46,847 nucleotides of DNA, from IMG/VR virus record IMGVR_UViG_3300034068_000817, positions 1 through 46,847 of that record. One strand, written 5' to 3'. The stretch is from a virus. This document shows positions 1 through 46,847 of this stretch, one piece after another. The position numbers were made by a program, and so were the translations under genes. The notes below the pieces were generated by a model that saw only the letters and a program-made list of their open reading frames with translations, had not been told where the DNA came from and did not search any database. How positions within the stretch are numbered: the first letter of the stretch is position 1; every line of letters begins with the position of its first letter.

Positions 1-276
1 GTATTATCTAACGAATTAGTTGAAAAAGCGTCGAGATTAATGAACTTAAAGGGTGAAACACAACCAAAACAACAAGTACAAGAACGTGCTCAAACACAAT
101 CACCAAATTTTAATATGAAAGAATTAAAATCTATGCTTCGAGAAGTTGTGGAAGAAGTCCTACAAGAGAATGGAATCTTATCAGAATCGGAACAAAAATC
201 TAACGAAGTCTTTTCATTTAAAGTTGGAAAACATATATTTGAAGGTAAAGTGACCAAGATTAAAAAAATCTCTTAA
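1..276 (+). CDS. 3' part of a small protein gene, function unknown (5' end outside window)
   Basis: The reading frame is open from base 1 and stays in frame through an internal ATG at 40, so the gene probably begins upstream of the window. The visible product is about 91 residues. It has a Gln-rich linker, then a Glu-rich amphipathic helix (KELKSMLREVVEEVLQE), then a small basic, beta-like C-terminus (VFSFKVGKHIFEGKVTKI). The helix is followed by ILSESEQ, which loosely resembles the LSEQ segment in the proteins at 43629 and 44001. A hairpin terminator follows 23 bases after the stop. I recognise no family. A small structural or internal virion protein is possible by analogy, but that is inference. 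Confidence 0.6.
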   Translation, partial: VLSNELVEKASRLMNLKGETQPKQQVQERAQTQSPNFNMKELKSMLREVVEEVLQENGILSESEQKSNEVFSFKVGKHIFEGKVTKIKKIS

Positions 277-298
277 CTTTATTTACTCAAAAAGAATC

Positions 299-327
299 AC
301 CCTCATCTATCAAGATTGGGGTTTTTT
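299..327 (+). terminator. Rho-independent terminator after the first gene
   Basis: ACCCT (299-303) and ATC (305-307) pair with GAT (314-316) and GGGGT (318-322) around the loop TATCAA, with one internal mismatch. A run of six T follows (322-327). It lies between the stop at 276 and the promoter-like element at 363, so it closes the upstream unit. Confidence 0.6.
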
Positions 328-362
328 GTTATAATAAAGTTTCCTTTTGATAAAACCTCTGA

Positions 363-375
363 TATTTATTATAAA
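363..375 (+). promoter_or_regulatory. Phage late-type promoter motif TATTTATTATAAA
   Basis: A copy of the recurrent TATTTATWNNTAAAA element, 25 bases before ATG 388 and just downstream of the terminator at 299-327. It is the only such element I see before the long glycosyltransferase operon, so it may drive both the homing endonuclease and that operon. Confidence 0.5.
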
Positions 376-387
376 CAAATAAAGTAT

Positions 388-1149
388 ATGGATATTAAAA
401 CTGAAAAAAAAATTATTTCTGAATATAAAAAAGGAAAAAGTAGTATAAAAATTGTTAAAATCGTTGGATTATCAAAACCAACAATCCTTAAAGTGTTACA
501 TAAACACAATCTCATAAGAAAAAGAGATAGATGTTCCACATTAGATATTAAAAAAGATGGTGAAAAATATTACGTAACCCGTAAGTGCCCAAATTGTAAT
601 AAAGACATTAAAACAACCTCAAAAGATAAAGTAATTGCGTGTAGGAATCACTTTAGAAAAATAAATGGGACTTCATTATGTAAACCTTGTTCGTTAAAGT
701 TACAGGTTGGGGAAATGAACCCATTTTATGGTAAAACGCATACAAAAGAAACTGTTGAATTAATCTCAAAAAAAATATCTGAGAATCCTCCAAGACAAAG
801 TTCTGTTTCTAATAAAGAAAAAAAACTATTAACTGAGGTTAAAAAATTAAAATATAGTCCAATCGGGTCATATTCCGTTGGTCGATATGTTTGTGATATT
901 TACATAGAATCGTTAAATTTAATAATAGAATTTAATGGAGACTATTGGCATTGTAATCCTAATAAATATGATGAGACATATTTACATCCACATAAAAAAA
1001 AGACGGCTAAAGAAATTTGGGTAGAAGATAGTTTAAGAGTTGATAATATTAAAAAATATGGTTATAATTTAGAAGTTATTTGGGAGTGTGATTTATACAA
1101 ACCTAATAATCTTAAAACTATATTAAAAAAATATGAAAGAAAAAATTAA
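388..1149 (+). CDS. Homing endonuclease: HTH, zinc-binding Cys pairs, NUMOD3 motif, EDxHD/Vsr-like nuclease
   Basis: A 253-residue free-standing homing endonuclease, expected to cut an allele lacking it and so spread its own gene. Residues 1-45 form a helix-turn-helix typical of these enzymes (GLSKPTILKVLHKHN). Cysteine pairs at 68/71 and 98/101 suggest a zinc ribbon. Residues 108-122 (GEMNPFYGKTHTKET) match the NUMOD3 DNA-binding motif. Residues about 165-235 have the Vsr-like/EDxHD pattern: CDIYIESLNLIIEFNGDYWH, then a spaced His, an Asp and GYNLEVIWE. I chose ATG 388; the longer frame would start at a TTG at 316 inside the terminator and spans the promoter motif at 363. Its 3' end overlaps the next gene by 17 bases. 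Confidence 0.85.
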   Translation: MDIKTEKKIISEYKKGKSSIKIVKIVGLSKPTILKVLHKHNLIRKRDRCSTLDIKKDGEKYYVTRKCPNCNKDIKTTSKDKVIACRNHFRKINGTSLCKPCSLKLQVGEMNPFYGKTHTKETVELISKKISENPPRQSSVSNKEKKLLTEVKKLKYSPIGSYSVGRYVCDIYIESLNLIIEFNGDYWHCNPNKYDETYLHPHKKKTAKEIWVEDSLRVDNIKKYGYNLEVIWECDLYKPNNLKTILKKYERKN

Positions 1150-2353
1150 TGTATTAGTTCTGCCCTCAGATACTACGGGAGTTTCGAAATTCCGTTCTGT
1201 TGACCCCCACGTTATGTTACAAAATCTCTATAATGATGACTTCCATGTAGATATTGATTATCAACCACAGATAAATAATATCGAATATTGGAAAAAATAT
1301 CAGATAATTCACGCTCACAGGACAATTGGACAAGATTATAATATTGCACCACAATTAATCCAATGGTTAAGGTCATTAGGTATTATAGTTATTGTTGATT
1401 TAGATGATTATTGGTTACCAACAGTTGAACATCCAATACATAGTATCATTGTTAAACATAAAATTGATGAAAAAATCAAAAATAATCTAAGAGCGGCGAG
1501 TTATGTTACAACAACCACCGAGATATTTGCCGATGAAATCAAAAAGTTAAACAAAAACGTTATTGTATTTCCAAATGCTATTAACCCAAAAGAATTACAG
1601 TTTAATCAACCAACACCACCTTCAGATAAAATTAGAGTTGGATGGTTAGGTGGTTCGTCTCACTTACACGATTTAGCATTACTTGGTGATTTTGTTCAAA
1701 AAAACAGTGATATAAATGATAAATTACAATATGTAATTTGTGGTTTCGATATACGAGGAACTGTAACTGAAATCAATCCTCAAACAGGTGAAGAAAAACA
1801 AAGGGATATTTTACCACACGAAACGGTATGGACTCGTTATGAGGAAATTTTTACTAATAAGTATAACACCATTGATGACGAATATAAAAAGTTTTTATTA
1901 GAATTTAAAGAAACCGAATATAATTCAGGAAATAGTTTACCATATGTTAGAGTTTGGACCAAACCTGTTACGACTTATGCTATGAATTATTCAAAATTTG
2001 ATATATCTTTGGCACCGATTAAAAATCACATCTTTAATAGAATGAAATCTCAATTAAAAGTGATTGAGGCAGGGTTCTATAAGAAAGCGTTAATTGCTTC
2101 CGAAGTTGGTCCATATACCATCGATTTAGTTCACTGTTTGAAAAATGGTGAGTTTAACGAGGAAGGTAATGCGATTTTAATTCCTGAGGGTAGAAATCAT
2201 AGTGATTGGTCTAAAGCTATTAAGAAATTAGTTCAAAATCCTGAAATGATTAAAGTATTAGGTGAGAGATTATATAATACCGTTAAGGACAAGTATGACC
2301 TTAATGTGGTTACAAAGAATAGAGCGGAGTGGTACAAATCCTTAATTAAGTAA
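1133..2353 (+). CDS. Glycosyltransferase, GT-B fold (GT4-like)
   Basis: A 406-residue cytoplasmic enzyme likely to transfer a sugar from a nucleotide-sugar donor. The first half holds IIHAHRT, VIVDLDDYWLP and a linker TVFPN-type motif (VIVFPNAINPKEL), followed by the second Rossmann domain opening (IRVGWLGGSSHLHD). The C-terminal half contains FDISLAPI and a donor-site-like segment SQLKVIEAGFYKKALIASE, corresponding to the acidic donor-binding region of GT4 enzymes. It is the first gene of the sugar operon; its ATG lies inside the 3' end of the homing endonuclease gene. Donor and acceptor cannot be read from the sequence. Confidence 0.8.
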   Translation: MKEKINVLVLPSDTTGVSKFRSVDPHVMLQNLYNDDFHVDIDYQPQINNIEYWKKYQIIHAHRTIGQDYNIAPQLIQWLRSLGIIVIVDLDDYWLPTVEHPIHSIIVKHKIDEKIKNNLRAASYVTTTTEIFADEIKKLNKNVIVFPNAINPKELQFNQPTPPSDKIRVGWLGGSSHLHDLALLGDFVQKNSDINDKLQYVICGFDIRGTVTEINPQTGEEKQRDILPHETVWTRYEEIFTNKYNTIDDEYKKFLLEFKETEYNSGNSLPYVRVWTKPVTTYAMNYSKFDISLAPIKNHIFNRMKSQLKVIEAGFYKKALIASEVGPYTIDLVHCLKNGEFNEEGNAILIPEGRNHSDWSKAIKKLVQNPEMIKVLGERLYNTVKDKYDLNVVTKNRAEWYKSLIK

Positions 2354-2357
2354 TAAA

Positions 2358-3059
2358 ATGATAAAAATACCTTTAACCAAAATATTGTTTCTTGATATAG
2401 AAACTGTTGGTGGGTGTAAGAACTACACCGAGTGTCAAGTTAGTAATCCAAATGTTGCAAAACAATTTGAGAAATATTTTGATTGGTTTCAAAAGAGATT
2501 TCCGGAAGATGCCGGTTTTTCTGCCGATAAGGTTTTTGAAAAAAGAGCGGCTTTAGTTCCTGAGTTTGCAAAAATTGTTTGTGTTAGTGTTGCCTTTGTT
2601 ATGGACAATGGTGACATTAAAAAACAATCGTTTTCAGGTGATGATGAAAGAGCATTACTAAAAGACTGTCAATCTTTACTTAATCGTTGTGGTAAATTAG
2701 ATTTTTATCTCTGCGGACATAACTTAAAGAATTTTGATATTCCGATGTTAGCAAAAAGAATGATTATCAATGGATTGATGCCACCGACACTTTTACCGTC
2801 ATATGATACTAAACCGTGGGAGATTAAAGCGATTGATACCAAAGAAATTTGGCAATACGGAGCTTACACCGCAATTGGTTCATTAGACCTTATGTGTTCT
2901 TGTATGGAAGTTCCATCACCAAAAGAAGGTGATGTTACCGGAGATAAAGTTCACGACGCATATTGGAACAAAGATATGTTACCTGAAATCACCGCTTATT
3001 GCGAACGTGACGTGTTAGTCTTAATTGACGTAATAAAAAAATTAAAAGAATTAGAATAA
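2358..3059 (+). CDS. 3'-5' exonuclease, DnaQ-like fold (PolB exonuclease-related)
   Basis: A 233-residue predicted DNA exonuclease with all three exonuclease motifs: Exo I FLDIET (catalytic D13 and E15), Exo II GHNLKNFDIP (120-129, D127) and Exo III AYCERD (Y214, D218). These acidic residues would bind the two metal ions. The arrangement matches stand-alone exonucleases related to the proofreading domain of family B DNA polymerases, with no polymerase domain. It sits among sugar genes, starts five bases after the previous stop, and its TAA overlaps the dUTPase start (TAATG). Likely roles are phage DNA processing or host DNA degradation; which of these is not visible. Confidence 0.85.
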   Translation: MIKIPLTKILFLDIETVGGCKNYTECQVSNPNVAKQFEKYFDWFQKRFPEDAGFSADKVFEKRAALVPEFAKIVCVSVAFVMDNGDIKKQSFSGDDERALLKDCQSLLNRCGKLDFYLCGHNLKNFDIPMLAKRMIINGLMPPTLLPSYDTKPWEIKAIDTKEIWQYGAYTAIGSLDLMCSCMEVPSPKEGDVTGDKVHDAYWNKDMLPEITAYCERDVLVLIDVIKKLKELE

Positions 3060-3664
3060 TGTTAGATAATATTGAAGATTTATCAAAATTAAGAGAGAAA
3101 TTACTTAATTTACAGGAAACATTCTCATCTGAAACAGGAGAGGTTGATTACGATGACATTTTAAAAGAAATGGATATTGATTTAGACCAAATTGAAAAAG
3201 ACATCTCAGAAGGTAGTATTAAATTAGATTTACCTTATGAGATTCTTCATCCGGATGCCGTTCACCCAAAATATAACTATGATAGTGACTCAGGGTTTGA
3301 TTTACACTCCGTTGAGGATGTTGTGATTCCAGCCTTTGGTAGAGCACTTGTTCCAAGTGGGTTGGCATTTGATATTAGAGATGGTTTTGAGATACAAGTG
3401 AGAACAAAAAGTGGATTGGCCATCAACCAAGGACTTATGGTCTTAAACTCTCCCGGAACAGTTGATAATGGATACACCGGTGAAGTTAAAGGAATTATAT
3501 TTAACACAAACCCAACCGAGGTTACAATACCAAAAGGTATGAAATTCGGACAAGCAGTTCTTTGTCCTGTGGTTAATGGTTTATGGGTTGGATTAAATCA
3601 AGTTGAGAAAATAAACAAAAAAGAACGAGGACAAAATGGTTTCGGTAGCACAGGATTAGTATGA
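3059..3664 (+). CDS. dut: dUTPase (dUTP diphosphatase)
   Basis: Hydrolyses dUTP to dUMP and diphosphate, keeping uracil out of phage DNA and feeding thymidylate synthesis. The trimeric dUTPase motifs are present in order: DSGFDLHS (77-84), VRTKSGLA (114-121), GTVDNGYTGEVK (133-144, with the catalytic-site Asp and Tyr), GQAVLCPV (164-171) and C-terminal RGQNGFGSTG (190-199). The protein is 201 residues, about 60 longer than a minimal dUTPase. The extra part is an acidic helical N-terminus (1-60) of unknown role. Start and stop overlap both neighbours (TAATG, ATGA), indicating translational coupling. Confidence 0.93.
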   Translation: MLDNIEDLSKLREKLLNLQETFSSETGEVDYDDILKEMDIDLDQIEKDISEGSIKLDLPYEILHPDAVHPKYNYDSDSGFDLHSVEDVVIPAFGRALVPSGLAFDIRDGFEIQVRTKSGLAINQGLMVLNSPGTVDNGYTGEVKGIIFNTNPTEVTIPKGMKFGQAVLCPVVNGLWVGLNQVEKINKKERGQNGFGSTGLV

Positions 3665-5172
3665 TAACAGTAATTTATTCAACACATAAAGACGAAACAT
3701 ATAATAACAAATTTAAACAACATTTGTTACAAACTGTCGGGTTAAAAGATGTTCAAATTTTAGAGTATGTTAACCACAATCAATTTAGTTTATCTGAACT
3801 ATATAATAAGGGTATTTCAGAGTCAGAAAATGATATTGTGGTATGTTGTCACAATGATATTAAATTAGAGTCAGGTTGGGGTAAAAAACTATTAAAAGAT
3901 TTTAATGATAATCCGAACTACGGTATTATTGGAAAAGCCGGTTCTTGTTATTTTCCTGAATCTGGAGTTTATTGGGAGAGAATGCAACAAACAATGGTTG
4001 GACAGGTTTATCATCACCCAACCGGACAAAACAAATGGTTAAATAAGTACTCCCCAAAACTACCATTTTTAATACCTGTCGTAACAATTGATGGTTTATT
4101 TATCTCATTTAATAAAACAAAAATAAAACATCAATTTGATGAAACGATTGGTAAATTTCATTTTTATGACCATTTATTCTGTATACCTAATTTTATTGAT
4201 AGTGTTAAAATTGGTGTCACATCGTCATTTGAAATTACACATCAATCTATTGGACAACCAAATGAGGAATTTTGGGAAAGTAGACTTAAATTTATTGAGA
4301 AATGGGATTGGAATTTACCGTTAGATTTAAAACCAACTGAAATATATGTTCCAAAAATTAAAGAAAAACCTTTAAAAAATATTGGTAAAGTTGCAATAAT
4401 AATCCCTACCAAGGGTAATGTTGAGATGTTATTCAATTGTGTAAAATCTTTTTATGATAATTGTAATTCAGAATTATTTGATGTTTTTATTGCGGATACT
4501 GGTTCAACATACGATGAAAAAGACTGGATTAAAACTAATATATTACCATTTGGTAATATTAAGTTGATTGAGTATGATTATTATAATTTTGCCAAAATAA
4601 ATAATGATATTGTTAAAAATCACGTAGATAATTTATATGAATTTTTATTGTTTAGTAATAATGATATTAAATTATTAAATAATGTGATTTATGGTATGTT
4701 AAAAATTTTTAAAGACAATAAAGATACCGGAACAGTTGGTTGTAGATTACATTTTGAGGACAACACAGTACAACATAATGGAGTCTTTGGTATAATTGGA
4801 ACAGATAGGATTTTTAATGTGTCACATATTGGATTACACTCTTATTATAATTACACACTAACTAATAACACTGTTTTTGGTAATACAGGTGGTCTTTTAA
4901 TGATTAGGAAAACCATTTTTGAAAATTGTGAATACTTCAACGAAAATTATATCAGTTGTTTTGAGGATGTTGAATTAAATTTAAAATGCACATTATTAGG
5001 TTTGACAAATTATAACGACGGCTCGTTAGTATCATACCATTATGAATCCATCACTCGAAATGATGATGAAAAAAAAATAGAAAAATTACAAATGGATTAT
5101 AATAAAAATTTACTTCCTTTTGTGATTAAAAATATTGATAAACTTAAAAAAAACATTATTTTTACAAAATGA
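3661..5172 (+). CDS. Two-domain family 2-like glycosyltransferase
   Basis: A 503-residue protein with two GT-A-like halves. The N-terminal half (1-220) has an atypical GT2 opening (MITVIYSTHKDE) and IVVCCHNDIKLESGWG, where the DxK replaces the usual DxD. The C-terminal half (about 240-500) opens with VAIIIPTKGN, carries ADTGST and FSNNDIKLL, and continues with GGLLMIRKTIFE and CFEDVELNLKC, the latter like the ED acceptor-site motif of GT2 enzymes. Such tandem proteins build repeated disaccharides or carry one inactive half. It overlaps the neighbours by 4 bases on each side. Substrate unknown. Confidence 0.75.
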   Translation: MITVIYSTHKDETYNNKFKQHLLQTVGLKDVQILEYVNHNQFSLSELYNKGISESENDIVVCCHNDIKLESGWGKKLLKDFNDNPNYGIIGKAGSCYFPESGVYWERMQQTMVGQVYHHPTGQNKWLNKYSPKLPFLIPVVTIDGLFISFNKTKIKHQFDETIGKFHFYDHLFCIPNFIDSVKIGVTSSFEITHQSIGQPNEEFWESRLKFIEKWDWNLPLDLKPTEIYVPKIKEKPLKNIGKVAIIIPTKGNVEMLFNCVKSFYDNCNSELFDVFIADTGSTYDEKDWIKTNILPFGNIKLIEYDYYNFAKINNDIVKNHVDNLYEFLLFSNNDIKLLNNVIYGMLKIFKDNKDTGTVGCRLHFEDNTVQHNGVFGIIGTDRIFNVSHIGLHSYYNYTLTNNTVFGNTGGLLMIRKTIFENCEYFNENYISCFEDVELNLKCTLLGLTNYNDGSLVSYHYESITRNDDEKKIEKLQMDYNKNLLPFVIKNIDKLKKNIIFTK

Positions 5173-5942
5173 AATTAGGAATTAGTTATAATTTATTCGA
5201 TGGTGAGGAATTACTTGAAAAATCTATAAACCAAATACGAAACTTGGTTGATTACATTAGTGTTGTCTATCAAATTACGTCTAACTATGGTAATCCTTGT
5301 GATTCCGAGTTAATACCATTACTACTAAAATTAAAATCAGAAGGTTTAATTGATGAATTGGTTGAATATACCCCAATTCTAAATCAAGGTCCCCACTTTA
5401 ATGAAGTGGAAAAAAGAAATTTAGGGTTGATGTTATCTAAAAATTTTGGATGCTCACACCATATGTCTATGGACTCTGATGAAATTTATTTAGAATCACA
5501 ATTTTCAAACTTAAAACAAATAATTGACCGAGACGGTTATGATTCGTCATATTGTCAAATGTTGACTTATTATAAGACTTGGGAATTTATATTAGACCCA
5601 CCTGAAGATTATTATGTTGCTTTAATTTACAAAATAAAAGAAACTTCAAAATATGTTTTTGGTGCTAATACTCCGGTTTTAGTTGACCCTACAAGGAGAA
5701 TGTCGAATATTGCAAAACCATTAATATTAAATAGAGATGCCGTCCAAATGCACCACGGCTCTTATATTAGGAATGATATAAGAAAAAAATTAACAAATAG
5801 TTCCGCATTAGTTAATTTTAAAAACGATGTTGAAAAACTTGTAAATCACTATGATAATTGGGTTTACCCTAATGACGTTCTATTAGCGGGGTTACCAAGT
5901 AAATTACATAAAGTAAAAAAAACAAATGACCTATCAAAATGA
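5169..5942 (+). CDS. Probable glycosyltransferase (GT-A like)
   Basis: 257 residues. The N-terminus (KLGISYNLFDGEELLEKSI) and SMDSDEIYLES (about residues 99-109) look like a GT-A nucleotide-binding edge and a DxD-like metal motif (DSDE). C-terminal YIRNDIRKKLTNSS and the His-rich stretch VQMHHGSYIR resemble the acceptor side of small glycosyltransferases that keep the 'hide the sugar, count the helix' pattern. It is translationally coupled to both neighbours (ATGA overlaps). The family assignment rests on these weak motifs and on the surrounding glycosyltransferases. Confidence 0.6.
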   Translation: MKLGISYNLFDGEELLEKSINQIRNLVDYISVVYQITSNYGNPCDSELIPLLLKLKSEGLIDELVEYTPILNQGPHFNEVEKRNLGLMLSKNFGCSHHMSMDSDEIYLESQFSNLKQIIDRDGYDSSYCQMLTYYKTWEFILDPPEDYYVALIYKIKETSKYVFGANTPVLVDPTRRMSNIAKPLILNRDAVQMHHGSYIRNDIRKKLTNSSALVNFKNDVEKLVNHYDNWVYPNDVLLAGLPSKLHKVKKTNDLSK

Positions 5943-6694
5943 GAATATCCATTGTAACATCATATTTTAATCGAAAAAAATTATTGGTAAACACTTTAAA
6001 GAGTATATCAAAAACAAAACATACAGACTTTGAATTTATAATTGTTGATGACGCATCTTCAGATGAAAACAGACTTGAGGATTTAACACAAGAATTTCCC
6101 TTCATTAAGTTAATACGAATAGAACCTGAAAATAAATGGTACTGTAATCCTTGTGTCCCTTTTAACGTTGGATTCAAACACGTTACCGGTGATGTTGTTA
6201 TTATACAAAATCCTGAATGTTTACATACAACAGATATAATCACTTATGTAAACGATAACTTAAAAGAAAATGATTATTTTTCATTTGCTTGTTATTCAAT
6301 AAGTGAAGATAAAACTAACAATATTTGTGAAAATATGGATAACATTACTAGTTATGAAAATTTAATAACTAATAATCAAGGTGCTAATTTTGATGGGGAT
6401 GATTCGTGGTATAACCATTCCTCATATAGACCGGTAGGATATCATTTTGCGTCGGCAATTTATAATGAAAAATTAAAAACTCTTGGTGGTTTTGATGAAG
6501 AATATGCTTTAGGATTAGCTTATGACGATAATGAATTTCTATATCGTGTTAATAAAATATGTGATTTTAAAATCGTAGATAACCCTTTAGTTTTACATCA
6601 ATACCACTATAATAATAGTGGTAATAAAATTTTAAATGCTAAGGAATTAATTGAGAAAAATAAAAATTTATATTACAATTATACAATAAGATAA
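5939..6694 (+). CDS. Glycosyltransferase family 2
   Basis: 251 residues with a classical GT2 start: ISIVTSYFNRKKLLVNTLKSI, then FEFIIVDDASSDEN (about 32-45), the nucleotide-binding Asp region. FNVGFKHVTGDVVIIQNPEC occupies the DxD position but with QNPE, so the usual metal Asp pair is not obvious. LGGFDEEYALGLAYDDNEFL matches the acceptor/catalytic DE-D region of GT2 enzymes. Coupled to the upstream gene by an ATGA overlap. Transfers an unknown sugar to an unknown acceptor. Confidence 0.8.
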   Translation: MRISIVTSYFNRKKLLVNTLKSISKTKHTDFEFIIVDDASSDENRLEDLTQEFPFIKLIRIEPENKWYCNPCVPFNVGFKHVTGDVVIIQNPECLHTTDIITYVNDNLKENDYFSFACYSISEDKTNNICENMDNITSYENLITNNQGANFDGDDSWYNHSSYRPVGYHFASAIYNEKLKTLGGFDEEYALGLAYDDNEFLYRVNKICDFKIVDNPLVLHQYHYNNSGNKILNAKELIEKNKNLYYNYTIR

Positions 6695-6699
6695 AAAAT

Positions 6700-7491
6700 A
6701 TGAAGGGCGTTGTAATATATTCTTCGTTTTTTCCAAATGAAGACCAACTATTTAGAGGTGTTGATTTTTTAAATGAGATGGAAAAAAGTTTTTTAAACTA
6801 TAGAATTTACATAGGAATACAAGTTAACACTACCCCTGAATGGGAAAAAATAATTTTAAATTATAAAAATAATGGTTTGGATATAACTTATGGTAATGTT
6901 AACCCTGATTTATATGTTAATTCTGATGTTAGCGGTTATCAGAAAGCAATTGAATTGATTATAAAAGATGAAAGGTCGTTGGAAGGTCACTTTGTTTGGT
7001 TCGGTCACAGCAAAGGAGTTACCACAAATAATTTATCATATCATAAATTTTCTATGAGTTCCTTTTGGGGTCAAAAGGACTATATTGAAGATAGGTTGGA
7101 ATCTAACAATTTATACGGTTGTTATGGAACTCATATAAGTTTTTTACCTGGTTATGATAAGGAAAAAATATTAAAAATTTGGCAAAAATATTCTAATATA
7201 TCAAAACAAAAAGAAGTCATACCTTATATGTTTGTAAACACATTTTATGTTGTAAAACAATCAATATTTAATGAACTTTTAAAAAATTTAAAAAATAATT
7301 TTTTAAATGAAAAATTAATTGGTCACTATGATATTGTTGGTGATAGGTATTTCTTTGAGAGAGATTTCATACATTTTGTTGACATTTTGGGATATATACC
7401 AATCTTTGAAGAAGTATCCCCAAATTGTAATTGGGGTAACACAGATAAAAAAATAATAGAGCAAGAATTAGAATTATGGATGAAAAATTAG
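6700..7491 (+). CDS. Putative glycosyltransferase-like protein of the sugar operon
   Basis: 263 residues, no confident family. The sequence begins VVIYSSFFPNEDQLFRG, has a central WFGHSKGVTTN motif and later YMFVNTFYVVKQSIFNEL and HYDIVGDRYFFERDF. The last two resemble the GT-A pattern in which a hydrophobic acceptor segment is followed by an acidic catalytic region. Its place between a GT2 enzyme and a methyltransferase, with a 16-base overlap into the latter, supports a role in the same glycan pathway. Function otherwise unknown. Confidence 0.5.
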   Translation: MKGVVIYSSFFPNEDQLFRGVDFLNEMEKSFLNYRIYIGIQVNTTPEWEKIILNYKNNGLDITYGNVNPDLYVNSDVSGYQKAIELIIKDERSLEGHFVWFGHSKGVTTNNLSYHKFSMSSFWGQKDYIEDRLESNNLYGCYGTHISFLPGYDKEKILKIWQKYSNISKQKEVIPYMFVNTFYVVKQSIFNELLKNLKNNFLNEKLIGHYDIVGDRYFFERDFIHFVDILGYIPIFEEVSPNCNWGNTDKKIIEQELELWMKN

Positions 7492-8096
7492 AAGAGTACT
7501 GGAATAAATCTTTAAAATTTAAAATACAACAGAAAAAAAACGAATGGTTAGATTTTTCTAAACATCTTTTAGAGATTACACCAATTAAACAAGCTTTAGA
7601 GATAGGTTGTTATGATGGAGGAACAACTATTTTCTTAAGTCATCTTTGTGAAAATTTAATAACAATAGACCAACCAAACCCCCCAAGATTCGACGAATAT
7701 AAATATAATATTGGGGATTCAGAAATTTATGGGTCAAAATTATTAAATACTTTTACAAACTTCAATTATATTTCAGGTAATAGTCATTCAGAAGAAACTT
7801 TAAATCGTGTGATTAAGACATTAGACGGAAAAAAATTAGACCTATTATTTATTGACGGTGACCATAGTTACGAAGGTGTTAAACAAGATTATAAAATGTA
7901 TTCTCAATTAGTTAGAGAAGGTGGAATAATAGCATTTCACGACGTACACGAAAGTTCTTTCCACGAATCGCATAATTGTTATGTACACAATTTTTGGAAA
8001 GAGATAAAAGATGAATTTGAAGACTCTAAAACATTATATTGTAATCAGGGTCAAAATAGTGTTTGGGGAGGTATTGGTATCTTAATAAAAAAATAA
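7476..8096 (+). CDS. Class I SAM-dependent methyltransferase (Methyltransf_24-like)
   Basis: 206 residues. ALEIGCYDGGTT (about 38-49) is the SAM-binding motif I, with the acidic residue of motif II in ITIDQPNP. LDLLFIDGDHSYEGVKQDY (about 120-138) followed by GGIIAFHDVHES is the signature of the methyltransferase/cephalosporin-hydroxylase-like group often found in glycan biosynthesis clusters. It probably O- or N-methylates a sugar. It overlaps the previous gene by 16 bases and is followed by a 19-base A-rich spacer. Confidence 0.8.
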   Translation: MDEKLEEYWNKSLKFKIQQKKNEWLDFSKHLLEITPIKQALEIGCYDGGTTIFLSHLCENLITIDQPNPPRFDEYKYNIGDSEIYGSKLLNTFTNFNYISGNSHSEETLNRVIKTLDGKKLDLLFIDGDHSYEGVKQDYKMYSQLVREGGIIAFHDVHESSFHESHNCYVHNFWKEIKDEFEDSKTLYCNQGQNSVWGGIGILIKK

Positions 8097-8115
8097 ACAA
8101 AAAAAAATAAAAAAA

Positions 8116-9057
8116 ATGAAAATTTTAATTACGGGGGTATTAGGGTCTATCGGCTCAATACTTAAACAAAAACTTTTAAATAAAAATCATATTGTTTTCG
8201 GGATTGATTTACCCCACGCGCCAGGTGAATGTGGATTTATTCAAACAATGAGTTCTGAACATCAAGATTATTGTAGATGTGATATTGGAGAATTTAGACA
8301 ACTCGAAAGGGTTATTGAAAATTTTGGTCCTTTTGATATGGTTTACAATACAGCAGCTGAATTTGGTAGATGGAATGGTGAGGATTTTTATGAACAACTT
8401 TGGAAAACTAACGCTATTGGTTTAAAAAATATTTTAAGATTACAAGAAAAACACGGGTTTAAATTAGTTCATTTTTCAAGCTCAGAGGTTTATGGTGATT
8501 ACGACGGGGTAATGTCAGAAGAAATAATGGATGAAGTTGAGATTAAACAAATGAATGATTACGCGATTAGTAAATGGGCAAATGAGATGCAAATAAGAAA
8601 TTCTAGAATCCTTAAAAAAACACAAACCGTAATTGTTCGAATTTTTAACACCTACGGTCCCGGAGAATTTTATCACCCATATAGGTCGGTAAATTGTAAA
8701 TTTACATATCACGCAATAAAAGGATTACCGGTAACTGTTTACACAAATCATTTTAGGTCGAGTACATATATTGATGATGCGGTAACAACAATTTCAAACA
8801 TATCTGATAATTTTATTGACGGTAGAATATATAATATAGGTAGTAACGAATATCACAATATTGAAAGATTAGTTGATGTTATTTGGGATTATACCGGCGC
8901 TGATAGAAATTTAATAACATATAAAGAATCCGAACCACTAACAACAAAAACAAAAACACCTGATTTAACACTTTCAATTAAAGAATTAAATCATAAACAA
9001 ACGGTTAGTTTAGAAGAAGGTGTGAAAAAAACTATCGATTGGATGAAAACCCTATAA
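8116..9057 (+). CDS. NAD-dependent sugar epimerase/dehydratase (extended SDR)
   Basis: 313 residues. GVLGSIGS (7-14) is the Rossmann GxxGxxG motif, followed by an acidic residue (FGIDLPH) that selects NAD. YNTAAEFG is the conserved NxAA region, SSSEVYG supplies the catalytic Ser/Thr strand and YAISKW is the YxxxK catalytic pair. NTYGPGE and the substrate region FRSSTYIDDAV are typical of nucleotide-sugar 4-epimerases and dehydratases. It would make a nucleotide sugar for the glycosyltransferases around it. The exact reaction (4-epimerase or 4,6-dehydratase) cannot be decided by eye. Confidence 0.85.
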   Translation: MKILITGVLGSIGSILKQKLLNKNHIVFGIDLPHAPGECGFIQTMSSEHQDYCRCDIGEFRQLERVIENFGPFDMVYNTAAEFGRWNGEDFYEQLWKTNAIGLKNILRLQEKHGFKLVHFSSSEVYGDYDGVMSEEIMDEVEIKQMNDYAISKWANEMQIRNSRILKKTQTVIVRIFNTYGPGEFYHPYRSVNCKFTYHAIKGLPVTVYTNHFRSSTYIDDAVTTISNISDNFIDGRIYNIGSNEYHNIERLVDVIWDYTGADRNLITYKESEPLTTKTKTPDLTLSIKELNHKQTVSLEEGVKKTIDWMKTL

Positions 9058-9059
9058 TT

Positions 9060-10163
9060 ATGAAATTAACTTTAGTTGTTGGTGCGAGACCTAATTTTAT
9101 GAAAATTTCACCAATTATTCGTGAAATTGAAAATATTAATAACGTTGAGAAAAAAATTGATTACCGATTAATACACACAGGTCAACACTATGATAAAATG
9201 ATGAGTGACGATTTTTTTGAGCAATTACAAATACCGAAACCCCATTTAAATCTTAATTGTAATGGTGGTTCACAATCAGAATCAACATCGTGTATTATGG
9301 TTGAATTTGAAAAGGAACTATTGGTAAATAAACCGGATATTGTTATAGTTGTTGGGGATGTTAATTCAACAATGGCTTGTACTGTGGTAGCTAAAAAACT
9401 AATGATAGATGTGGCACATATTGAATCCGGAATTAGGTCATTTGATAGAACAATGCCTGAAGAAATTAATAGATTAATAACAGATAGTATTAGTGATTAT
9501 TTTTTCACCACAAGTGAATCAGCAAATAATAACTTAATAAAAGAAAATGTTGATAAAAACAAAATTTTTTTTGTTGGTAATACTATGATTGATTGTTTAA
9601 TCAACAATATTAAACACATACAAAAACCAACTGATATTGACTTGTTATCGTTAATCGAAAAACGTTTTTTTTTAATGACCTTACATCGACCTAGTAATGT
9701 TGATAGTTTAAGTAAATTAGAATCGTTACTAACCTTTATCGATAATTCTGTTGATGGTTTACCGGTTATTTTTCCGGTACACCCTAGAACAAGAATTAAG
9801 ATTGAACAATTAAACTTTGATTTTAAAAATATTGTTTTAATAGACCCCCAAAAATATTTGGAGTTTATCTATTTGATAAAAAATTCTATTGGTGTAATAA
9901 CTGATTCCGGTGGTATATCCGAAGAAACAACTTTTTTAAATATACCTTGTCTAACTCTTAGGGACACAACAGAAAGACCTGAAACTGTTGAGTTTGGGTC
10001 TAATGTGTTAATTGGTGATGATTTAAATAAATTAAACGATAATATTAAATCAATACTTAATAATAAATGGAAATTAAGTAAAACACCTGAATTATGGGAT
10101 GGATTAACCTCTAAACGGATTATTAATCATCTTTTAAACATACATCACAGTAATAACAAATAA
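9060..10163 (+). CDS. wecB: UDP-N-acetylglucosamine 2-epimerase (non-hydrolysing)
   Basis: Interconverts UDP-GlcNAc and UDP-ManNAc. The N-terminus VVGARPNFMKISPI is the family signature, followed by HTGQHYD, VVGDVNSTMA, HIESGIRSFDRTMPEEINR (conserved catalytic Glu/Arg region), FFVGNTMID, TLHRPSNVD, PVHPRT and ITDSGGISEE (UDP-binding GG-EE). Length 367 residues is normal. I chose ATG 9060, two bases after the preceding stop; the longer frame would start from a TTG at 9039 inside the SDR gene. The product could supply ManNAc-derived units to the phage glycan pathway. Confidence 0.92.
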   Translation: MKLTLVVGARPNFMKISPIIREIENINNVEKKIDYRLIHTGQHYDKMMSDDFFEQLQIPKPHLNLNCNGGSQSESTSCIMVEFEKELLVNKPDIVIVVGDVNSTMACTVVAKKLMIDVAHIESGIRSFDRTMPEEINRLITDSISDYFFTTSESANNNLIKENVDKNKIFFVGNTMIDCLINNIKHIQKPTDIDLLSLIEKRFFLMTLHRPSNVDSLSKLESLLTFIDNSVDGLPVIFPVHPRTRIKIEQLNFDFKNIVLIDPQKYLEFIYLIKNSIGVITDSGGISEETTFLNIPCLTLRDTTERPETVEFGSNVLIGDDLNKLNDNIKSILNNKWKLSKTPELWDGLTSKRIINHLLNIHHSNNK

Positions 10164-10168
10164 TAAAA

Positions 10169-10930
10169 ATGGCTGAACAGCGAAAAAAGAAACCAAGTAC
10201 AACCCCATTTTCGGAGGTATCCGGTAAACCGGTAAGTAAAAAAGATTTAATTGGTCAAATCATTAAGAGAAAAACTAAAGAAAAGTTTTTAACTATAAAT
10301 CAAAAAAAGTATTACGATACTTTAATCGATAGTGAGATAACAGTTTGTTCCGGACCAGCAGGTGTTGGTAAAAGTTACATAACAATGAAAGCGGCGATTG
10401 ATTTACTTTCAGACCCAAAAACACCTTATGAGAAAATTATTATTGTTAGACCGGCCGTTGAGGCTGAAGAGAAATTAGGTTCATTACCGGGTAACGTCGA
10501 AGAAAAATTAGACCCATATATTTTCCCATCTTACTATCTATTAAATAAAATTATAGGTAAAGAATCTCGAGAGAAATTAAAAGAGATTGAGGTTATTGAG
10601 GTATTTGCGTTAGCGTTTATGAGAGGTATGAATATTGACAACTCAATATTAATATTTGAGGAAGGTCAAAACGCTTCCCCAAGTCAAATGAAACTTCTTT
10701 TAACTAGAATTGGGTTTAACAGTAAATTCTTCATTTCAGGTGATGTGGAACAATCAGACAAATATAAAAATAAAACCCATAGTGGTTTATGGGATGCAAT
10801 CGAAAAGTTTAGAGATGATGACTATGTATCGACATTTGAATTTAAAGATAAAAATGATATTGTGAGAAACCCATTAATTAGTAAAATATTACGTAAATAC
10901 GACAACGAACCGGATGAGAATAGCAATTGA
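10169..10930 (+). CDS. phoH: PhoH-like P-loop ATPase
   Basis: 253 residues. Walker A GPAGVGKS (62-69) and Walker B ILIFEEGQNAS (160-170) sit in the PhoH arrangement, with the conserved NITKxQ-like NQKKYYDTL upstream, VRPAVEAEEKLGSLPG after the P-loop, and FISGDVEQSD as sensor region. PhoH is widespread in large phages; proposed roles include RNA metabolism, but its function in phage is unsettled. It follows wecB by five bases and its 3' end overlaps the next gene by 17 bases. Confidence 0.92.
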   Translation: MAEQRKKKPSTTPFSEVSGKPVSKKDLIGQIIKRKTKEKFLTINQKKYYDTLIDSEITVCSGPAGVGKSYITMKAAIDLLSDPKTPYEKIIIVRPAVEAEEKLGSLPGNVEEKLDPYIFPSYYLLNKIIGKESREKLKEIEVIEVFALAFMRGMNIDNSILIFEEGQNASPSQMKLLLTRIGFNSKFFISGDVEQSDKYKNKTHSGLWDAIEKFRDDDYVSTFEFKDKNDIVRNPLISKILRKYDNEPDENSN

Positions 10931-11510
10931 GATTAATGGAGTATTAAGAAATACGATAGATAAAATAGAACAGACCTATCAAAAATATATGATAGATAAG
11001 ACGGAGGGTTTAGAGGATGAAGAATCTTTTAAATATGAGATATCATTACCGGTTGATAGTTTAAACCTTAGAAATCACTTTAAATTCCAAACAGATGAAG
11101 AATTATATTCATTTTTATATGAGGAGTTTCCGATGGAAATATTTGGGCATTCTCAGTCATCTGAATATTCAACATTTAATGATTTAAATGATTTGTATAT
11201 GAATTTAAGAGATAATCACGAACTATTAATAGTTTCAGATGAAATGGGTAGGTCTAAACCGGCATCGTTATTCTTCTTATCTAAATTTGGATGTCAGTTA
11301 GAAAAGGTGAAATTTTATAGTAATATTACAATAAATTCTATGTGGGATGAAATTGATGTTTTACTTACGGCCAACCCTACACTATTATTAGAACATCCGA
11401 CAGATAAAACAGTAATAAAATATCAAACGGAATACAATAAACATATTACCACGGACTATTCAATTACAAGTTTTAAAGAATTAGAAAGTGAATTAACAAA
11501 ACTATTATAA
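10914..11510 (+). CDS. HAD-like protein with degenerate active site
   Basis: 198 residues. The opening IAIEINGVLRNT aligns with the HAD motif I (hydrophobic-DxDGVL), but the nucleophile Asp is Glu and the second Asp is Asn. LLIVSDEMGRSKPASLFFLSKFG (about 100-122) resembles the motif II/III region of nucleotidase-type HAD proteins. An acidic insertion (TEGLEDEESF) precedes the cap-like region. If this alignment is right, it is not a classical phosphatase and may bind or regulate. It overlaps phoH, and its TAA overlaps the next ATG. Confidence 0.5.
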   Translation: MRIAIEINGVLRNTIDKIEQTYQKYMIDKTEGLEDEESFKYEISLPVDSLNLRNHFKFQTDEELYSFLYEEFPMEIFGHSQSSEYSTFNDLNDLYMNLRDNHELLIVSDEMGRSKPASLFFLSKFGCQLEKVKFYSNITINSMWDEIDVLLTANPTLLLEHPTDKTVIKYQTEYNKHITTDYSITSFKELESELTKLL

Positions 11511-11785
11511 TGTTAAAAGTATTAGGAGAACATTACTATTTAGATTTAGACAAAATTGATGATTATGTCCAAATTAAAGATTCAACACCGACAAGCGGTG
11601 TAACTGACACGACACACATCAGTATCATAAAATACGAAAGTATTAAATTAATGTTGGAAATCATTATGGATGAACCAGAAGAGATTGATGAACAACTAGG
11701 TTCAAAAGGAACAAATAATTTATCAATACCATTTAAGATAGCGTTTAATACGTTATTATATAAAAACTTATTAAATACAATATAA
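11510..11785 (+). CDS. Small hypothetical protein (91 aa)
   Basis: I do not recognise a family. The protein is acidic and probably a compact alpha/beta domain: a beta-rich start (LKVLGEHYYLDLDKIDDYVQI), a short Thr-rich loop, then helices ending LSIPFKIAFNTLLYKNLL. It starts on the TAATG of the upstream HAD-like gene and is followed by a glycosyltransferase after one base, so it is co-translated with the operon. Confidence 0.65.
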   Translation: MLKVLGEHYYLDLDKIDDYVQIKDSTPTSGVTDTTHISIIKYESIKLMLEIIMDEPEEIDEQLGSKGTNNLSIPFKIAFNTLLYKNLLNTI

Positions 11786-11786
11786 T

Positions 11787-12842
11787 ATGAATCAAGAACA
11801 AATTACAAAATTAGAGTTGTCAATTGAGACTATGAAGAATAAGAAATCAAGAATTTATCTTATTGCTCAAGACACAAAAGGTAACGCCAAAGCATCGATT
11901 GCTTATATCTATAGATTAGGGTTGGCATTATTAAATGCTGGTTATAATCCAATTATTTTACACGAAACACCTGATTATACTGGTGTGTCAGAATGGTTAG
12001 GTGAAGAGTATATGTCTTTACCACATAAATCTATTGAAGGTCAAAACTTGGAAGTTTCACCTGAGGATTTAATCGTTATTCCAGAATTATACGGATTCGT
12101 AATGTCTCAAATCACTAACTTACCTTGTGGTAAAATTGTGTTATGTCAATCTTACGACTATATGTTGGAGACATTACAGCCAGGACAAACTTGGAACGAT
12201 TTAGGATTTTTAAAATGTATCACAACTTCTGAGAAACAAAAAGAACAAATCGAATCTGTTATGAGAAATGTATCGTTTGATATTTTAACCCCTTATATTT
12301 CAGATAAATTTATCCCTCAAAAATTCCCATCAAAACCAATCATCACGGTCCATTCAAGAGACCAACGAGATACTGTAAACCTAATTAAATCGTTTTATAT
12401 TAAATTCCCCCAATATCGATGGATTACATTTAGAGATATGAGAAGCTTAACTGAAAAAGAGTTTGCGGCTGGTTTAGATGAATCTTGTTTATCGGTTTGG
12501 ATTGATGAATCAAGTGCTTACGGAACATTCCCATTAGAATCTATGAAATGTGGTGTTCCTGTGTTGGGATTAGTACCTAATTTAGTACCTCAATGGATGG
12601 GTGAAGATAATGGGTTATGGATTAACAATAAAATACAATTAGTTGATTTCATTGCTGATTATTTACAAAATTGGTTAGAGGATAATGTGAATGAAAACTT
12701 ATTCATTGAAATGAAAAAAACTGTTGATTCATTACCAACCAAAGAGACTTTTGAAACTGAATCTGTAAAATTATTTAGTAGGTATTTGTTAACAAGACAA
12801 GAATCATTTACAGAACAATTATCTAAACTACAAACAATTTAA
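11787..12842 (+). CDS. Glycosyltransferase, GT-B fold
   Basis: 351 residues. The N-terminal domain starts with a helix followed by RIYLIAQDTKGNAKASIAYI, and includes DLIVIPELYGFVM and a domain-joining segment SFDILTPYISDKFIP. The C-terminal domain opens IITVHSRDQRDTVNLIKSF and ends in CLSVWIDESSAYGTFPLESM followed by KCGVPVLGLV, which is the ExxxxG/PLExMxxG donor-binding region of GT4-type enzymes. The fold is well supported, the sugar is not. It is spaced 1 base from the preceding gene and 7 from the next. Confidence 0.78.
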   Translation: MNQEQITKLELSIETMKNKKSRIYLIAQDTKGNAKASIAYIYRLGLALLNAGYNPIILHETPDYTGVSEWLGEEYMSLPHKSIEGQNLEVSPEDLIVIPELYGFVMSQITNLPCGKIVLCQSYDYMLETLQPGQTWNDLGFLKCITTSEKQKEQIESVMRNVSFDILTPYISDKFIPQKFPSKPIITVHSRDQRDTVNLIKSFYIKFPQYRWITFRDMRSLTEKEFAAGLDESCLSVWIDESSAYGTFPLESMKCGVPVLGLVPNLVPQWMGEDNGLWINNKIQLVDFIADYLQNWLEDNVNENLFIEMKKTVDSLPTKETFETESVKLFSRYLLTRQESFTEQLSKLQTI

Positions 12843-12849
12843 GAACAAG

Positions 12850-13662
12850 ATGGAAGAAACTACAAAATTTGATGTATCGGTAATTTTACCAATTAAATCA
12901 TCCAAAGTAAGAAATTTTGACGAATACTTTAAAAAGGCTATTGATTCGTTACAAATACAAAAAACAGAAATAAATGAACTTGTTATTGTTCACACTAATG
13001 AAACTTCTTTGGTGGAATACTTAAACGAGTTTGACTTCGGTAGTTTACCGGTAGTTAAAGTTGAGTGGACCAAAGAACCAAATTATTCAGCTCAAATCAA
13101 CTACGGTGTTAGAAGTGCTAAATCAACGTGGGTATCATTGTTCGAGTTTGATGATGAGTATTCATCAATTTGGTTTAAGAATGTTTTAAAATATTCTGAG
13201 ATATACACTGACGTGTCAGCGTTTTTACCAATAGTTGTTGATGTTGATAGTGATACAAAATTTGCGGGATTTACAAATGAGGCGACATTCGCAGCTAATT
13301 TCACACCTGAAATGGGTATCCTAACAAACGAAACGTTAATGGATTATCAAAATTTCCAACTATCGGGGGTTGTGATTAAAAAAGAATCGTTTATTGATTA
13401 TGGTTTATTAAAACCATCATTTAAATTAACATTTGGGTATGAATTCTTTTTAAGAATGACTTATAACTCAATAAAAATTATGTCAATACCAAAAATTGGT
13501 TACAAACATATGAATTTAAGAGAAGGCTCTATTTTTTGGAACTATAAAAATGGTGATGATGCTATATCACCTGATGAGGTTAAATTTTGGGTAGAGTCAG
13601 CAAAAAAAGAATTTTTCTTTATTAACGACAGAGCCATAAAATACGAATCACAAGAATCGTAA
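12850..13662 (+). CDS. Glycosyltransferase family 2-like
   Basis: 270 residues. VSVILPIKSSKVRNFDEYF, NELVIVHTNE and NYGVRSAKSTWVSLFEFDDE (about residues 78-97) follow the GT2 order; the FEFDDE segment stands where the DxD metal motif normally lies. FGYEFFLRMTYNSIKIMSIP is the acceptor-proximal region. Its stop overlaps the start of the late sigma factor gene (TAATG), so sugar genes and the sigma factor are on the same transcript unless an unseen internal promoter exists. Confidence 0.72.
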   Translation: MEETTKFDVSVILPIKSSKVRNFDEYFKKAIDSLQIQKTEINELVIVHTNETSLVEYLNEFDFGSLPVVKVEWTKEPNYSAQINYGVRSAKSTWVSLFEFDDEYSSIWFKNVLKYSEIYTDVSAFLPIVVDVDSDTKFAGFTNEATFAANFTPEMGILTNETLMDYQNFQLSGVVIKKESFIDYGLLKPSFKLTFGYEFFLRMTYNSIKIMSIPKIGYKHMNLREGSIFWNYKNGDDAISPDEVKFWVESAKKEFFFINDRAIKYESQES

Positions 13663-14411
13663 TGACTGAATTAGTTAATTTGACAGGAGACACCAGCGTT
13701 GAGTTAAAGAAGAAAGGTAGAAAACCGACCCAATTAAATTATTTTGATGTTCGTGAAGAATTAGCTGTTGTTCGATTTTTACAAACCGAGTGTCACCACG
13801 AAAGAAATAAAATTTATAATGAGTTTTTATTAAAACCTTTGGATAAGATGATATCTTCAATTATTAGAAGATACAAATTATATAGAAAAGATATGGACTT
13901 TAATGAAATCCATACAGACACTCACTCATTCTTAATAACAAAAATTGATAAGTTTAAGCCTTCCAAAGAAAAGAAGGCTTACTCTTATTTTGGTACCATA
14001 TGTAAGAATTATCTTATGGGACAAATCATCAAAGACCAAAAAGAAACTAATCGAAAAATCTCATATGAGGATATTTCATCTAGTTTGGAAAATGATGAAG
14101 GGTTTGCATATTATATTGAAAATGATAATATAGACTCCGAAAGGGTCATCTACCATTTTTTAATCAAATTAGATTTATTCATTAAAAATGAAAATCTAAG
14201 TGAAAACGAGGTAAAACTCGGACAGGCATTATACGATTTATTCGATAATTATGAAAATATTTTTGTTGGTAACGACAATAATAAATTTAATAAGAATATT
14301 ATATTACTCTCATTAAGAGAAATGACTAATCTGTCAACCAAAGAAATTAGAGGGTCTATGAAGAAATACAAAAATATGTATTTTGACCTAGTTCAAACTA
14401 TGGTTAAATAA
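13662..14411 (+). CDS. 55: Late-transcription sigma factor, T4 gp55-like
   Basis: 249 residues, compared with about 185 in T4 gp55. The central part looks like a minimal sigma region 2: LDKMISSIIRRYKLY, then HTDTHSFLITKIDKF, then KKAYSYFGTICKNYLMGQI. The last corresponds to the AFAYFTxIxxNAFxxxI segment of gp55 proteins that contacts the RNA polymerase clamp. No region 4 is obvious; the C-terminus (LSLREMTNLSTKEIRGSMKKY) could be a small HTH or the clamp-binding tail. It is the obvious candidate to recognise the TATTTATWNNTAAAA elements before structural genes here. It starts on the TAATG of a glycosyltransferase gene. Confidence 0.72.
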   Translation: MTELVNLTGDTSVELKKKGRKPTQLNYFDVREELAVVRFLQTECHHERNKIYNEFLLKPLDKMISSIIRRYKLYRKDMDFNEIHTDTHSFLITKIDKFKPSKEKKAYSYFGTICKNYLMGQIIKDQKETNRKISYEDISSSLENDEGFAYYIENDNIDSERVIYHFLIKLDLFIKNENLSENEVKLGQALYDLFDNYENIFVGNDNNKFNKNIILLSLREMTNLSTKEIRGSMKKYKNMYFDLVQTMVK

Positions 14412-14425
14412 AACCCAATATTAAA

Positions 14426-14436
14426 TATTTATTGTT
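14426..14436 (+). promoter_or_regulatory. Late-type promoter motif TATTTATTGTT
   Basis: A copy of the recurrent element, with the same flank TAAATATTTATTGTTA seen at 18500-18514. It ends immediately before ATG 14437, so a transcript starting downstream of it would be leaderless or begin inside the gene. An alternative start would be the Met codons at residues 16 or 20. Confidence 0.45.
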
Positions 14437-14817
14437 ATGGGAAGACCAACAAAAAAAGAAATAAATCTTTCAAAAGAATCAATGTTATCGTTGATGCAGG
14501 AAATCTATAACGAAGTTGTAGAACAACGTAATACTGCTATACGAATTCAAAACAAAATGTTGACTATGATGAAAGAACCGGAAGATATGACACTTATTGG
14601 TCCGGTAATCGAAAAACAACAAAAAATAGTAAACGACTGTATTGAGAAAAAATTAACGCTATCAAAACTACAATCGACTATGTGGGAAAAATCTAACGCC
14701 AATAAAGATAATGGAAGTAATTTTTCAATTACCGATATTGGTGATGATGAATTATTTAGAACTCTAATGGAAAAAGATATCTCAAAAGATAATGATTCTT
14801 ATAAAATGAAAAAATAA
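14437..14817 (+). CDS. Possible terminase small subunit (coiled-coil protein)
   Basis: 126 residues. After a typical MGRPTKKE start comes a long amphipathic helix pair (about 15-90: SLMQEIYNEVVEQRNTAIRI, then IEKQQKIVNDCIEKKLTLSK). The acidic tail contains SITDIGDDELFRTLMEKD. The T4 small terminase gp16 has a comparable size and layout, a central antiparallel coiled coil ending in a short acidic tail. The large terminase is about 20 kb away on the other strand. The assignment rests on architecture only. The gene opens a new unit (motif at 14426) leading into virion genes. Confidence 0.35.
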   Translation: MGRPTKKEINLSKESMLSLMQEIYNEVVEQRNTAIRIQNKMLTMMKEPEDMTLIGPVIEKQQKIVNDCIEKKLTLSKLQSTMWEKSNANKDNGSNFSITDIGDDELFRTLMEKDISKDNDSYKMKK

Positions 14818-14823
14818 TATAAT

Positions 14824-16719
14824 ATGCCATCATTAGATATTAATTTTGATTATAATAAAATTCAAAAGAAACTTAATGCGACCAAATCCTTTACAGATAT
14901 TAAGTCGCAATATAATGATGCTACCAAAAAATCCGGAAGTTCATTTGAAAAAACGAAATCCCAAGTTTCAGAATCTTTAACTAGTGTTAAAAGTCAAACT
15001 AAAAGATATCAGAAACAAGTTAAAAATCAATTTGAACAACTTTTAGATTTATCTAATATGTCAGGCGGTAACGGAAGTGGTTCGCCAAAATATATTAAAA
15101 AACTTTTAATACGAACAATAAAAAACGTCCAACCAAAACTACGAACAATAGTTATAAAAGATTGTTTGACAGCTTTAGGTTGTGACCAACAACAAACTTA
15201 CGCTCCGGGACCAATATATGTAAAGGTTAATTCTATTGATTTATTTAATCGATTATTAATTGACCCCCAAGGTGAAGTAGGTGTGGTTATTTACGAAAAA
15301 AGTTCTATACAGGTAGGACAGGTTCCATTTTCGATGAATCGACAATTACACCAATTAACACAAGATAGTTCTCAATATACTCACGTGGGTAAATCGGGAC
15401 AAGATTTATTCACCATTAAATATTTTGAAAATCATCCCGTTGATAATACGACAGGACCTTGGTATGAGGTTAATTTAAGTAGTCGGACAGGTCCTCTTAG
15501 AGTTGGTGAATTTATGGTTGATTACTACGATACCATACGAATGGCTGAAGACACTGATATTATTGGTTCTATTATGGAATCTTTATCCGGGGCAATATCT
15601 ATGAAGATTAATGCTGGAACATCCCAAGTTGAAAATGCTAGTAAGGCTGAATTAATATTGGCTAGAATTTTAGGACTTTGTTTTGATAGTAGAGGAAATG
15701 AAATCGATACCAGTGGTATTGCTAAATTACCTGAGTTGGATGGTGTTGATGATTCATTTTTTGAATTCACCGAAATTGATTTAAGAAATATTGACATTAG
15801 AACAGCAAATATTAAAAAAGGTGTTATTCAATTTGAGGATTGTGATAATATTGATTTACCTGTTAATTTTGACGAGATTGTTGGTGCGTTGGGTCAACTA
15901 AATTTCTATGAAGGGTCTGAGTTTGAAAATGCCGCTAATAACATCACAAACGTATTGGCTAATAACCCTGCTTGGATTGGTGTTGGTATCAATCTTGACC
16001 CACAAGTTGTTGTTGATACAAATTTCATAAAATTAATTACTAATGGAATGATTGGGGCATTAATTACCCCAAAAATGATATTACCAATAATTACGATGTA
16101 TAAAGCGTTGGGTAACACATTAGCTGACAATATTACATCATTTGTTGATTTTGCTAAAATATTTAAAAAATTCTTAATTAATTTAGTTTCCAAAGTGGGG
16201 GCAATATTTGTTGAGGAATTATTCAAATTAATTAAAGAAGATATTTTAAAACTTGTTCAACAAGTTATATCAGATATTGCAAAAGAAAAAATTGTTAAAA
16301 AATACGCAATGATATTAAAATTACTTGCGTTGTTACTAGCAATTATTGGATTAATAACTGATTATCGTAAATGTAAAAATTTAATAGATGACATATTAGC
16401 GTTGTTAGGTTTATTAAATCTTCCGGGGATGAGTAGTGGTATTCCATTACCGTTTCTATATGCTGCTCAACTATTAGATGGTTATTCTGAATCTCGAGCC
16501 TTTATTGGGGTTATAGAAGAAATGCAAAGTTTGGGAATTCCTACCGGAGCAATGCCAAGTGGAGCTCCAAATTTGGATATATTATCTAAATTTGGACAAA
16601 TGAAGGCTATGGCCTTTGAAGACGCTGAAAATAATAAAGTTCAGATTGCTGTAGGTCCATTAGTTGTGACTCCGGCATTCTTAACGGTTCCTACCAGTTC
16701 ATACGGTAAAAAATTCTAA
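14824..16719 (+). CDS. Large putative virion/baseplate structural protein
   Basis: 631 residues, family not recognised. Residues 1-75 are polar and helical (coiled-coil-like), followed by a Gly/Ser-rich break. Residues about 95-330 are mixed alpha/beta with FNRLLIDPQGEVGVVIYE and several aromatic/polar strands. The C-terminal part has long hydrophobic segments near 420-455 and 495-515 plus Gly/Pro-rich LGLLNLPGMSSGIPLPFLY, suggesting burial in a multimer or membrane contact during DNA entry. It is directly followed by a 74-aa gene and the OB-fold baseplate protein, which argues for a tail or baseplate role. Confidence 0.5.
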   Translation: MPSLDINFDYNKIQKKLNATKSFTDIKSQYNDATKKSGSSFEKTKSQVSESLTSVKSQTKRYQKQVKNQFEQLLDLSNMSGGNGSGSPKYIKKLLIRTIKNVQPKLRTIVIKDCLTALGCDQQQTYAPGPIYVKVNSIDLFNRLLIDPQGEVGVVIYEKSSIQVGQVPFSMNRQLHQLTQDSSQYTHVGKSGQDLFTIKYFENHPVDNTTGPWYEVNLSSRTGPLRVGEFMVDYYDTIRMAEDTDIIGSIMESLSGAISMKINAGTSQVENASKAELILARILGLCFDSRGNEIDTSGIAKLPELDGVDDSFFEFTEIDLRNIDIRTANIKKGVIQFEDCDNIDLPVNFDEIVGALGQLNFYEGSEFENAANNITNVLANNPAWIGVGINLDPQVVVDTNFIKLITNGMIGALITPKMILPIITMYKALGNTLADNITSFVDFAKIFKKFLINLVSKVGAIFVEELFKLIKEDILKLVQQVISDIAKEKIVKKYAMILKLLALLLAIIGLITDYRKCKNLIDDILALLGLLNLPGMSSGIPLPFLYAAQLLDGYSESRAFIGVIEEMQSLGIPTGAMPSGAPNLDILSKFGQMKAMAFEDAENNKVQIAVGPLVVTPAFLTVPTSSYGKKF

Positions 16720-16721
16720 TT

Positions 16722-16946
16722 ATGGATAAAAAAGAAAAATCTGAAAAAGTACTACAAATAATAAAAGAACATAAAACGTCGTCGAATAAAGATTTAATTC
16801 TTGCGATGGATTATCTTATAGAAGATTTTGAATTTACTAAAAAATTGGTTTTAAAAGGGACCGAACAATTAGATAAATTAGAATTAACTTACAACACTAT
16901 ATTAAAAGAATATCAAAAAAGAATAAAACCAAATGACAATAGATAA
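16722..16946 (+). CDS. Small helical hypothetical protein (74 aa)
   Basis: A charged, entirely helical 74-residue protein (Lys 20% or so by eye), likely a coiled coil: QIIKEHKTSSNKDLILAMDY followed by FEFTKKLVLKGTEQLDKLEL. It starts two bases after the preceding stop and overlaps the next gene by 14 bases, so it is co-translated with two virion genes and could be an assembly chaperone or small structural part. No family recognised. Confidence 0.6.
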   Translation: MDKKEKSEKVLQIIKEHKTSSNKDLILAMDYLIEDFEFTKKLVLKGTEQLDKLELTYNTILKEYQKRIKPNDNR

Positions 16947-18501
16947 CGAAAATAAGTATCAAATATTATTTCCGGGATACGTTTATGATAATCAGGACCC
17001 TATGATGTTGGGTAGAATTCGAGTTATCCCTGAAACTAAAAACTATAATGATATCATTGCGTCAGTTGCTGATTGGAATGAAGAAACCGATGCTTGGACA
17101 TCTAAGGACCCTCTAATCTTCTTACCGTTATTACCATTTTATATTAGTCAAACACCTAAAAAAGACGAGTACGTTCATATTATTTATATGAATAAAAAAT
17201 ACCCATTTCAAAATCAATTCTATCTTCAAGGGCCGTTTTCTTCTCCAATGACAACACCTTTTGAGCATTTCCAAGGAGCTAAAAAATTCTTGGCGACAGG
17301 TGATAGGATAAAACAGGGAATGAGTATTAAAAATCAAGATGGTGAATACCGAGATGATAATAGCCGAGGCGTATTTCCTGAACCGGGTGATAACGCTTTA
17401 TTGGGGAGAGGAACTGCCGATGTTATTGTAAAAGAAAATGAGGTGTTAATACGTGCTGGTAAAACAAAAGAACTATCCAAAGATAAATTCCCAATAGCTA
17501 ATCAAAATCGAGCATTTTTACAATTAACCAGATTTACTCAAACTAAAAAAACATTACCAAGTGAAACCAAATATAGGTTAGTACAGAACATTCAATTAGT
17601 GAAAAAAATGATTGTTTGGGATATTGCAAACTTAGATAATTCCGTAAGTATGTTTACGGGGTCTGTTAAACTATATAATCTTAAAGGTGGGGTTAAAGTT
17701 AATACGGACAACTTTAAGTATGATACAATATTAAATTTGACAAGTGGTGAGGATTATGGAGCAGAATTAGAGTCAATATCATTTATGGGTAAATCTTTTG
17801 AAGAATCGGTAAAAACAATTAACGATTTTATTTCAAAAATGTTTGACTCAAATGTTTCATTTACTGGTATTACTATTAATAACCCTCAAAACATTACTAA
17901 TCAATTTCCATTTGTTGTTACACCATCAAAACAAACCTACGAGATAGGTAAAAAGTTTACACCAACAACAGCATTAGTCGATGTTGTTGAATACATTAAC
18001 TACAAAAGATTTTTTAATAACATTAAATTGAATAATTCAAAAGAAGATGGGTGGTTTTTAGTTTCAGAAAATAAAGGGGGTAAACCTTTGTTTGGTCCAC
18101 AAGCAACTTTAAAAGAGGAACAAATTCAACCAACAACATTTGAAAACGAAGATATTACCTATGGAGCATTAGGTGCCCAACGAATATTTTTACTATCACA
18201 AAATTCTACAAGTCCCAAAGGACAAATAAATCTTTCAAACACTTTATATGGTATTCCACAAGATAAATTTATTGGTGCGGGACAAACATTATATGATAAA
18301 ACATATTCGACTGTTAGGGGGGAAGAATTGGTTAAACTGATTGAGAAAATTGTGGAATTCCTAAACAATCACGTTCACCCTCACGCTAATATGGTACCGG
18401 ATGAAGCAACACAAGGTTCTAAAACAACCAAGACTAGTATCAACCAATTACTAGCCGATGTAAATAATACTGTTCTAAATCAAAATATTCGTATAAACTA
18501 A
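16933..18501 (+). CDS. Baseplate hub/tip protein with gp5-like OB-fold N-terminus
   Basis: 522 residues. Near the N-terminus, NQDPMMLGRIRVIP (about 20-33) and LIFLPLLPFYISQTPKKDEY (about 58-77) match the OB-fold of T4 gp5-type baseplate proteins, in which the strand 'LGRVRV' is followed by a 'P...P..GE.V' strand. No lysozyme domain is visible, unlike T4 gp5. Near residues 478-484, NHVHPHANMVP has the HxHPH arrangement found at metal-binding tips and PAAR-adjacent proteins of contractile tails. Role: hub or spike at the puncturing end of the tail. Overlaps the small upstream gene by 14 bases. Confidence 0.65.
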   Translation: MTIDNENKYQILFPGYVYDNQDPMMLGRIRVIPETKNYNDIIASVADWNEETDAWTSKDPLIFLPLLPFYISQTPKKDEYVHIIYMNKKYPFQNQFYLQGPFSSPMTTPFEHFQGAKKFLATGDRIKQGMSIKNQDGEYRDDNSRGVFPEPGDNALLGRGTADVIVKENEVLIRAGKTKELSKDKFPIANQNRAFLQLTRFTQTKKTLPSETKYRLVQNIQLVKKMIVWDIANLDNSVSMFTGSVKLYNLKGGVKVNTDNFKYDTILNLTSGEDYGAELESISFMGKSFEESVKTINDFISKMFDSNVSFTGITINNPQNITNQFPFVVTPSKQTYEIGKKFTPTTALVDVVEYINYKRFFNNIKLNNSKEDGWFLVSENKGGKPLFGPQATLKEEQIQPTTFENEDITYGALGAQRIFLLSQNSTSPKGQINLSNTLYGIPQDKFIGAGQTLYDKTYSTVRGEELVKLIEKIVEFLNNHVHPHANMVPDEATQGSKTTKTSINQLLADVNNTVLNQNIRIN

Positions 18502-18502
18502 A

Positions 18503-18517
18503 TATTTATTGTTAAAA
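18503..18517 (+). promoter_or_regulatory. Late-type promoter motif TATTTATTGTTAAAA
   Basis: A full match to the recurrent element, 21 bases before ATG 18524 and starting right after the stop of the baseplate gene. Its position argues against the in-frame TTG at 18509, which lies inside the element. Confidence 0.55.
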
Positions 18518-18523
18518 GATTTT

Positions 18524-19984
18524 ATGTCAATTAACAATTCCTATTTTAGTAAAAATAATACAATCATATCAAATAGTCTGACAAACACGGGGAGAAACCC
18601 TGTTACAGAACTATTTTATGGTTCGTTAGCCACTTCACAATACCCAAACGGTTTTAGTCGTTTTATTTTTGATTTAGATATATCTCTTCTTCAAGAAAAA
18701 GTATCTGATGGAACAATATCTAACACTTGTAACGATACGATGGTACACACGTTAAGAATGGTTAATACATCAACGTTTAATCTTGAAACGTTAAACACAA
18801 CAACATCTCAAGGTAGATTGAGAGCCACATCCTTCGATTTAATATTATTTAGAATCCCTGATATACAAATTTGGGATGAAGGTGTTGGTTATGACTTTGC
18901 GGATTTAATCTATGACTATAGTAATTCCGACAAAAATTTCTCAACAAGACCATCCAATTGGATTCAAACAACAACATTAAGTGGTTGGACAGAACAAGGT
19001 ATCTACAATAACAATAATTCTGGTTCCACCCCATATAGTGCATTGACCATAGTTGATACACAACACTTCCAATTTGGTAATGAAAACGTATCATTCGATA
19101 TGACAACAGAAATTAACGCTATTTTAAATGGTAGTTTAACCGGTGTCACAGGTTGGGGAATTGCTTATCTACCACAGTTAGAAAATCTAACAGGTTTAAC
19201 CGAAAATTACGAGGTCCAATTCTTTACTAGACATACACAAACATTCTACGAACCATTCTTAGAAACAAACTACAATGATTTAATCGAAGATGATAGAAAT
19301 TCATTCTCATTAGGTAAGGTTAATAAATTATATCTTTATATTTTTGAAGATGGAAATCCTATTAATTTGGACCAATTACCGTCAGTATGTATTTCGGACT
19401 CTAACGGTTCACCAATATTAGGTTTAATTAGTCCTTATTTGGATGTTTGTCAAAGAACCAAAGGGGTTTATGAAGTTACTATACCACCGTTATTGGGGTA
19501 TCACACACCTTGCGCTTTTTATGATATTTGGTCGGGATTAAAATTAAATGGATTTTCTTTACCTGATACTACAAATGACTTCGTAGTGTACCCCCTAAAA
19601 CGTTCAATTCAGATAGGAACTTCGTCTGTTGACCCAAAGGTATATGGGTTTGATTTTTATGGGTTAAAACAAGATGAAAAAATATATAATTCAGATATTA
19701 GAAAAGTTGGTGTTATCATTAAACAAGCGTACACAACGAATAAATTACTCCCAAATGTTGATGCGTATTACAGAGTATATGTTAGAGAAGGACAAACAGA
19801 AGTTCAAGTACAAGATTGGACAAAAATAAACAGAACACCTAACGAATATTACTTTATGTTTGACACAAGAGATAAAATTCCAAATGAATATTATGTCGAT
19901 ATGAAGGTTATTTGTAGTGGGGAAATAAACACATATAAAAAACAAATAAAATTCCAAATAGTAAATTTAAAATATTTGGAATAA
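18524..19984 (+). CDS. Putative virion structural protein, beta-rich
   Basis: 486 residues; no family recognised. It is polar, rich in Asn, Thr, Ser and aromatic residues with predicted beta content, and lacks signal peptide or membrane segments, as expected for a tail or head surface protein. Segments such as LYLYIFEDGNPINLDQLPSV and YRVYVREGQTEVQVQDWTKI look like Ig-like or fibre-type strands. Start taken at ATG 18524, because the longer frame would use a TTG within the promoter motif. The preceding late-type promoter and the neighbouring baseplate gene support a late structural role. Confidence 0.5.
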   Translation: MSINNSYFSKNNTIISNSLTNTGRNPVTELFYGSLATSQYPNGFSRFIFDLDISLLQEKVSDGTISNTCNDTMVHTLRMVNTSTFNLETLNTTTSQGRLRATSFDLILFRIPDIQIWDEGVGYDFADLIYDYSNSDKNFSTRPSNWIQTTTLSGWTEQGIYNNNNSGSTPYSALTIVDTQHFQFGNENVSFDMTTEINAILNGSLTGVTGWGIAYLPQLENLTGLTENYEVQFFTRHTQTFYEPFLETNYNDLIEDDRNSFSLGKVNKLYLYIFEDGNPINLDQLPSVCISDSNGSPILGLISPYLDVCQRTKGVYEVTIPPLLGYHTPCAFYDIWSGLKLNGFSLPDTTNDFVVYPLKRSIQIGTSSVDPKVYGFDFYGLKQDEKIYNSDIRKVGVIIKQAYTTNKLLPNVDAYYRVYVREGQTEVQVQDWTKINRTPNEYYFMFDTRDKIPNEYYVDMKVICSGEINTYKKQIKFQIVNLKYLE

Positions 19985-19989
19985 TTAGA

Positions 19990-20006
19990 TATTTATAAAT
20001 AAAAAA
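19990..20006 (+). promoter_or_regulatory. Late-type promoter motif TATTTATAAATAAAAAA
   Basis: A copy of the recurrent element, 19 bases before ATG 20009. In this variant the T4 late consensus TATAAATA is also present in direct orientation (19994-20001), overlapping the shared TATTTAT core. Confidence 0.55.
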
Positions 20007-20008
20007 TC

Positions 20009-20392
20009 ATGGCAAACAGATATTTTACCGGAACAACTTGTGGAAATGGTTCAGTTATTACATTTATAACTGACGACACTATTCTTACCGCAAACTCACT
20101 TAATAAAATTTATCAATTAGGTGATGGGAATTGTATAACATTAACCGCATCCGGAGCAACAACAATCAATAATACAACTGTTGGTGTTTTTTATGGTCCA
20201 TATTCTTCTTGTACACAATGTATAACACCTGTTAATAGTTCGGGAGTTAATTCGATTATTTGTAATACCTGTGATGGAACAACTGTTACCGCAACAACCG
20301 CACCTCACTCAGTTTATACTAACTCTTTTAATAGAGCGATTTCACAAATTAATACAGTTGGACTCGGTGGATTTAACGGATTAAATAATTAA
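20009..20392 (+). CDS. Small Cys/Thr-rich putative structural protein (127 aa)
   Basis: 127 residues with low charge, many Thr/Asn/Ser/Gly and seven cysteines, including CTQC and CNTC pairs, suggesting metal binding or disulphides. The beta-prone repeats (FITDDTILTA, ITLTASGATTINN, GTTVTATTAP) look like a small fibre or decoration domain. It has its own late-type promoter, so it may be made in large amounts. No family recognised; not cytosolic-enzyme-like. Confidence 0.5.
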   Translation: MANRYFTGTTCGNGSVITFITDDTILTANSLNKIYQLGDGNCITLTASGATTINNTTVGVFYGPYSSCTQCITPVNSSGVNSIICNTCDGTTVTATTAPHSVYTNSFNRAISQINTVGLGGFNGLNN

Positions 20393-20438
20393 ATTCAATT
20401 TTTTTTGTCAAATATTTTTTTATTCTCAAAAATAGTAT

Positions 20439-20446
20439 TATCTTTG
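20439..20446 (+). promoter_or_regulatory. Host-type promoter -7 element TATCTTTG
   Basis: TATCTTTG fits the Bacteroidota -7 consensus TAnnTTTG. The flank GTATTATCTTTGT is identical to that at 46806-46818. At the expected 19-base spacing the -33 position reads TTTT rather than TTTG, so this is a weaker match. It lies 20 bases before ATG 20466. Confidence 0.5.
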
Positions 20447-20465
20447 TCCGATAATTCAAAAGAAT

Positions 20466-20906
20466 ATGATAAAATATATAAAAAGAAAATTAAAACGTAG
20501 AAGTGTTAAAAGACAAGTTCTTAAAATGCGTGAAATGTATGATTTTAACGACCCTGGTATGTTGGCAGATATTAATACTTGTAAATTTATTTGTAGAACC
20601 GCAATTAAACATATTGGTACCATATTTGAATTAACCCCAATCTCTGATGAAAGAATTATCGAGAATAAGAAATTGGGTGTTTTCATTATCTTAGATAACA
20701 AAAAAATAACCGTGATTAATCACGTATGTTATTATAGTAATATCCCTATGTCAGATAGAGATTGGAAAAAATTGACATCGATGTTTGATAATAAAGTTCA
20801 GGAGATTAGAAAAAAGAAAATACATCAAATGAAAACTCAAGTCGAAAATTCATTAGAGAAATTAAAAAACAAAATGATATTAAAAATAAAAACCCCTACT
20901 AAGTAA
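20466..20906 (+). CDS. Hypothetical protein (146 aa), host-promoter-driven
   Basis: 146 residues, basic at both ends (KRKLKRRSVKRQVLKMREM at the start, many Lys at the end) around an alpha/beta core (CKFICRTAIKHIGTIFELTP, FIILDNKKITVINHVCYYS). The basic ends suggest nucleic acid contact, but I recognise no family. Unlike the structural genes next to it, it is preceded by a host-type -7 element, which suggests expression before the late phase. The stop codon lies inside the bidirectional terminator hairpin. Confidence 0.6.
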   Translation: MIKYIKRKLKRRSVKRQVLKMREMYDFNDPGMLADINTCKFICRTAIKHIGTIFELTPISDERIIENKKLGVFIILDNKKITVINHVCYYSNIPMSDRDWKKLTSMFDNKVQEIRKKKIHQMKTQVENSLEKLKNKMILKIKTPTK

Positions 20907-20913
20907 GGGTTTT
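20889..20913. terminator. Bidirectional terminator between convergent genes
   Basis: AAAACCC (20889-20895) pairs with GGGTTTT (20907-20913); TAC/GTA inside the loop can extend it. T-runs are present on both strands, so it can end transcription from 20466 (+) and from the metallopeptidase gene (-). The plus-strand stop codon is part of the hairpin. Confidence 0.7.
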
Positions 20914-20918
20914 TTTTA

Positions 20919-22145
20919 TTAAAACATATCTTCAAGACTATGTAAGTGTTTCTTAACGATATCCAAGTCACTAATATCCGTATAAGTCATTCCTCGACTC
21001 TTTAAGGTTTGTATTTCTCTATGTAGGTGTAATGTCATTTGTCTAACCTGATTTGACATTGATGGATAATTTTTAATCATATTATCCAAGTAATAAACAT
21101 CAGATGGTAGTTTTAACACATCACCAATTTTCTTGAACCATTCTTTCCCGTAATTATCGGCATCCATTTCCATCTCCCAATAAATTTTGAAGAACTCCTC
21201 AAAGTCTTCAACATCCCCCATGTAGGAATTCTTTAAATCAAACTCACTCATTTGTTGTTCGTGTCTTAATTCGTGAAATAAGATATATACAAACGACGCA
21301 AAATTAGGAAATAATTCAGGAGAACATAAGATAATTGCCTTATTTGTTCTAACTCCTTTAAACCCTGTGTTACAAGAATTTATTATTTTTATTATATATC
21401 CTCTCTCCTGAATGAAATCTTTTATCTTTTCAGCAATTAAATTATATTCCTTATGTTTATCCTCAGGAATATCTTTTCTAAACTTATTAATGACTCTCTC
21501 GTAATTAGAGGTCGGCTTTATCTCATTTGGGACGATATCTTCTAAAAGGGTGTCTTTGGTTATCTCAACCCATTCTTTAACCGTGTTTACATCGTATGTG
21601 TCAATGTGATATGTTCCTGTCATCCCTTTTTCCCACATACCAACAACGGTGTCTTTATTACCCTTTAATGTTTTACCTTTACTTTTTTTGTTAAATTCAG
21701 ACTCAAGGGTATTAACAAACGGGTCTAACTCAGATTTTATCCATTTTCTTAAACCAAGTTCAATAGGACCATTATATTCTCCCGCACTATTAGCTGTTGT
21801 GTTTTCTTTTATTGGTACTATTTTTTTATCTTTACCCGGTGTCTGATTGATGTTGTTCCCATCTTCATCACTATTAGTCGATTCAGGATGTTTTTTCATA
21901 TAATTAGTTATTTTTTTTGCCTTACCCTCAATTTTTTTAATCTGTTTCTTTGTCTCATCCATAGAACCATCATAACTATCATACTCCAATTCAGGACTAT
22001 TATATTTAGAAACATCAATTGTAAAAGGACCCATTTGAGATTTTTTGAATTTTCTAATACCCATCTGCATTGGTGCAATATAAGAACCTCTTCCCCCACC
22101 ATCACTTGTGGCCTCGTTAATCTGTATTTTGATATTTTTATTCAT
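20919..22145 (-). CDS. HExxH zinc metallopeptidase, candidate head-internal protein
   Basis: 408 residues. HELRH (291-295) in a hydrophobic helix (ASFVYILFHELRHEQQ) is the zinc motif, and YWEMEMDADNYG (322-333) gives a third acidic ligand in the E-x-x-x-D/A pattern of ImmA/SprT-like zincins. Residues 20-41 and 122-143 are a diverged duplicate (GSYIAPMQMGIRKF / GEYNGPIELGLRKW). The N-terminus reads KIQINEATSDGGG, close to the INE|A segment of the major capsid protein here, so cleavage by the gp21-type protease after E11 is plausible. It could then be packaged and injected. Function of the duplicate is unknown. Confidence 0.7.
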   Translation of the reverse strand: MNKNIKIQINEATSDGGGRGSYIAPMQMGIRKFKKSQMGPFTIDVSKYNSPELEYDSYDGSMDETKKQIKKIEGKAKKITNYMKKHPESTNSDEDGNNINQTPGKDKKIVPIKENTTANSAGEYNGPIELGLRKWIKSELDPFVNTLESEFNKKSKGKTLKGNKDTVVGMWEKGMTGTYHIDTYDVNTVKEWVEITKDTLLEDIVPNEIKPTSNYERVINKFRKDIPEDKHKEYNLIAEKIKDFIQERGYIIKIINSCNTGFKGVRTNKAIILCSPELFPNFASFVYILFHELRHEQQMSEFDLKNSYMGDVEDFEEFFKIYWEMEMDADNYGKEWFKKIGDVLKLPSDVYYLDNMIKNYPSMSNQVRQMTLHLHREIQTLKSRGMTYTDISDLDIVKKHLHSLEDMF

Positions 22146-22160
22146 ATATTTATAAATATA
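22145..22160. promoter_or_regulatory. Perfect 16-bp palindrome TATATTTATAAATATA between divergent genes
   Basis: It contains the TATTTAT core on both strands. On the minus strand the core starts 13 bases before the metallopeptidase ATG; on the plus strand it starts 27 bases before ATG 22174. A single symmetric element could therefore serve both directions. Confidence 0.5.
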
Positions 22161-22173
22161 CTAAAATTTAATT

Positions 22174-22401
22174 ATGGAACAACAACAAGAACTATTTGGT
22201 AAATTATTTGAATCAATACCTCTTCATTCCGAAGAACACTTAGATGCAATCCTCGAATCTATGGATAAAGAACACGGGATATACTACCTAACACAAGCCG
22301 TTAAATACGCATATCAAGCCGGTATATACTCCATCGGAGAATGCGAAGTAATATCAAAATCAATTAGACTAACATCCAAAAAAGAAAAAGAGACCGAATA
22401 G
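22174..22401 (+). CDS. Small hypothetical protein (75 aa), plus-strand island
   Basis: 75 residues, helical and acidic in the first two thirds (LFGKLFESIPLHSEEHLDAI), then AVKYAYQAGIYSIGECEVIS and a Lys-rich tail. No family recognised. It is transcribed away from the metallopeptidase gene from the shared palindromic region and faces the second homing endonuclease gene. A terminator includes its stop codon. The length and clean terminator support a real gene. Confidence 0.6.
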   Translation: MEQQQELFGKLFESIPLHSEEHLDAILESMDKEHGIYYLTQAVKYAYQAGIYSIGECEVISKSIRLTSKKEKETE

Positions 22402-22412
22402 AGTCTCTTTTT
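22385..22412. terminator. Bidirectional terminator between convergent genes
   Basis: AAAAAGAGAC (22385-22394) pairs with GTCTCTTTTT (22403-22412) around an 8-base loop. A/T runs flank both sides. It ends the gene at 22174 (+) and can end the homing endonuclease gene at 22417 (-). Confidence 0.75.
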
Positions 22413-22416
22413 TTTA

Positions 22417-24183
22417 TTATAATTCTAGTTTGTATTTGAATAACCCACAATCCCATATCTTGTCATAACCAAGTTCTAAAGTAAGTTCTTTTTCTGTTTT
22501 ACTATAATCCAAATCCGGAAATCTTTTCCTAAGATTATTTTTTCCAAACCCAAACTTATGAAATCTTTTATATCGACTAACTTTAGAGTTATAGTAATAA
22601 TAGTTTGGTTTTGTTATTGAAAATAATTTAAACCCTAAATTAGTGTATAAATTATTCTCCGGGTCAATGGTCCATCTTCTATCTGCAAAACTAATAATTG
22701 ACTTCGGGTTGTACTCCTTAACAAAATGTTTAATAAACTTAGACGCTAACCCTCTAATCACATAGTTTTGTTTTGTTGCGTATCTACTCAATTCAAACTC
22801 CCCATCGTTATTTTTAGTCATATTTCTATGACTGTTAAATGTTACGACACCAACCAATTCTTCTCCATAATAAGCCCCATAATAAATGTCGGATTTATCA
22901 GTTCCCTGAATGTGGTTATTTTTTAAAAAAAATGTTTTGTCCTCTAAATTTATTTTTTTAATGATAACATTTCTACCACCAATTTTAGTACCATCATTCA
23001 CATTTAATAGATGTTTTAATTTTGACTTAACTAATTGATTGTTAATCATCCACTCATCTTCAAAAATATGTATTAATCGATACCCAATTTGATTACACTC
23101 AATAGTTTTATTTAAGTGGTATGTCGAGGTTTTACCCATTTTTTCTGTGTGAAAATATAATCCATCGTACTCAATACATATATTTGTATTGTCAATAATT
23201 AAATCAATTTCCTTACCATCCAATAATTTACGATTTTTACCTTTAGCAACATTAAATCCAAGACTTTCAATAAATTCTTTAACTTCTGTTTCACCTTTTG
23301 ATGTCCAAGTTGGTACCATATTAACATTTGTTAATTTTGCTAAATCACTTAAACCCTCAGAAACTGATGTTGACACTATTTTTTCATTGGGGTATTTTAA
23401 TTTATATTCTAATGTTGTGATATTATGTTTATTTTTTAAGTGAGTATTTGAAATACTTTTCATTTTTTCTCCACATATTTTACAAATAACATAATTTTTA
23501 GTCTTAGATAAAAATTTAGTTAATTCTATTTTTTTTATATGATTGGGGTGATAGATAATATCGTCGGGAAATGTTGATAAATAATTTTCCAACATTATTC
23601 CGTGGGACAGATTAATGTGATTCTCAAAACAACCTGTTTTATTTGAAGCGTCTATTGTTTCCCATTCACATAATTTACATTTTCTTGTCGGTAAAATCTC
23701 AACCTCAACTATATTGAAGTATTCCTCAAACCATTTTTTTTTATTTATTAATTCGTATTTTTTTCTTTGGTAAGTATTACTTGGAATCCAAACATCCCCG
23801 TATAAATTAATAATGTGTTTGGTTAATTTACCTGATAAATTGTTGGGGTCTTTAATGACTACGTTAGTTCTCTTACATTGAGCAATTAATTCGTGAGTGT
23901 CTGAATTAACATATAATTTTGTTTTAGACGATTCTATTTCCGAACTATTACCTATTTGAGTTTGTCCTCCCTTCTTATTGATTACTATATTATTTTCAGA
24001 TAATATTTGACTAATTTTTTTATGACCAACTTTAAATTTTTCCGCCAATTTATGTGTGCTTGGAATTTCCGTTTGATATAGTTCAATAATCTTAATATTA
24101 TCTTCGAATGTTAATTTAGTTTTCACGTTATTCTTTTTATATAAATATAATAATAAATAGTTAAAGGTCAAATTATAACCCAT
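22417..24183 (-). CDS. Large homing-endonuclease-like protein: HTH, two zinc fingers, EDxHD nuclease, GNAT-like C-terminus
   Basis: 588 residues if started at ATG 24183. An HTH near 35-65 (THKLAEKFKVGHKKISQILS) is followed by Cys/His clusters CKLCEWET...H...H and CKICGEKM...H...H. The EDxHD/Vsr-like nuclease follows at about 325-385: EIDLIIDNTNICIEYDGLYF, then GYRLIHIFEDEW. The last 190 residues (EELVGVVTFNSHR, LASKFIKHFVKEYNPKSIIS, NLYTNLGFKLF) look like a GNAT-type fold. It sits between the capsid gene and the metallopeptidase gene. The start is uncertain: a GTG at 24126 (residue 20) is preceded at 21 bases by another promoter motif and would give 569 residues beginning directly before the HTH. 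Confidence 0.75.
   Translation of the reverse strand: MGYNLTFNYLLLYLYKKNNVKTKLTFEDNIKIIELYQTEIPSTHKLAEKFKVGHKKISQILSENNIVINKKGGQTQIGNSSEIESSKTKLYVNSDTHELIAQCKRTNVVIKDPNNLSGKLTKHIINLYGDVWIPSNTYQRKKYELINKKKWFEEYFNIVEVEILPTRKCKLCEWETIDASNKTGCFENHINLSHGIMLENYLSTFPDDIIYHPNHIKKIELTKFLSKTKNYVICKICGEKMKSISNTHLKNKHNITTLEYKLKYPNEKIVSTSVSEGLSDLAKLTNVNMVPTWTSKGETEVKEFIESLGFNVAKGKNRKLLDGKEIDLIIDNTNICIEYDGLYFHTEKMGKTSTYHLNKTIECNQIGYRLIHIFEDEWMINNQLVKSKLKHLLNVNDGTKIGGRNVIIKKINLEDKTFFLKNNHIQGTDKSDIYYGAYYGEELVGVVTFNSHRNMTKNNDGEFELSRYATKQNYVIRGLASKFIKHFVKEYNPKSIISFADRRWTIDPENNLYTNLGFKLFSITKPNYYYYNSKVSRYKRFHKFGFGKNNLRKRFPDLDYSKTEKELTLELGYDKIWDCGLFKYKLEL
24133..24159 (-). promoter_or_regulatory. Two late-type motif cores inside the first codons of the homing endonuclease frame
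   Basis: Reading the minus strand, TATTTAT begins at 24159 and again at 24147, where it continues as TATTTATATAAAAAG. The second copy is 21 bases before the in-frame GTG at 24126, the spacing usual for this element. It therefore competes with ATG 24183 as evidence for the true start. Confidence 0.4.
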
Positions 24184-24193
24184 TTATTTTTAA

Positions 24194-24208
24194 CCCATTT
24201 TATAAATA
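24194..24208 (-). promoter_or_regulatory. Late-type motif TATTTATAAAATGGG
   Basis: A copy of the core 25 bases upstream of ATG 24183, just beyond the terminator that follows the capsid gene. The TAAAA part is shortened. It would support the longer form of the homing endonuclease. Confidence 0.4.
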
Positions 24209-24210
24209 AA

Positions 24211-24235
24211 AAAAAGGGACATATAGTCCCTTTTT
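24211..24235 (-). terminator. Terminator after the major capsid gene, AGGGAC-ATATA-GTCCCT
   Basis: AAAAAGGGAC (24211-24220) pairs with GTCCCTTTTT (24226-24235) around the loop ATATA. It lies 25 bases after the capsid stop (minus strand), so it isolates the capsid unit from the homing endonuclease gene. The same loop and near-identical stem recur at 27705 and 43595. Confidence 0.8.
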
Positions 24236-24259
24236 TTTTAATTATAATAAAAGTATTGA

Positions 24260-26089
24260 TTATCTCAACTCTTTTAAGTCAAATGTTCTTACACCATCAA
24301 CAGTGATACGACCATAGAAACGGTTATTTACCATTTTTTTCGCGTATCTTGTCATAATTCCTTTAATTGGTGTGAAATTAAAAGGGTTATACATTGTTGG
24401 AGTTAATTGTAATGGTACATACGGTGCGTAGATGTAACCTGTGTCTAACAATGATGTTCCTTTGTGTCCTACTAACACTGTGTTAGCTGGGAAGTAAGGG
24501 TCACGGTAAACTTGGTAACGTCCTGCTAATGTTCCAACTCTTTCAATACCCATATTGTATTGGTCTTGCTCAGGAGACGCGTTAGATACGTGGAAGTATT
24601 CTAAATCGTCAAAGATTGCAGAGATTTCAGAAGAAACAACAATCCAGTTAGCACCACCTCTTAATGTAGATTTGTGGATTTGAGCAGATAATTGGTTAAT
24701 CGCAGTAATCAATGTTTGGTTCCAATCTTTTTGAGTGTAGTTAGTCGTGTTAGCGATTCTTCTCCATCCGTTGTAATCCCATCTTAAAGTCCAAGCTGCA
24801 CCTTTACGTAAATCTCTTAAGATTTCACGGTCGATTTCAGCTGCAACTTGTTCAGATAATAAAGCTGTTAATTCAGCCTCAGCATCGATGTTGTGGAAAG
24901 CCGCAACGTCTTGAGCTAACTCAGGAGACCATTGTGCTCTTAATTTTCTTTCAGTAACAGAAACTGTAACAGAATCTAAGTCGAAAGAAACCTCACCGAT
25001 TTTATCTTCAAATTCTAATTCTTCGTAACGTCTGAAAGCTGCTTGGATAGGTGCGTTAGCTCCTGTTCCTGAGAATGCCGCTGTTGTAATAGTAACTCCT
25101 GTATAACCATCTAAAGTTCCAGCACCACATCCTGCACAAACAGGTTGTTGAGCGTCAACTTCTAAATAGATAACACCAGTACCATCACATATGTTTTTAA
25201 ATGAACCTCCGTTACCATCTGATGCCCAATTTGTGGTAGTTGTATTACCATATTGTGCAATTCCTTGACCATATTTTTGAGTAACAACTCTAAATAATAA
25301 GTTAGTAAATGTTGATGTTCCTAACTGAGTCGCAACAGTTGCGTTATTTGTGTATAATTTAAGACCTGATAAAAATTCTTCAGTATCCATTTCATGTCCA
25401 TTTGGTCCGATTAATTTTCCCTCACCTGTACTAGAGAAACCTGACATCGCTACTAATATTTTTCTAAATTCACCTGCTGTATATGCTGACGCAACTAAAC
25501 TTGAATTCGACCAAGAAACTGTTTGGCAATTAGCCGTAATTGCTGACCATCTACCTTTTGAATAATCAAATAATCCTTCAGGGTCTAAACCTGGTTCAGT
25601 CCCTTCATAGAACAAATCATAAAGATTTTTTTGGTAAGCTCCCGCTCCTGTTCCATAACCTTGGTTTGCACCATTGTTAGCTGGAGAATAGTTACCAGGA
25701 GAACCGATTGGTGCGTAATGTTCACCTGATTGGGTAGCATCTCCACCGCTATAACCTTGAATTTTAGGTACGAAGAAGAACAATTTACCGATTGGTAAGT
25801 TCATAGCTTGTACTGATACGATTTCATTCGCAAGTAATTTAGAGAATACTCTTCTTACGATAGGGAATACAACCGTTTCAAATGAACCGTTTGAACCTTC
25901 ACCTGTCGCTTCGTTTATTAAGAAAGACGCTTGGTTCTCATATAACTGAGCTACGTTTTCTCTCATGTGTCCTTTAAGACCTTCTAGGAATCCTAATTTA
26001 TCCCATTTGTTGATTGTGTCTTCTTTGATAACTTTAAGGTGTTTTAACCCGATGTTACCAACTAATCCTGATTCTAATAATGCTCCCAT
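24260..26089 (-). CDS. 23: Major capsid protein, T4 gp23-like
   Basis: 609 residues. PIVRRVFSKLLANEIVSVQ followed by AMNLPIGKLFFF (76-106) parallels T4 gp23 'MVRRAIPNLIAFDICGVQPMNSPTGQVFAL'. RKLRAQWSPELAQDVAAFHN and IDAEAELTALLSEQVAAEID (381-420) parallel its 'SRALKAEYTLELAQDLKAVHGMDADAELSGIL'. A prohead-protease site (I/L)xE|A lies at INE60|A61, the position of T4's LTE|A after residue 65, so the first 60 residues are probably removed on maturation. Residues 110-350 form an insertion with four Cys (188, 301, 318, 321). It is longer than T4 gp23 (521). No promoter motif lies before it; it is read with the scaffold gene. Confidence 0.93.
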   Translation of the reverse strand: MGALLESGLVGNIGLKHLKVIKEDTINKWDKLGFLEGLKGHMRENVAQLYENQASFLINEATGEGSNGSFETVVFPIVRRVFSKLLANEIVSVQAMNLPIGKLFFFVPKIQGYSGGDATQSGEHYAPIGSPGNYSPANNGANQGYGTGAGAYQKNLYDLFYEGTEPGLDPEGLFDYSKGRWSAITANCQTVSWSNSSLVASAYTAGEFRKILVAMSGFSSTGEGKLIGPNGHEMDTEEFLSGLKLYTNNATVATQLGTSTFTNLLFRVVTQKYGQGIAQYGNTTTTNWASDGNGGSFKNICDGTGVIYLEVDAQQPVCAGCGAGTLDGYTGVTITTAAFSGTGANAPIQAAFRRYEELEFEDKIGEVSFDLDSVTVSVTERKLRAQWSPELAQDVAAFHNIDAEAELTALLSEQVAAEIDREILRDLRKGAAWTLRWDYNGWRRIANTTNYTQKDWNQTLITAINQLSAQIHKSTLRGGANWIVVSSEISAIFDDLEYFHVSNASPEQDQYNMGIERVGTLAGRYQVYRDPYFPANTVLVGHKGTSLLDTGYIYAPYVPLQLTPTMYNPFNFTPIKGIMTRYAKKMVNNRFYGRITVDGVRTFDLKELR

Positions 26090-26125
26090 TTTTTGGTTTT
26101 TATTAATTTTAATTTATTTTTATTT

Positions 26126-27583
26126 TTATTTAATTTTTGTCATTAAATCTTTCATTCTTAAGAACTGTGGATTCTCATATGTTTTAGACTCAATTAAGTT
26201 AACTGCTCCTGTAGAAGGTGATTTTGCGATTGTTCTTTCAATTGACTCATTCATAGATTGAGATTTAGTTCCTGCGGATAATTCATTTTTAACAACTTGA
26301 TATAAATTTTTAGATTCTTTAATAGTTTCAACACCATCAAATCTTCTTAAAATGTTAATTTTTTCTTGTTTTGATGTTGAATGTTCTGTAAACAAACGTG
26401 TAGCGTAAGCTAAGTTTGAATTGAATATTGCAACCTCATTTAGTTTACTTCTAAAAACATTAAGTGCTTTTCTATACTCTTCATTTTTTTCTCTAAGGAT
26501 TTGTAATTCTGAGTTAGAAGTACTTTCTTTAATAGCTGTATTAAATTTAGAGTGAGCTCTTGGTTTTGGTAAACCACCTTTTCTGAAATTAGACCCTGAA
26601 CCTAAAGTTCTAACGGCCTCTTTTGTTTCAGATTTTTTAACAGTTGTAGGTTTTTCAGTGTATTGTTCTTTAGACTCTACTTTTTTAACCATTTTGTTTT
26701 TACCAAGTGAGCTTCCAGCATTTTCACCATCTTTATAATCAAATTTTGCTTTACCTGTACCAACAGATTTAGGAGCCTCTTTCATTTTAGTTTTGAATCC
26801 CGTTCCTTGATTAGGTTTTGCATTGTATTTGAATTTCGGACTTCCGATTCCAACTCCCTTAGGTTTGATTGTAGATTTTTTAGATTCATAAATAGATTCC
26901 TCAAATTCTTCATCTTCGTCATCCATTTCAATTTCATAAACGATTTCTTCATCGTCCATTTCATCTTCTTCGTCAAACTCATCAAAATCCATTTCGTCGT
27001 CGTTTCCAAACATTCTTTCAACAATAGATTCGATTGATTCATCATCACCATCTTCTTCTTGTTCGTCTAATTCTTCCTCATCTTCTTCGCTTTCACCAAC
27101 AATCATATACTCTTTACCAGTTTCCTCATCTTTAAGGTGAGTGTTTCCTTTGTCGTCTTTTGTTACAACAATATTATCGTCTGGTCCCATAAGTTGAAAT
27201 ACTCTAAGTACTTCTTCATCGTCAGCGTCAGTTAAATCGATGGTGTCGTCTTCGTCATCGAAGTCCATATCTTCTTCGTCATCGAAGTCCATATCTTCTT
27301 CGTCGTCCATATCATCAGTATCCATATCATCACCATCTTCGTCTGAATCATCATCACCCATATCAATATCGGCAATATCATCAGAACCCATTGGTTCATC
27401 CATTTCAACGTCATCGGTTTCAATCTCATCATCATCTTGTTCTGATAAAGATTCTTTTACTAGGTCTTTGATTTCTTGTTTCATTGTAGAAGCAAGTATT
27501 CCTTTTGCATTTTCAGCTACCGCTTCTTCCAAATTTTTCATTTGGATGATAGCCTCTTCAACTAAAGATTTTTCTTTTGCCAT
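26126..27583 (-). CDS. 22: Prohead core/scaffold protein, T4 gp22-like
   Basis: 485 residues. It sits directly upstream of the capsid gene as T4 gene 22 does. The N-terminal helix (VEEAIIQMKNLEEAVAENAK) is followed by an extremely acidic stretch (about 50-240, Asp/Glu/Met repeats such as EEDMDFDD twice). Then come a basic Gly/Lys-rich linker and a C-terminal coiled coil (LQILREKNEEYRKALNVFRS). This is the composition of scaffolds that fill the prohead and are degraded by the gp21 protease. Two late-type promoter motifs precede it and a terminator separates it from the genes upstream, so scaffold plus capsid form their own strong unit. Only position and composition support the gp22 call. Confidence 0.75.
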   Translation of the reverse strand: MAKEKSLVEEAIIQMKNLEEAVAENAKGILASTMKQEIKDLVKESLSEQDDDEIETDDVEMDEPMGSDDIADIDMGDDDSDEDGDDMDTDDMDDEEDMDFDDEEDMDFDDEDDTIDLTDADDEEVLRVFQLMGPDDNIVVTKDDKGNTHLKDEETGKEYMIVGESEEDEEELDEQEEDGDDESIESIVERMFGNDDEMDFDEFDEEDEMDDEEIVYEIEMDDEDEEFEESIYESKKSTIKPKGVGIGSPKFKYNAKPNQGTGFKTKMKEAPKSVGTGKAKFDYKDGENAGSSLGKNKMVKKVESKEQYTEKPTTVKKSETKEAVRTLGSGSNFRKGGLPKPRAHSKFNTAIKESTSNSELQILREKNEEYRKALNVFRSKLNEVAIFNSNLAYATRLFTEHSTSKQEKINILRRFDGVETIKESKNLYQVVKNELSAGTKSQSMNESIERTIAKSPSTGAVNLIESKTYENPQFLRMKDLMTKIK

Positions 27584-27597
27584 TGTTATTATATTGG

Positions 27598-27613
27598 TTT
27601 TAATATATAAATA
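27598..27613 (-). promoter_or_regulatory. Late-type promoter motif TATTTATATATTAAAA (proximal copy)
   Basis: It begins 30 bases before the scaffold ATG. It is the nearer of two copies in the 167-base gap between 27584 and 27750. Confidence 0.5.
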
Positions 27614-27660
27614 TCACCCAAAGTGAAAAAAGTTTAAATTAACTTCATTTCACGTCAGGT

Positions 27661-27679
27661 TTTTATACATTCATAAATA
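27661..27679 (-). promoter_or_regulatory. Late-type promoter motif TATTTATGAATGTATAAAA (distal copy)
   Basis: A second copy upstream of the scaffold/capsid unit, 26 bases downstream of the terminator hairpin at 27705-27729. The spacing between its TATTTAT and TAAAA parts is longer than usual. Confidence 0.4.
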
Positions 27680-27704
27680 TCATCAAAAAAATAAAAAGCA
27701 CAAA

Positions 27705-27729
27705 AAAAGAGGACATATAGTCCTCTTTT
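27705..27729 (-). terminator. Terminator GAGGAC-ATATA-GTCCTC
   Basis: AAAAGAGGAC (27705-27714) pairs with GTCCTCTTTT (27720-27729) around ATATA. It is the same hairpin as at 43595-43620. It closes the protease unit before the scaffold/capsid promoters. Confidence 0.8.
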
Positions 27730-27750
27730 AGTTAATAACAGAATTTTTGA

Positions 27751-27960
27751 TTACTCAATCACTTCGTCAATTTTACTTTCAACAATTGCGGTAATTCTCC
27801 ACTCCATTGTATAATGTTCAAAAACTTTAGTAACTTTAGCTTCAATATCGGTAGGGTTATACCCGCTAACCAATTTTTCTTCTCTTAATTTTTTAATCTT
27901 TCCTGATGCCTCATCAAGTGAGTCTAAGGTAATTTTTGCGATAAAATACTTTTCTTCCAT
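27751..27960 (-). CDS. Small hypothetical protein (69 aa) next to the prohead protease
   Basis: 69 residues with a ferredoxin-like or ACT-like beta-alpha-beta pattern: YFIAKITLDSLDEASGKIKK, then VTKVFEHYTMEWRITAIVES. It starts 14 bases after the protease stop and is followed by a terminator, so it is the last gene of the protease unit. Family and function are not recognised; the T4 order has no equivalent between genes 21 and 22. Confidence 0.6.
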   Translation of the reverse strand: MEEKYFIAKITLDSLDEASGKIKKLREEKLVSGYNPTDIEAKVTKVFEHYTMEWRITAIVESKIDEVIE

Positions 27961-27974
27961 TTTGTTTTATTTAA

Positions 27975-28700
27975 TTAATATCCCAAATAATCGTTTAATT
28001 TTTTCATTAAGTCAAGCGATTTGTTTCCGGAATCTCCAACGTGTCTTTCAACGCTCATTTTTTTCTCTTCTTCTAAGTTCTCATCGTATAGATGTTTATC
28101 CTCTTTATTTAAGAATAAGTACGCTCCCGGAGTGGATGGTGAAGATACTAAGTCAAAACAGATTAATTCAAAATCATCTTGTACTTCATTTTGTTCTCCA
28201 ATCTTTTTAAGGGAACCAACACCTCTTGATGAGATACCTAATGTAACTCCTTGTCTTAGGTAGTTTGCCGCCAAATCACCCTTTGTTGATACAATACCTC
28301 TTTCGTGGTATCCCGGTGATGTAAGTAGTTTTATCTTACCCATTAGGACATTACCTTCCCACCATATTTCAGTAATCATGTGAGCAACTCTATCTAAATC
28401 AATTAAAGATGATTCCGGGTGATTTAACTCGGATAGGGATGTACCCTTTTTAATCATTTTTTTATAGTTCTCAGCTTCTCTTTTTAATATACGTTCAGGG
28501 TATAATCTACCATTTCTATTTGGGGTATCATATTTTTGTAACACTGCATAAAATTCAAATGGTTTAGAGTGGTCTAACATTTCGCTAGATTCTCTAATTA
28601 ACGTTTCGTTACGATTATCCCTTGGGTTAACATAACCGGCGTCGTATTCAACAAGAATCCCCCTCCCTGACTCATTTGGTTGTAATATTTTTAAATTCAT
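27975..28700 (-). CDS. 21: Prohead maturation protease, T4 gp21-like
   Basis: 241 residues. After FEFYAVLQKYDTPNRNGRLY comes the family's GR-YP start. LSELNHPESS supplies the catalytic His (H94), GVTLGISSRGVGS the catalytic Ser (S157 or S158) and ELICFDLVSSPST a conserved Asp, in the order seen in gp21-type (herpesvirus-protease-like) prohead proteases. It would cut scaffold, capsid and internal proteins at (L/I)xE sites inside the prohead. It sits upstream of the scaffold gene as in T4, with its own late-type promoter. Confidence 0.9.
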   Translation of the reverse strand: MNLKILQPNESGRGILVEYDAGYVNPRDNRNETLIRESSEMLDHSKPFEFYAVLQKYDTPNRNGRLYPERILKREAENYKKMIKKGTSLSELNHPESSLIDLDRVAHMITEIWWEGNVLMGKIKLLTSPGYHERGIVSTKGDLAANYLRQGVTLGISSRGVGSLKKIGEQNEVQDDFELICFDLVSSPSTPGAYLFLNKEDKHLYDENLEEEKKMSVERHVGDSGNKSLDLMKKLNDYLGY

Positions 28701-28708
28701 CTTAAATG

Positions 28709-28723
28709 TTTTAATAATAAATA
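28709..28723 (-). promoter_or_regulatory. Late-type promoter motif TATTTATTATTAAAA
   Basis: A full match starting 23 bases before the protease ATG. It abuts the stop of the preceding 156-aa gene. Confidence 0.55.
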
Positions 28724-29194
28724 TTAAACATTATCGATTTGTAACATTTCTTCGTCGATTTTACTCTTTTTGGTTAGATAAAAATTAAAAGATTCATTAT
28801 TTAAAAAATTATCCGTAAAAATTTGGTTTGTTATTTGTTGTAAAGTTTCTTTAATTTCATTACTTTTGAAGTCAATGTCGTCTTGGTTTAAGTAGAAATT
28901 TATTTCAAGATTCATAAATGATTTTTTATTTAGGTTTAGTCCGCTGGACCTTAAATCTAAATCTACAATAAATTTGTCATTGAATATATCTTTGTTTATT
29001 GACTCGTATATTGAGTGTTTGATACTTCTACTTAGGTTAAGGACGGTCCTTGTCCAATTATCACATTCGTATATTGGTTCAACCCAAGTTTGTATGTTTA
29101 AATAGAGAGATTTAAGTTTGATTGAATCTACCGTTCCATAAACAATCTTAGCTGTTTTGAACCCGTGTAGTAGAGAAGTTTTCCCCTTTTTCAT
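28724..29194 (-). CDS. Hypothetical protein (156 aa) between portal and protease genes
   Basis: 156 residues, unknown family, mixed alpha/beta: TAKIVYGTVDSIKLKSLYLN, then CDNWTRTVLNLSRSIKHSIY, then a polar C-terminus. In T4 the small prohead-core genes 67 and 68 occupy the interval between portal (20) and protease (21), so a head-assembly role is positionally plausible but not shown by sequence. It has no late-type motif of its own; read-through from the portal unit would have to cross the bS21 gene in antisense. Confidence 0.6.
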   Translation of the reverse strand: MKKGKTSLLHGFKTAKIVYGTVDSIKLKSLYLNIQTWVEPIYECDNWTRTVLNLSRSIKHSIYESINKDIFNDKFIVDLDLRSSGLNLNKKSFMNLEINFYLNQDDIDFKSNEIKETLQQITNQIFTDNFLNNESFNFYLTKKSKIDEEMLQIDNV

Positions 29195-29288
29195 TAATTT
29201 TCATATTTTCCTGTTTATTTTTTAAAACAATAGGTGTTTTTATATGTAATGTCAAAACTTTTTTGTAAGTGGGGGATATATGTAATAT

Positions 29289-29483
29289 ATGATAATAGTA
29301 AAATTAAATAATAACATTACGATTGAGAAGGCTTTAAAACTCTATAAGAGTAAAGTAATTAAAACTCGACAAAGTTCTGAGTTATCAAAACGAAAAGAAT
29401 TTAAAAAACCATCAGTAATTAAACGTGATGGTCTTTCAAAAGCTAAGTATGTTCAGAAAAAATTTAAGTCAGACGATAATTAA
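29289..29483 (+). CDS. rpsU: Ribosomal protein bS21, phage-encoded
   Basis: 64 residues, the usual size of Bacteroidota bS21. MIIVKLNNNITIEKALKLYK, then VIKTRQSSELSKRKEFKKPS, then VIKRDGLSKAKYVQKK follows the bS21 pattern 'MIIVPVKEGENIEKALKKFKRK...ELRRRQxFxKPSVxRRxxxxKAxYxQ'. bS21 sits at the mRNA exit/anti-Shine-Dalgarno platform of the 30S subunit. In Flavobacterium bS21 has been reported to help hide the anti-SD, so a viral version could retune host translation. It is a plus-strand island in the minus-strand head region and its stop overlaps the convergent gene by 4 bases. GGGGG at 29271-29275 could be a weak SD, but at 13 bases it is far. Confidence 0.9.
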   Translation: MIIVKLNNNITIEKALKLYKSKVIKTRQSSELSKRKEFKKPSVIKRDGLSKAKYVQKKFKSDDN

Positions 29484-30199
29484 AGATTTTCTTTAAGATT
29501 TTTAAGTTTGAAGTAAGTAAGTTTGTCGTATTTTTCAGAAATTACTTTTGAGATAGTATCACCAATCCTTGTCTGCATTGTTGAATCAGTGCTAGAATTT
29601 TTCATTTCCGTTAGTTTCGTAACAACACCTTCTTTAAGTGTGTTGTATTTTTCATTTAATGTTGTGTCATCTTCGGACAATAAAGAGATTAATTCTTTTT
29701 TATCGGATTCATTCAAACCATCAATATAACTTTTAATAGTTTTATTTGCAACACTAACCATTGTCGATAACGGTAAATCAATACCTTCAGTTTTTGTTAT
29801 TGGTAATTTCCTAAGAGATTCCGCAATAACTTTTCTACTTTTGATTTTTGATTCAATAGTTAACACATCACTAGAAAATAACGTATCAATATCTGTGTAG
29901 TTATTTTCTATTTTTTTATTTCCCACCCAAGTGTTTAATTCTTTAATGTCTGATTGTTTTAATTTATTTACGGTATTCTCATAAATTTTAATACATTCAT
30001 TAATATATTCAGTACAATAAGATTCACTTAATGCCTTTGGGGAACTTAACTCATCATATAGATAAAACAATTTACTTACGTTTTTATTCTCTATTACAAG
30101 TTTCTTAAATGTTTTTAATTCTTGTTTGAAGGTATCCTTAGAATACGATTCTAATAATACATTTTCAATTTTTGATTTTAATATTCCAAAATTTGTCAT
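29480..30199 (-). CDS. Hypothetical protein (239 aa) following the portal gene
   Basis: 239 residues, highly charged and helical (FGILKSKIENVLLESYSKDT, then KKELISLLSEDDTTLNEKYN), no recognised family. It lies where T4 has the prohead core genes 67/68, directly after the portal gene, and composition fits an internal head or core protein. A late-type motif precedes its ATG by 20 bases, so it can be expressed independently of the portal. Its 3' end overlaps the stop of the convergent bS21 gene. Confidence 0.6.
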   Translation of the reverse strand: MTNFGILKSKIENVLLESYSKDTFKQELKTFKKLVIENKNVSKLFYLYDELSSPKALSESYCTEYINECIKIYENTVNKLKQSDIKELNTWVGNKKIENNYTDIDTLFSSDVLTIESKIKSRKVIAESLRKLPITKTEGIDLPLSTMVSVANKTIKSYIDGLNESDKKELISLLSEDDTTLNEKYNTLKEGVVTKLTEMKNSSTDSTMQTRIGDTISKVISEKYDKLTYFKLKNLKENL

Positions 30200-30203
30200 C
30201 TTT

Positions 30204-30219
30204 TTTTTATTTATAAATA
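30204..30219 (-). promoter_or_regulatory. Late-type promoter motif TATTTATAAATAAAAA
   Basis: It starts 20 bases before ATG 30199 and directly follows the portal stop codon. This variant also contains TATAAATA in direct orientation. Confidence 0.55.
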
Positions 30220-30220
30220 T

Positions 30221-32101
30221 CTAATCTTTTAGAAGTTTACTTAATTGAGCTTCAATATCTCCCAAAGAATTTTTTCCTTTGGATAAATCAATATATGATT
30301 CGTCTTCGGTCATCGTACTTCTCTCCACCAATATCTTTAAATTATCTCTATTAAATGATTCTGGTGTTAGTTCAGCTTCTTCTTCCGGCGCAGCGGCCTC
30401 AGGGGCTCCTCCTACCTCAGGAGCTTCACCCGGTTCAGGACCACCTAAGTCTTCCATTCCTCCACCAAAGTCTCCTCCACCTCCGAACCCTCCACCTCCT
30501 GGTGGTGGTGGTGATGATGGTAATGGACCACCGGCAGTTGCTCCGGATGTTGGGTTACCGTATAATTTATCGATATTATCAAAGATGCCTGTGTGTGTAA
30601 TTATTGTTGCCGTGTTTGTTAATTCAGCTCCGACGGCCATCTCAATTCTTTGTTGTTGTAAATCAAGTTTAATTTCTTCATCAGAAAACCCTAAAATATG
30701 TTTCTTAGCCCACGATACAGATACCGGAGCAATACCTGCAATTGCTGCAACGGCTTGTTGGTATAATGAGATTTTTTCTTTCCAAAGTTCATTCTTTAGT
30801 AAATCAGCTTGGGATGATGGATTGGTAAGTCCTAACGTAAAGTTAGATAATTCATCTTCAAACCCTAATAAGAATAAATGTATGATGGCAATTTTATTTA
30901 ATTCTGCAATCATAGATTTTTGAATCTTATTAATTGTTCTCGCAAAACGAATATCCTGTAATGATAAATTTTTACCATCACCGGCAGTTTCTTCAAACCC
31001 TAAGAATGCTTTTGGAACACGAAGTGCTGTTAATAATTTCTTTTGAATGTATTCTATATCGGCAATTTCTGCTAAATTTTGTGCACCCGGTAATGTCTCG
31101 ATTGGCATTGCTGCCGCTGGGTCTCTAACAGGGATAAAGTAATCTTGGTCGACAGCCATTTGGTTGAATCTCATATCAACATTACCTGTTTTAGCATCAA
31201 CAACTTGGTCACGTTTAAATTTGTTTGCAACACGTTGTACATATGCCTCAACATCTTTATCATCCATATTACCAACGAATACTTTAAATACACGTCTTTC
31301 CGGTGCTCTTGATGTTCTATAAATTAACATCGCATCTTCAGATAATAATAATTGTTTCCAAATACGTCTTGCTTTTTCTAACATTGACGTTCCGTATGGA
31401 AGTTTTCTATCATCACCTAATAAACGGAAGTGAGCGACTTCCCAAGAGTTAAACTCCATATCTTTTGCTTTCCACTTGAATCTTAATCCTTTGTTTTCTG
31501 CTGGTTCTTCTATGTTTGCAGATTTGGCGGCCATACCTCTTTCCAAACGTTCTATTTCAATATTTGGAAGTTGCATACAACCAACAATACCTTTGTCAGA
31601 ATCCAATTTTAAATAAACAAAATTGTCACCATATTTACAAGTATTTCTTGTCCACATAGTTAAATTTGTATTAACGTCTAATACGTTATTAAATAAATCA
31701 GATAATATAGATTTTATTCTTTTTGATTCAGAATAAATTTGTAACATATCTCCATTCTCGTCAACAGTCGTAGATTCTTCGCCATAAATGTCTAACGCCG
31801 CAGATATTTCTGGGGTGTATTCCATACTTTCATAATCATAAAATGAAGCCAAACGAGTTGGTTCATAATAAACTGCTTGGGTGTATAAATTACTTTCAAT
31901 CTTAGTCCACTGATTAGATAAGTAATATGTTTGTTGAGCTTGTAATTTTTCTTTTTCATATTCCGCTTGTGACGTTGTTTTTAATAACTCTTTTTTGTCT
32001 AGCTTATATGTTGGGTAATCCTGATTTAATAAGGAGTTTGGTCCAAATGCTTGTGAGAGTCTTTGCCAAACCGTTAAATCTGTGTTTTTATTATTTTCCA
32101 T
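30221..32101 (-). CDS. 20: Portal protein, T4 gp20-like
   Basis: 626 residues. YYEPTRLASFYDYESMEYTP and EISAALDIYGEESTT give the conserved N-terminal region of T4-type portals. TMWTRNTCKYGDNFVYLKLD, AHFRLLGDDRKLPYG and SMLEKARRIWKQLLLSEDAM continue it, with RTSRAPERRVFKVFVGNM in the centre. It forms the dodecameric vertex ring for DNA packaging and tail joining. The C-terminal 110 residues are low complexity (Pro/Gly/Ala/Glu, including a PPPPGGGG stretch), an extension T4 lacks. A late-type motif precedes it. Confidence 0.92.
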   Translation of the reverse strand: MENNKNTDLTVWQRLSQAFGPNSLLNQDYPTYKLDKKELLKTTSQAEYEKEKLQAQQTYYLSNQWTKIESNLYTQAVYYEPTRLASFYDYESMEYTPEISAALDIYGEESTTVDENGDMLQIYSESKRIKSILSDLFNNVLDVNTNLTMWTRNTCKYGDNFVYLKLDSDKGIVGCMQLPNIEIERLERGMAAKSANIEEPAENKGLRFKWKAKDMEFNSWEVAHFRLLGDDRKLPYGTSMLEKARRIWKQLLLSEDAMLIYRTSRAPERRVFKVFVGNMDDKDVEAYVQRVANKFKRDQVVDAKTGNVDMRFNQMAVDQDYFIPVRDPAAAMPIETLPGAQNLAEIADIEYIQKKLLTALRVPKAFLGFEETAGDGKNLSLQDIRFARTINKIQKSMIAELNKIAIIHLFLLGFEDELSNFTLGLTNPSSQADLLKNELWKEKISLYQQAVAAIAGIAPVSVSWAKKHILGFSDEEIKLDLQQQRIEMAVGAELTNTATIITHTGIFDNIDKLYGNPTSGATAGGPLPSSPPPPGGGGFGGGGDFGGGMEDLGGPEPGEAPEVGGAPEAAAPEEEAELTPESFNRDNLKILVERSTMTEDESYIDLSKGKNSLGDIEAQLSKLLKD

Positions 32102-32120
32102 ATTCTAAATTTAATTATAT

Positions 32121-32137
32121 TTTTACGTATATAAATA
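32121..32137 (-). promoter_or_regulatory. Late-type promoter motif TATTTATATACGTAAAA
   Basis: It starts 36 bases before the portal ATG, one of the longer spacings, and lies between the portal and Thr-Pro/Hint genes. Confidence 0.45.
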
Positions 32138-32165
32138 GTTTACTTTGTTCTAATATGACCTGTTA

Positions 32166-34256
32166 TTACTTATTATGTGTTAAGACATTATTTGCAAAAT
32201 ACAAGTTACTATTATTAACGTCAATACTATAAACAGTTGTTAGTTCATTAATTTTAACTAATGATGTTATTTCAAACTCACTATTATCCATGTCTAACAA
32301 CATATTACCAACATTCAATTCTGAGGTGGTTCTAATATACCATATACCCTCTTGGTTAACAACGTGGTTATGTGAATCAGTGGATATTAACCTACCATTA
32401 TTAATACTTGTAACAGATTCCGCATCATATGAGGTGAAATTAATTACTGTGGATGTTGAATCAGTGTAATTCAATGTATCACTACTCCAAGAGTGCCATT
32501 CATTTGATTGTTGAGGCATTCCGGCAACATCAAGAGATTTAAGTACATCATTAAATTGAATATCTTGTATTAATTTAGTTGTCCCATCTTCTAATGTTAT
32601 TATAGTATCGGCAACAAGACAGGCACAAATAGTACAAGCGGAATCAAAAACCCCTGAAGTCACATGGCGTTTAAATCCATCATAATTATAATATCCAGTT
32701 GAGGCGGCCGCATATCCGGGACATCCGGTTTCTTCTTCTGTGACCTGTATAGTTGTTGCTGTGCAAAAATCAGCAGTATCTAAACACATGGTAAGTAATA
32801 ATAGACCAGTACAAGTGTCAGTTGATGCAGAAACAATACCTTCAAAAGGATAACTTATTACTGATGTTTGGGTTGGTGTTACCGTTGGTGTTACTGTTGG
32901 AGTATTAGTAGGTGTATTTGTAGGAGTAGTTGTAGGTGTATTAGTTGGAGTTACAGTATTTGTCGGCGTATTTGTAGGTGTATTTGTCGGAGTATTTGTT
33001 GGGGTTTTAGTTGGAGTTACAGTATTAGTCGGTGTATTAGTCGGTGTATTTGTCGGAGTATTTGTCGGAGTATTTGTTGGGGTTTTAGTTGGAGTTACAG
33101 TATTAGTCGGTGTATTTGTAGGTGTATTTGTCGGAGTATTTGTCGGAGTATTTGTTGGGGTTTTAGTTGGAGTTACAGTATTAGTCGGTGTATTTGTAGG
33201 TGTATTAGTCGGTGTATTTGTAGGTGTATTTGTTGGGGTTTTAGTTGGAGTTACAGTATTAGTCGGTGTATTTGTAGGTGTATTTGTCGGAGTATTTGTC
33301 GGAGTATTTGTTGGGGTTTTAGTTGGAGTTACAGTATTAGTCGGTGTATTAGTCGGTGTATTTGTAGGTGTATTTGTCGGAGTATTTGTCGGAGTATTTG
33401 TAGGAGTGTTTGTTGGAGTATTTGTTGGGGTATTTGTTGGGGTTTTAGTTGGGGTAATACTAGGTGTTGGAGTATTTGTTGGGGTATTTGTTGGGGTTTT
33501 AGTTGGGGTAATACTAGGTGTTTGAGTATTAGTCGGTGTATTTGTCGGAGTATTTGTCGGAGTATTTGTTGGTGTTGATGACGGAGACGCACCTGGTGTT
33601 AAAGTGTTAGTTGGTGTCTGAGTGTTAGTCGGAGTTATAGTTGGTGTTTGAGTAATTGTTGGAGTATTTGTAGGGGTTATTGTTGGAGTTTGAGTTTGAG
33701 TAATTGTTGGAGTATTTGTAGGGGTTATTGTTGGAGTTTGAGTTTGAGTTGGGGTTTGGGTGTTTGTTGGAGTTTGAGTTGGGGTTTGGGTGTTTGTTGG
33801 AGTTTGAGTATTTGTTGGAGTTATTGTATTTGTTGGAGTTATTGTAGGGGTTTGAGTATTTGTTGGTGTATTTGTTGGTGTTATTGTAGGGGTTTGAGTA
33901 TTTGTTGGTGTTATTGTAGGGGTTTGAGTATTTGTTGGTGTTATTGTAGGGGTTTGAGTATTTGTTGGTGTATTTGTTGGTGTTGGTACAGGAGCATTAC
34001 CTTCACTTACAGGAGTTTGTTTTGGGAAGTGTTTGGTAATGTTAGAGTTATTACCACCTTTAACAGTCAAAATCCCTTGACCTTCAACATTAAGTTTTGA
34101 GCCCGCAATAATATTACCTGATTTTTTTCTACTAACAAAACTACCACTTTTAAAATTGTTTTCAACAATAAAGTTGTTTGGTATAATTTCTTCGTTAAAA
34201 TCAAGATTTATATTTACAGAAACATCAATACTCCTCTTTCTATCTGAGATACCCAT
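32166..34256 (-). CDS. Thr-Pro repeat protein with C-terminal Hint (intein-like) domain
   Basis: 696 residues. Residues 1-90 form a small N-terminal domain. Residues 91-463 are almost pure Thr-Pro repeats ([12 protein letters not shown]), with a 26-residue higher-order unit starting VTPTKT at 309, 335, 361, 387 and 413. A Cys-rich linker (470-545) leads to a Hint domain: block [15 protein letters not shown] (C546), TDSH (626-629) as TxxH, and [20 protein letters not shown] ending in HN and a final Lys. Only one residue follows the terminal Asn, so splicing is impossible in the usual sense; N-terminal thioester cleavage is more likely. It lies between terminase and portal, where T4 has sheath and tube genes. 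Possibly a glycosylated surface fibre. Confidence 0.8.
32868..33986 (-). repeat. Tandem Thr-Pro coding repeat, 12-bp unit with 78-bp higher-order copies
   Basis: About 1.1 kb of degenerate 12-bp repeats coding PTNT-type units. Between about 32954 and 33332 they are organised in four 78-bp copies plus one shortened 66-bp copy (26 and 22 codons). Such repeats expand and contract by slippage or recombination. Other variants (QTPT, ITPT) dominate towards the N-terminal side. Confidence 0.9.
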
Positions 34257-34262
34257 TTATCC

Positions 34263-34276
34263 TTTTTAAATAAATA
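34263..34276 (-). promoter_or_regulatory. Late-type promoter motif TATTTATTTAAAAA
   Basis: It starts 20 bases before ATG 34256 and abuts the terminase stop codon. The gap between its two parts is two bases shorter than in most copies. Confidence 0.5.
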
Positions 34277-36046
34277 TTACATTCCCCCAAATAACCAACC
34301 ATATTTTTGATAATCTTCACGACTAGCTTGTTGACCGTTGAATTGATTAATTCTATCTTGATAATGTGGTATTACCGGATTAAAATTAATGTTCTCTTTA
34401 ATTGCCTCGTTATTACTTACAGACCAAGAGTCAATCATTGCTTTGGTTTGTTCAGTAACTTTTGTCAATTTGCTAAAAGAAGATTCGGCCACATAAGTCG
34501 CCATAGCAAGAGACATAATTAAATCGTCGTGATGTCCTTTTTGGTGGTCAGGGCGACCATTGATATAAACAAAGGTGTTCATCTCATTATACAAACGAGA
34601 ACTATAAATTCTAAATTTATGTCTCATCGCCTCTTCAAATGAAGCAATAATTTGAACCCTTTTATTATTAAAGTTTAATCCCGGGATTTTATCCATTGCC
34701 TTTGGGTCATACTTCCATTTGTTGGATAAATCAACACCATCAACATATAAATCTCGATAATTCATTTCTTGGAGTTTTCTTGATGTTGAAACACCCATAC
34801 CTCCGGTAATATCGATAACTATAAAACAAGAGTAGATTACCGCCCATTTATGACAAATTTCTGCCATAGTATCTGGTGGTAGTTTACCCACATATTCCGC
34901 AACTTGTTCCATCGTATCAAAATCAACAATTTGGAATGAACTAAAATCTTCTGAATCCCCACGAGAAACGTCGACACCCATAATGTATTTATGTCCGACA
35001 ACCGGTTCCTTCCAAATCCAAAGAGCATTACCCATTAATTTGTTGATTGGTTCAAGAATCATATTCTCACGAATATTTTGCATCATAAGAGAATCAAATA
35101 CGTTATCCCCTGAACCTAAGAAGTTACATTCTAACTCCTGAGATACTTTACGTTTATCATATTTTAATTTCTTAACCATCGCCTCAAACCAAGAAGAACA
35201 AGGTTTGTATCCATCCGCCAACAATAATTTAACATCATCGAAGTTTCTGGCATCGTATGATTTAGCTCCCCAATCAATAAATGAGTTCGGGTCGTATTCT
35301 TCTTTATTCAACAAATAGTGAATAATATTATCTGTTTTAACAAAATATAAATCTTTGGTGTATCGTGGGTCTCTATACCAAAACATCTCCGTAATTTTGA
35401 AGTCATTCATATTACGTAATGCTTGGTCGTATATTTCGTAGTAAATTTGGTCGTATCCGTTAGGTGTTGATACAACAATTACTTTACCCCCCGTAGATAG
35501 GGATGCCATACAGGCAGACCAGAAGTCACTATCGGCCTCGATAAATGCCGCCTCATCAAATACAAGTATGGTAGGTGTAAATCCACGCAAGGCATCCTTA
35601 GATGTCGCAACGGCTTTAACCTCACAACCATTTGTTAATTTGTAATGTCTTTGGGAATTTTTGGATTTATCAAAATCCACTCCGGTCCAAGATGGCCATT
35701 GAGCAACAAACGCTTTAATTTTGTTTGCCATCTCCAATGATGTATCCAACTTGTTGGCAATAATCAATATTTTTTCGGGAGTTTCTTTTCTTGCGAACAC
35801 TAGTTTTTTAGACATCCAAGCCGCGGTAACTGTTGATACCCCGGCCTGTCTGTATTTTAATGCTATATTTTCATTGTATTCTTCGTAGTCATTAAGTAAT
35901 GTTAACTGGTCCGGAAAAAGTTCCAATGGAACATATTTTTTAACGGTGTTATCATAAGTTTCTAAATACGTTTTAAGGGCGTATTCAATATCTCTACTAC
36001 ATTTTACGTATTCAATTAATACTTGTTCTCTTGTTAAATTCGACAT
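34277..36046 (-). CDS. 17: Terminase large subunit, T4 gp17-like
   Basis: 589 residues; ATPase motor and nuclease for DNA packaging. The ATPase half has a deviant Walker A YRQAGVST (65-72; Arg before Gln present, the usual Lys replaced by Val) and Walker B ILVFDEAAF (160-168), followed by the coupling motif VIVVSTPNG. The nuclease half has YIMGVDVSRGDSEDFSS, FIVIDITGGMG and HHDDLIMSLAMA, giving the three acidic positions of the RNase H-like nuclease. Size and order match T4-type terminases. It starts about 20 bases after the 462-aa gene; no late-type motif lies directly before it, so it is probably read with the genes from 40062. Confidence 0.95.
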   Translation of the reverse strand: MSNLTREQVLIEYVKCSRDIEYALKTYLETYDNTVKKYVPLELFPDQLTLLNDYEEYNENIALKYRQAGVSTVTAAWMSKKLVFARKETPEKILIIANKLDTSLEMANKIKAFVAQWPSWTGVDFDKSKNSQRHYKLTNGCEVKAVATSKDALRGFTPTILVFDEAAFIEADSDFWSACMASLSTGGKVIVVSTPNGYDQIYYEIYDQALRNMNDFKITEMFWYRDPRYTKDLYFVKTDNIIHYLLNKEEYDPNSFIDWGAKSYDARNFDDVKLLLADGYKPCSSWFEAMVKKLKYDKRKVSQELECNFLGSGDNVFDSLMMQNIRENMILEPINKLMGNALWIWKEPVVGHKYIMGVDVSRGDSEDFSSFQIVDFDTMEQVAEYVGKLPPDTMAEICHKWAVIYSCFIVIDITGGMGVSTSRKLQEMNYRDLYVDGVDLSNKWKYDPKAMDKIPGLNFNNKRVQIIASFEEAMRHKFRIYSSRLYNEMNTFVYINGRPDHQKGHHDDLIMSLAMATYVAESSFSKLTKVTEQTKAMIDSWSVSNNEAIKENINFNPVIPHYQDRINQFNGQQASREDYQKYGWLFGGM

Positions 36047-36067
36047 ACATACTGTTGTCGGTAATTT

Positions 36068-37456
36068 TTAAAATCCTAACGAAGATAAATCAATATCATC
36101 TAAGTCGTCTAAGTCATCAAATCCGTAATCCCCATAATTATCATTGTCATCCTCATCATCTTCGTCATCAGACATTTTTGATTCGTATTCGTGTTTTTTA
36201 AGGATTTCAACGATTTCAGTAACCATTCTATTTATTACCTCTTTTGCTTCAGGTTTATCAGCCATAATGGCTTTCGCTAATACAATAAAATCTTTCGCCT
36301 CTAATTGAGACAATTTCATAAATAAGTATTGTTGAAGGTGTCTTTGGTCTTCTTCATATAATTTATCAGGCCAAGATTCTCTGAATTTTTCCCAAAATAT
36401 TGGACCCAATCTTGAATCCCATATTTCCGCTGGTAATGTATCTTCAGCACCAACAACCATACTTCTTTGAACTGGGTCGTTTGGTAATCCTTGGTCTCCA
36501 TATAACGAATAAATACCTTTAACTATCTCGTGAACTAATAAAGGAAATGTAAACGCTTTCGCTTTAATTGTTGGTGGGTCAGTTTCAGGGTCAGATTCTG
36601 ATTGTCCCATTTGACCACCACCACCACCGGCCATACCTTCCATATCAGGATATAACCAATATAAGTGTTCCATTAGTGATTGTGTTACACCATATAAATT
36701 TAATAAGTTTGGGTCTAATCTATTTATCTCATCACTAACTAATGTATACATATGACCTCCTTTAAATGCTGCTCCTTGAACTAATGAATTAATTAGTCTT
36801 CTTTTCGCTTTCTCTAAATTAAATTTTTCCATAGAATCCATAAAGTCTTCTATTTCTTCTTGATGTTCTTCACTCTCTTTGAATGCTTCTTCTACGTCTT
36901 CTTCTTCCGGTTCTTCTGGTTGCGTTTGCATTCCTTCCGAAGCTCCCATTGGACCATTAACTAATTCAACATCAAATTGTAATTGTCCCTCAGGTATACC
37001 CAATTCTTTCATAACTAAATTAACGGCCAAGGTTTCAAGATATTCTTTATTTTGAACCTCGACTTGTTTAATTTGTCGTAAACTACCCATTACAGAACTC
37101 ATTAATCCCATCATTGGATTATCTCCTTGGATTGGTGTGGTGTCACCTAAAAATCTTCTTACTTTATCAACAGAATCCTTAAATCGTTGAGATGTTATCA
37201 TTTCGACAAAATCTCTATCACCATCTTGAGGTAATGCTGGATGCTCTGCGTATGGAGTTTGTCTTTGATTAATTTGTCTTTCAATACCCGGCTCCATTCT
37301 TTCAGGTCCTTCATAACTAACAGGAGCCTCGTTTAAACGACGATTAATTTCGTTTAACATAGTTTGTTGGTTACCCGTCAATCCTTCATTAACTAATTTT
37401 TTATCTAAGTCACTTTTGACTTTCAATATTTTTTCCATTTTTAAATTTACACTCAT
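36068..37456 (-). CDS. Acidic putative head-associated protein (462 aa)
   Basis: 462 residues, family not recognised. The N-terminus is helical and holds several (L/I)xE steps, including RRLNE43|A44, resembling prohead-protease sites. The middle has a Glu-rich segment and a Gly-rich loop (MAGGGGGQMG), with an ordered region IKAKAFTFPLLVHEIVKGIY. The last 40 residues are Asp-rich (SDDEDDEDDNDN). Position just upstream of the large terminase and the candidate processing site suggest a capsid-internal or packaging role. It starts two bases after the stop of the preceding gene. Confidence 0.6.
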   Translation of the reverse strand: MSVNLKMEKILKVKSDLDKKLVNEGLTGNQQTMLNEINRRLNEAPVSYEGPERMEPGIERQINQRQTPYAEHPALPQDGDRDFVEMITSQRFKDSVDKVRRFLGDTTPIQGDNPMMGLMSSVMGSLRQIKQVEVQNKEYLETLAVNLVMKELGIPEGQLQFDVELVNGPMGASEGMQTQPEEPEEEDVEEAFKESEEHQEEIEDFMDSMEKFNLEKAKRRLINSLVQGAAFKGGHMYTLVSDEINRLDPNLLNLYGVTQSLMEHLYWLYPDMEGMAGGGGGQMGQSESDPETDPPTIKAKAFTFPLLVHEIVKGIYSLYGDQGLPNDPVQRSMVVGAEDTLPAEIWDSRLGPIFWEKFRESWPDKLYEEDQRHLQQYLFMKLSQLEAKDFIVLAKAIMADKPEAKEVINRMVTEIVEILKKHEYESKMSDDEDDEDDNDNYGDYGFDDLDDLDDIDLSSLGF

Positions 37457-37458
37457 AA

Positions 37459-38352
37459 CTATTTTGTATTAAGACCTAACTGATTGAATTTTAAAAAACT
37501 TGGTAATTCTCTTTTAATTGCTTTTGGAGCGCCTTGTTTACTAGGGTCCGGAGCAAAAGGGTGTTTTGGTTTTACACCTGGACTAACTTTTGGTTTTACC
37601 GGAGCTGTTTTTGTATCTTCACCCATTTCTTTTTTCTTTGCTTTTGGAGCTCCTTTTTTATTAGGGTCCGGTTGGAATGGATGTTTTGGCTTAGTTCCAG
37701 GACTAACCTTTGGTTTTGCCGGAGCAGTTTTTGTGTCTCCTTCTAAAAGATTATCAAAATCTTTTTTAGACATTTTTGGTGTGATGTGTTTTTCTACGAG
37801 TCTCATAATTTGTTTTTCTATTTCACTCTCCCCAATTGTAACAGTTGGTTTTACCTGACTTACTTTGGCTTGTGCAATTTTGTTTAAAGCACCACCCACC
37901 ATATCTTGGTAATTTTCTTTGGTTTCTGTTTTCTTCTCAGGAAGTTTGGCAAAGTTAGTCTTTTTTGCGAACTCATCCGCCATCTTACACCATTTTTTTT
38001 GTTCTTTTGTTTTTCCGTCACCACATTTAGCAAAAAATAGTTTTTGCTGTTTTTTAGATTCAAATTTTTCATCAATCTCAACATCATCAGTTTCGTTAAC
38101 CGGAGTTACAGTAGTTTTTCCACCTTTGTTCGCAACAGAAACATTACCAACAGTAGTTTCACTACCAGGAGGTAAAACAGTTTGAGTAATTGTTTTTGTG
38201 ATTTTTTGAGGTTGAACCATTTGTTCTTGTAATTTACTGAATAATACATCAACCTGACTATCAGTCATTTTATTTAGAGTGGATGTTTTAATCCCCTCTT
38301 TAACTAGTTTTAATTTTTTTTGATTAGTGTTCATATTCAATTTTTTTTTCAA
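37459..38352 (-). CDS. Lys/Pro-rich protein with a 40-residue tandem duplication
   Basis: 297 residues, family unknown. A central segment KKQQKLFFAKCGDGKTKEQK followed by KWCKMADEFAKKTNF is well ordered. The C-terminal part has two near-identical 40-residue copies (DTKTAPAKPKVSPGTKPKHP and DTKTAPVKPKVSPGVKPKHP with similar tails). Basic, Pro-rich composition contrasts with the acidic neighbours and would suit contact with DNA or with acidic scaffold. The start may be ATG 38352 or ATG 38334 (residue 7); both overlap the upstream gene. Confidence 0.6.
   Translation of the reverse strand: MKKKLNMNTNQKKLKLVKEGIKTSTLNKMTDSQVDVLFSKLQEQMVQPQKITKTITQTVLPPGSETTVGNVSVANKGGKTTVTPVNETDDVEIDEKFESKKQQKLFFAKCGDGKTKEQKKWCKMADEFAKKTNFAKLPEKKTETKENYQDMVGGALNKIAQAKVSQVKPTVTIGESEIEKQIMRLVEKHITPKMSKKDFDNLLEGDTKTAPAKPKVSPGTKPKHPFQPDPNKKGAPKAKKKEMGEDTKTAPVKPKVSPGVKPKHPFAPDPSKQGAPKAIKRELPSFLKFNQLGLNTK
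37521..37740 (-). repeat. 120-bp tandem duplication inside the Lys/Pro-rich gene
   Basis: The block starting CTTTTGGAGC at 37521 recurs at 37641, an exact 120-base offset. Divergence is mostly at third positions plus a few replacements (T to V, Q to A, N to S). Each copy encodes 40 residues. Confidence 0.85.
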
Positions 38353-38734
38353 ACTCTAATACGATATCTCTTTCGTATAATTTATCTTTAACCGATTGTT
38401 CTGTTTCTCCAAACTTAAAAACCAATCTTCTTTGACGAGTAAAGTCAACATCTTCACTTTCGTTTTCCCAACATAATGCAACTATATCATCCATTGAATC
38501 TATCATCGAGAAATAGTCAGAGTTTTGAATTACTGACATTGTGATTTGGTCATTCTTCAAAACTCCTACTGTTTTTATGTGTTCTATATCCGGTGGGAGT
38601 GGGTAACCATTAGATGGTTTCGATTCCCAAGCCTCACCCCAAATATCTTCCGAACTATCCGAGAAAATAAATTCATATATGTTGTCACCTTTATAATTAG
38701 GTCCTAATTCATTAACATATATTAAATAACTCAT
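38324..38734 (-). CDS. Hypothetical protein (136 aa)
   Basis: 136 residues, acidic, a likely alpha/beta domain: MSYLIYVNELGPNYKGDNIY, IFSDSSEDIWGEAWESKPSN, and VKDKLYERDIVLEFEKKIEY at the end. No family recognised. It overlaps genes on both sides (one base with the 442-aa gene, 11 or 29 bases with the Lys/Pro-rich gene), so it is part of the same late unit that leads to the terminase. The aromatic-rich central part suggests a globular structural or accessory protein. Confidence 0.6.
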   Translation of the reverse strand: MSYLIYVNELGPNYKGDNIYEFIFSDSSEDIWGEAWESKPSNGYPLPPDIEHIKTVGVLKNDQITMSVIQNSDYFSMIDSMDDIVALCWENESEDVDFTRQRRLVFKFGETEQSVKDKLYERDIVLEFEKKIEYEH

Positions 38735-40062
38735 TATATAATCTGACCTTTTGTATTAACTCTTAATTGTTCATCATTCATTTCAAATACCAAGTTTTGT
38801 TTGTTTGTTTTCCCAACCAATTTAGCGTTTGGATATTTTTCCATCAATTTTCTAGCACCAACTTCTTGTGAAATACTTTCAGACAATTGTTTGATTTTAT
38901 TAATTTTAAATTTTTTATTTTCAGAAATTAATTTAGATTGTCTTTTTTTAGATTCTAATAATTGTTTTTCTTTATTATCTAATTTAAAATATCCTTCGAT
39001 AATTTTATCTACTTTTGATTCTGAGAAAATCCCTTCAATCATATCTTCAATATGACCTGAGTGTTTAGAGTCAATATCAGGATGATTTAAACTTCTATGT
39101 TTTGGGTGTCTTGGTTTAAAATCAATTTCTTCAAAATCATCATCATTATAATCGTCAAATTTTGATTTAATATCAAAATCATCAAATCCTTCACCCATTT
39201 CACCTTCTGGTGATACAGGAACTTCTTCCGCTCCAAAATCAGGTTCTTCATCACCCATTTCATCAGGATTAAAATCTCCCATACCTTCTTCATCTTCGGT
39301 ACCTTCAATTTTGTTAACAATTTCTTCTTTATCTTCATCATCGATAGACTCTAAATCTATTGCGGATAATATAGAATTAATAACATATTTTGAATCCTTA
39401 GATGTCATTTCTTGTTGACCTTCCTCAGTTTCTTGGAATGCTCTTAATTTTTGAGCTAATTTACCTGTTAATTTTTGAATAGATTTCAAAGTAACTTCTT
39501 CATTATCGTCATCTTCCATATCATCTCCTAAATCCATATCCTCAGGAGCCGGTTCTGGCATTCCCTCAGGTGATGGTGCTGGAGCGGGTGCTGGTGATGG
39601 TGCAGGTGCCGGAGCAGGTGCCGGAGCAGGTGCCGGAGCAACTTGTTCGTCAGTTTCTCCACCTTTCATTTTTAAAATATATTTAGTTGCATCATTTTCA
39701 CTTTCGTAAAATAAATTAACATTTTTTTCATTACCTTCATTTACGTTAACTTCTTTAGCAACTAAATTAAGACGTTTTAATGCCTGAGAATATGAAGAAT
39801 AATATTTTCTATTTTTCATAGGTTCCATATAATCAAACTCATCTGTTGATTCCGTTAAGTTACATTTAAGGATATAACCACTTTTTTCCTTATCTATTCT
39901 ATAAGTTTTACCGTTAGCTAAAACTTTAGTATATTCAGTAGATTTATCCTCATTAATAGGTTTTGGAATATTCTCCTTATATCGAGCGATTTCCATAATA
40001 CGTTGGATTTTCTCCATTCCTTGTAGTTTTTCGCTACCAATCGGTTTTAAATTGTTTCCCAT
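38734..40062 (-). CDS. Acidic Pro-Ala repeat protein, candidate head-internal protein
   Basis: 442 residues. Residues 17-39 (MEKIQRIMEIARYKENIPKP then INED) resemble the N-terminal module of the proteins at 43629 and 44001 (QRI-L/M, later (L/I)xE). Residues about 142-170 are a Pro-Ala repeat. Residues 170-320 are very acidic (Asp/Glu/Met), and the C-terminal 120 residues are a basic coiled coil followed by a beta segment (ISENKKFKINKIKQLSESIS). Composition and leader suggest a prohead core or packaged protein cleaved after E38. It opens the unit running to the terminase, with a late-type motif 38 bases upstream. Confidence 0.6.
   Translation of the reverse strand: MGNNLKPIGSEKLQGMEKIQRIMEIARYKENIPKPINEDKSTEYTKVLANGKTYRIDKEKSGYILKCNLTESTDEFDYMEPMKNRKYYSSYSQALKRLNLVAKEVNVNEGNEKNVNLFYESENDATKYILKMKGGETDEQVAPAPAPAPAPAPAPSPAPAPAPSPEGMPEPAPEDMDLGDDMEDDDNEEVTLKSIQKLTGKLAQKLRAFQETEEGQQEMTSKDSKYVINSILSAIDLESIDDEDKEEIVNKIEGTEDEEGMGDFNPDEMGDEEPDFGAEEVPVSPEGEMGEGFDDFDIKSKFDDYNDDDFEEIDFKPRHPKHRSLNHPDIDSKHSGHIEDMIEGIFSESKVDKIIEGYFKLDNKEKQLLESKKRQSKLISENKKFKINKIKQLSESISQEVGARKLMEKYPNAKLVGKTNKQNLVFEMNDEQLRVNTKGQII
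39555..39645 (-). repeat. Pro-Ala codon repeat
   Basis: Six-base GGTGCC/GGAGCA-like alternation encoding a run of Ala-Pro dipeptides with occasional Ser-Pro. It is probably an extended spacer between the N-terminal module and the acidic region. Confidence 0.7.
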
Positions 40063-40085
40063 TTTATATGTTTTGTTTGGAATTA

Positions 40086-40100
40086 TTTTATATATAAATA
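40086..40100 (-). promoter_or_regulatory. Late-type promoter motif TATTTATATATAAAA
   Basis: It starts 38 bases before ATG 40062, in the 73-base gap downstream of the nucleotidyltransferase gene. Confidence 0.5.
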
Positions 40101-40135
40101 TATTCAGAATTAAAAATGTTGTAATTCTGTCGTTA

Positions 40136-40882
40136 TTATTCGTAATTAATTGATTTTTCTTTTAAAGAAAGTTTATTGTCTTGGTATTCGTTTTGGAAAT
40201 CAAAAAGTTTTTGAATATACCCATTTCTTCGTAAAACTTTAAAAACTAAATTTTCATCTGACATTTCGCCACCATCTTCTAATCCGGCGGTCCTATATTT
40301 TTTTAATTTTTCTTTTACCTTACTAATACTTTCAACACCTGAATCTAATGGGGATTCTTTTGCGTCCTCAATAACCTCATCAATAATTTTCATCCAATGT
40401 TCAGATTTACTCTTAATTAAATTAGTATCAATTTTAACCTTTTCTTTTGTTGGTTTGGTTTTCCATTCGTCAAATAAGATAGAATATTCCCCACTACTAA
40501 AATGAGATTCAACTTCGTCTTGTACATATAGTTCAACATCATACCCATAGATTTTAATGTCGTGATTGTCGTTAAATAAAGTTTTTTTTAATTTAAAAAG
40601 TTCTTCATACAAAGGAAGTTCTTTTTCTGAGAATTGCTCAAAGTTAGTAATTATATGTAAATCAACATCAGAATATTTGGACCAATTAAAATTTGCCAAC
40701 GAACCTGTCATCACAACATCGGAAACAATTACATCAACACCTAAGAATTCTATAAACTCATAAGCGATGTCTAATAAACGTTCCCTAACCTTAGAGGACA
40801 TTTTATCTGACGATTCCCAAATCTTTGGATTTAGTTCGTCCTGTAAATGAAAGCTAGATAATATATTTTTTAGATTACTCAT
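40136..40882 (-). CDS. Nucleotidyltransferase, DNA polymerase beta-like fold
   Basis: 248 residues. VVMTGSLANFNWSKYSDVDL (57-76) is the hallmark GS-x10-DxD of the fold (G60 S61, D72 and D74), and VELYV (E117) can supply the third metal ligand. The remainder is helical (HWMKIIDEVIEDAKES; ENLVFKVLRRNGYIQKLFDF). It would transfer a nucleotide to a protein, RNA or small molecule; the target is unknown. Phage enzymes of this fold and toxin-antitoxin nucleotidyltransferases share this core, but no partner gene is evident. Confidence 0.78.
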   Translation of the reverse strand: MSNLKNILSSFHLQDELNPKIWESSDKMSSKVRERLLDIAYEFIEFLGVDVIVSDVVMTGSLANFNWSKYSDVDLHIITNFEQFSEKELPLYEELFKLKKTLFNDNHDIKIYGYDVELYVQDEVESHFSSGEYSILFDEWKTKPTKEKVKIDTNLIKSKSEHWMKIIDEVIEDAKESPLDSGVESISKVKEKLKKYRTAGLEDGGEMSDENLVFKVLRRNGYIQKLFDFQNEYQDNKLSLKEKSINYE

Positions 40883-40894
40883 TAACTATAAATA
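40883..40894 (-). promoter_or_regulatory. Late-type motif TATTTATAGTTA abutting the start codon
   Basis: The core starts only 12 bases before ATG 40882. A second, imperfect copy (GATATTTAAG) lies about 24 bases upstream and may be the one that counts. Confidence 0.35.
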
Positions 40895-40912
40895 CTTAAA
40901 TATCTATAATTG

Positions 40913-41155
40913 TTATATTTTTTTGTGTGTGTAAGTTTTAACTATTTTTGTTGAGAAGAATTTCCCTTGGGATTCCGCCATTCTAAATTGAGTATATACT
41001 TGGTGGGGAACCTCACTATACTCATATTTGTGACCATTATTGAACTCAACTAACATTATTCTAGTTTCAGTATCATATTCCGTTTTCTTAACATTTGACG
41101 ATTGAATTTCATTAATAATCTTCGTCCCTTGAATTGTTTCTTTTAATATTGCCAT
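40913..41155 (-). CDS. KTSC-domain small protein
   Basis: 80 residues. VKKTEYDTETRIMLVEFNNG, YEYSEVPHQVYTQFRMAESQ and GKFFSTKIVKTY match the KTSC domain pattern (Y-d-x-L-V-x-F-x-x-G-x-x-Y-x-Y-x-x-V-P-x-x-V-y-x-x-l-x-x-A-x-S-x-G-x-f-F). The domain is named for a Lys-Thr-Ser-Cys tetrad, and its biochemical function is unknown. It overlaps the 3' end of the 113-aa gene by 44 bases. Confidence 0.8.
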   Translation of the reverse strand: MAILKETIQGTKIINEIQSSNVKKTEYDTETRIMLVEFNNGHKYEYSEVPHQVYTQFRMAESQGKFFSTKIVKTYTHKKI

Positions 41156-41453
41156 CTTTTAAAGGTATTTCTAAATCTATGTGTTTTAATTTACTATGAA
41201 TATAATCAGTAAACACCTCAATGTCAATATCTCCAAAATAAGCTTTTATTTCATTTTGTAATTCAGTAACTAAATTAGATATTTCCCGATAATACCTCAT
41301 AACATCATTTGGGTAGTATGGAGGTTTTTCTAAATCTTTTTGTGACCATCCTTCTCTTTGGAAAGCACGGCGAAGTTTCCTATATACCTCCATCAGTTCA
41401 GATTCCGGGTGAACCGTATCCATATATTTCTTCCAAGCATTATTTTTTCCCAT
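41112..41453 (-). CDS. Hypothetical protein (113 aa)
   Basis: 113 residues, helical and charged (ESELMEVYRKLRRAFQREGW, DVMRYYREISNLVTELQNEI), ending in a polar RNNSRDEDY tail. No family recognised. The long 44-base overlap with the KTSC gene in another frame is unusual for this genome, which otherwise uses 1-20-base overlaps. A late-type motif lies 11 bases upstream of its ATG. Confidence 0.6.
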   Translation of the reverse strand: MGKNNAWKKYMDTVHPESELMEVYRKLRRAFQREGWSQKDLEKPPYYPNDVMRYYREISNLVTELQNEIKAYFGDIDIEVFTDYIHSKLKHIDLEIPLKDGNIKRNNSRDEDY

Positions 41454-41464
41454 ATATATAAATA
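41454..41464 (-). promoter_or_regulatory. Late-type motif TATTTATATAT abutting the start codon
   Basis: The core starts 11 bases before ATG 41453. It lacks a clear TAAAA part. It lies next to the divergent host-type promoter of the ClpC-like gene. Confidence 0.35.
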
Positions 41465-41478
41465 TAATTCAAATTTGT

Positions 41479-41509
41479 TTTGTTTATCCAATTTTAAGTA
41501 TTACTTTTG
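41479..41509 (+). promoter_or_regulatory. Host-type (Bacteroidota) promoter TTTG-N19-TACTTTTG
   Basis: TTTG (41479-41482), a 19-base spacer and TACTTTTG (41502-41509) match the Bacteroidota primary-sigma consensus TTTG-N19-TAnnTTTG exactly. It lies 57 bases before ATG 41566 of the ClpC-like gene, giving a leader of about 50 bases. Confidence 0.8.
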
Positions 41510-41565
41510 TCAAATCATTTGGAATAATGAAAATAACCTTTATACTTAAATAAAAACAATTAATT

Positions 41566-43611
41566 ATGATAGAATCTTTGGATGGTGGAAGTAATGGTGG
41601 AAGTAAAGCAGTTAAGACTGACTCATCGACACCCGTATTAGACAATTTTAGTAGAGATTTAATAAAACTCGCCGAAGAGGGAAAATTAGACCCCGTTATT
41701 GGTAGAGAAAGAGAAATCACAAGAATCGCACAAATCCTTTCACGTAGAAAGAAAAACAACCCAATCATTATTGGAGAACCTGGTTGTGGTAAAACCGCAA
41801 TCGTTGAAGGTCTTGCCATTATGATTTATAATGGGGAATGTCCAAGAAACTTAATGGACAAAAGAATCGTATCCTTAGATATGACATCAATTGTCGCCGG
41901 AACCAAATACCGTGGACAATTTGAAGAAAGAATGAAAGTCATCATCGAAGAACTTCAAAACGCTCCTAACATCATCGTATTCATCGATGAAATCCACACA
42001 ATCGTTGGAGCAGGAAATTCATCAGGTTCAATGGACGCATCAAACATCTTTAAACCGGCTCTTGCCCGTGGAGAGATTCAATGTGTTGGAGCAACCACCT
42101 TAGATGAATATAGAAAGAACTTTGAAAAGGACGGAGCATTAGAAAGACGTTTTCAAAAAGTTGTTGTTGATTCCGCAACCAAAGAAGAAACATTAATCAT
42201 TCTTAAAAATGTAAAAGACAAATACGAGAACTTCCATAAGGTAACTTATACGGATGAAGTATTATCAGTATGTGTTGATTTGGCTGACAGATACATTACC
42301 GATAGAGAATTTCCTGATAAAGCATTTGATATTATTGATGAGGTTGGGGCAAGAAGTCAGGTAGAAATTAAAATGCCGGAATCAATCGAAAAATTGAAAC
42401 TACAGGCGTCTGACATCAAACAAGAAAAAATTGATGTTGTTAAACAACAACGATATGAGGAAGCAGCAAATTTACGTGATAAAGAAAAACGTATCTTAAC
42501 CAAACTTGAAACTGAAAAGAAAAAGTTTGAAGAAGAACTTCTTACACATAAAAAAGAAATTACTTTGGATTTAGTTTATGAGGTTGTTTCCAATATGACC
42601 AAAATTCCGGTAACCAAATTAAATGCTGATGAAACCAAACTATTATCCGAGATGGAGGCAAACCTATCTGATAAAGTTATTGGACAATCTGAGGCTGTTT
42701 CAAAGATTGCGAAATCAATCCGTAGAAATAGAATTGGTATCAAGGACCCGAACAAACCAATCGGTTCATTCATCTTCTTAGGTTCAACAGGTGTCGGTAA
42801 AACATACTTGGCAAAACAACTAGCAAAACAAATGTTTGGTAGTGAAGATAATATGATTCGTGTGGATATGTCAGAATACCAAGAAAAACACACCATTTCA
42901 AGATTGATTGGAGCACCTCCGGGATACGTTGGTTACGATGAAGGGGGTCAATTAACCGAACAAGTGAAAAACAAACCTTATTCTGTAATTCTATTTGATG
43001 AGATTGAGAAAGCTAACAAAGATATCTTCTCAACACTTCTTCAAGTATTAGACGACGGTCACCTTACCGATGGTATGGGGAGAAAGATTAACTTCAAAAA
43101 TTGTGTCATCATTATGACATCTAATGTTGGAGCTAAAAAATTACAAGATTTTGGTTCAGGTGTTGGATTTAAAACCGGTAGTAGTACTTACGCCGATGAA
43201 GAATACAAACGTGATGTTCTTAAAAAAGAACTTAAAAAATTCTTTACACCGGAATTCTTAAACAGAATTGATGAGGTTGTTATCTTTAACACTTTAATTA
43301 AAGACGATGTTAAAAAGATTGTTAAATTGGAGTTGGATAAATTATCTAAAAGATTAGTTGGGTTGAAATATGACATCACATTTGATGAGACTATTTTAGA
43401 CCTAATCTCCGAAGTCGGATTTGATGAGACCTACGGGGCTAGACCAATTAAAAGAGCAATCCAAGATAAGATTGAGGATTTTGTGTCTGAAGAGATTATC
43501 AAAGGAAATATGGTGGAGAGTGTTCCATACACTCTTATATCCGTAGAGAAAGAAGTGGTAGTTAAACCGGAAGTTGTGAAAAAGACAAGAAAGAAAAAAG
43601 AGGACATATAG
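41566..43611 (+). CDS. clpC: ClpC-like AAA+ unfoldase (two ATPase domains, no N domain)
   Basis: 681 residues, shorter than ClpC/ClpB (about 810-860) because the N-terminal Clp repeat domain is missing; it starts right at D1 ([20 protein letters not shown]). D1: Walker A GEPGCGKT (70-77), pore loop KYRG, Walker B FIDE (139-142). A UVR-like segment (about 285-312, [18 protein letters not shown]) replaces the long ClpB middle domain, as in ClpC. D2: Walker A GSTGVGKT (406-413), pore loop GYVG, Walker B ILFDE (475-479). VGF (533-535) sits where the ClpP-docking loop of ClpC lies. It could feed proteins to host ClpP or refold phage proteins. Driven by a host-type promoter. Confidence 0.9.
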
Positions 43612-43621
43612 TCCTCTTTTT
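43595..43621. terminator. Bidirectional terminator GAGGAC-ATATA-GTCCTC
   Basis: AAAAAGAGGAC (43595-43605) pairs with GTCCTCTTTTT (43611-43621) around ATATA. The clpC stop codon TAG is part of the hairpin. T-runs on both strands allow it to end the convergent minus-strand unit as well. Stem and loop equal those at 27705-27729. Confidence 0.85.
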
Positions 43622-43628
43622 TTTATAA

Positions 43629-43976
43629 TTATTTTTTACCAATTCTAGACACACAATTGTTAGCATTTGGGAATTTTTTATTTAACATATCAATACTACT
43701 TTGCCATTTTGGGTTTTTACGTAAATCCCATTCTTTTCCGGTTTTTAAATTGTGTGCGAACCAAATACCTTCACATCTAGCATATGCGTATGTGTTATCA
43801 CCTGGTATTACATTAGAATATTTTACACCAAATTTTGATTGGAAATTAGGGGTACCCATAACATTTGTTGAGGGAACAGATGAATCTTGTTCTGATAATA
43901 CATTTTTATTACCTGAGTGCATTTCAAGTATTCTTTGTTTCTCATCTTGTGAGATGTTGTTAAATAAATTTTTCAT
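43629..43976 (-). CDS. Small protein (115 aa) with shared QRIL...LSEQ N-terminal module
   Basis: 115 residues. Residues 10-30 (QDEKQRILEMH, then VLSEQ) match the start of the neighbouring 154-aa protein and, more weakly, the 442-aa protein at 38734. The rest is a compact domain with YAYARCEGIWFAHNLKTGKE, KNPKWQSSIDMLNKKFPNAN and two Cys. Cleavage after LSE29 by the prohead protease is possible, leaving an 86-residue mature domain. No family recognised for that domain. It follows the 154-aa gene by 24 bases in the same unit. Confidence 0.6.
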   Translation of the reverse strand: MKNLFNNISQDEKQRILEMHSGNKNVLSEQDSSVPSTNVMGTPNFQSKFGVKYSNVIPGDNTYAYARCEGIWFAHNLKTGKEWDLRKNPKWQSSIDMLNKKFPNANNCVSRIGKK

Positions 43977-44000
43977 TTTTTTGTTTTTTTATTATTATTT

Positions 44001-44465
44001 TTATTCTCCAATTAAACTATTTAAATCCATTGGTGTTGAATTCCCACCTCCTACAACGGCAGCACCTTGGACTTGTGCGTTTTTATTTGTCGGAACATTT
44101 GCTTCGACAGGTTTTTTAATTACTTCTGATGACGCATCACCTCCAACAACAGTATTTACTGGTGGTACGGCAGTTTTAACGACTGTACTATCAGTTTTAG
44201 GTAATTTATCAAACAACGCTTTTATTGCAGTAATTCCTTTTGTAGTTTTAGATTCAACCCAATTAGGGTATTTTGAGGCCATAACCCCTTTACCTTTAAA
44301 TAGATATTTTCCATTCTCAAATTTATAATCAAAAGATTTATCATTTGTTGTTATAACAACCGGTTGAACAGTCTGTTCGCTCAAATATTGTCTTTTTGTT
44401 GCACTTTCGTGGATATTCAAAATTCTTTGTCTTTCCTCTTCGTCTAAGAAATATAGTTTTTTCAT
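44001..44465 (-). CDS. Protein (154 aa) with shared QRIL...LSEQ N-terminal module
   Basis: 154 residues. Residues 8-31 (DEEERQRILNIHESATKRQY then LSEQ) are the clearest copy of the shared N-terminal module. The middle is a small beta domain (KSFDYKFENGKYLFKGKGVM followed by ASKYPNWVESK). The last 60 residues are low complexity, Val/Pro/Thr/Gly rich. The leader ends in LSE30|Q31, like an (L/I)xE prohead-protease site. A late-type motif lies 21 bases upstream, in keeping with a packaged late protein. Function unknown. Confidence 0.6.
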   Translation of the reverse strand: MKKLYFLDEEERQRILNIHESATKRQYLSEQTVQPVVITTNDKSFDYKFENGKYLFKGKGVMASKYPNWVESKTTKGITAIKALFDKLPKTDSTVVKTAVPPVNTVVGGDASSEVIKKPVEANVPTNKNAQVQGAAVVGGGNSTPMDLNSLIGE

Positions 44466-44471
44466 AAAATA

Positions 44472-44486
44472 TTTTATTTATAAATA
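44472..44486 (-). promoter_or_regulatory. Late-type promoter motif TATTTATAAATAAAA
   Basis: It starts 21 bases before ATG 44465, just downstream (minus strand) of the peptidase terminator. This variant also contains TATAAATA in direct orientation. Confidence 0.55.
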
Positions 44487-44492
44487 TCATAT

Positions 44493-44518
44493 AAAAAAAA
44501 AAGAGACCGGAGTCTCTT
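44493..44518 (-). terminator. Terminator after the M20 peptidase gene
   Basis: Stem AAGAGAC (44501-44507)/GTCTCTT (44512-44518) with a 4-base loop, followed on the minus strand by a run of ten T. It lies 7 bases after the peptidase stop. Confidence 0.75.
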
Positions 44519-44524
44519 AAATTT

Positions 44525-45346
44525 TTAAAACATTCTACGATGATTTGGTTCTAAAACATATTGGTATTTTTCATTTCCCAATCTTTTAATCATCTTTTTA
44601 CCGGTCTCTATTCCATTATAAACATCTTCAACAACCACATACTCATTTCTTGTGTGATAGTCGTAATAACCTATCGCAAAATTGATACAGGAGAAATCAA
44701 ACTTGTTCTTTAAAACGTAAACATCTGTATATGGATTTGAGAAGTATTCCTGTTCCCCGTTAAAACTTTCGTTTAACACACCATTACAAGCTTCAAAGAA
44801 TTTACTATCTCTATCGAATAATCTTGTTCCCATACAGACTTCGGTAACCATTCTATTTCCCGGAGCATCAAACTGAATACCATAACCAACATTCATAAAG
44901 AAATTAACATCAGCCTTTTTGGACCCGTGACATCCGGTTTCTTCTGACACGAAAAACGCCGCTTTAAGATTTGGTAATTCTTTTAATAATTCCAAACAAG
45001 CATAAACACCACATTTATCGTCACCACCAATACCGGTTGGTTCTCCAAAATCGTTATACGCCTTTAACGCTGGTTTAATTTCGTATTGATTGTTTTGTAA
45101 CATTTCCTCACGAATATTAATCGTGTCGATGTTATGGACCGTATCCGTATGAGCAATTACACAGGGGAAATAATCTATAAATTCATCTGTTTGCTTTATA
45201 GCGTAAATATTTTTATGTTCATCCACATTGAAGGGAATCCCATTTTCTTCTAACCAATTGATTAGAAATTCAACCATAAGGTCTTCTTGATATGTTTTAG
45301 TCGGAACCGACAAAACGTCTTTTAATAATTGATAATCTCTTTCCAT
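44525..45346 (-). CDS. M20-family zinc aminopeptidase/peptidase T-like
   Basis: 273 residues. The metal-binding set of M20 enzymes is visible: AHTDTVH (H66, D68), GIGGDDKCG (D109/D110), SEETGCHGS (E135 catalytic, E136 ligand), a conserved Asp in FDAPGN (D160) and a late His in YYDYHTRNE (H231). Such enzymes remove single residues from short peptides. The length is below the usual 370-410 of PepT, mainly because the inserted dimerisation (lid) domain is largely absent. A TATCTTTG element ends only 4 bases before the ATG. It probably recycles peptides for phage protein synthesis; this is inference. Confidence 0.82.
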   Translation of the reverse strand: MERDYQLLKDVLSVPTKTYQEDLMVEFLINWLEENGIPFNVDEHKNIYAIKQTDEFIDYFPCVIAHTDTVHNIDTINIREEMLQNNQYEIKPALKAYNDFGEPTGIGGDDKCGVYACLELLKELPNLKAAFFVSEETGCHGSKKADVNFFMNVGYGIQFDAPGNRMVTEVCMGTRLFDRDSKFFEACNGVLNESFNGEQEYFSNPYTDVYVLKNKFDFSCINFAIGYYDYHTRNEYVVVEDVYNGIETGKKMIKRLGNEKYQYVLEPNHRRMF

Positions 45347-45350
45347 TCAG

Positions 45351-45358
45351 CAAAGATA
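45351..45358 (-). promoter_or_regulatory. Host-type -7 element TATCTTTG abutting the peptidase start codon
   Basis: TATCTTTG on the minus strand ends 4 bases before ATG 45346. At 19 bases upstream the -33 position reads ATTA, not TTTG, so only the -7 half is good. If used, the transcript would be leaderless. Confidence 0.4.
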
Positions 45359-45376
45359 CAACAAATTATTTTAATG

Positions 45377-46753
45377 TTAATATATTCTACGATTTTTTTT
45401 ACTTTCAAATAAATCGGGTGAAACTAAGAAATTTTCAAATTCTTCTTCATTATAACTCCTATCTTCCATCCCCACAGTACCGTCTCTGTTGAATACCTGA
45501 ATAAGTATTCTATTATTTTTTGGGTTAATTCCCCGGTAAAAAAATTCTCTTCCGGATTTAGTCTCGTATCGTTTATTAATTTTGAATCTATCATCAATTC
45601 GTTTGTATAATTCAGCATACTCATAGATGTCTTCATATTGGGATTCATCCTCAAGTTTCCCCATAATGTTATCTAAGTATCTACCGGCGTCCCTATCAAA
45701 TGACTCTTGGTCAAAATCCACACAATCAACATCGTAAATAAAATCACCCCAACCAGCAAGGTTCATTTCTGAACCAAGTTTAAATAATAATTCACTAATA
45801 GTTAATGTTTTATCTTTCATTGAATCATATAAAGACAATAATATACCAACACTTGTAAAATATTCTGTAAAACAATATGTTTTAAAAATGCCATAGTTAT
45901 AAAACACGTCACATAAATCATCTTTAATCATTTTTTCAAACCCTCTGGTTTTACATTGATTTTGTTCCGCGGTATATTCATAAATAATAGATTCAATTTC
46001 AGTCTCAAACATATCAAGTAATTTTCCACCCGCAGATGATTTTTGTTCGTCAGTTTCTAACGTAACTGAACTAGGTTCTACAATTGATAGAATTTCTTTA
46101 ACCTTTTCAAGGTTTTCTTCATTAAATACGTTAAAAAAATATCCTTCACCAAAATCTTCTCTGGCTTGATAATCGTCTTCCCACTCATAGGTATCGTAGT
46201 TTCCTGTAATAGCATTATAATACCACATATCGTCATCACTAGGGTTGAATAATTGAATGTAATCACTATCATCATCAAACTTAATAATTATTTTACTTTT
46301 GAATGGCGCTTTCGGAGAGTATTTCAAATCATAAATCAATTCGTCAACATCCTCCAATTCACGACTACTAACTTCTTCACCATTGGCAATTTTAGTTAAT
46401 AATTCATAAGTTTTACCAACACCAATTAATTCACTTATTTGGGGTTTAATATCCTCAGATATATTATCAAAGAAATCAACTTTATTATCAAATTTACCAC
46501 CGTTCCAATTATAATACGATATTTTACCGTATTCATCTTTGAAAATCATATACGTTTTTAATCCGGATTCTGAGGACTCTTCTTTATTAACAATACAATA
46601 TAAATCACCATTCCTAAAATTTCTCCAATTATCGTGCATTTTATCCGGAGCGTAATATATGTAGGAATCGTAGTCCATAGGTTCTACAATTAACCAATCT
46701 TCATCTTCAAATATTATTTTAGATTCCCCGTGAGAGTCGTTTGTATTGGGCAT
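45377..46753 (-). CDS. Large hypothetical protein (458 aa), acidic and aromatic-rich
   Basis: 458 residues; no family I can name with confidence. The first 85 residues form a beta-rich domain (WLIVEPMDYDSYIYYAP, then WRNFRNGDLYCIVNKEES and TYMIFKDEYGKISYYNWNGG). A second aromatic, acidic beta region lies near 150-220 (KIIIKFDDDSDYIQLFNPSD). The C-terminal half is helical, with a Cys-containing segment MIKDDLCDVFYNYGIFKTYC. High Asp/Glu/Tyr content is unusual for a DNA-binding protein and could suit a DNA mimic or binding scaffold; that is speculation. A late-type motif precedes it by 24 bases. Confidence 0.6.
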   Translation of the reverse strand: MPNTNDSHGESKIIFEDEDWLIVEPMDYDSYIYYAPDKMHDNWRNFRNGDLYCIVNKEESSESGLKTYMIFKDEYGKISYYNWNGGKFDNKVDFFDNISEDIKPQISELIGVGKTYELLTKIANGEEVSSRELEDVDELIYDLKYSPKAPFKSKIIIKFDDDSDYIQLFNPSDDDMWYYNAITGNYDTYEWEDDYQAREDFGEGYFFNVFNEENLEKVKEILSIVEPSSVTLETDEQKSSAGGKLLDMFETEIESIIYEYTAEQNQCKTRGFEKMIKDDLCDVFYNYGIFKTYCFTEYFTSVGILLSLYDSMKDKTLTISELLFKLGSEMNLAGWGDFIYDVDCVDFDQESFDRDAGRYLDNIMGKLEDESQYEDIYEYAELYKRIDDRFKINKRYETKSGREFFYRGINPKNNRILIQVFNRDGTVGMEDRSYNEEEFENFLVSPDLFESKKNRRIY

Positions 46754-46762
46754 AGATATTTA

Positions 46763-46777
46763 TTTTAATAATAAATA
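46763..46777 (-). promoter_or_regulatory. Late-type promoter motif TATTTATTATTAAAA
   Basis: A full match on the minus strand starting 24 bases before ATG 46753. It is the same 15-base sequence as the copy before the prohead protease gene (28709-28723). Confidence 0.55.
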
Positions 46778-46786
46778 TATGAAAAG

Positions 46787-46817
46787 TTTGGTTTTTCCAT
46801 TTTTTGTATTATCTTTG
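46787..46817 (+). promoter_or_regulatory. Host-type (Bacteroidota) promoter TTTG-N19-TATCTTTG, reading out of the window
   Basis: TTTG (46787-46790), 19 bases, TATCTTTG (46810-46817): an exact consensus match. The last 30 bases of the window would be the start of a leader; no start codon is visible before the end. Confidence 0.8.
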
Positions 46818-46847
46818 TGGTATCAAAATAGGGGAGCGACACGGAAT

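What the first reader, a model, noticed from the sequence alone, without database searches (positions are those of the whole stretch)
43629..44465. Shared N-terminal leader QRI(L/M)...(L/I)xE in three proteins: candidate capsid-targeting sequence
The 115-aa and 154-aa proteins begin with (D/E)E(K/R)QRIL-x-(I/M)H...LSEQ and then diverge completely. The 442-aa protein at 38734 has EKIQRIMEIA...INED. T4 internal proteins carry a short capsid-targeting leader removed by gp21 at (L/I)xE. Here a shared leader attached to unrelated domains, ending in LSE or INE and driven by late promoters, fits a set of proteins packaged with the DNA and injected.
Basis: partly seen in the sequence, partly recalled or inferred. 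Interest (0 to 1): 0.75.

Follow-up and report, generated by a model that had tools for sequence, protein, structure and literature searches.

The report
Exchangeable leaders tagging phage head cargo
Large T4-like environmental phages, including this one, put short exchangeable address-label peptides that end in a head-protease cut site on many unrelated proteins, several of them cell-wall enzymes, which suggests that these proteins are loaded into the virus head, trimmed there and delivered with the DNA.

Summary
The 115-aa and 154-aa proteins share a ~30-aa leader ending LSE|Q. The 442-aa protein lacks this leader; it has only a chance-like QRIM and a conserved (I/V)NE site of its own. The post-leader parts are not wholly unrelated: the 154-aa protein has a small domain found in relatives, with a marginal match in the 115-aa protein.

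In related environmental phages this leader (type I) and an unrelated 22-aa leader MKKIIRLTESDLxRIVKRVIxE|Q (type III) sit on about 200 non-redundant cargos, 9-13 genes per 260-310-kb relative. Conservation stops at (L/I)xE. Orthologous cargos carry different leaders. Leader genes are enriched for late promoters. Cargo is specifically depleted in (L/I)xE. The phages encode an S77 (gp21-type) protease and a capsid protein with an invariant LINE|A site. Recognisable cargos are mostly wall-active (lysozyme, transglycosylase, LysM, PG-binding, L,D-transpeptidase, T6SS-effector-like, OmpA); no credible replication enzyme was found. Packaging, cleavage and injection remain inferred. This is a new variant of T4's capsid-targeting-sequence system.

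The parts
44376..44465 (-). Type I leader of the 154-aa protein, residues 1-30, MKKLYFLDEEERQRILNIHESATKRQYLSE; predicted cut E30|Q31
   Evidence: Conserved on unrelated cargos; AlphaFold2 model puts a helix at residues 9-28 ending at the predicted cut
44001..44375 (-). Cargo part of the 154-aa protein: small beta-beta-alpha domain (residues ~36-87) followed by a disordered Pro/Val-rich tail
   Evidence: Domain profile 36 bits; pLDDT about 83-92 over residues 41-80, tail below 50; no fold match in PDB
43890..43976 (-). Type I leader of the 115-aa protein, residues 1-29, MKNLFNNISQDEKQRILEMHSGNKNVLSE; predicted cut E29|Q30
43629..43889 (-). Cargo part of the 115-aa protein; marginal similarity to the same small domain
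44475..44486 (-). T4-type late promoter TATTTATAAATA upstream of the 154-aa gene (probably also serving the 115-aa gene)
27975..28700 (-). S77 prohead protease (gp21-type), candidate processing enzyme
   Evidence: PF03420 3.4e-24; T4 gp21 3.9e-20
24260..26089 (-). T4-like major capsid protein with conserved propeptide and site FLINE60|A61
   Evidence: phrog_138 2.4e-67; site invariant in 4 relatives
26126..27583 (-). Acidic scaffold-like protein (gp22 position) with a conserved SE|Q site near residue 48
   Evidence: identification by position and composition
38734..40062 (-). 442-aa protein named in the finding: not the same leader; conserved 38-aa N-terminus ending PINE|D (INE/VNE/INE in orthologs), possible separate substrate
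36068..37456 (-). 462-aa protein; orthologs differ in N-terminal length but keep (L/I)xE|(A/Q) just before the conserved part (LNE|APVSYEG; ISE|APIDYEG; IKE|QLDYGN)
20919..22145 (-). 408-aa protein with minimal leader MNKNIKIQINE|AT; (I/L)(N/K)E|AT kept in orthologs

Best explanation
The shared N-terminus is a capsid-targeting leader. Late in infection the 115-aa and 154-aa proteins are made as precursors whose helical leader docks them into the assembling prohead core. The S77 prohead protease then cuts after (L/I)xE, leaving mature cargo that starts with Q and stays in the head with the DNA. In related phages the same leader type, and at least one unrelated leader type (RLTESDL...VIxE|Q), are exchanged among many cargos. 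Recognisable cargos act on or bind the cell wall, so the likeliest purpose is delivery into the host with the DNA. Shown from sequence: leader sharing, boundary at (L/I)xE, leader exchange, late-promoter association, depletion of internal (L/I)xE in cargo, protease present. Inferred: docking, cleavage, packaging, ejection.
For: Leader conserved and cargo unrelated: (442 leader ORFs, 204 non-redundant cargos). Type III leader: among 43 non-redundant sequences position 20 is I/L/V in 37 and position 22 is E in 34, and conservation ends there. Type I: 80 of 92 have [LIV]xE within 20 aa after the conserved His (shuffles mean 24, max 34 of 500), P1' is Q in 50 of 80. [LI]xE in cargo obs/exp 0.86 vs 1.17 in other proteins, ratio 0.73 (bootstrap 95% 0.63-0.84); reversed motif 1.08, LxK 1.04, LxD 1.12, LxQ 1.06. 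Late promoter TATTTATA near 18/35 leader genes vs 166/1181 others, p=3e-7. Late-promoter genes carry N-terminal [LI]xE in 69/129 vs 212/854, OR 3.5, p=2e-10; at residues 61-97 OR 0.97. Leader exchange: OmpA-domain cargo 55% identical over 325 aa with type I (L105/L109) or type III (L034) leader; LysM protein 56% identical with short type I (G001_188) or type III (G005_62) leader. S77 protease. Capsid-protein site LINE|A invariant. Synonymous mismatch in type III leaders 0.35-0.52 against 0.51 expected at saturation, so conservation acts on the peptide. T4 precedent: PMC3012670.
Against: No virion proteomics, N-terminal sequencing or isolate. (L/I)xE is a short motif, and 12 of 92 type I leaders lack the strict form (several have LxxE|Q instead). 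No detectable sequence similarity between the type III leader and T4. The two window cargos have no known function. Endolysin-like cargos could serve lysis instead. In one search two related motifs ([LI]xxE 0.87, [VF]xE 0.89) lean the same way, though their intervals include 1. Gene starts in the relatives were called with a simple script.
Confidence: 0.75

Rival explanations
1. The proteins are targeted to the prohead and trimmed by the S77 protease, but act only inside the particle (core assembly, DNA condensation, head size) and are not delivered to the host.
For: T4 propeptides also have core-assembly and folding roles, as summarised in PMC10052503; most cargos have no recognisable enzymatic domain.
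Against: Recognisable cargos are lysozyme, transglycosylase, L,D-transpeptidase, LysM, PG-binding and T6SS-effector-like domains, which have no obvious use inside a head; cargos differ between close relatives at one locus.
Confidence: 0.12
2. The leader docks cargos onto another virion part (tail tube, baseplate or outer capsid) or onto host membrane, and the (L/I)xE ending is incidental or cut by another protease.
For: Tail-associated lysins are common in phages; some cargos match PHROGs 'tail associated lysin' and 'baseplate hub subunit and tail lysozyme'.
Against: Specific (L/I)xE depletion in cargo, sharing of the same site type with capsid protein and scaffold-like protein, variable leader length with a fixed (L/I)xE end.
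Confidence: 0.08
3. The leader is an inhibitory propeptide or localisation tag for late lysis enzymes, not a packaging signal.
For: Many PHROGs matches are named endolysin.
Against: Most cargos are not lysins; nine or more leader genes per genome is far more than lysis needs; the same leaders sit on wall enzymes and on other proteins.
Confidence: 0.05

Closest known systems
T4 capsid targeting sequence and internal proteins (IPI, IPII, IPIII, Alt) with gp21 protease
   Same: Short N-terminal leader shared by otherwise unrelated head proteins and a gp21-type protease; T-even internal proteins are described as highly diverse with only a conserved CTS (PMC3012670). IPII and IPIII both start MKTYQEFIAEA in the T4 record.
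   Different: Longer, helical leaders of at least two unrelated families with no detectable similarity to T4's; 9-13 tagged genes per relative; recognisable cargos are wall-active, whereas T4's are described as defence proteins against host attack enzymes (PMC3012670).
SPN3US and phiKZ-type giant phage head proteins and protease gp245
   Same: Prohead protease cuts after a P3-P2-P1 motif ending in Glu and removes N-terminal propeptides, two of them only 20 and 24 residues, from head proteins (PMC10052503).
   Different: Motif there is AxE; the passages read describe no leader shared and exchanged among many unrelated cargos.
P1 Dar proteins (DarB N-terminal capsid-targeting sequence)
   Same: N-terminal residues suffice to direct a reporter to the capsid; the packaged proteins defend incoming DNA (PMC9024508).
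   Different: Different phage group; no exchangeable short leader family is described in the passages read.

Membership tests
T4-type capsid-targeted internal protein system | Phage encodes an S77/gp21-type prohead protease | tested here: met
   window 27975-28700, PF03420 3.4e-24; T4 gp21 by phmmer in window, G001, G003, G005
T4-type capsid-targeted internal protein system | Short N-terminal leader shared by otherwise unrelated proteins of one phage | tested here: met
T4-type capsid-targeted internal protein system | Leader ends in (L/I)xE with conservation stopping there | tested here: met
T4-type capsid-targeted internal protein system | Genes expressed late | tested here: met
   Indirect: late-promoter motif enrichment p=3e-7; the 154-aa gene has TATTTATAAATA
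T4-type capsid-targeted internal protein system | Leader is cut in the prohead and mature protein is in the virion | not testable with these tools
   Needs virion proteomics; only indirect support from (L/I)xE depletion in cargo
T4-type capsid-targeted internal protein system | Mature protein enters the host with the DNA | not testable with these tools
   Needs infection experiments
T4 CTS sequence family (descent from the T4 leader itself) | Sequence similarity to the T4 leader MKTYQEFIAE | tested here: not met
   Type III profile finds only a chance-level match in T4 (E 0.055); type I compared by eye only. So it works like the T4 system but is not shown to descend from its leader

The most novel reading that the evidence does not exclude
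A widespread group of large T4-like phages uses several unrelated, freely exchanged leader peptides as a general loading code for the head, so that each phage carries a changing set of ten or more injected effectors, many aimed at the cell wall and some related to type VI secretion effectors; the head works as an effector delivery device.
Probability: 0.55. Interest if true: 0.85.

Novelty: new variant of a known kind. Interest (0 to 1): 0.72.

Why it matters
If right, a short leader profile plus (L/I)xE becomes a way to read the injected protein set of large uncultured phages straight from sequence, gives a functional class to hundreds of unknown phage proteins, and offers new capsid-loading tags. 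It also makes directly testable what large phages deliver together with their DNA and why so many wall-active domains are among the cargo.

Tried and rejected
Third protein as a sharer of the leader: rejected, no profile hit. Leader in annotated phage records: none found by tblastn with the leader or a leader protein, nor by profile in the four phage records picked as near relatives by capsid protein (the same profile matched in all 19 environmental records); the type III profile gave weak matches in LR756508 only (best E 9e-4). Cellular origin: only 5 hits in the genome collection, all in metagenome-assembled bins; one of them (L286) carries a terminase homolog, so at least that one looks like a mis-binned phage. 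DNA-level repeat or recent recombination as the cause of leader similarity: rejected, synonymous sites near saturation. Exact TATAAATA as late promoter was uninformative; TATTTATA was informative. Fold of the post-leader domain: no PDB match. Literature text searches for the leader peptides: none. PHROGs names 'head maturation protease', 'integrase' and 'anti-repressor' among type III cargos were not traced to a member in two follow-ups.

Full report
What is in the window. The window is a fragment of a large T4-like phage: terminase, portal, major capsid protein, acidic scaffold-like protein and an S77 prohead protease lie on the minus strand. Between a ClpA/B-type ATPase and an M20-type peptidase lie two short genes, 44001-44465(-) (154 aa) and 43629-43976(-) (115 aa). 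Both start with a leader of about 30 residues ending LSE|Q. BLASTP of the two proteins aligns only residues 1-31, E=3e-4. The third protein named in the finding (442 aa, 38734-40062) does not carry this leader: neither leader profile finds it, and QRI[LM] alone is a 4-residue match. Its orthologs keep their own N-terminus ending INE, VNE, INE, so it may be a separate substrate of the same protease.

The leader is real and mobile. Searches with the two proteins return IMG/VR contigs that match over the first 20-41 residues and then, with few exceptions, stop matching. A leader profile brings in more, and every one of 19 records searched whole has one to six matches. Across all loci held, 442 leader ORFs were found, 204 non-redundant by cargo. 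In alignments of 86 type I and 82 type III proteins the consensus is sharp through the leader and nearly featureless after it.

A second leader type. Three longer relatives were read through (G001 308 kb, about 90% identical to the window in many proteins; G003; G005). Besides type I they carry MKKIIRLTESDLxRIVKRVIxE|Q on many unrelated proteins. Counting both types, 11, 13 and 9 leader genes were called in G001, G003 and G005. A further short form, MNLQENIxRIK..M, occurs on a few proteins.

The leader ends at a gp21-type cut site. In type III, position 20 is I/L/V in 37 of 43 and position 22 is E in 34 of 43; the residues after it vary. In type I, 80 of 92 have [LIV]xE within 20 residues after the conserved His, against a shuffle mean of 24 and maximum of 34; the next residue is Q in 50 of 80. 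Spacing between helix and site varies while the site stays. The phage's own capsid protein has an invariant (F/Y)LINE|A in the N-terminal region where T4 gp23 is cut, the scaffold-like protein keeps SE|Q, and other proteins of the head-gene region keep (L/I)xE|(A/Q) just before their conserved part although their N-termini differ in length.

Leaders are exchanged. An OmpA-domain protein is 55% identical over 325 residues between L105/L109 (type I leader) and L034 (type III leader), the alignment starting just past the leader. A LysM protein is 56% identical between G001_188 (short type I) and G005_62 (type III). Another family differs in leader between G003_117 and G005_353. Synonymous positions of type III leaders differ at 0.35-0.52, against 0.51 expected at saturation, so the peptide is what is conserved.

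Late expression. TATTTATA lies within 60 nt of 18 of 35 leader genes and 166 of 1181 others, Fisher p=3e-7. Without using the leader profiles, genes with this motif close upstream have an N-terminal [LI]xE in 69 of 129 cases against 212 of 854 for other genes (OR 3.5, p=2e-10), and no such association exists at residues 61-97 (OR 0.97). That set includes leader genes.

Cargo avoids the cut site. After the leader, [LI]xE occurs at 0.86 of its shuffled expectation in cargo but 1.17 in other proteins; the ratio is 0.73 (bootstrap 95% 0.63-0.84). The reversed motif, LxK, KxL, LxD and LxQ give 1.01-1.12; [LI]xxE and [VF]xE give 0.87 and 0.89 with intervals that include 1. This is what exposure to an (L/I)xE-specific protease would select; it does not prove exposure.

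What the cargos are. Pfam over 168 leader proteins (a few of them with weaker, short-form leaders) finds PG_binding_1, LysM, SLT, phage lysozyme (2.5e-27), YkuD, Tlde1, TseH-like, glucosaminidase, OmpA and annexin (1e-6). The remaining matches are weak or uninformative; the only names that hint at nucleic-acid enzymes, AAA_23 (3e-4) and DUF3670 (0.003), are weak and probably low-complexity or chance. PHROGs names are mostly endolysin; single weak matches named head maturation protease, integrase and anti-repressor were not traced. Orthologs of T4 gp41, gp61 and gp43 found in the relatives have no leader. The two window cargos have no assigned function: the 154-aa one has a small domain that in relatives precedes L,D-transpeptidase-like and other domains, and the 115-aa one matches it marginally. 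The AlphaFold2 model shows a leader helix at residues 9-28 and a well-predicted small domain after the site, without a PDB match.

Mechanism and comparison. T4 uses a short capsid targeting sequence to load diverse internal proteins into the scaffolding core (PMC3012670); SPN3US removes N-terminal propeptides after AxE (PMC10052503); P1 DarB has an N-terminal capsid-targeting sequence (PMC9024508). The present system works like T4's. It differs in having at least two unrelated exchangeable leaders, many tagged genes per genome, and mostly wall-active recognisable cargo. No descent from the T4 leader was detected. Text searches for the leader peptides found no paper, in a library that lacks most subscription journals.

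Limits. No experiment shows packaging, cleavage or injection. The loci are metagenomic and gene starts were called by script. The host is unknown. Of the five hits in the genome collection, all are in metagenome bins and one carries a phage terminase homolog.

Noticed in passing
window 32166-34256 (-): 696-aa protein between portal and terminase with a long TNTPTNTPT repeat and a C-terminus ([13 protein letters not shown]...NNVLTHNK) that reads like a Hint/intein-type domain; Pfam gave no match.
   Followed up: partly
window 24260-26089 (-): The capsid protein's 60-residue propeptide is almost identical in four relatives while the residues right after LINE| vary.
   Followed up: partly
L005, L013, L084, L267 leader proteins: Annexin-like GxGT(D/N)E repeats in leader-bearing phage proteins; PF00191 matches 3 of 86 type I proteins, best 1e-6.
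   Followed up: partly
window 1-13700 (+): Run of glycosyltransferase-like and sugar genes including a UDP-GlcNAc 2-epimerase (PF02350 3.8e-99) and a dUTPase (1.6e-19).
   Followed up: no
L234, L231, L245, L214, L274: Rows of several small genes close together that all start with the type III leader but have unrelated cargos.
   Followed up: partly
G005:C1:172210-174146: dUTPase-like gene split by sequence that reads like an intein end.
   Followed up: no
window 45377-46753 (-): 458-aa protein without leader whose G005 relative (G005_252, E 2e-23) reads MKVIKLTESDL..., so orthologs seem to gain or lose the leader.
   Followed up: no
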